Positions 1-64,000 of a stretch of DNA of 64,000 nucleotides are shown here, in pieces. Positions within the stretch are counted from its first letter, which is position 1, and every line of letters starts with the position of its first letter. The notes under the pieces were generated by a model. It saw nothing but the letters and a program-made list of their open reading frames with translations, searched no databases and had not been told where the DNA came from. A program made the position numbers and the translations under genes. The stretch is from Spongilla lacustris (Eukaryota; Porifera; Demospongiae; Spongillida; Spongillidae), in NCBI GenBank assembly GCA_949361645.1, contig OX442433.1, positions 6,896,029 through 6,960,028 of the forward strand, read 5' to 3'.

Positions 1-126
1 TAGGTCCCTTCACTTACCGCGTGCTGTACAAAATGTAACAATAAAATGTAGACATAAGCCCCCCCCCCCCCCCACCTCACCCCCATCGATGCACAATACT
101 GGAACAGCTACGATTAGAAGACATAC

Positions 127-512
127 GATGATGGCTACTTGCTCTCCGTTCTTCTTCTCAGCCTGCACCATCTTGGCGAGGAAATGGGCGACTGACGGGG
201 TGTTGTGGCGACTGACCACGTTGGAGAGTCCAGCCACAGACGCCTTGTCCAGCCACAGATTGCAGCTGCCATTGGAAGAAACCTTGAGACGTTCGACGGC
301 TAAGTTCCACGTCTAACAGTAAGCGCCAGTACACAAGAGGGAATTAAACCTGCTGACAAAATGCATACCTCGCCATTCACTCGAGGTTCTAAGAACTTCG
401 AAACCGACTCGTAGCTAATTTTTTTAATGTACTCTGTTTTGCCAACAATGGTACAGGGCCTGTTGTTGGGGTCTTCTGAAGGTAGCTCTTTAAGGAACTC
501 CACCGTTGCCAT
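127..512 (-). CDS. Unrecognised gene, 5' part (two exons), runs off left edge
   Basis: Exon 1 is 369-512 (48 codons, beginning MATVEFLKEL) and exon 2 is 127-312 (62 codons). They are joined by a 56-nt GT-AG intron and both junctions are phase 0. The second exon is followed by a GTATGT donor at 121-126, so the gene continues to the left. An in-frame ATG three codons upstream (521) is an alternative start. The predicted product is soluble, with no signal peptide; exon 2 contains SRHNTPSVAHFLAKMVQ. I do not recognise the family and assign no function. The long minus-strand reading past 127 is intron. Confidence 0.6.
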
Positions 513-1183
513 GATGTACACGGACCGGTTAATATTACAATATTACATTCGCTGCCGTTTAATAGTTCCGAGCGGCAATGCGCACACGCAATGCGCACCA
601 CAGCTAGCTAGCTCGGCCATATTATTATTACTAGCTAGACGTCAGTTGCAGCTCTGCATGAATTTTTCATATAGAACATTAACGAACTTACACATTACTT
701 CGTTTTAAAAAAATAAAAATAAAAACATGAGTAAGGTTAAATATTCGGTACTTAAATGAGCGCCATTTAACGATATCAACAGCAGTAATAGAAACACAGG
801 AAAAGGTGTGAAATTCATAAAAAGTAAGCCCATCACTGTCTGCACATCGTTGAAAGGAGTCTAAAGAGTCCACTTTTGTCGAAAAGGCCCAGCCAAAGTT
901 GAAACGCTCAATGGAAGTTAGCCGCAGGTTAACTGCGGTCATTGGTGTCTGCGCATGCGTAACCGACGGTAGTTGCGGGCTGACTCAGGCGGGTGAGTGG
1001 CGGGGTTACGATACTGCTCAGTTCAGTAGTTGATTTTTATTTTTTTGTTTCCTGTAAACCTAGCAAGATGGTTTGTTACCACCGTAGAACTCTCCGGCCT
1101 TTGGCCGTGATCAGGTGATGGGCATTCCAGTAGGTTCCTCCTGGCTCCCCCAAGCATTCCCGTATCGGTCGTAGCGGAAGGGG
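513..1183. other. Intergenic, no gene seen
   Basis: This is the upstream region of the gene at 127-512. I see no convincing exon, RNA gene or repeat. Short open frames on both strands lack splice sites and recognisable protein character. Confidence 0.4.
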
Positions 1184-1947
1184 CAGCGGCGGATCCAGGA
1201 TTTCTGGAAGGGGGGTCTAATAACTATATTCACAAGCGGGGGTGGGTACTGGAGGGGGCGTGCCCCCCTCCCGTAACAGCTAGGGGGTCTGGGGGAGCGC
1301 TGTAAGCTCCCCCAGTGGGGCCTGGGGCGAAGCCCCAGCCGCTTTTTCACTTTTGCGTTCATTTAGCATGAAAATAAGCATACTTTGAAAGTCTATTCAA
1401 TATTGATAGCTAGCAAGCGCAGTCGATTAATATAGGTCTAGAAACGTGGATAAGGATAGCGAATAGAAAACTCTACCAAAGCATTGTGACCGTATTCTGG
1501 TCTAAACGACACACACGTTTTACCCCTACTTGATTTAGCTCTATACCTAGTCGGGCACGCCCTACCACCGCGTTTGGTCGGGTGACCCGACCAAACGCGG
1601 TGGTAGGGCGTGCCCGACTACTCTATACCTGTTTCCTGAGGGAAGCTGTCTTGTTTTGATCGCTTACTTCTTGCTCGCACAATATTCCATCGCGCAGCAG
1701 TAATACTAATTAAACACTCCACGCTTGGAGGGCCTTGGCTTTAGACACCCCCCCGCCCACACACACAGACTTTGGGTCCAATGCTAACTCGCTAATCAGT
1801 TCACTCGCGTTCACTTAAACGCTTCGTTTTTCAACTCGTCAATCATGTAATTAATTATTCATAAGTTAATTTATTCATAACTGGTCGGGCCGAGGGGGGG
1901 GTCTTTAGACCCCTTAGACCCCCCCCCCCCCCCTGGATCCGCCACTG
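1184..1947. mobile_element. hAT-like non-autonomous DNA transposon (MITE)
   Basis: The left end reads CAGCGGCGGATCCAGG and the right end is the reverse complement of CAGTGGCGGATCCAGG, giving terminal inverted repeats about 764 bp apart. Both are followed inward by G-rich (left) or C-rich (right) tracts. A CAG-NGG start is typical of hAT-superfamily ends. The flanking 8 bases are G-rich on both sides, so an 8-bp target duplication is possible but not clear. There is no transposase frame inside, so it would depend on an autonomous relative. A related end lies at 62633. Confidence 0.6.
1548..1620. repeat. Perfect 73-nt palindrome (36-bp arms, 1-nt centre)
   Basis: The sequence reads identically on both strands around a single central base at 1584, with no mismatch in 36 bp. 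It is flanked by the direct repeat ctctatacct (1539-1548 and 1621-1630), as expected for insertion with target duplication. It lies inside the hAT-like element. As RNA or single-stranded DNA it would form a very stable GC-rich hairpin. Confidence 0.85.
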
Positions 1948-2253
1948 AGGGGGGCGACCTATCGGGGTCGATCGGCGCGCGAGCCAGGGAGGTGGGCCCA
2001 TCACCCTGCCAAACCCTTGCTAGGGACAGGTCGTGGGGCGTGCGGGGATAGTGGGGTTGCGTCGCCGTATCACGTACAGGAGAGTCCATTTAAAAAAAAC
2101 GAACAGACGATCCGCGCATTTATAAATAGATTCATACTCGCATATATACATGTAAGAAATAGCAAGTTATTAACAACACACATGTAATACCGATGGATCG
2201 ATCCAAATCATACCTAGTACCTATTAATTCTGCAATGGGAACAGTGGCACTGT

Positions 2254-3123
2254 TCACGCCCATCCCTCCGTACAGTTATAGTGCTTTTCGCAGCGGAAGG
2301 TCACGGGGAAAAGACACGTGGTGCGGTAGAACTTCTTTCTACAACACACATCGTGGTCGTAACATCCGAGATGGTAACAACAGTCACCGCAAACAAAACT
2401 CCAACAGTCGCAGCTAGGTCCACACATTCCGAGGCAGGACTCTTCAGGGCAGGGAGGACACAACTGCAAGCAACTATCGTCTCCATTAGTAGGGGAACGA
2501 AAGCTGTATCCAGCTGTTACGCCCATGTGCATATTCTCAAGAGAGAGTTGAATTTTTTTTATTTGAAGTGCTGCGATATACAAAGGCAATGCGCACGCAT
2601 ACTCCCTGCCATTAATGGCGTGGTCGCCAATGCTAAAGGCTGCTCGCTCGAGGAGAACTGTTTCCGGCTTCTCAAGAGTCTGAAGAATAGACGACTCGAC
2701 GCTCTGTTGTACATTGGCGGCCGTTTCGGACTTCATTTCTGCTAACATCTTCCGACATGTGGGCTCCATATCGCTCGGACTTTGCAGCTTGGTTACCATG
2801 GAAGCAGGGACTTCGTATTCGCGAACGTATCCGTTATCACTGTACTGCAAAAATACTGTCTCTATTAGCTGAACCAGCCGAAACGGACCATACTTCTCCG
2901 ATGCCCGTAATATGACGTTACCTTTGAGGTCACCGACGTACAAAGTATCGACAGTACTAACGAATCGTATACCATTCAGGCTGGATCCGATTCCTTCCGT
3001 ATAAACGCCCTCCACAGCATCGTAATCTAGCCGCGAAAGCTTCAGCTCTGAAATCCCCGCGCAACACCAAACGGTAAAGATGGCCACTGCCCCAATAATG
3101 CGATGGACGCAGCTGGCAAGCAT
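2254..3123 (-). CDS. Secreted protein with C-terminal phospholipase-A2-like Cys-rich domain
   Basis: A single open exon of 289 codons. I chose the ATG at 3121-3123 because it opens with a good signal peptide (MLASCVHRIIGAVAIFTVW, then a small-residue cleavage region). An in-frame ATG at 3195 adds 24 residues. The first about 190 residues have few cysteines and are not recognised. The C-terminal about 60 residues are very Cys-rich and contain GDCCYHLGCYDHDVCC, which resembles the C-C-x-x-H-D-x-C-C active-site helix of secreted phospholipase A2 (His-Asp present). By family knowledge such enzymes hydrolyse the sn-2 ester of phospholipids with Ca2+. The Ca-binding loop is not clearly canonical, so catalysis is unproven. 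The next minus-strand gene upstream is the carboxypeptidase, whose stop lies at 3275. Confidence 0.6.
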   Translation of the reverse strand: MLASCVHRIIGAVAIFTVWCCAGISELKLSRLDYDAVEGVYTEGIGSSLNGIRFVSTVDTLYVGDLKGNVILRASEKYGPFRLVQLIETVFLQYSDNGYVREYEVPASMVTKLQSPSDMEPTCRKMLAEMKSETAANVQQSVESSILQTLEKPETVLLERAAFSIGDHAINGREYACALPLYIAALQIKKIQLSLENMHMGVTAGYSFRSPTNGDDSCLQLCPPCPEESCLGMCGPSCDCWSFVCGDCCYHLGCYDHDVCCRKKFYRTTCLFPVTFRCEKHYNCTEGWA

Positions 3124-3274
3124 TGAAGCAGCAACTGAAGGAAATGGACTTATCCTTGCACTAAATACAAATACAAAACACGACACAACCATCAATCATC
3201 CATACTATGAATGGAACACAACTTTGTATGTACCACAGCAAGATATTTACACGGGTTAGTTAACATTCAGCACT

Positions 3275-12729
<9,455 letters not shown>

Positions 12730-12861
12730 GGTGCACGCTGGCGAGGGGAGGAGCTTGTCTGGATCACGGGAGGGGGCGTAGGCAGTGCCCCGGAAGTATA
12801 AACATCAGAAAGAGTGAAGTACTAGGTCTGGGAGTAGCCTACCAGTCAGTGCGGTACTGGA
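12730..12861. promoter_or_regulatory. Probable bidirectional promoter, carboxypeptidase / CYBA
   Basis: Only 132 bp separate the start codons of two divergent genes (12729 minus, 12862 plus). The interval must hold both 5' UTRs and core promoters. No TATA box is evident. The assignment rests on geometry only. Confidence 0.5.
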
Positions 12862-15003
12862 ATGGAAGGCAAGGCACAGAAAAAGACCCTTTTGAAAACC
12901 GAATGGGCCATGTGGGCTAATATGAACGCCCTATACTCCGCGGCATGTAAGTTTGTCTAGGCCTACGTTGCCAAGTTCGGACGCCTGTCAATACGGAATA
13001 GCCTTTTATCTAAAACTGCCGTAATTTTGCCCCGCTATGTAGGCATCTTCTTCGGTGGTGTGTTGGGTGCCACGGTGGATAGTTATTCAACAGGCGACAT
13101 CTTTCCCGTCAGCGGAGGTGCTGTGACGCGATGGATGGCAATGTATCCTCGCATTACATTAGGCTCAGGGGGCCCACTGGGTCACGTGTGTTCAGGGACT
13201 GGTGTGTCTCCCCTTACGACACTGTGGGAATGTGTTTGCGCAGCGTGTGGCGCGAGCAAATCCATACAGTCTGCTTCCCAAGGTCCACCACTCGCGTGCA
13301 CGTACATGTGGAGGATGCAGTGTCCATGTAGATGCGAACGGGTACAAGTGGGTGTCGGCGTGATCGGAGTGCGTGTGTGTGTGTGTGTGTGTGTTGTGTG
13401 TTGTGAGATTCACTTGGCTGTAGCAGTTATTCCAACAGGAAACTCTATCACATCCATCCTCTTTCCAACCATGATATCCCATGATATCCTTGACCTATTG
13501 CAAGACTCATCGGCCTGTTCATATTCTTCATCGAGTACCCTCGGAGTGCCAGGAGAAATCAAAAGACCAACGTGGAGCGACCGTTAGTACACTGCCGCCC
13601 CCCCCCCCCCCACACACACACAGACATCACCCTAACATCACCCTACTCATAGCAAGTTAAAGCACAGTATAAAGTCGTGGTATGCTAGCAGTATACTAGT
13701 GGTATACTAGTGCTAGTGGTATGCATGGAGTGGTTAAAGCCATAACATTAAGCTCCGATATTAAGTCATGACACTCAGCTATTAATGTGTATTTTCTACA
13801 TCACAGCGGTCAGAGGTTCATTGCTCCCATCATCCAAAACACCTTCATCTTCAGAATCTACATTGTCAGGGCTCTGCTATACACAGTGTAAGCAGAATTT
13901 GTGTTCCCATCTAATGCCTTCACCCCCCCCCCCACCCCACCCCACCACCTCCTCCTCTTACCCTCACCACCTCCTCCTCCTCCTCTTACCCTTACCACCA
14001 CCACCCCCACCTCCTCCTCCTCTTACCCTTGCCACCACCACCTCCTCCTCTTACCCTCACCCCCACCTCCTCCTCCTCCTCCTCTTACCCTCACCACCTC
14101 CTCCTCTTACCCTCACCACCTCCTCCTCTTACCCTTACCCTCACCCTCACCTCCTCCTCCTCCTCCTCTTACCCTCACCACTTTGCAGGTTGATTGTCCC
14201 TTGTTGCTTCGTCCTGGCCACTGTCTTTGGAGCTACTGCCCTTTTTGTAGCCAATGTGTGCTACTTTGTGGTATGTGTGTATAGCACAGGTACCCCCTCC
14301 AACCCCTGTCACCATGGTTCCTATCCTACCATGTAGCCATGGTTTCCTCCCTGCCCAGTTTTTTTCCTGGAGGACACAAGTAGCTGATAGTGTGAAGTGA
14401 TGGCCTTTAGCATACAAGTTTAAACTGAGTGCCCACATGTGCATGCACACAATACACACCTCATCCCCAATGCACAATACACACACACACACATACACAC
14501 ACATATACACACACATACACACACACACACATACACACACACATACACACACACATACACACACATACACATACACACACATACACACACATACACACAC
14601 ATACACACACACACACACACTAACACTATCAACATGGCCGCCCTCTAGTGACACTGAGTTGATATTTGCAGGTCCCATATCTCACTTGTTGTCTTTAATG
14701 ACATCACCAGACCAGTTGTCTTTGATGACATCACCAGACCACATGTGTTCTGCTTCATTGCAGGCTGCTATCAATGGAGAAGTCTGGAAGGCTCCTTATT
14801 TGGCCTGGGGACCAGGAGCCACCAAGCCAAAGGATGAAGATGGTCCAGCGACTCACACCCTCCCCGAAGCCCCAACTGTTCCACCACCACGCCCCCCACC
14901 ACACCTCCGCCCTGGTGGTATCTCAGAGCCTCCCTCTCACCCGCCCCCTCGTCCCGAGAAGATTGAGTTGACATCAATCCGGGGGGCCCCCCCTCCATAT
15001 TGA
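12862..15003 (+). CDS. CYBA: Cytochrome b-245 alpha chain, p22phox
   Basis: Exons: 12862-12946, 13043-13142, 13505-13582, 13807-13887, 14189-14270, 14764-15003. Phases agree throughout and give 221 residues (human 195). The N-terminus TEWAMWANMNALYSA matches IEWAMWAN of vertebrate p22phox. It is followed by hydrophobic segments, the conserved IEYPRSARRN region after one segment, GQRFIAPIIQ, and a further pair of membrane segments. The C-terminal tail is proline-rich with two PPPRP motifs (about residues 182-186 and 202-206). In vertebrates the tail motif binds the tandem SH3 domains of p47phox/NOXO1. p22phox stabilises NADPH oxidase catalytic subunits (NOX1-4 type) in the membrane. The residues between exon 2 and exon 3 are the least certain: exon 2 reads through about 14 residues with no human counterpart, and its donor at 13143 was chosen by phase. 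Confidence 0.92.
13921..14180 (+). repeat. CTC/CCTCAC-rich minisatellite feeding a splice acceptor
   Basis: Repeats of cctcctcctcttaccctcac fill the CYBA intron up to a few bases before the acceptor at 14188. The repeat itself supplies the polypyrimidine tract. Confidence 0.9.
14471..14621. repeat. (CA)n / CATA microsatellite
   Basis: CA repeat interrupted by ATA in the last CYBA intron. Confidence 0.95.
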
Positions 15004-15202
15004 CCAGCCATTTAAATGTGTGCAACTTTTTAGTGTTTTTACGATCATACCTCTGACTGTTATTGCTAAAGAGTGTTTCTGATAAGCCTGCACCGCTGGT
15101 ATGTGTGGTATGTAATGATATGGGCCCACACCCTACAGCTGACATGGGATGCTGGGGTTATGTAACAGAATACAGAACTGGAATAAGTATATCACTTATC
15201 AG

Positions 15203-15766
15203 TTATTTAATAAGGGGGAGGGGTGGTCACCTTCATGTTAAGGGGGAGGGGTAGTCCCCTTCATGTTAAGGGGAGGGGTAGTCACCTTCTGTTAAGGGGG
15301 AGGAGGGTGGTCACCTTCATATTAAGGGGGAGGGGAGGTGGTCACATTCATGTTAAGGGAGAGGGGAGGTGGTCACCTTCATGTTAAGGGGGGAGGAGGT
15401 GGTCACCTTAGGGGGAGGGGTGGTCACCTTCATGTTAAGGGGAGGGGGTGGTCACCTTTATATAAAGGAGGGGTAGTCACCTTCATGTTAAGGGGAGGGG
15501 AGATGGTCACCTTCATGTTAAGGGAGAGGACAGGTGGTCACCTTATGGGGAGGGGTAGTCACCTTCATGTTAAGGGGAGGGGAGGTGGTCACCTTCATGT
15601 TAAGGGGGAGGGGTAGTCACCTTCATGTTAAAGGGAGGGGAGGGGAGGTGGTCACCTTCATGTTAAGGGGGAGGGGTAGTCACCTTCATGTTAAGAAGAG
15701 GTGGTCACCTTCATGCTAAGGGGGAGGGGGTGGTCACCTTCATATTAAGGGGGAGGGGAGGTGGCC
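15203..15766. repeat. G-rich minisatellite, about 22-30 bp unit
   Basis: Units of ggtcaccttcatgttaaggg plus a variable run of G and A. It lies just downstream of the CYBA stop and may be in its 3' UTR. Open frames across it are artefacts. Confidence 0.9.
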
Positions 15767-16091
15767 TGTACCTAGCTGTATTGCAGTATGGTGCAGATAA
15801 TTTGTTTAGATTGACAAGCAAAGTGCAAATGTTTGGAGTTTGTGGTGCTTCATGTGTAATTTGACACCAGGTCCGGTCACCGTTTAGAAAGATGGTGTCA
15901 GGTGCACATGCACCCTATGCCCAGGCTATGGACCCAACAGCCTGATACTGCTATTATCACTCTGGATCACGATAACATGACAGCCACCTTGTTAGGTAAG
16001 GTGGTTCCCATTCATACCTTGGCTCATAAAATGTAGGATATGTCAGTGCCTCCTCCCCATGCAGTACCCATTTCTGAGTTGATTTCTTTTC

Positions 16092-16097
16092 AATAAA
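16092..16097 (+). terminator. Possible CYBA poly(A) signal AATAAA
   Basis: First clear plus-strand AATAAA after the CYBA stop, about 1.1 kb downstream. Use would put the 15.2-15.8 kb minisatellite in the 3' UTR. There is no other support. Confidence 0.3.
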
Positions 16098-16285
16098 ATT
16101 CACATATGCAAATAATCAAGGTAGGCATCAATTAGGACCACCTCTGATTCAGAGAAAAATAGAACAGATCCAAAGTAGGTTTGAGGTAGGGGGGAGGGGG
16201 GGGGGGGGAGGGAAATTGTCCGATGCAACCACCATCAAAAGAAAGCTTCATTGCTGTTATAGGAGTGTGTGTGTGTGTGCATGTG

Positions 16286-16343
<58 letters not shown>

Positions 16344-16418
16344 GCAGTATGGAGTATGTATGGATTGTGTGATTTGGGGAATGAACTCAATGCAACAGAG
16401 TTTGAACATTAATTTTGT

Positions 16419-16624
16419 TACAATAACCCCTTGCACCCCCTGTTCAAACCTCCAACTCCATTTTAATGTTTACAATAACCCCTTGCACCCCCTTGGATCA
16501 CTTTGTTCAAACCTCCAACTCCCATATTATAACCCCTTGCACCCCCTTGGATCACTTTGTTCAAACCTCCAACTCCATTAATGTTTACAATAACCCCTTG
16601 CACCCCCTTGGACCACTTTGTTCT
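16419..16624. repeat. About 60-bp tandem repeat (taaccccttgcaccccct type), 4 copies
   Basis: Four imperfect copies carrying ttgttcaaacctccaactcc. It is immediately 3' of the last recognised CBFB exon and may be UTR or intron. Confidence 0.85.
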
Positions 16625-16649
16625 TTACACTTGTCACATACCCACTTAC

Positions 16650-19600
16650 ACTTGATTGCTGTGAGAGAGGTGAGGACTGTAACCTCTCCTGCTGCCAGCG
16701 ACGCTGAGCCTCATCAAACATGCGAACACGTTCTTGGGTCTCCTTGAGCACCTGACGCATAGTCTCATCCTCAAGCTGTGTGTGAGGGAGGGAGGGAGGG
16801 AGGGAGGGAGGGAGGGAGGGAGGGAGGGAGGGAGGGGGGAGGGAGGGAGGGAGGGAGGGAGGGAGGGAGGGAGGGAGGGAGGGAGGGAGGGAGGGAGGGA
16901 GGGAGGGAGGGAGGGAGGGAGGGAGGGAGGGAGGGAATGCATGTGTTGTTTAAGCATATTTAGACATCATAGATGGTTACAAGTTGTGCAATGAAAAGCA
17001 GAACTGTGTTATACATACATGTATGCTACACATTATAGATATAGTAACTTAGAAATGTCACACTAAATACACATACAGTAATTACAACCTTAATTAAGAT
17101 ATTGATGTACAAGTGTGCAATTGTCAACTTGACATACAAAAACAATATCTATGTGGTTACATCATAAGAGCTGCCCCCAACAGAGCCTTTAACCCTTAAC
17201 AGGGATACCTTCAATAGTTTTCTAAGTATGTGGTGCACCACACCATATCTTTGATCACACCTCTTCCCTTGCACTATAACCACACCTCCTCCCTTGCACT
17301 ATAACCACACCTCCTCCCTTGCACTATAACCACACCTCTTCCCTTGCACTATAATCACACCTCTTCCCTTGCACTATAACCACACCTCCTCCCTTGCACT
17401 ATAACCACACCTCTTCCCTTGCACTATAACCACACCTCTTCCCTTGCACTATAACCACACCTCTTCCCTTGCACTATAACCACACCTCTTCCCTTGCACT
17501 ATAACCACACCTCCTCCCTTGCACTATAACCACACCTCCTCCCTTGCACTATAACCACACCTCCTCCCTTGCACTATAACCACACCTCTTCCCTTGCACT
17601 ATAACCACACCTCTTCCCTTGCACTATAACCACACCTCTTCCCTTGCACTATGACCACACCTCCTCCCTTGCACTATAACCACACCTCCCTTGCACTATA
17701 ACCACACCCCTTCCCTTGCACTATAACCACACCTCCATACCTCTTCCCTCACCATACCTTGGCCCTCTCGTCATCAAAGAGCAGTCTGGCCTTCCCTACC
17801 AAATTGTCAAGGTCCATCCACCCAATCCACTTCACACATACTCCATTCATGATGAAATTTGAAGTCAGATAGACCTGAAGTGTAGAAAGTGTGCTTAAAA
17901 AGGGTTAACATTGGAAAGATGTGTGATGCGTTAGGTTAAAGTACATCTTGTTAGAGAGATTGCTTGGAGTAAAGGGGTTAAAGTACCTTAGAGTGGTCGG
18001 ATTTATGATTAATTTCTCGATTAGTCTGTTGATAGATTAATTTGTTGCTAGATTTATTAGAGTGAATACAGCGTTACATTGTGTATTGGTCAAATTCCCC
18101 AACATGGCTGACCATGTGGTGGTCACCACGGTACCCAGCAATATGGCTGACCATGTGGTGGTCACCACGGTACCCAGCAATATGGCTGACCATGTGGTGG
18201 TCACCATGGTACCCAGCAATATGGCTGACCATGTGGTGGTCACCATGATACCCAGCAATATGGCTGACCATGTGGTGGTCACCATGCCCAGCAACATGGC
18301 TGTCGATGTGGTGGTCACCATGGTACCCGGCCATGGTTCCTTTAGGACATATCCTAGATCACATGACATGCAAGGTACTATATACTTGTATTCATAATAT
18401 ATACTGTCACTGACACATACACTCACATGCACACAGTACAATGAATGGAATAAACCCAAACTAGTTTTAAGGTGCAGAGGCTAGGAAAACCTTAAGTTAC
18501 ACTTGACGACACCAAGTTACACTGTGTAACACCCTATAACACCAAACAACACCCAAACACCCAACAATACAGTACCATGACAACTGTGAAGATGAATTTA
18601 CATTGCTAGGCAACCCATTGCTGGGCAACCCATTGCTAGGCAACCCATTGCTAGGCAACCCATTCCCAACTCACTCTGCCAGATTCCCTGTCAAAGTCCA
18701 CATTCTCCTTAGGAGGCTTCACATCGGATACCTTTTCATCACTTAAACAGTTGGAACTAAATTGCAGCGTGAGGTTGGTTCCCGTTGGTACAAATGTCTG
18801 AGGTACAGGGGACATGGGAAATGAGGTACAGGGGACATGGGGTACAGGGGACATGGGGTACAGGGGACATGAGGTACAGGGGACATGAGGTACAGGGGAC
18901 ATGGGGTACAGGGGACATGGGGTACAGGGGACATGGGGTACAGGGGACATGGGGTACAGGGGACATGAGGTACAGGGGACATGGGGTACAGGGGACATGA
19001 GGTACAGGGGACATGGGGTACAGGGGACATGAGGTACAGGGGACATGGGGTACAGGGGACATGAGGTACAGGGGACATGGGGTACAGGGGATATGGGGTA
19101 CAGGGGACATGAGGTACAGGGGACATGGGGTACAGGGGACATGAGGTACAGGGGACATGAGGTACAGGGGACATGGGGTACAGGGGACATGAGGTACAGG
19201 GGACATGAGGTACAGGGGACATGGGGTACAGGGGACATGGGGTACAGGGGACATGAGGTACAGGGGACATGGGGTACAGGGGGCATGAGGTACAGGGGAC
19301 ATGGGGTACAGGGGACATGGGGTACAGGGGACATGAGGTACAGGGGACATGAGGTACAGGGGACATGAGGTACAGGGAACATGAGGTACAGGGGACATGA
19401 GGCTGTAGCTGTGAAAATAACATGACACCCCAGGCAGCACATATGTACAACATTTAACCCCTCTAAAGCTACAGATTTCCTTCATCACAGCTTACAGATT
19501 GATACACTTTAAGCCCTCAAATGTGATTATGGATTACAGATTAACCCCTTGTTTACCACCATAGGTTAATGCCTTTTACTTTAACACAGATATGGTTAGC

Positions 19601-20825
19601 CCACACAAAAAGCACTTTCTCACTATGACAGAATGCCCCTCGTGAAGATCCTCCACGAATCTCCTCTTGCGTTCATCCATAGGCCTGTCTCTGTAAGCTG
19701 TGTACTTTACCTGTAAGGGGTGAAGCCACACACAATGTGATCACTGGCCACAGTCATATGGGTGCTGGTGGTCACTCAATAACATCAGATCTGTGCGATC
19801 ACATCTGGTGGTGGGCTGTGTTCATATGAGGGTCTTTTTTATTATTATTGTCTTTACATACTACCAAGGGCTCTATTTAAAAAATAAAAAAGGCCAATGA
19901 GGTCACCTCTCATTGGTCAGTGCAATGGTCACAGCTCAAATCCAATGTCCATCGCTCAAATCATGAAATGCAAGCCAGAATCATTATCACGTGTTGGTAC
20001 TATGGCAACCTCAGGTGATACTCTCACAGGGATTAATGCAGCCCCTCCTCCTTCAAAGACTGAACTTAACACCATCACATCTAGGATCTAGGAATCTTAC
20101 CCATATCTCCTATACCCACACCTCCACCTCCCCACCTAGACCAGTTGATATGTTGCCTGCTATCACTAGCTATGAATGGGCCCAGTTTATTTTTAATTCG
20201 GTCTAGTTGTGAATGGATATAGAGGTGTAGTTATAAATCACCTAGTTTTGAATGAACCTAGGGTGTAAATGAAAAGCTAGGCAGGATAGAGAAAGGAGGT
20301 GAGGGGAGGAGAGGGGGAGGAGGGTCAGTGAGCCTAGATCTTATGCTCTTAGATCCACAACATGAGGCGGACTTCACCAGCCAACCCATCCCCTCTCGTG
20401 ATCCCCATCAGAGCCCCATATTAATGTCCCGGTTCAGCCAAACATGTTGCCATGGTGCAATGAATGAACTTTTGCGTAACTCTATGGCAAGGCATAAGTA
20501 AGTACCCGCGAATGACAACTGCACAACTTAAGTGTGCGAAGAAAGACAGGCATCATAGCGGCGCAGCGCTCCGCTGCAAGGAATTCATTTATTCGCTATT
20601 CATAACAAGATGACCACACGTGCCCACGTATGCGCCGAGGTCCCAATGTGCGTATGACCGGTCCCTAGGGGTGACCCCTCCCCTGCCTTCCCCACACGTG
20701 TGGCGTAATAGTATTTACTACGCAATCTAGCCCAAAGGGCTGCTTACATCTACTTCTTGGGACAACTTTTTGAAGTGATCATCCGAGTCGAACTTCGATT
20801 TCTGGTCGGGAACCACTCGAGGCAT
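16650..20825 (-). CDS. CBFB: Core-binding factor subunit beta
   Basis: Exons in gene order: 20748-20825, 19624-19710, 18675-18797, 17758-17874, 16650-16775. All junctions are phase 0 and total 177 codons. The start MPRVVPDQKSKF is nearly identical to vertebrate CBFB (MPRVVPDQRSKF). Further conserved blocks are YRDRPMDERKRRF, PTGTNLTLQF, VDFDRESGRVYL, FIMNGVCVKWIGWMDL and LLFDDERAK, followed by a helical tail. CBFB has no DNA contact of its own; it binds the Runt domain and raises RUNX affinity for DNA. The C-terminus is uncertain. Exon 5 either stops at the GTAAGT donor at 16644-16649 and continues in an unfound exon, or reads on 23 codons to a TAA. Length is close to the human protein (182 residues). 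Confidence 0.95.
16785..16935. repeat. (GGGA)n microsatellite at a CBFB splice acceptor
   Basis: About 150 bp of GGGA on the + strand. On the CBFB sense strand this is (TCCC)n and forms the polypyrimidine tract directly before the exon 5 acceptor. Confidence 0.95.
17255..17735. repeat. 25-bp minisatellite, about 19 copies
   Basis: The unit cacacctcttcccttgcact plus ataac lies in CBFB intron 4, ending about 20 bp from the exon 4 donor. Copies alternate between ctcctccc and ctcttccc. Confidence 0.95.
18108..18332. repeat. About 38-bp minisatellite, 6 copies
   Basis: Units contain atggctgaccatgtggtggt in CBFB intron 3. A 15-bp repeat cattgctaggcaacc (four copies, about 18602-18663) lies just before exon 3. 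Confidence 0.9.
18803..19402. repeat. 16-bp minisatellite, about 37 copies, abutting CBFB exon 3
   Basis: The unit is caggggacatggggta or caggggacatgaggta. It begins within a few bases of the exon 3 acceptor (AG at 18798-18799). On the sense strand the unit is pyrimidine-rich and one copy grades into the acceptor itself. Confidence 0.95.
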
Positions 20826-21358
20826 GGTCGAAACTTGCCGGAAGTGATTAATGACGAGAATTTAAAATAATTTTCGAGCGTCACAAAAATGGCGCTACAC
20901 GCTAATTCTATTTCTGCACTTATCATGCTGTCATCTGCCTGACCGCCTCCCACTATCCCTAGTAGTTGGTCGTGAAAGTCGGGATTTGAAATTGCGGAAC
21001 CTCCCTAAGTGTGATTTCTTTTGATTTCATGATTGTGTGGCTATTAACATTTTGGCTATATACTCCAGTAACCTGGCTTACTAACCAGAGATTAATACAG
21101 TTTTATCTCTGCTACATGTACAACCATGGATAGGGATAAATGAATAATTACATTCTTAAATCTGGACTACTTTGGGTGTCAAAGACAAAAAGGCATGATT
21201 AAGGATAATCCCAATGTTGCTGAGTTTATGAAAATACACAGTCTATTGATAGGGTTATTCTAGCTGTCAAGGGATGTCACATTTGCGGAAATGGCTAAGG
21301 GAACAGCAAGATGAAGAATTGGGTAAGCGTCGACATCTTAGAAGCAAAGCAATCACAC

Positions 21359-21600
21359 AAGAGTTACCTGTGTTCACCAGTGGTTAGTTACCTGTGCTCA
21401 CTTTAGTTACCTGTGTTCACCAGTGGTTAGTTACCTGTGTTCACCAGTAGTTAGTTACCTGTGTTCACCAGTGGTTAGTTACCTGTGCTCACCAGTGGTT
21501 AGTTACTTGTGTTCAGTCACCAGTGGTTAGTTACCTGTGTTCACCAGGGGTTAGTTACCTGAGTTCACCAGGGGTTAGTTACCTGTGTTCACCAGTGGTT
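21359..21600. repeat. 24-bp minisatellite (agttacctgtgttcaccagt type), about 9 copies
   Basis: Units alternate gtggtt and ggggtt ends. Intergenic. Confidence 0.9.
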
Positions 21601-22602
21601 CGTATTTCCTAATTGAAAAATGTGGTGTACTTACATACAACACATGCATTCATGTGAACATTGGATGGTGAATGTACGTGTACACGTGTGAATATTAATG
21701 CTATGCTGATATTAATGCTATGCTGTTTGATCCTACTCACACCTCCCAGTTTCAAGTGTTATTGAACATATAACATGTATTCTGTGCAGTAAGTACATGC
21801 AGGACTTGTATGGTGAGCAGTTAGTGGAATGAGAGAGATTCTCACTGATTTGCTACAAAACCAGCTGAACAGGCTGCAGCAACATTGATGGAATGGATGC
21901 CATTCCATCCACTTGAAATAGAACATTTTACATCTGGTTAGCAACGGTTCCTTAATAATTGCTTCCCCAAGGATGCCGTACCTCTAGAAGATGAACATAG
22001 ATCTGGAGAAAGCATCTTTCTCATCAATGTACCTCAGTGAGTGGAAAAAAATTTTGCTCAGAAGCACCACTGGCTGTGATGCAGACTCATCGATTTTATG
22101 TAATTTGTTGGACATTCCATATTTAAGAGAAGAAGTATTAACAGTATGGCCATGGCTGAGATCTAACGCATCTCTAGTATGATGCAATTCGATACACTGC
22201 TGGGTATGTGCCATGGGCTCTGAAGAAGAAGGAAGTAGGTAGCCAAATCTAGTCACTTTTAAAAAATAAGAAAATAAGAATAATAGAAATCTTCTCCAGT
22301 GTCTTGTTTTTACCCATGCACCATGCCGCACAGTTATCCTCTCTACTACAATCTCAGTGGCAACATTATCAGTTCATTCAGCTGTCAATATGGACCAGCA
22401 GCATATGTAGAACAACATATCAGTCTTCTTTGATATTGTATATCCACAAGTTCATGCCCTGCTATATGGATGAGACCACCACAATCTACTGCATTGATCC
22501 ACCAAAAAAGGGACAAAGTAAGGAAACAACTTCATTAATTCTTTCTCTCTCTCCCCCCCACACACACATACACACACCTGTTTCTTATTTTACAAATACC
22601 TA

Positions 22603-22934
22603 TGCTGAATAATTTAATGTATACAGCAGTTTGAATTCAACAAATTTCAACAACCTAGACGACCAGTATAAAAGAGTCTAGCTAGGACCACATATATGTG
22701 CTCTAAAAAAAAAGGTATGCATGTTTGGTTGGTGTGTGACGGTTGCAAAAATAAAAGTTATTCAAACCAGCATGCACTAAATAAAATGGCTTTGGATAGC
22801 ACTTGACATTTTTTTCGAGCACATATATGTGGTCCTAGCTAGACTCTTTTATACTGGTCGACATGGACCTAATGCAGTCTAGGTTGTTGAAATTTGTTGA
22901 ATTCAAACTGCCGTATACATTAAATTATTTAGTC
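22603..22934. mobile_element. Foldback / MITE-like element, about 330 bp
   Basis: Long terminal inverted repeats begin outermost at aataatttaatgtatac and run inward about 100 bp through gaattcaacaaatttcaaca and ctagctaggaccacatatat. The right arm carries about 17 extra bases. The centre holds about 100 bp of unique sequence with no coding capacity. The structure indicates a non-autonomous inverted-repeat transposon. Confidence 0.8.
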
Positions 22935-23090
22935 CAAATTGGATTGCCCTCTAAATATACTTCTGCCTGGGAGTGTCGCTTTGTTCCCAGCCTATATTGT
23001 TAGTATAGTACCACTAGATGTTATAGGGCATGTTCATTGTATTCGTTTTAGATGGCCATCTGGTTAAATGCAGCATAACCGGCCGGGTAC

Positions 23091-23126
23091 TTAGATTAAT
23101 AACCTTACGTAAGGTTATTAATCTAA
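23091..23126. repeat. Perfect 36-bp palindrome
   Basis: 18-bp arms with no loop (ttagattaataaccttac and its exact reverse complement), AT-rich. It is 3' of the PB1 gene. It could be a cruciform site or the remnant of a small inverted-repeat element. Confidence 0.85.
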
Positions 23127-23452
23127 ATATTTAATAACGAGAAGAAAAAGAAGTGAGGTTTGGGTCAATGTTTATTCTCCTATATATCCCATCAGCCATG
23201 TCGAACGTACTCAATCATCGATGTACTCCGGATTAGACGTCACTAGTAGCTTTATTGTTCGAGCAATACATTAGCCTCGTCCCCAGGCCGTAATTTTAAA
23301 TTATTATTATTTTCCCCCGTTATATTTTATAAAATAGGGCCTGGGGGTTGGCCCGGAGCGGAACGTGAGCTATTACGCTAATCAATTCGGCCGGCCAATC
23401 CCGCGATGGCGCCATCCGCGAAAGTCCTACTGGTGCTCTTCAGTTTTTAAAT

Positions 23453-23458
23453 TTTATT
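23453..23458 (-). terminator. Poly(A) signal AATAAA of the PB1 gene
   Basis: Minus-strand AATAAA about 90 bp past the stop codon of the PB1-domain gene. Confidence 0.6.
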
Positions 23459-23543
23459 TTTTTATCAGGCAATACAAACAAATCGGTATACATGTACTAT
23501 AATAAAGATGCAATCACGCACACATATAATGAAATGTCTCGGA

Positions 23544-24377
23544 TCAGTTGGTGGGTGCTGCAGGAGTAGTACCCTCCGCTGGTTTAGCCTCCGCTGGTTT
23601 AGCCTCTTCTTTCTTCTGCTCTTCTTGCTGCATTGGCTCCTCGGGATCAGAATAACCCCAGTACATGTGGTAGCCGACTGGACCAATCACCGTCCTTTCA
23701 CCAAGAGGACTCTCCAGAGTCTGAGGGTCCCAGGAACCAAAAGTCTGGACGTGCCACTTCGGTTCTCCACTCTTTGCCGGCTGGACTGCCGTTCCCTTAC
23801 TGCTTCGCCTCTCCTTCATAGCCTTTTGAAGGTCGGCCTCTGCCTTCTTCCTCTGCTCTTCAAACTGCTTCATGTGGTCGTCCTGCATCTTGCGAAGTTG
23901 TTCTGTCTGACGCTGCCACTCCTGCTCTAAGCTTCTCGATTCCTCGTCCCATCGTCCAAAAGGGTCGCTCCAATCCATAAGAGACGATGCTGGGGTCCAG
24001 AATGGATCCATATCGTCCAGGATGCGCCCGAGAATATTTGCGCCAAAAGGTGCGACTTCTCGGCTGGGTTGTCGTGCGGGAATCCCTCCGCGGCTATTTA
24101 TCCGCTGAACGCGCTTCGGGACGGGAACCACTTGTAGCAGCCATGTCTCGTTGGCTGGAAGGTGGCTCAAAGCAGTGCGGACTTCCTCGTCCGTTGATAT
24201 TGAAATGACATCTCCATCGGCATCCCGGTACTGCACATAGAAGTCCACCCCTCCGGCCAGGCTCGGGAACAGGCCAGCCACCTGCTTCTTCAAAGCGTCA
24301 AAGGTGACATCAGGATCAACTCGGAACTTTCGGATTTCTTTTCCGTCTGTCACTTTCGCATAGATCACTTTAGCCAT
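23544..24377 (-). CDS. Intronless PB1-domain protein
   Basis: A single exon of 277 residues starting MAKVIYAKVTDGKEIRKF. Residues about 4-85 fit a PB1 domain: an N-terminal beta strand with basic residues, and an acidic OPCA-like motif in YRDADGDVISISTDEEV. PB1 domains pair head-to-tail and build signalling or autophagy scaffolds (p62, PAR6, aPKC type). Residues about 150-195 are a charged, probably coiled-coil helix (EQEWQRQTEQLRKMQDDHMK). The tail is Glu/Lys/Pro/Ala-rich. No zinc finger, UBA or kinase follows, so it is not a complete p62 or NBR1. It has no introns although its neighbours have many. It is head-to-head with TSNAXIP1. Confidence 0.85.
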   Translation of the reverse strand: MAKVIYAKVTDGKEIRKFRVDPDVTFDALKKQVAGLFPSLAGGVDFYVQYRDADGDVISISTDEEVRTALSHLPANETWLLQVVPVPKRVQRINSRGGIPARQPSREVAPFGANILGRILDDMDPFWTPASSLMDWSDPFGRWDEESRSLEQEWQRQTEQLRKMQDDHMKQFEEQRKKAEADLQKAMKERRSSKGTAVQPAKSGEPKWHVQTFGSWDPQTLESPLGERTVIGPVGYHMYWGYSDPEEPMQQEEQKKEEAKPAEAKPAEGTTPAAPTN

Positions 24378-24570
24378 TTTTTCTCTACTTGTTTTTCGTA
24401 CTATTATACGATTTCGAATGTCGCTAAACGTCTGTCGGATTTTTTTTATACTCGTCGCATGCGATGTGTTCGCGAATAATCTCGAAGGTCAAAGGTACAA
24501 AGGCCGTGGTCCATAGACTAGACGTAAACATGTTTCAGTGCACGTGACGTAGGTTGCCATAGAAATCATT
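24378..24570. promoter_or_regulatory. Probable bidirectional promoter, PB1 gene / TSNAXIP1
   Basis: 193 bp between divergent start codons. It contains cacgtgacgt (24541-24550), an E-box/CRE-like sequence. The functional claim is inference from spacing. Confidence 0.45.
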
Positions 24571-27500
24571 ATGGAACCATGCATACGGCTACCCCATGTC
24601 AGGACCCCAAATTCAAGGTAATTGAAACGCTATATAATTATTACATATAACTACTGTCTTCATTAGCATGCGACCGTCGGTACGGAAGGAGTCGGAGTTG
24701 TATGCTGGTCTCTCAGGTCCATCTTACTCGATCCGCGGAGTTAATGAAAAATTTAACTTACCTTCTACTAAGGCGTTGCAGGTAAGGACTTGAGAAGGTT
24801 TATTTTATTTATCTAACAGCTGAGAAGCCACGTAGATTGATTTTGTCAATTTAAACCGAGCGATTTAAACGTAACTACCCCGTTTAATTGTGCACCCATA
24901 TGAAATGGTACTGCCTGTAGTCATTTTGGAGGAACTGTGTTGTCTCCTTTCTCCTCGCAGCCAGGAGTGGACCAGGAGTCTGGGCAGTTAGACTCTTGGC
25001 CAGCACGCCCCATCAAGCCTGCCTCCTCCTTCCCTCCACGGAAGGCCACCGACATCTCGCATGTGAATGTCCTTCGCAGCAAATCAGCAAAGATTCCCGA
25101 TCGGATACCTGTGGCACCTAAGCCCAAGTTCCTTGAGCAACTCGAAGCTTACTTGCACAGAGAGATGAAGCTGCTTGAATGCCCTCCTGATGGTCCACAC
25201 GAGCTTAGACTGCAGGCATGCCACTCCCCTTCCCTCCTCTCCATGTCCTCTCACTACTGACTCTCTTGCAGGTGCACCAGGAGGTGTTCCAGTACCTCAT
25301 TGAAGACTTCAAAACATATAAGCCGCTTCTGTCGGCCATTAAGAATGAGTACGAGTTGTTCATTGCTCATGAGCAACAGGTCATCAAGCAGTTAGAACCA
25401 TTGAAGGTGTGCTTAAGAGGGGGGAGGTTGATGAGATTCAAATCACATGGTGTTGTGTTGTTTGTGCAGTCCCAGCTAGAAGCTGTAAAAGAAGAGTGTG
25501 AGAGAAGAATAGTTGCATTAAGAGAGAATGATAAGAATGGTAAGAGTAGTGTACTGTTGAAGGAATGAGTGGCCATGCATTCCAATACCACTGCTGTAGA
25601 AGAGGCTGGTGTGTGGAAGGAGAACAGAAGATTACAGGCTATGATTGACCAGATGAGGTGAGTCTTTAAAAACAAGTGCATGCTAACCTACATGTATACT
25701 GCATACACGTATCTGCAGAGGGGAGGAGCTCTCATACAAGGCACAGGTAGAGAAGGTAAATACATGTAGTTAGTCCTCCATCAATACATGTACATGTGTG
25801 TAGTTAGTCTCAGGCTATCAATACATGTACATACATGTATGTAGTTAGTCCCCTGTGTAGTTAGTCCCAGGCTATCAATACATGTACATACATGTGTGCA
25901 GTTAGTCCCCCTGTGTAGTTAGTCCCCTGTGTAGTTAGTCCCCTGTGTAGTTAGTCCCCTATCAATACATGTAGTTAGTACCCATGGTATCAATACATGT
26001 ACATGCAGTTAGTCCCTATCAGTGTTACATTTTAAAATCACCAGTCTTATCACAGTTTCCCCATCTACATTTTACCTCAGTTGCAAGAGGAGCTAAGCCA
26101 CTTGTACGAACAGTACAGAGATGAGGCAGATGCGAGGTAACATATTGCCTACCCTTGATGCGCTCACGCCAGGTTCCCCTCTCTGCCAAGGAAACTGCTT
26201 GTAGCAGACTATAACGACCTGAAGTATCGGCACCAACAGGAGCAGCAGGCACCAGAGGACACTCGCACAGATGAAAGGGAGGATCCTGTCTTATTGAAAC
26301 TAAAACTGGTGTAAGTTGAGAGGCAGCAATAAAGCTTTTAGTGGCTGCAGCTTATGGACATGATTTTCTATTGTACACACTGTTTGATAGGTTCAACCAA
26401 AACACGTTTTTTTTTTTTTTGGGGGGGGGGACTATTGGAAATGTGTCACTGTTATTTTGCTGCATGATTTTTGATAGGTTCAACCAAAACATGTTTTTTT
26501 GGTGGGGGTGTAGACTATTGAAAATGTGTCACATCTAATCCCTGTTATTTTGCTGCAGTCGGACCAGAGAGGACCTCAGGGCTGCAAATCAGCGTATCAA
26601 CACCATGCTAGCAGACTACGGAGATGTGGTGCCTAGAAGGGAGCTGGAGATGCTGGAGGCCTCCTACAAGGTACAGTATTGTGGAGACCATGGGACAAGT
26701 GTAGTCTTTGGCCTTACATATTACAAGGTGGTGCACCACAGTGTGTAACCATTCCATAAGTGTACTTATCTGTTAGCCATAATAAGGGCAGTTGAATAAG
26801 GGCAGTGGGGGAATGTGTTAATCGCCACCTTAAATTATGATTAAAAGAACTTGGAGACAGAGGTGGAGGGTATGAAGAATGACCGCACAGCCCTGATGGA
26901 GGAGCACAGGTGAGGGGCGTGCCCTCTGACAGGAGTCATGATGTGGTGTCCACCCCCTGTGCCCAACAGCATTCTACAGGCTCTTTACAAACAAGTTGCA
27001 AGTGAGAGGGACGTGCTATCCCAAGAGCTGAGCCAACTCAAAAGGAGCGCCACACCCCGGTAAATCACAGCAAGCATTGTTGTCCACAAATGGTTACATG
27101 TACTGTGTGCATGTGTGCCTCTTCTGACCTCGCCAGCCCACAATGGGACAGATGTAGCCAGTACGTTAATGGAGGACAAGATAAATGGAATGAGCTATCC
27201 AAAGGGAAGAGCAGTGACCAGGTAGTGGACATCCTTCTGGCCGAGATAGCTGGTGTGAGCATAGATGAGCTCGTAAAAAGTGATGTTTTTAATGGGAAGG
27301 TGAGTTACAATCAAGTCAGGCCTATATGAGTGTTTGGTGTGGCATGTATTGTGACCATCATTGTCTTAACTACCAGGGTGTTGGGCCTGATGTCCCAAGA
27401 CACCTGAGAGCAACTGGACAAGTTAGAAACAGGAGGATTGGAAAAGGTGTGGCCAATAGGCTCATCAATGGGTTTTGGCAGTATCGTGTTAGCGTGCCAG

Positions 27501-28725
27501 ATGGTTCTAGCCAGCCAGTAAGTTGCTTGTGCACTCTGAGGTATGTACTATCCCAAACTAACTACTTCATCCAAAACAGCTTGATGAATGCCTTTTCAGC
27601 TATTTGGCGTCTGCTAATAATGGTGATGAGGCCATGGCATCAGAGGAGGCCTACAATCTGGAGGATGCATGCTTGAGGCTAGACTTTGAGCCCTTCATCC
27701 ACTTGTTCCACCAGATCATCTCAGGTGAGGTGGATGAAAAAGTGTGCTGTTCTTGGATACAACTGCAAGCCACACTTACTAAGGCACTTGAACAGGAATC
27801 TCAGAAGGTACTGTGACAATGTGTGGGTGTGTCAGTGTACAGCTGGGCAGGAATCAGTAGTACAGAATGTTCTAGAACACTCAAATCACTGTTATTAATA
27901 AAATTAAAAGAATTCATGAGGTGGGCAATAGCATAACTGTGTGTACATTTGTACCCATAGTTACATGTACATACGTGTACCAGCTCTTCCTGGGCATTCC
28001 CCTTCGATGCTTACTGGCACCAATCAGATAACTCACACCTTTGCTCATCTGTAGGAGTTGCTGAGCAATGCAGTACTGGGGCAAGTGTTGCAAGCCGTTC
28101 TACCTTCAAAGCCACCTGACCACATTAAGATCCTGCTGGATGTGGCCAGCCAGAGTGCAGGGGATCTGACCCATCTGCTCAAAACAGTGAGTGACTGAAC
28201 AGCAGGTGTCCCCAGAAACAAAAGTCACTGTTTTCACAATGGTGGTATTCATTAGTGATTGACCTGTTTTTTAAACTCTGACATGCATTCTTGACCTTTA
28301 ATTATCCATTCATCATGCAAACAATGATTGTATTTGTACTGCACTATTCATCCACAGGACTCAGATGGCCAGCCAAGTGCCTTTGCATTGTGCCTCCTGG
28401 AACAAAGCAGGCAGGAGTGTAGTACCTTTGTTCAAGAGATTGCAAGTGCTTTGAGCAACAAGAGGTACATAACAAACTCATTTTGAGGCAACTAATACCA
28501 CCTCCACTTTTGGTCGACAGTGAGATCAGTTTGGGTGACCTGAAGCAAGTTGTCCTGACACTGGATCCAACAAAACCCACTGAAGAGCTCACTTACCTGT
28601 TATCTAGAGGCTTTGCAGTGCCCCCACAACAGATCAATGACAAGGCTGGTGAGGTCACCACCACAGTAGCCAAGCTATTGCACAGGCTGAACACTGGACA
28701 TGTGCTGAGGTCGGGTTCTCACTAG
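24571..28725 (+). CDS. TSNAXIP1: Translin-associated factor X-interacting protein 1-like
   Basis: Exons: 24571-24617, 24667-24781, 24961-25215, 25272-25406, 25470-25539, 25570-25657, 25719-25755, 26081-26136, 26173-26310, 26559-26670, 26848-26909, 26970-27059, 27137-27299, 27377-27517, 27580-27807, 28055-28186, 28358-28464, 28521-28725. All phases agree and give 726 residues. The family's N-terminal domain is clear: PKFLEQLEAYLHREMKLL, then LIEDFKTYKPLLSAIKNEYE. NTMLADYGDVVPRRELEM is also characteristic. Glu/Lys-rich coiled coils follow, then a conserved C-terminal half. The family is associated with ciliated and sperm cells. Three introns are odd: 25216-25271 starts with GC, 25540-25569 is only 30 nt, and 26137-26172 is 36 nt. 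If the 30-nt intron is not removed there is an in-frame TGA at 25566-25568. Confidence 0.9.
25760..26015. repeat. Diffuse repeat (tagttagtcccctgtg, atacatgtacat)
   Basis: Irregular tandem units fill the TSNAXIP1 intron between exons 7 and 8. Confidence 0.75.
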
Positions 28726-28838
28726 GGAGCAAACTCCTTTTTCTTATGAACTATTATTACCAATAATATATGAAGTACCCAACACCAAAAGTAACTAAGT
28801 CATAGGGTACAATGTATGCCCATGAAGGAGGGGTGGCT

Positions 28839-29125
28839 ATGGTAAGAGGAAGTAGCTGTGGTAAGGAGGTAGCTGTGGTAAGAGGAGGTAGCTATGGTAA
28901 GAGGAGGTAGCTATGGTAAGAGGAGGTAGCTATGGTAAGAGGAGGTAGCTATGGTAAGAGGAGGTAGCTATGGTAAGGAGGTAGCTGTGGTAAGAGGAGG
29001 TAGCTATGGTAAGGAGGTAGCTGTGGTAAGAGGAGGTAGCTATGGTAATGAGGTAGCTGTGGTAAGAGGAGGTAGCTATGGTAAGGAGGTAGCTGTGGTA
29101 AGAGGAGGTAGCTATGGTAATGAGG
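28839..29125. repeat. About 19-bp minisatellite (ggtagctatggtaagagga)
   Basis: About 15 units with several shortened ones. It lies between the convergent TSNAXIP1 and NDC1 3' ends. Confidence 0.9.
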
Positions 29126-29255
29126 TAGATGCAGTCATCATCAGAAATAGGTACATTGTAGTGGTGGCACAAACATGAGGCAGGACTGAGTACTGATCAG
29201 TGACTAATCTTTACTAACCACATAATAACAAGGCAAGTTACAATAATATCCGTAT

Positions 29256-30303
29256 TCAGAAGCTGTCCAAATACTGCTGGTGTTCTTCTGTGAGTTGGAA
29301 AGACCTAAAAAAAAAAAAAAAGTAAATCTCTACTGTGTCTATGTGCATCTACAAATGGTGGACACAACACCTTCTTTCTTTGCTAAAGGTGGTTGCTAGG
29401 CGATGCAAAGCTGTTTGGAGGGCTGGGTGAAACAAGAGCAAACACAATAAAGTAAATCAACACTGCCAAATTGTTTATACTTCAATCAATGCAGTGATTA
29501 AGTTATGAGTAATAAACTTGCCCATAAATACAGCTACATGTAGACCTGTCAAAAGAATTCCACTAGAATTTTGGTATTTTTAATTTGACAAAACACCAGC
29601 ATTTTCTATTTATAGACACCTGAATACTAACAAGGCTGATATGGCTGAGTGATGTGCGTACATGACAAAGCCTTTTTCACAATTTGGGTGTACCATTTTG
29701 TGCCGGAACCGTCATATTTAGTTGTTATGTCATCTTTACCATGCGTGCTGGTTGACAAGTGCTAGTAACTTTAAAATGAGCTGCACTTACATACGTGTGT
29801 AACTAATGGTTAAAAGGAGGCCATCAATTTTAGCCGGAAAACGCAGGTTTTTGTTTTGCATATTTACAATTGGCATTTTAGAAATATTATGTGGGGCATT
29901 TTTTCAACAGGCCTAAAATACAGCACACTGGTTGAGTTGGAACACCCCACCCCCCTAACCGAACACCCCGCCCCACCAAACACCCCACCACCTATAACAA
30001 CCAACCCACCTGACTTGACAGCATATTTCCCATTGCTCTCAATGGCTATTCTGACATTCCTTGTACTCTTGGTCGTACTAAGAGGGCTCTTGACATGTTT
30101 GTCTACCACCTACAGCAGCAGAGAACATATTTGTCTGCACAAGCACACCACATCACCATCACATGCACATCACATGCACTACATCACATGCACACAGGCA
30201 CCACATCACATGCACACAGGCACATCACATGCACACGCACCACATCACATGCACATATCACATGCACCACATCACATGCACACACGCACCACATCACATG
30301 CAC

Positions 30304-30338
<35 letters not shown>

Positions 30339-33300
30339 ACCTGCGACAAGGAGATGAGTGCTGTGAAGATAGCAGAGAGGGACTATCCACGAGACAAAGG
30401 CAGATTTGGGGGGAGGTGGGGAGGGAGAGAGGCCCATCAGCGAAGGATCACACTAAGAGCGCTAGTACAAAGCTACCACTGACTCTTTGTACAACACCAT
30501 AAGTGTCTTCTTGATACGAGGCTACAGCCAATTCTGAGATGCCTACATAACCAGAGTCACATCAACGACCAAGGCACCAAGATATGTGAAGACCTACTCA
30601 TGATGGCCCAGACTTGCAACTTGCAGTCAGCAAACTGCTCCTGGCCAGCAGCCTCTGGAAGCTACAGAGAGAGCAAAAACTGAAGCACATATACATACAC
30701 ATACACATACACACGTATACACATGAACACATATACACATATACACATGCACACATACACATACACACACAACACATGCACACATACATATACATACACA
30801 TACACACACAACACACATACACACATATACATACACACAACACACACATACATACATACATACAACACATGCACACATACACACAACACTTGCACACATA
30901 CATGTATACAAAACGTATGTACACATATACACACAACACATACACACATACATACACATATACAAGGGGTCATTCTGGACAATGTACTCACATCAGTGAT
31001 GAAATATGCACAAAATGGTTTCTTTTTTAGCGCAGCAACGATAGCTTTGGGGACACTGTGCACAAAGTTCTTTATCTTCGGAATCAAAATTGAGATAATA
31101 ATAAAATGTTCTTGATTACCAGGTACATATCAAAATATTTATCATGAGGCAGTGAACATGTACCTGCTTAGCCATTGCCTGAGTACCGTCAACTGGAGGT
31201 GAGTGGAGCTTGAGACTTGTATCGAGTCCCTCCACACCTTGACCTATGTGTGAGGAAAAGAGAAATTCTCACCAACACCTACTAGTCCCCAGACTTTCCT
31301 ACTTACTAGGCGGGTATGACCAAAGTCTGGCCTTCTCATTCTGAACAATCCTCCTAGTGAAACCTTGAGAGGACAACGAGGGTAGCTCTGGCCAATCTTT
31401 GGCAGTACATGCTGCTAAGGAGTTTGAGGGGAAAAAACTTTCATTTCACTCTTCCCTTCCTTAACGCTGAAGTATGACACACAACACTATCGCACTATTC
31501 CACTGCCTAGATGAGTAAAAAGCTACAGCCCCCCTCCCCCCCCACACACACATACACACAAGCATACACATGTATACGCATGTACAATCTACACTCTAAT
31601 ACAAAGTGCTTTCTGGTAACCTCCAGTAGGGATATCTGTTGGAATTAATGAACCAGCTTGCACTCTCTGTGACTGGAGTTGACCTCCAAGCCTGGTGACC
31701 ACAGAGTTAATCAGAGAGATGCACTCTCCACTGATCTCATTCCAAGTAGAGGGCTGACCTGCCATAACAAAGGAACGCACATGTAAAGATGCATGGCCCC
31801 CCTCCATCTCAACCCCTCCATCTCCCCCTCATCTCAACCCCTCCATCTCCCCCTCCATCTCAACCCCTCCATCTCCCCCTCATCTCAACCCCTCCTCTTT
31901 CCTTCCCAGAGGTGGCAGAAGGTATAACATTGGGGGGGGGGGGGGGGGGGGTATAAAATGATGATAATTAATATTGCAGCTGATGCAATTGGCCCACGTA
32001 AATGGCTAAATGATTTTCGAGTACATGCATGTGTGCGTGCAGACAAAATGCACAAGTTTACATAATTTAAACGCTCATATCAACCACGATAAATTCCTTC
32101 AAGCACGTCTTCTAAAAAAAAAAAGCTCTGCAATATTAGCCATCACTGGCAACTGACAACCAATCTAGGTTGAGGTAATTCTTTTAGATAGTTATTGAAG
32201 TCACCTGAATCTTTGATTTGCTCAATGACCATCCTTAATTGATGACCAGCAGTCCCCCCCCCCCCCCCCCCCCCGCTCCAAAACCACGCTTCATTTTTTT
32301 AAAAACATGCCTTCACTTCATTTTGCCAAGCGTGTGATATATTATAGAACAGCTGCAGAAAAGCATTTAGATGACAATGAACTAGCTACTGTTCTGGATA
32401 TGAAAACCCTTCTACCACCACTGCTTCCTCTACCTCATCCCTCCCTCCTCAAACCCTCCCACCCTCTCACTCCTATCTCCCCCTCCACTTACCTGACTGG
32501 TTTAGACTGAACACTTGCCTTCTACGACTTGATGAATGCAAGGCAAGCTGATACAGGTCCAGATAGCCCAAGTACTGTGTCCAATAAGCACATCACAAAC
32601 TACCTCGAGAGAATGACCATTCACTAACCATAAGCAAAGGTACCTCTTTGGCATGCATAGCCTTAGAAAGCTGTTGAGACACTTCTTGCGAAAACACAGG
32701 CACCACATGGAACCTGATGGTCTTGTGATTGAGGTGGGAGGTGGACAGTGGGGATGGGATGAGGGGATGGGTCAATGCCACTTTATGGTCACATGATCAC
32801 ATTCCACCGACTCACCTCCGTCTGGAAGACACGAAACAGCCTAAGACCAAATGTCCATGTGGAATGCAGAGCAGTTCCCGCAACCAGACAATGAACAAAC
32901 AGGTACACATCAAGAAGACCAATAAGTGAATCAAACATTGAAGTATCCCTGTGCAAGATTACTGGTGAGCACTAATTGGCATATTCATTCAACTGCCCAA
33001 ACCTTGGGTGAAGATGGAGGGCGCTGACAAGTGTATTTTTCAGCACAAATGCTGCGAAAGATATGCAAGCAGATTGTACATTAAATCAATGTGCACAAGT
33101 AAATAATTATTTAATCCTGAATAATAGTCGCAACTTCATATCGTGCTTAGGTAGCAACACTGACATATTGCCATAGCAACAAGGACTGCATGTGTACTAA
33201 TCTAATTACATTCTCCTTGCCACAAGGACCAAGGTCCAGCCTGAATGGTCACCTAAACATGACTTTCGTGGAAGCCAATGTGTGTGGTCTGATGACAGCA

Positions 33301-36300
33301 CCATTGCAAGTTGCTGCAGCTACCATTTGACCTTGTGTCTGTGCATCCTGTGTGTGCATTGTTAGACAAAATCTACTGTAGGCGAGGTACGGATTTCCTT
33401 AGCAACCATACCCCAACCAGCCATCTTGTCCACACCTAAACCGATCCAATCCAGTTTGCTATGAATACTAATCACCCTAGTGCGGATGTGACCAGAGCTA
33501 GATCAATGCAATTCAATGCGATTTTAGGACATCTAGTGTGGAAGCACCTTACCATTTGACCTTGTGTCTGTGCATCCTGTGTGTGCATTGTAGGACAAAA
33601 TCTACTGTAGGCGAGGTACGGATTTCCTTAGCAACCATACCCCAACCAGCCATCTTGTCCACACCTAAACCGATCCAATCCAGTTTGCTATGAATACTAA
33701 TCACCCTAGTGCGGATGTGACCAGAGCTAGATCAATGCAATTCAATGCGATTTTAGGACATCTAGTGTGGAAGCACCTTACCATTTGACCTTGTGTCTGT
33801 GCATCCTGTGTGTGCATTGTAGGACAAAATCTACTGTAGGCGAGGTACGGATTTCCTTAGCAACCATACCCCAACCAGCCATCTTGTCCACACCTAAACC
33901 GATCCAATCCAGTTTGCTATGAATACTAATCACCCTAGTGCGGATGTGACCAGAGCTAGATCAATGTAATTCAATGCGATTTTAGGACATCTAGTGTGGA
34001 AGCACCTTTTCTGCAAAAAACTAGTTCATGGCATGGTTTGTGGTAGAATGTATGCATGAAATTTAGCCAGTTTGTAGCATTTAAAAAACACATCATGTAC
34101 ATTAGATTGACCAACAGTGTGATCCCATTGAGTAAGACCAATGTGTGTGTGTGTGTGAACGTACCTAGAAGGAAATAGGTCAGATAGTACTGCCTTAATC
34201 CCTGCAAGATAGAGTTGTGTCATAGGGCACCACAAGATGCCATCAGGTGAGATGATCACCACAAGATGCCATCAGGTGAGGTGATCACCACAAGATGCCA
34301 TCAGGTGAGATGACCACCACAAGATGCCATCAGGTGAGATGATCACCACAAGATGCCATCAGGTGAGATGACCACCACAAGATGCCATCAGGTGAGGTGA
34401 CCACCACAAGATGCCATCAGGTGAGATGATCACCACAAGATGCCATCAGGTGAGATGATCACCACAAGATACCATCAGGTGAGGTGACCACCACAAGATG
34501 CCATCAGGTGAGGTGACCACCACAAGATGCCATCAGGTGAGGTGACCACCACAAGATGCCATCATCACACCACATAAGTGGCCAGATTTTACCTTCAAAG
34601 TCCAAAGGAAACCTTCCCAAAGGTGAGACCGCAGATGACCCCTCACCCGAAACATCTTCCGTTGCTGAAGGAATGGCGCAAGAGTCAGTTTGTTTCTCAC
34701 TGCCTGCCAGTCCATGACTTCCCCCTTCCCCTAGCAGTATCAGACACCACTCCAGAGTCCCACACTATAACCCAAACACCCCCATTCCATCCCTCTCTCT
34801 CCCCCACCTCCTCATCTCTCCAACAAACCTGTATAGACGGGAACACAAGGAAGTGCTCCTTATTGACAAAGTAGCCAACGCCAAAGCACAGCCCCTAGAA
34901 GGTGTGGCAAGAGCCTCAGCTGGTTGGTAGCCATTTAGTAATATGATACATACACAAAATGAAGTTGCATGCACAACTCATACGTGCAAAGAAGCATCAA
35001 CACACCAATACAAGCATCAACACACCAATACAAGCATCACACACCAATACAAGCATCACATCAAAGCAGCATACAAGCATCAACACACCAATACAAGCAT
35101 CACATCAACACATGCATAGCAAACAAGCATCAACACATGCACACAAACACACATACAAGCATTAACACATGCTATCAAAACATTAACACTAACACATCCA
35201 TAATACACTGCACACATGTGCACATACACTGCACACACACACACACCATCAGCTCACCACATATGTCCCATGCCAGAAGCAGAACAGCAGATGCTCATTC
35301 AGGCATAGCTGGTGCCTGGAATTGTTCCACAAAGTAAGAATGATACACTTAATAACTCAATTAATGCTCACCCATCACATGCCTCCTGGACTCCACCATA
35401 CCCTCCCATCTCTGCCAGACAAAATCCAGCGCAGGCACCAAGGGCAGCAAACAGGGCCACCACGGCCATGTGCCTTGGCTTGAGGACACTCCAGATGATG
35501 GCGAGCCTGTTCTTGTACACAGGCAGCTGGACTATATGGGACGGATGGATGGAAAAAGGTACACTTGGAATGTACAACCTGCCACAACCAATCAATTATT
35601 TACCCAATGAGGTGAGCAGGTGCACACTATAAAGACTCCACCCAATGAGGTGAGCAGGTGCACACCATAACAACCCCACCCAATGAGGTGAGCAGGTGCA
35701 TACCATAAAGACCCACCCAATGAGGTGAGCAGGTGCACACCCTAAAGACCCACCCAATGAGGTGAGCAGGTGCATAGCATAAAGACCCACCCAATGAGGT
35801 GAGCAGGTGCACACCCTAAAGACCCCACCCAATGAGGTGAGCAGGTGCATACCATAAAGACCCCACCCAATGAGGTGAGCAGGTGCACACCATAAAGACT
35901 CCACCCAATGAGGTGAGCAGGTGCACACTCTAAAGACCCCTCCCAATGAGGTGAGCAGGTGCATACCCTGAAGACCCCTCCCAATAAGGTGAGCAGGTGC
36001 ATACCCTAAAGACTCCCCCCAATACAAATGAACAACTATTTCAAGAAGGAATGACAGTCTCCTCAGAATAAATTGTAATGATGGAACTCACATAAGTGGA
36101 ACAATGCATTTTTTTTGGGGTGGGGGGCGGGGTCAGAAGTGGGATTCCCCATGTCCAATATGAAAGCAAGATGGGTAGCAAGAGCAGTAAGACCAACTTG
36201 GCAGGCCCCTTGGCGCTATGGAGGACCAACATGCACCTCAGGTCATGCAATGGAAGGAGTGGAACGGCTATGCAACAGGAGGTGAAAGCGTAGCGTAAGA

Positions 36301-39300
36301 GCCTTGGACATATTCACCAGGTACGTGAGAAGCTGGTGGATGGTGTGGAGGTCTGGACTGCGCTGAGAGGAGTGCCGTTCCCCCCTGTTCCAATGGGATG
36401 ACACTCAAGTAGAGCGGTTGCCTTCGGAGTGTGTTCCTGTGATGGAGCATCCTTTTGTCGGAACTCGTTCGCAGGTGTCCCACACGAAACTACATGTACC
36501 ATTATTTGATGGGAAGTCCAGCTGCCTGTTGGGCTGGTTTACGTGCACAGTTCGAGATGTTGGCCAAGTTGAATCAGTGGACCGGTAGCTAACCTGTCCT
36601 ACAGTCTGCAGGGTGATAAGGTAGCTAACCTGTCCTACAGTCTGCAGGGTGAGAAGGTAGCTAGCCTGTCCTACAGTCTGCAGGGTGATAAGGTAGCTAA
36701 TCTGTCCTACAGTCTGCAGGGTGATAAGGTAGCTAACCTGTCCTACAGCCTGCAGGATGATAAGGTAGCTAACCTGTCCTACAGTCTGCAGGGTGATAAG
36801 GTAGCTAACCTGTCCTACAGTCTGCAGGGTGATAAGGTAGCTAACCTGTCCTACAGCCTGCAGGATGATAAGGTAGCTAACCTGTCCTACAGTCTGCAGG
36901 GTGATAAGGTAGCTAACCTGTCCTACAGTCTGCAGGGTGATAAGGTAGCTAACCTGTCCTACAGCCTGCAGGATGATAAGGTAGCTAACCTGCCCTACAG
37001 TCTGCAGGGTGATAAGGTAGCTAACCTGTCCTACAGACTGCAGGGTGATAAGGTAGCTAACATGTCCTGCAGACTGCAGGATAGCACTGATGGTCTTATT
37101 AAACATCCCCAAGACTAAACAGCAGGACTTTATTAATGCTTTGGAAACGCTGCCCATCAGTGTGAGCTAAACAGAAGGCATCTAAGAAATAGGAGAAGGG
37201 GAAGTCTGCCTGAGCTCCTTGGGGACATTGAGAGGTTAACCCGACCTGCTTACCCTGATGCAACACTGGAGGTAAGAGGAACACTTGCAAGGGACTACTT
37301 TGTTGAAGTGCTTCCCAAGGAGGGTCTCAGATTGCGCTAACATCGGCCCCATCCAAAGTCCTTACAGGAAACACCAGTGACAGCCCTGGAATTGGAGTCC
37401 TTTCGTTTGGCAGACCAACAGAGGAGACACACCATGGTATGGGGAGTGCAAGATCCCCAGCAGTGGTGGGGACCCAGTACAGCACATGGTAGGGAAATTA
37501 TGAGTGAGGTGCAGTGCGTTACCCAAGCAATGACCAGACTTCAATCGAAGACACAACACCCTTCCAAGCTTGATGTTTGGCTGCGATTTGAGCCTTCCAT
37601 AGAAGACCTAGTTCTTGAGCAACCAGTTGAGCAATGGTGTCAGCTCAGTACTGAATATGCTCTCCAGTCACAAAGAGCTCTGGAAACCATTCACGAGTTT
37701 GCACGGAAACAAACCAGACTCCAGAGTGATCAGTACTAGGACTGTATAGAGGAGAGCCTTTGCATGAAGGTGACCCAACCCAATGTGGCTACATAATCCT
37801 CAAAGAAGAAACCCCCAAATTCAGTCTGTCTATCTGTTGGTAATTAAAGTTCTACTGTGGTTCGTTCTCTGGTTGTATACAAGTTATTTAATCATGCCAC
37901 ATCCCTTTTTTGCTAATTTATTTAATGATGCCGCCTCTCCCAGTGAAAAATGGTGTGGACCCAACTCTAACACAACCTTCACACACAACAAAAGACATCT
38001 ATACATGCAGCACTGCACAACATGTATGTACACGTATACACACATTTATACACACACACATATGCACACAAACGTACACATAAACAAACACATACATATA
38101 CACACATACATGTACGTACACAAACACACGCACACACACATGTACGCACACAAACACACGCACACACACATACATGTACGCACACAAACACACGCACACA
38201 CACATACATGTACGCACACAAACACACACACACACACAAACATCTCAAATCTCACACTCACCAGTGTAGCACCAGGAGTGAAGGGCAGAAGACATGGCCG
38301 CCATGACCAAGTACCCCGCCATAAGAAGCATCATTCTCAAAGACAACAGCCTCACCATCCAGTCTTCAGCCCAGACATACAGCAAAGTACATGCATGCTC
38401 AACATATGTATGTAACAAACAAACACCAAATTTTAAATCTTAAATTGACACAGTAAGAAGATAGGTAAGTTGGGTGCAATGTGGGGGAGAAGGGTGGTGC
38501 AATGTGGGAGAGAAGAGTGGTGCAATGTGGGAGAGAAGGGTGGTGCAATGTGGGAGAGAAGAGTGGTGCAATGTGGGGGAGAAGGGTGGTGCAATGTGGG
38601 GGAGAAGGGTGGTGCAATGTGGGGGAGAAGGGTGGTGCAATGTGGGGGAGAAGAGTGGTGCAATGTGGGGGAGAAGAGTGGTGCAATGTGGGAGAGAAGA
38701 GTGGTGCAATGTGGGGGAGAAGGGTGGTGCAATGTGGGGGAGAAGGGTGGTGCAATGTGGGGGAGAAGAGTGGTGCAATGTGGGGGAGAAGGGTGGTGCA
38801 ATGTGGGGGAGAAGGGTGGTGCAATGTGGGGGAGAAGGGTGGTGCAATGTGGGGGAGAAGAGTGGTGCAATGTGGGGGAGAAGGGTGGTGCAATGTGGGA
38901 GAGAAGAGTGGTGCAATGTGGGGGAGAAGGGTGGTGCAATGTGGGAGAGAAGAGTGGTGCAATGTGGGAGAGAAGAGTGGTGCAATGTGGGAGAGAAGGG
39001 TGGTGCAATGTGGGAGAGAAGAGTGGTGCAATGTGGGGGAGAAGAGTGGTGCAATGTGGGGGAGAAGAGTGGTGCAATGTGGGGGAGAAGGGTGGTGCAA
39101 TGTGGGGGAGAAGGGTGGTGCAATGTGGGGGAGAAGAGTGGTGCAATGTGGGGGAGAAGGGTGGTGCAATGTGGGGGACTAGGGTGGTGCAATGTGGGGG
39201 AGAAGGGTGGTGCAATGTGGGGGAGAAGGGTGGTGCAATGTGGGGGAGAAGGGTGGTGCAATGTGGGGGAGAAGGGTGGTGCAATGTGGGAGAGAAGGGT

Positions 39301-40423
39301 GGTGCAATGTGGGGGAGAAGGGTGGTGCAATGTGGGGGAGAAGAGTGGTGCAATGTGGGGGAGAAGAGTGGTGCAATGTGGGGGAGAAGAGTGGTGCAAT
39401 GTGGGGGAGAAGAGTGGTGCAATGTGGGAGAGAAGAGTGGTGCAATGTGGGGGAGAAGGGTGGTGCAATGTGGGGGAGAAGAGTGGTGCAATGTGGGAGA
39501 GAAGGGTGGTGCAATGTGGGGGAGAAGAGTGGTGCAATGTGGGGGAGAAGGGTGGTGCAATGTGGGGGAGAAGGGTGGTGCAATGTGGGGGAGAAGGGTG
39601 GTGCAATGTGGGGGAGAAGGGTGGTGCAATGTGGGGGAGAAGGGTGGTGCAATGTGGGAGAGAAGGGTGGTGCAATGTGGGGGAGAAGAGTGGTGCAATG
39701 TGGGGGAGAAGAGTGGTGCAATGTGGGGGAGAAGGGTGGTGCAATGTGGGGGAGAAGGGTGGTGCAATGTGGGAGAGAAGGGTGGTGCAATGTGGGGGAG
39801 AAGAGTGGTGCAATGTGGGGGAGAAGAGTGGTGCAATGTGGGGGAGAAGGGTGGTGCAATGTGGGGGAGAAGAGTGTGCAATGTGGGGGAGAAGAGTGGT
39901 GCAATGTGGGAGAGAAGGGTGGTGCAATGTGGGAGAGAAGGATGGTGCAATGTGGTAGAGAAAAGTGGTGCAATGTAGCAATGTAATTTTATCGCCCCCA
40001 AGTTGGGATGACTATTTTGACGGTGGCGCAATTGGGGACGGTTGTGGTTGAATTTTATGGGTGAAACTAAGGGAATTATTGATCTCCCCACGAATCCACG
40101 CAACCTACTTAAAAAGCCAGTACAAGAGCTAAATAATTTTGCGCACATCCCTCTAAGTATGACTCGTACTACTAACGTATGTGTCCAATGCCTTTAAACT
40201 ACATACACAAAAACGTGCACCATCATTTACCGCCCATCCACAGCGCGGGGTGCAACGGTCTGCAGGAGACCAGCAGCTGCAACAGAAGCAGCCCCGCCAC
40301 ACACGTCAGTAGTAGCCAAGTGGTACTGGCGACACACCGCCATCTGAATACCTGCAGGTGTAAAAGACGGTGGCTCTAGCTTCGCATACACAATAAACAA
40401 ATTACCTGTAAGAACCAAGGCAT
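29256..40423 (-). CDS. NDC1: Transmembrane nucleoporin NDC1
   Basis: 22 exons in gene order: 40406-40423, 40231-40351, 38262-38363, 35372-35531, 35258-35315, 34829-34894, 34593-34664, 34165-34201, 33003-33051, 32816-32948, 32644-32721, 32493-32574, 31603-31758, 31307-31414, 31164-31243, 30992-31075, 30598-30661, 30484-30542, 30341-30382, 30010-30109, 29371-29422, 29256-29304. Phases agree throughout and give 589 residues (human 674). Matches to vertebrate NDC1: [14 protein letters not shown] near the N-terminus, [41 protein letters not shown] then [28 protein letters not shown], and the end [11 protein letters not shown]. The N-terminal half carries about six membrane helices; the C-terminal half faces the cytoplasm. 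NDC1 anchors the nuclear pore (and yeast spindle pole body) in the envelope. The start MPWFLQ was fixed by phase. Exon 13's acceptor may lie 3 nt away. Confidence 0.93.
30141..30330. repeat. catcacatgcac repeat plus (CA)n
   Basis: In an NDC1 intron. The CA run ends against the donor of exon 30341-30382. Confidence 0.85.
30690..30965. repeat. CA/TA-rich simple repeat
   Basis: Imperfect acacatacac sequence filling the NDC1 intron between 30661 and 30992. Confidence 0.9.
33322..34008. repeat. 228-bp tandem triplication
   Basis: Three nearly identical 228/229-bp units begin accatttgaccttgtgtctg (33322, 33551, 33779), in NDC1 intron 8. They differ at only a few positions. No exon of NDC1 lies in them. 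Confidence 0.95.
34222..34563. repeat. About 28-bp minisatellite (caccacaagatgccatcagg)
   Basis: About 12 units between NDC1 exons 7 and 8. On the sense strand each unit begins CTCACCTGATGG. Confidence 0.9.
34986..35200. repeat. caatacaagcatcaacacac repeat
   Basis: Irregular units in an NDC1 intron. Confidence 0.8.
35604..36022. repeat. About 36-bp minisatellite (caatgaggtgagcaggtgca), about 11 copies
   Basis: In the long NDC1 intron 3, next to the gag remnant. Confidence 0.95.
36480..37739 (+). pseudogene. Decayed LTR-retrotransposon gag (Ty3/gypsy type) with internal minisatellite
   Basis: Plus-strand pieces in shifting frames match retrotransposon Gag: a FDGKSS block (about 36507), [12 protein letters not shown] (about 36545), [11 protein letters not shown] (about 37085), [18 protein letters not shown] (about 37205), then an ALELESFRL block in an open frame to 37739. 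A stop after LPKEGLRLR (about 37338) and several frameshifts break it. It lies antisense in NDC1 intron 3. No protease, reverse transcriptase or LTR was found. Gag forms the particle of such elements; this copy cannot be functional. Confidence 0.75.
36589..37080 (+). repeat. 36-bp minisatellite born inside gag, about 13 copies
   Basis: The unit begins gtagctaacctgtcctacag and is exactly 36 bp. It reads in the gag frame as the 12-residue repeat [12 protein letters not shown]. The position matches the Gag stretch that follows the [12 protein letters not shown] block, so the array grew by in-frame tandem duplication of part of gag. Confidence 0.9.
37990..38243. repeat. CA-rich simple repeat
   Basis: cacacaaacacacgcacaca-type repeats adjoining the donor of NDC1 exon 3. 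Confidence 0.9.
38478..39985. repeat. 23-bp minisatellite, about 65 copies
   Basis: The unit is gtggtgcaatgtgggggaga plus aga or agg, with an A/G and a G/A variant site. It occupies NDC1 intron 2. Open frames of about 500 codons on both strands arise because the unit lacks stops; they are not genes. Confidence 0.97.
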
Positions 40424-41040
40424 GGTTTAACGTTTCCAAAATTCGCACGTGCTCATAAATAAAAAATATTAGCCGTAATATTATTAATTACAGTTTAACG
40501 GAGCTGTTTGCCGTTCGGTCACGGAAGGAACTTGAAGCTTACAGAACAAGTCTTTTCAGGATCGGGCCGAGATAAGTAAGGCTTAAAATTGGCAGAAGTA
40601 ATTAGCTTTTTCTTGTACCCAATGTTGATGATTCAGATTGTTTACCAGACCTTTGGTTCAGATACGATAAAGTAAAATTGATTCAGATTGTATTACCATA
40701 GTATTTCCAAATGTATGGCTGCGTACAGTCTGAATCAACGCGGTATCCGATGAAGACCGGCCGGGACGCATTTACATATGTTTACCGCCCTAAATGTTTT
40801 TTAATTATTTATGGTTCGATTCGCAATAGAGCAATACAATACAAATACACATCTAAGCAGTACAGCATTACTCCTATCACGTTTGAAATGCAGTCTTTTC
40901 ATTGGCGAGTTCGTGTTCAATCTCTCTTCAAATTTGCGAACATAACAGTTGGGAACAATGGGAATGGCAGGCCTGTTTAACGTAGTTACAATCCATGGTA
41001 AAATATTCTTGGTAAAAAATGCCAATTTACACGTACCTAG
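40424..41040. other. NDC1 upstream / intergenic region
   Basis: The NDC1 promoter must lie in its left part. Short open frames on both strands (40711-40980, 40801-41025) show no recognisable protein. Confidence 0.45.
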
Positions 41041-41046
41041 TTTATT
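41041..41046 (-). terminator. Poly(A) signal AATAAA of the array-bearing gene
   Basis: Minus-strand AATAAA about 230 bp past the stop at 41274. It defines a short 3' UTR for the constant 3' end. Confidence 0.55.
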
Positions 41047-41273
41047 CCTGAATGACTTACTCTGTAGCCATTACGAACGTTGTGCATGGATGATGTAATC
41101 CAACAAGTAACAGCAGACAGAAGGTTTTCCCAGAATAGCTGAGTGGAGGCAGGCTGAACTGAGACTTAGTTGAGTGTGTGAAGCAGGCTGTTGTGGTAAG
41201 CTGGAATTTGAGGGCAACAGAGCAGAGTTGAGGCTTACTGCATTGGCTGATTTGAGTCTGTTGAGTCAAGACA

Positions 41274-44200
41274 TTAAGCATTCTCCTGGGAATATAAAAC
41301 ACATCATATTATATTAAGGTGCACCGGCATTATGCTCTTACCTGACAAAAGATGGATGGAACGATACCCACAACAAAATCCTCTCGTAGGCTGTGCAAGA
41401 TTTGAATATTAGCACTATTATAGTTCTGAAACCCCTTGATAGTTGTGTAGTTAAGACCAGCAGTCGCCAGAGTGATATGCTTTGCCTATATGTAACACAT
41501 ATGCCCATGTATATGAAGGTTAAAACGTTAACCTAGGTTAATGTGGGAGGTACCTTACGCATGCGAAGTCTGATAGAAGAAATGTCTCATGGCCACACTT
41601 GGTTGGTGATTCCTATTTTTCCTTCTTTCTCCAGACCATCATGGTCTGTGACTTCTTTTTTGGGAGCGACTGCTAACAAAACAACATTATGAACGCTCGC
41701 GGGACGTACGTAAGACAAGACATTTAATAACTAAATAGTAAAGATTAAGTATTCACTTACCAAAGCACCAGTCTTCGCAGGAGAAGTTGCGTGTGTGTGT
41801 GTGTGTGTGTCGGGGGTAGTGTTTGGGGAGAGGGAAACATGTGATGCATGTGTATACTTACCTTGTGGGGTACCTCTGACCTTGCCGATCTGAATTTTAG
41901 AAAATAGGCACCATTATAACTGCACTCCAAAACATTATGGCATCCACTGAGGAAAAAAATAATATGAAGAAATAATAAATAGATTGAGAAGGTACAAAAA
42001 TAAACAAAAGGAAAGACCAGAAAGAGAATTATAACTAAGTAGTAAAAATTATGTCTTTTCCTTACCAAAGCCCCAGTCTTCGAAGGAGAATTTGAAGTAG
42101 GTGTGTGAATGTGTGTGTGTGGGGTGTGTGTGTGGGGGGAGGGAGAAACATGTGATGCATGTGTATACTTACCTTGTGAGGTCTTCGCAAGGTCAGAGGT
42201 AGGTGGTACCTCTGACCTTGCCTATCTGAATTTTATAAAATAGCCACCATTATAACGGCACTCCAAGGAATTATGGCATGCACAAGTAATTCTATTCAAA
42301 GAAATTAGAAATACATTATTTGCTTATAGTTAGATTTGCATGTGAGCAGGGTGTGGCCTACAAGTAAGACGCAACACCCACGGCCCTTTTGGCAATCAAG
42401 ACCATTAACCCCCATAGAGAGGCCACACCCAGGCTCCTTCCTCAAATCCATTAACCCCATTCTGCCTATTGTACACACATGGCCTTTACAGTATTCATAC
42501 ATGTGCATCACAATTATGGAATAACTAAAGTGCACACCAAACATCATGCAGTAAGGATCTATTTATTTGTAAGCTGCATTCATATTCCATAAGGGTTATA
42601 ACACTTTGGAAACAAGAACTACTTTTTTGGGAGCGACTGCTAACAAAACAACTTTATGAACGCTCGCGGGACGTAAGTAAGACAAGACATTTAATAACTA
42701 AATAGTAAAGATGAAGTATTCACTTACCAAAGCACCAGTCTTCGCAGGAGAAGTTGAGTGTGTATGTGTGTGGAGGGTAGTGTGTGGGGAGGAGGAAACA
42801 TGTGATGCATGTGTATACTTACCTTGTGAGGTCTTCGCAAGGTCAGAGGTACCAGCTACCTCTGACCTTGCCGATCTGAAGTTTAGAAAATAAGCACCAT
42901 TATAACTGCACTACAAAACATTATGGCATCCACACGTATAGTAATGAGGAAAAAAATAATATGAAGAAATAATAAATAAATAGATTGAGAAGGTACAAAA
43001 ATAAATAAGAGGAAAGACCAGAAAGAGAATTATAACTAAGTAGTGGAAAAACCAGAAAGAGAATTATAACTAAGTAATAAAAATTACGTCCTCTTCTTAC
43101 CAAAGCTCCAGTCTTCGAAGAAGAATTTGAAGTAGGTGTGTGTGTGAGAGGTGTGTGTATGGGGGGAGGGGGAAATATGTGATGCATGTGCATTCTTACC
43201 TTGTGAGGTCTTCGCAAGGTCAGAGGTAGGTGGTACCTCTGACATTGCCGATCTGAATTTTAGAAAATAGGCACCATTATAACTGCACTACAAAACATTA
43301 TGGCATCCACACGTACAGTAATGAGGAAAAAAATAATATGAAGAAATAATAAATAAATAGATTGAGAAGGTACAAAAATAAATAAAAGGAAAGACCAGAA
43401 AGAGAATTATAACTAAGTAGTAAAAATTACGTCTTTTCCTTACCAAAGCCCCAGTCTTCGAAGGAGAATTTGAAGTAGGTGTGTGAATGTGTGTGTGGGG
43501 TGTGTGTGTGTGTGGGGGAGAGAGAAACATGTGATGCATGTGTATACTTACCTTGTGAGGTCTTCACAAGGTCAGAGGTAGGTGGTACCTCTGACCTTGC
43601 CGATCTGAATTTTAGAAAATAGGCACCATTAAAACTGCACTACAAAACATTATGGCATCCACATGTACAGTAATGAGGAAAAAAATAATATTAATAAATA
43701 GATTGAGAAGGTACAAAAATTAATAAAAGGAAAGTATGTAGTAAAAATTACGTCTTTTCCTTACCAAAGCCCCAGTCTTCGAAGGAGAATTTGAAGTAGG
43801 TGTGTGAATGTGTGTGTGTGTGGTGTGTGTGTGGTGTGTATGTGTGGGGTGTGTGTGTGTGGGGGGGAGAGAGAAACATGTGATGCGTGTGTATACTTAC
43901 CTTGTGAGGTCTTCGCAAGGTCAGAGGTACCAGCTACCTCTGACCTTGCTGATCTGAAGCTAGAAAAAAGGCACCATTATAACTGCACTACAAAACATTA
44001 TGGCATCCACACGTACAGTAATGAGGAAAAAAATAATATGAAGAAATAATAAATAAATAGATTGAGAAGGTACAAAAATAAATAAAAGGAAAGACCAGAA
44101 AGAGAATTATAACTAAGTAGTAAAAATTACGTCCTCTCCTTACCAAAGCTCCAGTCTTCGAAGGAGAATTTGAAGTAGGTGTGTGTGTGTGAGAGGTGTG

Positions 44201-47200
44201 TGTATGGGGGGAGGGGGAAATATGTGATGCATGTGTATACTTACCTTGTGAGGTCTTCGCAAGGTCAGAGGTAGGTGGTACCTCTAACCTTGCCGATCTG
44301 AATTTAAGAAAATAGGCACCATTATAACTGCACTCCAAGGAATTATGGCATGCACAAGTATATATTATATTCAAAGAAATTAGAAATACATTATTTGCTT
44401 ATAGTTAGATTTGCATGTGAGCAGGGTGTGGCCTACAAGGAGCAATTCTATTAACCCACGACTACCTCTGTAAGAGGCAACACCCACGGCCCTTTTGGCA
44501 ATCAAGACCATCAACCCCCATAGAGAGGCCACACCCAGGCTCCTTCCTCAAATCCATTAACCTCATTCTGCCTATTGTACACACATGGTCCTTTACAGTA
44601 TTCATACATGTGCATCACAATTATGGAATAACTAAAGTGCACACCAAACATCATGCAGTAAGGATCTATTTATTTGTAAGCTGCATTCATATATCATAAG
44701 GGTTATAACACTTTGGAAAAAAGAACTACTTTTTTGGGTGCGACTGCTAACAAAACAACTTTATGAACGCTCGCGGGACGTAAGTAAGACAAGACATTTA
44801 ATAACTAAATAGTAAAGATTGAGTATTCACTTACCAAAGCACCAGTCTTCGCAGGAGAAGTTGAGTGTGTATGTGTGTGGGGGGTAGTGTGTGGGGAGGG
44901 GGAAATATGTGATGCATGTGTATACTTACCTTGTGAGGTCTTCGCAAGGTCAGAGGTACTACCACTGACCTTGCTGATCTGAAGCTAGAAAAAAGGCACC
45001 ATTATAACTGCACTACAAAACATTATGGCATTCACACGTACAGTAATGAGGAAGAAAATAATATGAAGAAATAATAAATAAATAGATTGAGAAGGTACAA
45101 AAATAAATAAAAGGAAAGACCAGAAAGAGAATTATAACTAAGTAGTAAAAATTACATCCTCTCCTTACCAAAGCTCCAGTCTTCGAAGGAGAATTTGAAG
45201 TAGGTGTGTGTGTGAGAGGTGTGTGTATGGGGGGAGGGGGAAATATGTGATGCATGTGTATACTTACCTTGTGAGGTCTTCGCAAGGTCAGAGGTAGGTG
45301 GTACCTCTGACCTTGCCGATCTGAATTTTATAAAATAGCCACCATTATAACTGCACTCCAAGGAATTATGGCATGCACAAGTATATATTATATTCAAAGA
45401 AATTAGAAATACATTATTTGCTTATAGTTAGATTTGCATGTGAGCAGGGTGTGGCCTACAAGGAGCAATTCTATTAACCCACGACTACCTCTGTAAGAGG
45501 CAACACCCACGGCCCTTTTGGCAATCAAGACCATTAACCCCCATAGAGAGGCCACACCCAGGCTCCTTCCTCAAATCCATTAACCCCATTCTGCCTATTG
45601 TACACACATGGCCCTTTACAGTATTCATACATGTGCATCACAATTATGGAATAACTAAAGCGCACACCAAACATCATGCAGTAAGGATCTATTTATTTGT
45701 AAGCTGCATTCATATTCCATAAGGGTTATAACACTTTGGAAACAAGAACTACTTTTTTGGGAGCGACTGCTAACAAAACAACTTTATGAACGCTCGCGGG
45801 ACGTAAGTAAGACAAGACATTTAATAACTAAATAGTAAAGATGAAGTATTCACTTACCAAAGCACCAGTCTTCGCAGGAGAAATTGAGTGTGTATGTGTG
45901 TGGGGAGGAGGAAACATGTGATGCATGTGTATACTTACCTTGTGAGGTCTTCGCAAGGTCAGAGGTACCAGCTACCTCTGACCTTGCCGATCTGAAGTTT
46001 AGAAAAAAGGCACCATTATAACTGCACTACAAAACATTATGGCATCCACACGTATAGTAATGAGGAAAAAAATAATATGAAGAAATAATAAATAAATAGA
46101 TTGAGAAAGTACAAAAATAAATAAAAGGAAAGACCAGAAAGAGAATTATAACTAAGTAATAAAAATTACGTCCTCTTCTTACCAAAGCTCCAGTCTTCGA
46201 AGGAGAATTTGAAGTAGGTGTGTGTGTGAGAGGTGTGTGTATGGGGGGAGGGGGAAATATGTGATGCATGTGTATACTTACCTTGTGAGGTCTTCGCAAG
46301 GTCAGAGGTAGGTGGTACCTCTGACCTTGCCGATCTGAATTTTAGAAAATAGGCACCATTATAACTGCACTACAAACATTATGGCATCCACACGTACAGT
46401 AATGAGGAAAAAAATAATATGAAGAAATAATAAATAAATAGATTGAGAAGGTACAAAAATAAATAAAAGGAAAGACCAGAAAGAGAATTATAACTAAGTA
46501 GTAAAAATTACGTCTTTTCCTTACCAAAGCCCCAGTCTTCGAAGGAGAATTTGAAGTAGGTGTGTGAATGTGTGTGTGGGGTGTGTGTGTGTGTGTGGGG
46601 GAGAGAGAAACATGTGATGCATGTGTATACTTACCTTGTGAGGTCTTCACAAGGTCAGAGGTAGGTGGTACCTCTGACCTTGCCGATCTGAATTTTAGAA
46701 AATAGGCACCATTATAACTGCACTACAAAACATTATGGCATCCACATGTACAGTAATGAGGAAAAAAATAATATTAATAAATAGATTGAGAAGGTACAAA
46801 AATTAATAAAAGGAAAGTATGTAGTAAAAATTACGTCTTTTCCTTACCAAAGCCCCAGTCTTCGAAGGAGAATTTGAAGTAGGTGTGTGAATGTGTGTGT
46901 GTGGTGTGTGTGTGGTGTGTATGTGTGGGGTGTGTGTGTGGGGGGGGGAGAGAGAAACATGTGATGCATGTGTATACTTACCTTGTGAGGTCTTCGCAAG
47001 GTCAGAGGTAGGTGGTACCTCTGACCTTGCAGATCTGAATTTTATAAAATAGCCACCATTATAACTGCACTCCAAGGAATTATGGCATGCACAAGTATAC
47101 ATTATATTCAAAGAAATTAGAAATACATTATTTGCTTATAGTTAGATTTGCATGTGAGCAGGGTGTGGCCTACAAGGAGCAATTCTATTAACCCACGACT

Positions 47201-50200
47201 ACCTCTGTAAGAGGCAACACACACGGCCCTTTTGGCAATCAAGACCAATAACCCCCATAGAGAGGCCACACCCAGGCTCCTTCCTCAAATCCATTAACCC
47301 CATTCTGCCTATTGTACACACATGGCCCTTTACAGTATTCATACATGTGCATCACAATTATGGAATAACTAAAGCGCACACCAAACATCATGCACTAAGG
47401 ATCTATTTATTTGTAAGCTGCATTCATATTTCATAAGGGTTATAACACACAAGAACTACTTTTTTGGGAGCGACTGCTAACAAGACAACTTTATGAACGC
47501 TCGCGGGACGTAAGTAAGACAAGACATTTAATAACTAAATGGTAAAGATTACATATTCACTTACCAAAGCACCAGTCTTCGCAGGAGAAGTTGCATGTGT
47601 ATGTGTGTGGTGTGGGGGGTAGTGTTTGGGGAGGGGGAAACATGTGATGCATGTGTATACTTACCTTGTGAGGTCTTCGCAAGGTCAGAGGTACCAGCTA
47701 CCTCTGACCTTGCCGATCTGAAGTTTAGAAAAAAGGCACCATTATAACTGCACTACAAAACATTATGGCATCCACACGTACAGTCATGAGGGGAAAAAAT
47801 AATATGAAGAAATAATATATAAATAGATTGAGAAGGTACAAAAATAAATAAAAGGAAAGACCAGAAAGAGAATTATAACTAAGTAGTAAAAATTATGTCT
47901 TTTCCTTACCAAAGCTCTAGTCTTCGAAGGAGAATTTGAAGTAGGTGTGTGAATGTGTGTGTGAGGGGTGTGTGTATGTGGGGAGGGGGAAATATGTGAT
48001 GCATGTGTATACTTACCTTGTGAGGTCTTCGCAAGGTCAGAGGTACCAGCTACCTCTGACCTTGCCGATCTGAGTTTTAGAAAATAAGCACCATTATAAC
48101 TGCACTCCAAAACATTATGGCATCCACACGTATAGTATTGAGGAAAAAAATAATATGAAGAAATAATAAATAAATAGATTGAGAAGGTACAAAAATAAAT
48201 AAAAGGAAAGACCAGAAAGAGAATTATAACTAAGTAGTAAAAATTACGTACTCTCCTTACCAACGCTCCAGTCTTCGAAGGAGAATTTGAAGTAAGTGTG
48301 TGTGTGAGGGGTGTGTGTATGGGGGGAGAGGGAAATATGTGATGCATGTGTATACTTACCTTGTGAGGTCTTCGCAAGGTCAGAGGTACCAGCTACCTCT
48401 GACCTTGCCGATCTGAGTTTTAGAAAATAGGCACCATTATAACTGCACTACAAAACATTATGGCATCCACACGTACAGTAATGAGGAAAAAAATAATATG
48501 AAGAAATAATTAATAAATAGATTGAGAAGGTACAAAAATAAATAAAAGGAAAGACCAGAAAGAGAATTATAACTAAGTAGTAAAAATTACGTCTTTTCCT
48601 TACCAAAGCCCCAGTCTTCGAAGGAGAATTTAAAGTAGGTGTGTGAATGTGTGTGTGTGTGGGGTGTGTGTGTGTGTGGGGGAGAGAGAAACATGTGATG
48701 CGTGTGTATGCTTACCTTGTGAGGTCTTCGCAAGGTCAGAGGTAGGTGGTACCTCTGACCTTGCAGATCTGAATTTTATAAAATAGCCACCATTATAACT
48801 GCACTCCAAGGAATTATGGCATGCACAAGTATATATTATATTCAAAAAAATTAGAAATACATTATTTGCTTATAGTTAGATTTGCATGTGAGCAGGGTGT
48901 GGCCTACAAGGAGCAATTCTATTAACCCACTTCTACCTCTGTAATAGGCAATACCTACGGCCCTTTTGGCAATCAAGACCAATAACCCCCATAGAGAGGC
49001 CACACCCAGACTCCTTCCTCAAATCCATTAACCCCATTCTGCCTATTGTACACACATGGCCTTTACAGTATTCATACATGTGCATCACAATTATGGAATA
49101 ACTAAAGCGCACACCAAACATCATGCACTAAGGATCTATTTATTTGTAAGCTGCATTCATATTTCATAAGGGTTATAACACACAAGAACTACTTTTTTGG
49201 GAGCGACTGCTAACAAGACAACTTTATGAACGCTCGCGGGACGTAAGTAAGACAAGACATTTAATAACTAAATAGTAAAGATTAAGTATTCACTTACCAA
49301 AGCACCAGTCCTCGCAGGAGAAGTTGAGTGTGTATGTGTGTGGGGGGTAGTGTGTGGGGAGGGGGAAACATGTGATGCATGTGTATACTTACCTTGTGAG
49401 GTCTTCGCAAGGTCAGAGGTACCAGCTACCTCTGACCTTGCCGATCTGAAGTTTAGAAAATAAGTATCATTTTAACTGCACTCCAAAACATTATGGCATC
49501 CACACGTATAGTAATAAGGAAAAAAATAATATGAAGAAATAATTAATAAATAGATTGAGAAGGTACAAAAATAAATAAAAGAAAAGACCAGAAAGAGAAT
49601 TATAACTAAGTAGTAAAAATTATGTCTTTTCCTTACCAAAGCCCCAGTCTTCGAAGGAGAATTTGAAGTAGGTGTGTGAATGTGTGTGTGTGGGGTGTGT
49701 GTGTGTGGGGTGTGTGTGTGTGGGGGAGAGTGAAACATGTGATGCATGTGTATTCTTACCTTGCGAGGTCTTCGCAAGGTCAGAGGTACCAGCTACCTCT
49801 GACCTTGCTGATCTGAGTTTTAGAAAATAGGCACCATTATAACTGCACTACAAAACATTATGGCATCCACACGTACAGTAATGAGGAAAAAAATAATATG
49901 AAGAAATAATGAATAAATAGATTGAGAAGGTACAAAAATAAATAAAAGGAAAGACCAGAAAGAGAATTATAACTAAGTAGTAAAAATTACGACTTTTCCT
50001 TACCAAAGCCCCAGTATTCGAAGGAGAATTTGAAGTAGGTGTGTGAATGTGTGTGTGGGGTTTGTGTGTGTGTGGGGGAGAGAGAAACATGTGATGCATG
50101 TGTATACTTACCTTGTGAGGTCTTCGCAAGGTCAGAGGTAGGTGGTACCTCTGACCTTGCAGATCTGAATTTTATAAAATAGCCACCATTATAACTGCAC

Positions 50201-53200
50201 TCCAAGGAATTATGGCATGCACATGTATATATTATATTCAAATATATTATTTGCTTATAGTCAGATTTGCACGTGAGCAGGGTGTGGCCTACAAGGAGCA
50301 ATTCTATTAACCCACGACTACCTCTGTAAGAGGCAACACCCACGGCCCTTTTGGCAATCAAGACCTTTAACCCCTATAGAGAGGCCACACCCAGGCTCTT
50401 TCCTCAAATCCATTAACCCCATTCTGCCTATTGTACACACATGGCCCTTTACAGTATTCATACGTGCATCACAATTATGGCACACCAAACATCATGCACT
50501 AAGGATCTAATTATTTGTAAGCTGCATTCATATTTCATAAGGGTTATAACACTTTGGAAACAAGAACTACATTTTTGGGAGCAACTGCTAACAAAACAAA
50601 TTTATGAACGCTCGCGGGACGTAAGTAAGACAAGACATTTAATAACTAAATAGTAAAGATTACATATTCACTTACCAAAGCACCAGTCTTCGCAGGAGAA
50701 GTTGAGTGTGTATGTGTGTGGGGGGTAGTGTGTGGGGAAGGGGAAACATGTGATGCATGTGTATACTTACCTTGTGAGGTCTTCGCAAGGTCAGAGGTAC
50801 CAGCTACCTCTGACCTTGCCGATCTGAAGTTTAGAAAAAAGGCACCATTATAACTGCACTACAAAACATTATGGCATCCACACGTACAGTAATGAGGAAA
50901 AAAATAATATGAAGAAATAATAAATAAATAGATTGAGAAGGTACAAAAATAAATAAAAGGAAAGACCAGAAAGAGAATTATAACTAAGTAGTAAAAATTA
51001 CGTCTTTTCCTTACCAAAGCCCCAGTCTTCGAAGGAGAATTTAAAGTAGGTGTGTGAATGTGTGTGTGTGTGGGGTGTGTGTGTGTGGGGTGTGTGTGTG
51101 GGGTGTGTGTGTGTGGGGTGTGTGTGTGTGGGGTGTGTGTGTGTGGGGTGTGTGTGGGGTGTGTGTGTGTGGGGTGTGTGTGTGTGGGGGAGAGTGAAAC
51201 ATGTGATGCATGTGTATTCTTACCTTGCGAGGTCTTCGCAAGGTCAGAGGTACCAGCTACCTCTGACCTTGCTGATCTGAGTTTTAGAAAATAGGCACCA
51301 TTATAACTGCACTACAAAACATTATGGCATCCACACGTACAGTAATGAGGAAAAAAATAATATGAAGAAATAATGAATAAATAGATTGAGAAGGTACAAA
51401 AATAAATAAAAGGAAAGACCAGAAAGAGAATTATAACTAAGTAGTAAAAATTACGACTTTTCCTTACCAAAGCCCCAGTATTCGAAGGAGAATTTGAAGT
51501 AGGTGTGTGAATGTGTGTGTGGGGTTTGTGTGTGTGTGGGGGAGAGAGAAACATGTGATGCATGTGTATACTTACCTTGTGAGGTCTTCGCAAGGTCAGA
51601 GGTAGGTGGTACCTCTGACCTTGCAGATCTGAATTTTATAAAATAGCCACCATTATAACTGCACTCCAAGGAATTATGGCATGCACATGTATATATTATA
51701 TTCAAATATATTATTTGCTTATAGTCAGATTTGCACGTGAGCAGGGTGTGGCCTACAAGGAGCAATTCTATTAACCCACGACTACCTCTGTAAGAGGCAA
51801 CACCCACGGCCCTTTTGGCAATCAAGACCTTTAACCCCTATAGAGAGGCCACACCCAGGCTCTTTCCTCAAATCCATTAACCCCATTCTGCCTATTGTAC
51901 ACACATGGCCCTTTACAGTATTCATACGTGCATCACAATTATGGCACACCAAACATCATGCACTAAGGATCTAATTATTTGTAAGCTGCATTCATATTTC
52001 ATAAGGGTTATAACACTTTGGAAACAAGAACTACATTTTTGGGAGCAACTGCTAACAAAACAAATTTATGAACGCTCGCGGGACGTAAGTAAGACAAGAC
52101 ATTTAATAACTAAATAGTAAAGATTACATATTCACTTACCAAAGCACCAGTCTTCGCAGGAGAAGTTGAGTGTGTATGTGTGTGGGGGGTAGTGTGTGGG
52201 GAAGGGGAAACATGTGATGCATGTGTATACTTACCTTGTGAGGTCTTCGCAAGGTCAGAGGTACCAGCTACCTCTGACCTTGCCGATCTGAAGTTTAGAA
52301 AAAAGGCACCATTATAACTGCACTACAAAACATTATGGCATCCACACGTACAGTAATGAGGAAAAAAATAATATGAAGAAATAATAAATAAATAGATTGA
52401 GAAGGTACAAAAATAAATAAAAGGAAAGACCAGAAAGAGAATTATAACTAAGTAGTAAAAATTACGTCTTTTCCTTACCAAAGCCCCAGTCTTCGAAGGA
52501 GAATTTAAAGTAGGTGTGTGAATGTGTGTGTGTGTGGGGTGTGTGTGTGTGGGGTGTGTGTGTGGGGTGTGTGTGTGTGGGGTGTGTGTGTGGGGTGTGT
52601 GTGTGGGGTGTGTGTGTGTGGGGGAGAGAGAAACATGTGATGCGTGTGTATGCTTACCTTGTGAGGTCTTCGCAAGGTCAGAGGTAGGTGGTACCTCTGA
52701 CCTTGCAGATCTGAATTTTATAAAATAGCCACCATTATAACTGCACTCCAAGGAATTATGGCATGCACAAGTATATATTATATTCAAAGAAATTAGAAAT
52801 ACATTATTTGCTTATAGTTAGATTTGCATGTGAGCAGGGTGTGGCCTACAAGGAGCAATTCTATTAACCCACTTCTACCTCTGTAATAGGCAATACCTAC
52901 GGCCCTTTTGGCAATCAAGACCAATAACCCCCATAGAGAGGCCACACCCAGGCTCCTTCCTCAAATCCATTAACCCCATTCTGCCTATTGTACACACATG
53001 GTCCTTTACAGTATTCATACATGTGCATCACAATTATGGAATAACTAAAGTGCACACCAAACATCATGCAGTAAGGATCTATTTATTTGTAAGCTGCATT
53101 CATATTTCATAAGGGTTATAACACTTTGGAAAAAAGAACTACTTTTTTGGGAGCGACTGCTAACAAAACAACTTTATGAACGCTCTCGGGACGTAAGTAA

Positions 53201-56200
53201 GACAAGACATTTAATAACTAAATAGTAAAGATTAAGTATTCACTTACCAAAGCACCAGTCTTCGCAGGAGAAGTTGCGTGTGTATGTGTGTGGGGGGTAG
53301 TGTTTGGGGAAGGGGAAACATGTGATGCATGTGTATACTTACCTTGTGAGGTCTTCGCAAGGTCAGAGGTACTACCACTGACCTTGCTGATCTGAAGCTA
53401 GAAAAAAGGCACCATTATAACTGCACTACAAAACATTATGGCATTCACACGTACAGTAATGAGGAAGAAAATAATATGAAGAAATAATAAATAAATAGAT
53501 TGAGAAGGTACAAAAATAAATAAAAGGAAAGACCAGAAAGAGAATTATAACTAAGTAGTAAAAATTACATCCTCTCCTTACCAAAGCTCCAGTCTTCGAA
53601 GGAGAATTTGAAGTAGGTGTGTGTGTGAGAGGTGTGTGTATGGGGGGAGGGGGAAATATGTGATGCATGTGTATACTTACCTTGTGAGGTCTTCGCAAGG
53701 TCAGAGGTAGGTGGTACCTCTGACCTTGCAGATCTGAATTTTATAAAATAGCCACCATTATAACTGCACTCCAAGGAATTATGGCATGCACAAGTATATA
53801 TTATATTCAAAGAAATTAGAAATACATTATTTGCTTATAGTTAGATTTGCATGTGAGCAGGGTGTGGCCTACAAGGAGCAATTCTATTAACCCGCGACTA
53901 CCTCTGTAAGAGGCAACACACACGGCCCTTTTGGCAATCAAGACCAATAACCCCCATAGAGAGGCCACACCCAGGCTCCTTCCTCAAATCCATTAACCCC
54001 ATTCTGCCTATTGTACACACATGGCCCTTTACAGTATTCATACATGTGCATCACAATTATGGAATAACTAAAGCGCACACCAAACATCATGCACTAAGGA
54101 TCTATTTATTTGTAAGCTGCATTCATATTCCATAAGGGTTATAACACTTTGGAAACAAGAACTACTTTTTTGGGAGCGACTGCTAACAAAACAACTTTAT
54201 GAACGCTCGCGGGACGTAAGTAAGACAAGACATTTAATAACTAAATAGTAAAGATGAAGTATTCACTTACCAAAGCACCAGTCTTCGCAGGAGAAATTGA
54301 GTGTGTATGTGTGTGGGGAGGAGGAAACATGTGATGCATGTGTATACTTACCTTGTGAGGTCTTCGCAAGGTCAGAGGTACCAGCTACCTCTGACCTTGC
54401 CGATCTGAAGTTTAGAAAATAAGCACCATTATAACTGCACTACAAAACATTATGGCAACCACACGTATAGTAATGAGGAAAAAAATAATATGAAGAAATA
54501 ATAAATAAATAGATTGAGAAAGTACAAAAATAAATAAAAGGAAAGACCAGAAAGAGAATTATAACTAAGTAATAAAAATTACGTCCTCTTCTTACCAAAG
54601 CTCCAGTCTTCGAAGGAGAATTTGAAGTAGGTGTGTGTGTGAGAGGTGTGTGTATGGGGGGAGGGGGAAATATGTGATGCATGTGTATACTTACCTTGTG
54701 AGGTCTTCGCAAGGTCAGAGGTAGGTGGTACCTCTGACCTTGCCGATCTGAATTTTAGAAAATAGGCACCATTATAACTGCACTACAAACATTATGGCAT
54801 CCACACGTACAGTAATGAGGAAAAAAATAATATGAAGAAATAATAAATAAATAGATTGAGAAGGTACAAAAATAAATAAAAGGAAAGACCAGAAAGAGAA
54901 TTATAACTAAGTAGTAAAAATTACGTCTTTTCCTTACCAAAGCCCCAGTCTTCGAAGGAGAATTTGAAGTAGGTGTGTGAATGTGTGTGTGGGGTGTGTG
55001 TGTGTGTGTGGGGGAGAGAGAAACATGTGATGCATGTGTATACTTACCTTGTGAGGTCTTCACAAGGTCAGAGGTAGGTGGTACCTCTGACCTTGCCGAT
55101 CTGAATTTTAGAAAATAGGCACCATTATAACTGCACTACAAAACATTATGGCATCCACATGTACAGTAATGAGGAAAAAAATAATATTAATAAATAGATT
55201 GAGAAGGTACAAAAATTAATAAAAGGAAAGTATGTAGTAAAAATTACGTCTTTTCCTTACCAAAGCCCCAGTCTTCGAAGGAGAATTTGAAGTAGGTGTG
55301 TGAATGTGTGTGTGTGGTGTGTGTATGGTGTGTGTGTGGTGTGTGTGTGGTGTGTATGTGTGGGGTGTGTGTGTGGGGGGGGAGAGAGAAACATGTGATG
55401 CATGTGTATACTTACCTTGTGAGGTCTTCGCAAGGTCAGAGGTAGGTGGTACCTCTGACCTTGCAGATCTGAATTTTATAAAATAGCCACCATTATAACT
55501 GCACTCCAAGGAATTATGGCATGCACAAGTATACATTATATTCAAAGAAATTAGAAATACATTATTTGCTTATAGTTAGATTTGCATGTGAGCAGGGTGT
55601 GGCCTACAAGGAGCAATTCTATTAACCCACGACTACCTCTGTAAGAGGCAACACACACGGCCCTTTTGGCAATCAAGACCAATAACCCCCATAGAGAGGC
55701 CACACCCAGGCTCCTTCCTCAAATCCATTAACCCCATTCTGCCTATTGTACACACATGGCCCTTTACAGTATTCATACATGTGCATCACAATTATGGAAT
55801 AACTAAAGCGCACACCAAACATCATGCACTAAGGATCTATTTATTTGTAAGCTGCATTCATATTTCATAAGGGTTATAACACACCAGAACTACTTTTTTG
55901 GGAGCGACTGCTAACAAGACAACTTTATGAACGCTCGCGGGACGTAAGTAAGACAAGACATTTAATAACTAAATGGTAAAGATTACATATTCACTTACCA
56001 AAGCACCAGTCTTCGCAGGAGAAGTTGCGTGTGTATGTGTGTGGGGGGTAGTGTGTGGGGAGGAGGAAACATGTGATGCATGTGTATACTTACCTTGTGA
56101 GGTCTTCGCAAGGTCAGAGGTACCAGCTACCTCTGACCTTGCCGATCTGAAGTTTAGAAAAAAGGCACCATTATAACTGCACTACAAAACATTATGGCAT

Positions 56201-59200
56201 CCACACGTACAGTCATGAGGGGAAAAAATAATATGAAGAAATAATATATAAATAGATTGAGAAGGTACAAAGATAAATAAAAGGAAAGACCAGAAAGAGA
56301 ATTATAACTAAGTAGTAAAAATTATGTCTTTTCCTTACCAAAGCTCTAGTCTTCGAAGGAGAATTTGAAGTAGGTGTGTGAATGTGTGTGTGAGGGGTGT
56401 GTGTATGTGGGGAGGGGGAAATATGTGATGCATGTGTATACTTACCTTGTGAGGTCTTCGCAAGGTCAGAGGTACCAGCTACCTCTGACCTTGCCGATCT
56501 GAGTTTTAGAAAATAAGCACCATTATAACTGCACTCCAAAACATTATGGCATCCACACGTATAGTATTGAGGAAAAAAATAATATGAAGAAATAATAAAT
56601 AAATAGATTGAGAAGGTACAAAAATAAATAAAAGGAAAGACCAGAAAGAGAATTATAACTAAGTAGTAAAAATTACCACCTCTCCTTACCAACGCTCCAG
56701 TCTTCGAAGGAGAATTTGAAGTAAGTGTGTGTGTGAGGGGTGTGTGTATGTGGGGAGGGGGAAATATGTGATGCATGTGTATACTTACCTTGTGAGGTCT
56801 TCGCAAGGTCAGAGGTACCAGCTACCTCTGACCTTGCCTATCTGAGTTTTAGAAAATAAGCACCATTATAACTGCACTCCAAAACATTATGGCATCCACA
56901 CGTACAGTAATGAGGAAAAAAATAATATGAAGAAATAATTAATAAATAGATTGAGAAGGTACAAAAATAAATAAAAGGAAAGACCAGAAAGAGAATTATA
57001 ACTAAGTAGTAAAAATTACGTCCTCTCCTTACCAACGCTCCAGTCTTCGAAGGAGAATTTGAAGTAAGTGTGTGTGAGGGGTGTGTGTATGGGGGGAGAG
57101 GGAAATATGTGATGCATGTGTATACTTACCTTGTGAGGTCTTCGCAAGGTCAGAGGTACCAGCTACCTCTGACCTTGCCGATCTGAGTTTTAGAAAATAA
57201 GCACCATTATAACTGCACTCCAAAACATTATGGCATCCACACGTACAGTAATGAGGAAAAAAATAATATGAAGAAATAATTAATAAATAGATTGAGAAGG
57301 TACAAAAATAAATAAAAGGAAAGACCAGAAAGAGAATTATAACTAAGTAGTAAAAATTACGTCCTCTCCTTACCAACGCTCCAGTCTTCGAAGGAGAATT
57401 TGAAGTAAGTGTGTGTGAGGGGTGTGTGTATGGGGGGAGAGGGAAATATGTGATGCATGTGTATACTTACCTTGTGAGGTCTTCGCAAGGTCAGAGGTAC
57501 CAGCTACCTCTGACCTTGCCGATCTGAGTTTTAGAAAAAAGGCACCATTATAACTGCACTACAAAACATTATGGCATCCACACGTACAGTAATGAGGAAA
57601 AAAATAATATGAAGAAATAATAAATAAATAGATTGAGAAGGTACAAAAATAAATAAAAGGAAAGACCAGAAAGAGAATTATAACTAAGTAGTAAAAATTA
57701 CGTCTTTTCCTTACCAAAGCCCCAGTCTTCGAAGGAGAATTTAAAGTAGGTGTGTGAATGTGTGTGTGTGTGGGGTGTGTGTGTGTGGGGGGGAGAGAGA
57801 AACATGTGATGCGTGTGTATGCTTACCTTGTGAGGTCTTCGCAAGGTCAGAGGTAGGTGGTACCTCTGACCTTGCAGATCTGAATTTTATAAAATAGCCA
57901 CCATTATAACTGCACTCCAAGGAATTATGGCATGCACAAGTATATATTATATTCAAAGAAATTAGAAATACATTATTTGCTTATAGTTAGATTTGCATGT
58001 GAGCAGGGTGTGGCCTACAAGGAGCAATTCTATTAACCCACTTCTACCTCTGTAATAGGCAATACCTACGGCCCTTTTGGCAATCAAGACCAATAACCCC
58101 ATAGAGAGGCCACACCCAGGCTCCTTCCTCAAATCCATTAACCCCATTCTGCCTATTGTACACACATGGCCCTTTACAGTATTCATACATGTGCATCACA
58201 ATTATGGAATAACTAAAGCGCACACCAAACATCATGCACTAAGGATCTATTTATTTGTAAGCTGCATTCATATTTCATAAGGGTTATAACACACCAGAAC
58301 TACTTTTTTGGGAGCGACTGCTAACAAGACAACTTTATGAACGCTCGCGGGACGTAAGTAAGACAAGACATTTAATAACTAAATGGTAAAGATTACATAT
58401 TCACTTACCAAAGCACCAGTCTTCGCAGGAGAAGTTGCATGTGTATGTGTGTGGGGGGTAGTGTTTGGGGAGGAGGAAACATGTGATGCATGTGTATACT
58501 TACCTTGTGAGGTCTTCGCAAGGTCAGAGGTACCAGCTACCTCTGACCTTGCCGATCTGAAGTTTAGAAAAAAGGCACCATTATAACTGCACTACAAAAC
58601 ATTATGGCATCCACACGTACAGTCATGAGGGGAAAAAATAATATGAAGAAATAATAAATAAATAGATTGAGAAGGTACAAAAATAAATAAAAGGAAAGAC
58701 CAGAAAGAGAATTATAACTAAGTAGTAAAAATTATGTCTTTTCCTTACCAAAGCTCTAGTCTTCGAAGGAGAATTTGAAGTAGGTGTGTGAATGTGTGTG
58801 TGAGGGGTGTGTGTATGTGGGGAGGGGGAAATATGTGATGCATGTGTATACTTACCTTGTGAGGTCTTCGCAAGGTCAGAGGTACCAGCTACCTCTGACC
58901 TTGCCGATCTGAGTTTTAGAAAATAAGCACCATTATAACTGCACTCCAAAACATTATGGCATCCACACGTATAGTATTGAGGAAAAAAATAATATGAAGA
59001 AATAATAAATAAATAGATTGAGAAGGTACAAAAATAAATAAAAGGAAAGACCAGAAAGAGAATTATAACTAAGTAGTAAAAATTACCACCTCTCCTTACC
59101 AACGCTCCAGTCTTCGAAGGAGAATTTGAAGTAAGTGTGTGTGTGAGGGGTGTGTGTATGTGGGGAGGGGGAAATATGTGATGCATGTGTATACTTACCT

Positions 59201-62200
59201 TGTGAGGTCTTCGCAAGGTCAGAGGTACCAGCTACCTCTGACCTTGCCGATCTGAGTTTTAGAAAATAGGCACCATTATAACTGCACTACAAAACATTAT
59301 GGCATCCACACGTACAGTAATGAGGAAAAAAATAATATGAAGAAATAATAAATAAATAGATTGAGAAGGTACAAAAATAAATAAAAGGAAAGACCAGAAA
59401 GAGAATTATAACTAAGTAGTAAAAATTACGTCTTTTCCTTACCAAAGCCCCAGTCTTCGAAGGAGAATTTAAAGTAGGTGTGTGAATGTGTGTGTGTGTG
59501 GGGTGTGTGTGTGTGGGGGGGAGAGAGAAACATGTGATGCGTGTGTATGCTTACCTTGTGAGGTCTTCGCAAGGTCAGAGGTAGGTGGTACCTCTGACCT
59601 TGCAGATCTGAATTTTATAAAATAGCCACCATTATAACTGCACTCCAAGGAATTATGGCATGCACAAGTATATATTATATTCAAAGAAATTAGAAATACA
59701 TTATTTGCTTATAGTTAGATTTGCATGTGAGCAGGGTGTGGCCTACAAGGAGCAATTCTATTAACCCACTTCTACCTCTGTAATAGGCAATACCTACGGC
59801 CCTTTTGGCAATCAAGACCAATAACCCCCATAGAGAGGCCACACCCAGGCTCCTTCCTCAAATCCATTAACCCCATTCTGCCTATTGTACACACATGGCC
59901 CTTTACAGTATTCATACATGTGCATCACAATTATGGAATAACTAAAGCGCACACCAAACATCATGCACTAAGGATCTAATTATTTGTAAGCTGCATTCAT
60001 ATTTCATAAGGGTTATAACACTTTGGAAACAAGAACTACATTTTTGGGAGCGACTGCTAACAAAACAAATTTATGAACGCTCGCGGGACGTAAGTAAGAC
60101 AAGACATTAAGTATTCACTTACCAAAGCACCAGTCTTCGCAGGAGAATTTGAAGTAGGTGTGTGTGTGAGGGGTGTGTGTATGGGGGAAGGGGGAAATAT
60201 GTGATGCATGTGTATACTTACCTTGTGAGGTCTTCGCAAGGTCAGAGGTACCAGCTACCTCTGACCTTGCCGATCTGAAGTTTAGAAAAAAGGCACCATT
60301 ATAACTGCACTACAAAACATTATGGCATCCACACGTACAGTAATGAGGAAAAAAATAATATGAAGAAATAATAAATAAATAGATTGAGAAGGTACAAAAA
60401 TAAATAAAAGGAAAGACCAGAAAGAGAATTATAACTAAGTAGTAAAAATTACGTCCTCTCCTTACCAAAGCTCCAGTCTTCGAGGAGAATTTGAAGTAGG
60501 TGTGTGTGTGAGGGGTGTGTGTATGGGGGAAGGGGGAAATATGTGATGCATGTGTATACTTACCTTGTGAGGTCTTCGCAAGGTCAGAGGTAGGTGGTAC
60601 CTCTGACCTTGCCGATCTGACGTTTAGAAAATAGGCACCATTATAACTGCACTACAAAACATTATGGCATCCACACGTACAGTAATGAGGAAAAAAATAA
60701 TATGAAGAAATAATTAATAAATAGATTGAGAAGGTACAAAAATAAATAAAAGGAAAGACCAGAAAGAGAATTATAACTAAGTAGTAAAAATTACGTCTTT
60801 TCCTTACCAAAGCCCCAGTCTTCGAAGGAGAATTAAGTAGGTGTGTGAATGTGTGTGTGGGGTGTGTGTGTGTGGGTGTGTGTGTGTGGTGTGTGTGTGG
60901 GGTGTGTGTGTGGGGGAGAGAGAAACATGTGATGCATGTGTATACTTACCTTGTGAGGTCTTCGCAAGGTCAGAGGTAGGTGGTACCTCTGACCTTGCAG
61001 ATCTGAATTTTATAAAATAGCCACCATTATAACTGCACTCCAAGGAATTATGGCATGCACAAGTATATATTATATTCAAAGAAATAAGAAATACATTATT
61101 TGCTTATAGTTAGATTTGCATGTGAGCAGGGTGTGGCCTACAAGGAGCAATTCTATTAACCCACAACTACCTCTGTAAGAGGTAACACCCACGGCCCTTT
61201 TGGTAATCAAGACCATTAACCCCTATAGAGAGGCCACACCCAGGCTCCTTCCTCAAATCCATTAACCTCATTCTGCCTATTGTACACACATGGCCTTTAC
61301 AGTATTCATACATGTGCATCACAATTATGGAATAACTAAAGCGCACACCAAACATCATGCAGTAAGGATCTATTTATTTGTAAGCTGCATTCATATTTCA
61401 TAAGAGTTATAACACTTTGGAAACAAGAACTACATTTTTGGGAGCAACTGCTAACAAAACAACATGATGAACGCTCGCGGGACGTAAGTAAGACAAGACA
61501 TTTAATAACTAAATAGTAAAGATTAAGTATTCACTTACCAAAGCACCAGTCTTCGCAGGAGAAGTTGCGTGTGTATGTGTGTGGTGTGGAGGGGTAGTGT
61601 GTGGGGAAGGGGAAACATGTGATGCATGTGTATACTTACCTTGTGAGGTCTTCGCAAGGTCAGAGGTACCAGTTACCTCTGACCTTGCCGATCTGAATTT
61701 TAGAAAATAGGCACCATTATAACTGCACTACAAAACATTATGGCATCCACACGTACAGTAATGAGGAAAAAAATAATATGAAGAAATGATATATAAATAG
61801 ATTGAGAAGGTACAAAAATAAATAAAAGGAAAGACCAGAAAGAGAATTATAACTAAGTAGTAAAAATTATCCAAAGCCCCAGTCTTCGAATGAGAATTCG
61901 AAGTAGGTGTGTGAATGTGTGTGTGTGTGGGGTGGGAGAGAAACATGTGATGCATGTGTATACTTACCTTGTGAGGTCTTTGCAAGGTCAGAGGTAGGTG
62001 GTACCTCTGACTTTGCCGATCTGAAGTTTAGAAAAAAGGTACCATTATAACTGCACTACAAAACATTATGGCATCCACACATATCGTAATGAGGAAAAAA
62101 TAATATGAAGAAATAATAAATAAATTGATTGAGAAAGTGCAAAAATAAAGATCAGAAAGAGAATAATAAGTGAGTAGTAAAAATTACGCTTGCACTTACC

Positions 62201-63863
62201 AAAGCCCCAGTCTTTGCTGGATAAGAGCTGATCATGAGGCGTTTTCGTATGGTCAGAGGTAGGCAAAATTATTGATCTGAAATTCAGTATATAGTCACCA
62301 TGATAACTGCACACCTAAACATAATGGTATGCGAACATATTGTATGAACCCGAGAAATAATAAGTTAATGAAGGATCGACTAGAGACGGGATAACTAATG
62401 AGAAGTACGTTGAGTACTTCTAAAACGCTCGTTCTTACCCGTCCTTAGTCGTCTTACATCACTATGTAGGCTACTATACGTATACAGAACGTACGCGCGG
62501 CGGTGTCATATGCCTACGTGGTATGTGTTGTCGTTGGATCATGGACGCGCGGTGCAGAATTAACGAGTTCATGTCATGCTGGTTTCTCACATTACATCTA
62601 ACGCTTCGCCTTGCTCCATAACCAGGGGCGGATGCAGGGTTTTGGCGAGCGGGGGGTCCCACATGAATAATTGATGAAGGGAGGGGCGCGCGCGAAAAAA
62701 AAAAAAATTGTGCTGCGCATTATAATTTTTACACAGAATTTATTGGAAAGTATGGCAATCAACACCAATAAATGTGTGCCACTCGGTTACGTTCTGGTTT
62801 CCAGGCTATTGTGGTTTTTAAAAGGCTGCATGTGTTTCTATATACGCCGGCTTAGTTTCGATTCTTAGCTATGTTAAAATTCTGTAAAAGCTTGCACCAA
62901 GGTGCATTCAACTTTGACAGGTACTAATACTAGCGCACCAATCAAAATTATTATAATTGCGGAAAGAATCACTCTATTACGACCGCGGGTTAGCATTTTG
63001 GAATACATTTAGATTTACGTATAAATACCAGCCTACTACATTATCTCGCAGTTTACAGAAGTACTAACCAATGAATAAGCAATAAGAATAAGCTGTTTAG
63101 CAATTTCACGCTGAACTCTCAGTAGAAATGTATAGCTCACGTGCGCCGATCATACGCTAATTATACATTATTATTTCATATTCAGGTTCGAGGGGGTCAT
63201 CGTTAAGTACATTGGGTCTGGGTACGAGACTACAGCTGAAACTATGATGTAATTACTTTTTGCGTACGTTCTTTTGTAAAGGTTAGCGTCTCGCGTACCC
63301 TATCAGCTGATCCACGTGCCCAAATCAAATTGGCAACCGAATTCATGGCAACGGTATGTACCAGCCGCTAGCGTATTCAATGTAACAGCTTATACTGTAA
63401 TCACTCTTGTGCATACCTACGCTTACAATTAGGTCCCCGCCGGCCTCATATACGACTATAATATTGTGTAACTCACGTGGTCCCGTCATGTTGGATGTAT
63501 TCTGATGCACCCATGGGAGCAGGTTATCCAAAATAATAGCAGAGCGTCGAACAGACTCACGCACATATATACATCAAAATGCAGCCACGCAATAAGGCTA
63601 CTTTGTAACTGCACTAGTAACTGACGTACCAGAGGCAGCAAAACTGTAGCTTGCGTCGCGAAGCCAGAAAAATAGAGCAGTGCAATTGAGTGTTTTTCGT
63701 TCTCTCCGTCTGTTATATTATTACCTTCTTTCTTTCTGGGTGAGTATAACTCGCAATAGGAACGGTTTTAAAGAGCGACAACTATACCAAGGCAATGGCT
63801 ATAGAATTTCCTGGAAGAACATCAGATACTTGAAAACAATTACAGGATCCACAAGATGGCCAA
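41274..63863 (-). CDS. Unrecognised gene whose intron holds the cassette array (5' end outside window)
   Basis: Proposed exons in gene order: 63788-63863, 63362-63555, 63167-63235, 62200-62276, [array], 41599-41672, 41342-41485, 41274-41285. Phases agree at every step (2-0, 0-2, 2-2, 2-1, 1-0, 0-0, stop). The right-hand exons encode WPSCGSCNCFQVSDVLPG and AIILDNLLPWVHQNTSNM. Exon 62200-62276 encodes LPTSDHTKTPHD and ends DWGF. The constant 3' exons encode VAPKKEVTDHDGLEKEGK, then LNYTTIKGFQNYNSANIQ, and finish ENA-stop. I do not recognise the protein and name no function. The weakest exon is 63167-63235, which may be repeat-derived. The donor of exon 41599-41672 (GTGTGG) is poor. The gene continues beyond 64000. 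Confidence 0.55.
44900..48500. repeat. Block duplicated 8.41 kb to the right (about 53.3-56.9 kb)
   Basis: Features at 45013, 46027, 46342 and 47784 recur at 53426, 54440, 54755 and 56213 (offsets 8413 to 8429) with nearly identical sequence, including the private variant aggtactaccactgacc (44955 and 53369). This is a recent large segmental duplication inside the array. Confidence 0.85.
49800..52750. repeat. 1464-bp tandem duplication inside the array
   Basis: Sequence from about 49.8 kb recurs exactly 1464 bp further on (for example 49848 to 51312, 49987 to 51451, 50441 to 51905) with almost no difference except (TG)n length. A similar 2410-bp shift links about 55.9-57 kb with 58.3-59.4 kb. 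Confidence 0.9.
62633..62700. mobile_element. hAT-like terminal repeat, single end
   Basis: CAGGGGCGGATGCAGG followed by G-rich sequence matches the left end of the element at 1184. No partner end was found in the window to 64000, so it is solo, truncated or extends beyond the edge. Confidence 0.45.
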
Positions 63864-64000
63864 CTGTAAAATGAATATAATCATATTAGCAGACATGAAA
63901 CATCAAAGGCAAACACAACCGCAAACCTATTTCACCTTTTTGTATGTCACAAGAAAGAGCAAACTCTACTGAGCCAAGTAAACGAGGAACAGGCAGCAAC

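Follow-up and report, generated by a model that had tools for sequence, protein, structure and literature searches.

The cassette array of the window

The window, that is, the whole stretch of 64,000 nucleotides of Spongilla lacustris DNA that was analysed, carries dozens of near-identical short cassettes with splice sites, and the question it raises is whether these serve a protein, an RNA or nothing at all. An earlier note on this DNA had taken them for protein-coding cassettes that a host gene uses in a mutually exclusive way. The reading that we prefer, and to which we give a probability of about 0.5, is that the array belongs to a family of genes for spliced non-coding RNAs, the repeated unit being a hairpin exon.

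The earlier estimate of about 46 tandem cassettes was borne out, as 46 copies of the longer exon, exon a, were counted on the minus strand from 41862 to 62020 (Table 1). Exon a is 53 nt long in 43 of the 46 copies, 49 nt in two and 28 nt in one, and with the 12-nt exon b it gives the cassette length of 65 nt (53 + 12) that had been described. The acceptors and donors, said to be intact, were found to be so at exon a (CAG in 46/46, GT in 46/46) in a pattern count in which the patterns themselves include the splice sites and mismatches were allowed; a recount in the window array with anchors free of splice sites gave AG in 45/45 and GT in 45/45. The exon a donor was GTAAGT in 39 of the 46 copies, GTAAGC in four and GTAAGA in three. 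The exon b piece, GAAG followed by ACTGGNGCTTTG, together with its close variants occurred 47 times, including the end of the exon at 62200-62276, with a GT donor in 46/47 copies and an acceptor of GAAT in two copies and GAGG in one instead of GAAG. The mini-intron between the two exons is CA-rich and 69-197 nt long, and the cassette copies lie on the minus strand from 62276 to 41669. Near-identical, undiversified cassettes that appear splice-competent thus do lie in tandem 3' of a related exon, as had been claimed. There is also an inverted repeat inside exon a, and related arrays exist elsewhere in the genome; the earlier note mentioned neither.

Table 1. Coordinates of features of the cassette locus within the window
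Feature	Position	Strand	Basis or remark
Tandem array	41761..62020	-	46 units: exon a + CA-rich mini-intron + exon b + longer intron
First exon a of array	61968..62020	-	
Last exon a, 28-nt truncated copy	41862-41889	-	
Last exon b, 12 nt	41761..41772	-	GAAG starts at 41776
Candidate non-coding exon 2, acceptor ..TTTTACAG before 63863, donor GTACGT from 63629	63630..63863	-	Alignment, up to 12 loci
Candidate exon 3, donor GTGAGT from 63476	63477..63533	-	Alignment of loci
Repeated acceptor TTTTGTTAGCAG/TCGCTCCC, 14 copies inside long units	41669..61447	-	
Single cassette-like exon ('host exon' of the earlier note), 77 nt, without hairpin	62200..62276	-	Full-length relatives and C12 version

Coding potential of the cassettes and of their flanking exons

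Protein-coding cassettes would account for 65-nt units with valid splice sites and for an exon a that is open in the proposed frame in 44/46 copies of the window and in 129/144 elsewhere, although the near-identity of the copies alone could suffice to keep that frame open. When the supposed host exon was compared with its equivalents in paralogous loci, however, the lengths in the five loci were 77 (window), 68, 73, 73 and 60 nt, so that the frame changes, and in three of the five there was a stop in the frame ending in DWGF or its equivalent. The full-length relatives are at three C5 loci, with 80-84% DNA identity, and the 60-nt version is at C12; the window exon itself gave a fold z of 0.34. 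The candidate exons 2 and 3 of the 5' region differ between loci by indels whose lengths are not divisible by three, and at locus C41 the three copies of exon a that were seen are each 1 nt short (52 nt). The minus-strand frame at 40227-40487, the only one scanned next to the array, had no Pfam match. The broken reading frames in the paralogues mark these loci as apparently non-coding, and the frame shifts and stops would rule out a protein-coding host exon.

The 3' side of the array leads in the same direction. At 41672, where the next constant exon had been placed, lies the last of 14 copies of an acceptor that is repeated through the array (first exon bases at 61447, 60053, 58317 ... 42636, 41669), and unrelated DNA interrupts this copy. 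The window array has 10 instances of AATAAA with a GT-rich stretch behind it, and such sites at the repeated acceptors are possible terminal exons. In a comparison of the DNA flanking five arrays no shared 3' end was found: 8 of the 10 locus pairs had no match beyond the arrays, one had a 29-bp match and one was a segmental duplication. Dscam-type clusters resemble the sponge array in having tandem alternative cassettes between flanking exons and in the involvement of RNA pairing, but they are coding and diversified and have constant flanks, whereas the sponge cassettes are near-identical and apparently non-coding, with an acceptor present 14 times in place of a single constant 3' exon and with no frame kept in the exon and its paralogues. 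With undiversified copies, shifted frames and no constant downstream exon, the protein-coding reading seems to us very improbable, and the locus is a caution against taking such arrays for Dscam-like diversity.

A family of loci in the Spongilla lacustris genome

Genome-wide, 464 occurrences of the exact hairpin and 437 of the exon-donor pattern were counted, against 0 of either in the control. A 5' block was found at 18 places over 11 contigs, and a second 5' motif at 16 places and 0 times in the control. At 17 of the 18 places co-oriented cassettes lie downstream of the 5' block, and the notion of an exon amplified inside its own intron in one particular gene therefore does not hold, since like arrays follow the same 5' region elsewhere. 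Over 11 loci the splice sites were AG in 185/190 and GT in 190/190, and in six arrays taken whole the number of cassettes varies from 10 to 53 donor sites. These sequence comparisons place the window array among about 17-18 paralogous units of this freshwater sponge, with shared order and orientation. One exact pattern scan each of viral contigs and of contigs of prokaryote genomes gave 0 matches, and a 42-residue piece of the array frame had 6 matches in a set of 5.8 billion proteins, on contigs of 235, 375 and 569 kb, which are taken to be Spongilla lacustris' own; these results bear little on other sponges.

In the conserved 5' region the donor of candidate exon 2 is GTA[A/C/T]GT in 11/12 loci and GTACAG in C5a, and the exon has internal indels. 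The acceptor of candidate exon 3 is seen in 10/12 loci and is missing in C20 and C6; in the window locus it is deleted, and the upper boundary of this exon was therefore taken from the alignment. High conservation between loci extends to the stretch taken as intron 1, which makes the exon map of this region uncertain. An exon that had been placed at 63167 lies outside any stretch conserved between paralogues, and its site, AAT/GTATAA, is weak as judged by eye.

The spread over 11 contigs, and retroelement-like ORFs that were noticed by eye near several loci, could mean that a mobile element carries the array inside it. No common ends were found for such an element, at the 3' side in particular, and no shared ORF was noticed; the upstream homology ends at different points in different loci, as it would in segmental duplication. 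We regard a mobile element as quite improbable.

Constraint on the parts of the unit

When a representative exon a was folded it gave a 15-bp hairpin, the stem being 15-16 bp and the loop 4-5 nt. Constraint was measured as the mean pairwise difference between 10 locus consensuses, several of which rest on 1-5 units, and by this measure the difference was 0.014 for each arm, 0.014 for the tail and 0.000 for donor a, 0.137 at the 3' splice site, and 0.486, the highest value of all, in the 7-nt loop. The three intron regions gave 0.247, 0.290 and 0.286, or 0.164, 0.290 and 0.242 once C6, a locus with a short unit from which part of the intron is absent, is set aside. Invariant columns made up 26/28 in the arms against 42/129 in the background (55/129 without C6). 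Within five arrays the arms differed by 0-0.016 and the intron after exon b by 0.136-0.201, although conservation within an array is inflated by array homogenisation. The loop varies within an array only in C20 (0.282) and C22 (0.206); in C5a, C5b and C6 it is near-constant (0-0.032), and in C6 so is the mini-intron (0.032). Pair 15, which adjoins the loop, is A-T, G-T or G-C in 184/186. The number of covarying pairs was not above the shuffle control (195/500 shuffles were equally high); with arms that vary so little there is almost no covariation, and the structure is therefore argued from invariance and energy. Taken together, the comparison of loci points to strong constraint on the arms of the hairpin, on the tail and on the donor, and to a loop that changes from locus to locus.

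The most serious of the alternatives, though in our judgement still an unlikely one, is that the loci are functionless segmental duplicates, a satellite with a built-in palindrome whose arms are kept by palindrome-driven gene conversion and whose splice-like sites are relics of ancestral exons. The tandem organisation fits this, as do the inverted orientations of the C22 loops (TAGCTGGTA and TACCAGCTA), the near homogeneity of the C6 array even in its mini-intron, and the finding that the flanks, compared as DNA, hold no 3' partner common to the loci. It also fits that degenerate solitary copies exist: that at C3:189k is 74-76% identical to array units over the longest alignments and, by eye, keeps both arms and a still valid donor, GTATGT, with a changed tail, and that at C3:2.29M keeps the hairpin and has lost the donor. 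Of these two, the copy at C3:189k speaks for the RNA reading and that at C3:2.29M against it. Yet conversion centred on a palindrome should homogenise the loop, which is where the loci differ most, and parts beyond the palindrome, namely the 14-nt tail and the donor, vary no more than the arms. Conservation also takes in exon b and the 5' donors, and the fixed orientation of 5' region and cassettes recurs from place to place. Constraint on sub-parts of the unit is not what a functionless satellite would show, and homogenisation is a partial alternative.

The palindrome could instead act as DNA, for example as a paired binding site of a dimeric protein, the array being an enhancer or binding cluster 3' of a promoter. 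Inverted symmetry with a free spacer, constraint that falls on the arms and not on the loop, and a palindrome that persists in a copy with a lost donor would all suit such a site, and the arms contain AGGTCA, a nuclear-receptor half-site. A binding site leaves unexplained, however, the conserved acceptor, tail, donor a, exon b and donor b as well as the fixed orientation, and we consider it improbable.

Comparison with known systems

The closest known systems are tandem non-coding exons of the SNHG14 type and repeat lncRNAs such as PNCTR, and neither matches. SNHG14 has tandem non-coding exons that host snoRNAs, in the SNORD116 and SNORD115 clusters, with 29 and 48 tandem introns (PMC11608373). 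Like it, the sponge locus would be a long non-coding spliced unit with dozens of near-identical tandem exon-intron units, and tandem repeated non-coding exons with splice sites are indeed present at the level of sequence. SNHG14 differs in being one locus, against about 17 in the sponge family, and in having its product, a snoRNA, in the intron, whereas in the sponge the introns diverge and the exon hairpin is conserved. In a scan for box C/D of the 290 bases that follow exon a in 149 units (165 bases in C6), one unit had a C-like box with a D box and none an exact C box (1/149, 0/149), and an Rfam search gave one sub-threshold match at chance level and nothing at gathering score; an intron-hosted box C/D snoRNA was thereby ruled out. 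PNCTR, a short-tandem-repeat RNA, is transcribed by pol I and sequesters PTBP1; its motifs are linear and lie in simple repeats (PMC6224606). Like the proposed sponge RNA, it is non-coding and repeats one recognition motif hundreds of times, and it may serve by analogy as a model for multivalency, but in the sponge each copy of the motif is a hairpin on an exon-like cassette of its own. Like multivalent lncRNAs, the sponge arrays repeat one motif many times in a locus that is apparently non-coding. The repeats of Gomafu/MIAT are a further example of a repeat lncRNA.

Spliced-leader RNA genes form arrays of hundreds of tandem short-exon copies with a strong donor on many chromosomes, and a spliced leader was considered because of the tandem copy number and strong donor of the sponge exons. 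Unlike these genes, exon a is preceded by a conserved 3' splice site, by which this candidate was ruled out; in a reading by eye no Sm site was noticed after donor a. A microRNA precursor was likewise ruled out, since its stem is of about 20 bp or more and that of exon a is too short.

A proposed family of hairpin-repeat RNAs

In the reading that we prefer, each locus would have a conserved promoter-like start and non-coding 5' exons followed by tandem cassettes, each made up of a 53-nt exon that contains the fixed 15-bp hairpin and, across a short CA-rich intron, a microexon of 12 nt. RNA polymerase II would transcribe the locus and the cassettes would be spliced into a non-coding RNA of repeated hairpins, the splicing being suggested by the conservation of the sites. 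Such an RNA might act by valency, its many hairpins binding or sequestering an RNA-binding protein as a scaffold or decoy, which is a guess. Whether multi-locus sponge transcripts that splice tens of identical hairpin exons, with a valency set by cassette number and splicing, also amount to an undescribed class of animal RNA gene is a more doubtful matter, and we put this forward tentatively; a literature search, mostly at abstract level, found no description of such a family. If the loci are transcribed and spliced as predicted, they would offer a repeat RNA from an early-branching animal, one in which the genome sequence gives the number of copies, the structure of the exons and the shape of the hairpin. 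They would also be a clear case in which RNA structure, rather than variety of protein, keeps tandem exon arrays conserved, and the wide range of cassette numbers among about 17 natural paralogues would allow a direct test of the idea of RNA valency.

The arms of one cassette are complementary to those of another, and pairing between cassettes could steer cassette choice. Tentatively, a second stem is possible in the spliced module of 65 nt, where the tail of exon a can pair with the G-rich microexon b. This stem formed in all six variants of loop and exon b that were folded, and its pairing was weaker in the ACTGGAGCTTTG and ACTGGTGCTTTG variants than in ACTGGGGCTTTG.

Cassettes of the window array

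Each unit of the array is made up of exon a, an exon-like piece with a hairpin (5' arm, loop, 3' arm), a CA-rich mini-intron, exon b and a longer intron. The earlier note had put the number of cassettes at about 46, and 46 copies of exon a were counted. Their splice sites were intact, as had been claimed for almost all of them, with a CAG acceptor in 46/46 and a GT donor in 46/46; in a recount with anchors that excluded these sites, AG and GT were each found in 45/45. Exon a was 53 nt long in 43 of the 46 copies, 49 nt in two and 28 nt in one, and exon b, a 12-nt piece with a second donor at its end, lay after 69-197 nt of CA-rich DNA. The spacing was mostly 330-390 or 660-690 bp, and in the insert of the long units an acceptor was found 14 times and AATAAA 10 times. 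What had been taken for the next constant exon is the last of these 14 acceptor copies, cut off by unrelated DNA. The exon supposed to have been amplified could not be upheld as a coding exon, because the lengths of this exon and its relatives at three C5 loci (C5a, C5b and C5c; 80-84% identity) and on C12 were 77, 68, 73, 73 and 60 nt and the frame ending in DWGF or its equivalent, which was open in C20 (the window locus) and C5a, contained a stop in C5b, C5c and C12. This exon did not fold into a hairpin (z 0.34). Minisatellites were very numerous at 5829-40000.

Features in and near the window
Feature	Position	Strand	Remark
Peptidase_S10 (serine carboxypeptidase) exon	8470-8697	-	
Minisatellite-rich stretch	5829-40000		
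PB1-domain protein gene	23544-24485	-	
TSNAXIP1_N (Pfam) exon	25209-25566	+	
229-bp minisatellite	33321-34008		x3
23-bp minisatellite	38473-39976		x65
Frame adjoining array	40227-40487	-	
Claimed constant exon	41672		insert acceptor
Exon-a copies	41862-62020	-	46
Claimed host exon	62200-62276		
5' block	63420-63720		18 genomic places
Third donor, candidate	63476		GTGAGT in 11/12 loci, GTGAAT in C19
Candidate exon	starts 63863, donor 63629		GTAAGT, GTACGT or GTATGT in 11/12 loci, GTACAG in one
First donor, candidate	64041		GTAAGT in 9/9 loci covering it
Promoter-like stretch	64191-64098		just past window end

Distribution in the genome and the 5' region

When the genome (248.6 Mb, 51 contigs) was searched at the DNA level, the array unit was found on other contigs also. 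Exact hairpins with the pattern's 9-nt spacer numbered 464 and exact exon-donor patterns 437 (253 + 184), and the control gave 0 in both cases. The 5' block gave 19 matches at 18 places, the small contig C41 having two of the matches, and at 17 of these places it was followed downstream by at least one cassette of like orientation: C20, C22, C5 (9.83M, 10.08M and 10.21M), C6, C41, C19, C9 (1.56M, 1.35M, 1.20M and 1.64M), C13 and C17, together with C12, where one diverged cassette stood at the end of the piece examined, and C4 1.48M and C5 9.52M, where the cassettes were assigned by position. At C4 4.46M no cassette was found in the 20 kb examined. A sparse array at C4:7925976-7932402 had 7 exact donor-pattern matches and no 5'-block match. 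In the six arrays taken whole (C20, C22, three on C5, and C6) there were 46, 20, 31, 18, 10 and 53 donor sites. From 11 loci, whole or partial, 190 cassettes with a 5' arm were extracted, of which 185 had AG and all 190 had GT; 8 without a 5' arm were set apart.

The 5' region was aligned across twelve loci. It begins with a promoter-like stretch that has NRF1-like and YY1-like motifs. The third acceptor was present in 10/12 loci and deleted in C20 and C6, and indels in the candidate exons were not multiples of three. Putative intron 1 is highly conserved as well, which makes the exon map provisional. In C9, C13, C17, C19, C6 and C22, one to three short copies of the type GATGACC[A/T]CTGAC.TTGCGAAGAC..CTC.AG|GTAAGTAT, without the 5' hairpin arm, were located between the array and the 5' region; by eye, they matched the complement of the cassette's 5' arm at 13/14 bases. 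These copies may be first exons or may represent ancestral cassettes.

Constraint on the hairpin

Ten locus consensuses were built from 43, 19, 31, 18, 10, 51, 3, 5, 3 and 1 units and compared, with gaps counted as differences. The mean pairwise difference was 0.014 in the 5' arm, the 3' arm and the tail and 0.000 in donor a; it was 0.486 in the 7-nt loop, 0.247 upstream, 0.137 in the 3' splice site, 0.111 in the 20 nt after donor a, 0.290 in the remaining mini-intron, 0.069 in exon b, 0.093 in donor b and 0.286 after exon b. In C6, a portion of the intron is missing from the 220-bp unit; with this locus left out, the values were 0.164 upstream and 0.242 after exon b and almost unchanged elsewhere. 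Invariant columns made up 26/28 of the arms as against 42/129 of the background (55/129 without C6), for which Fisher values are descriptive only since columns are not independent. Within five arrays, the arms differed at 0-0.016 per site as compared to 0.136-0.201 after exon b. The loop varied within C20 (0.282) and C22 (0.206) and almost not at all within C5a (0), C5b (0.032) and C6 (0.011), and the C6 mini-intron was almost constant (0.032). At C22 (L009-L011), loops occurred in both orientations, TAGCTGGTA and TACCAGCTA, as if the centre of a palindrome had been flipped.

For C6-type exon a, folding gave a hairpin of 15 bp with an energy of -28.5 kcal/mol and a z of -6.45. Pair 15, adjoining the loop (n=186), was A-T in 124, G-T in 55, G-C in 5 and broken in 2, and pair 14 was T-A in 175, A-T in 3 and broken in 8. 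A formal pair count on 11 selected variants was not above shuffles (195/500); there is no covariation excess because the arms vary too little.

Judged from the sequence, the arrays fit best with a non-coding RNA that is spliced and structured and contains many modules of the hairpin, because the near-invariant arms enclose a locus-variable loop and acceptors and two donors follow a promoter-like start in fixed orientation. A neutral satellite remains as a rival reading of these tandem units. So does a DNA element; each arm in the window carries CAAGGTCA / TGACCTTG, which resembles nuclear-receptor half-sites. If the arrays are spliced hairpin RNA, a valency mechanism of repeat RNA might apply by analogy with PNCTR (PMC6224606). 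SNHG14 is an architectural parallel that differs in having its product in its introns (PMC11608373).

Solitary copies and flanks

Five places outside the arrays, chosen among 100 listed, were examined by eye. Two, both on C3, had the full hairpin: the copy at 189k (74-76% identity to array units over the longest alignments, about 200-250 nt) had an altered tail and kept a valid donor (GTATGT), and that at 2.29M had lost the donor. The third was an older, imperfect copy adjoining an exon-2-like stretch, the fourth was half an element, and the fifth, on C1, looks like a chance match.

When DNA beyond five arrays was compared (10 pairs), 8 pairs gave no match, C5a/C5b shared 29 bp and C5b/C5c a segmental duplication. 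A single minus-strand frame adjoining the array was scanned and had no Pfam match, and therefore no coding partner was recognised in this small sample. The PB1-domain protein of the window matched 52 proteins, its own included, and a diverged paralogue of its gene lies on the opposite side of the array (L022). One window protein was 73% identical to a protein of Ephydatia muelleri.
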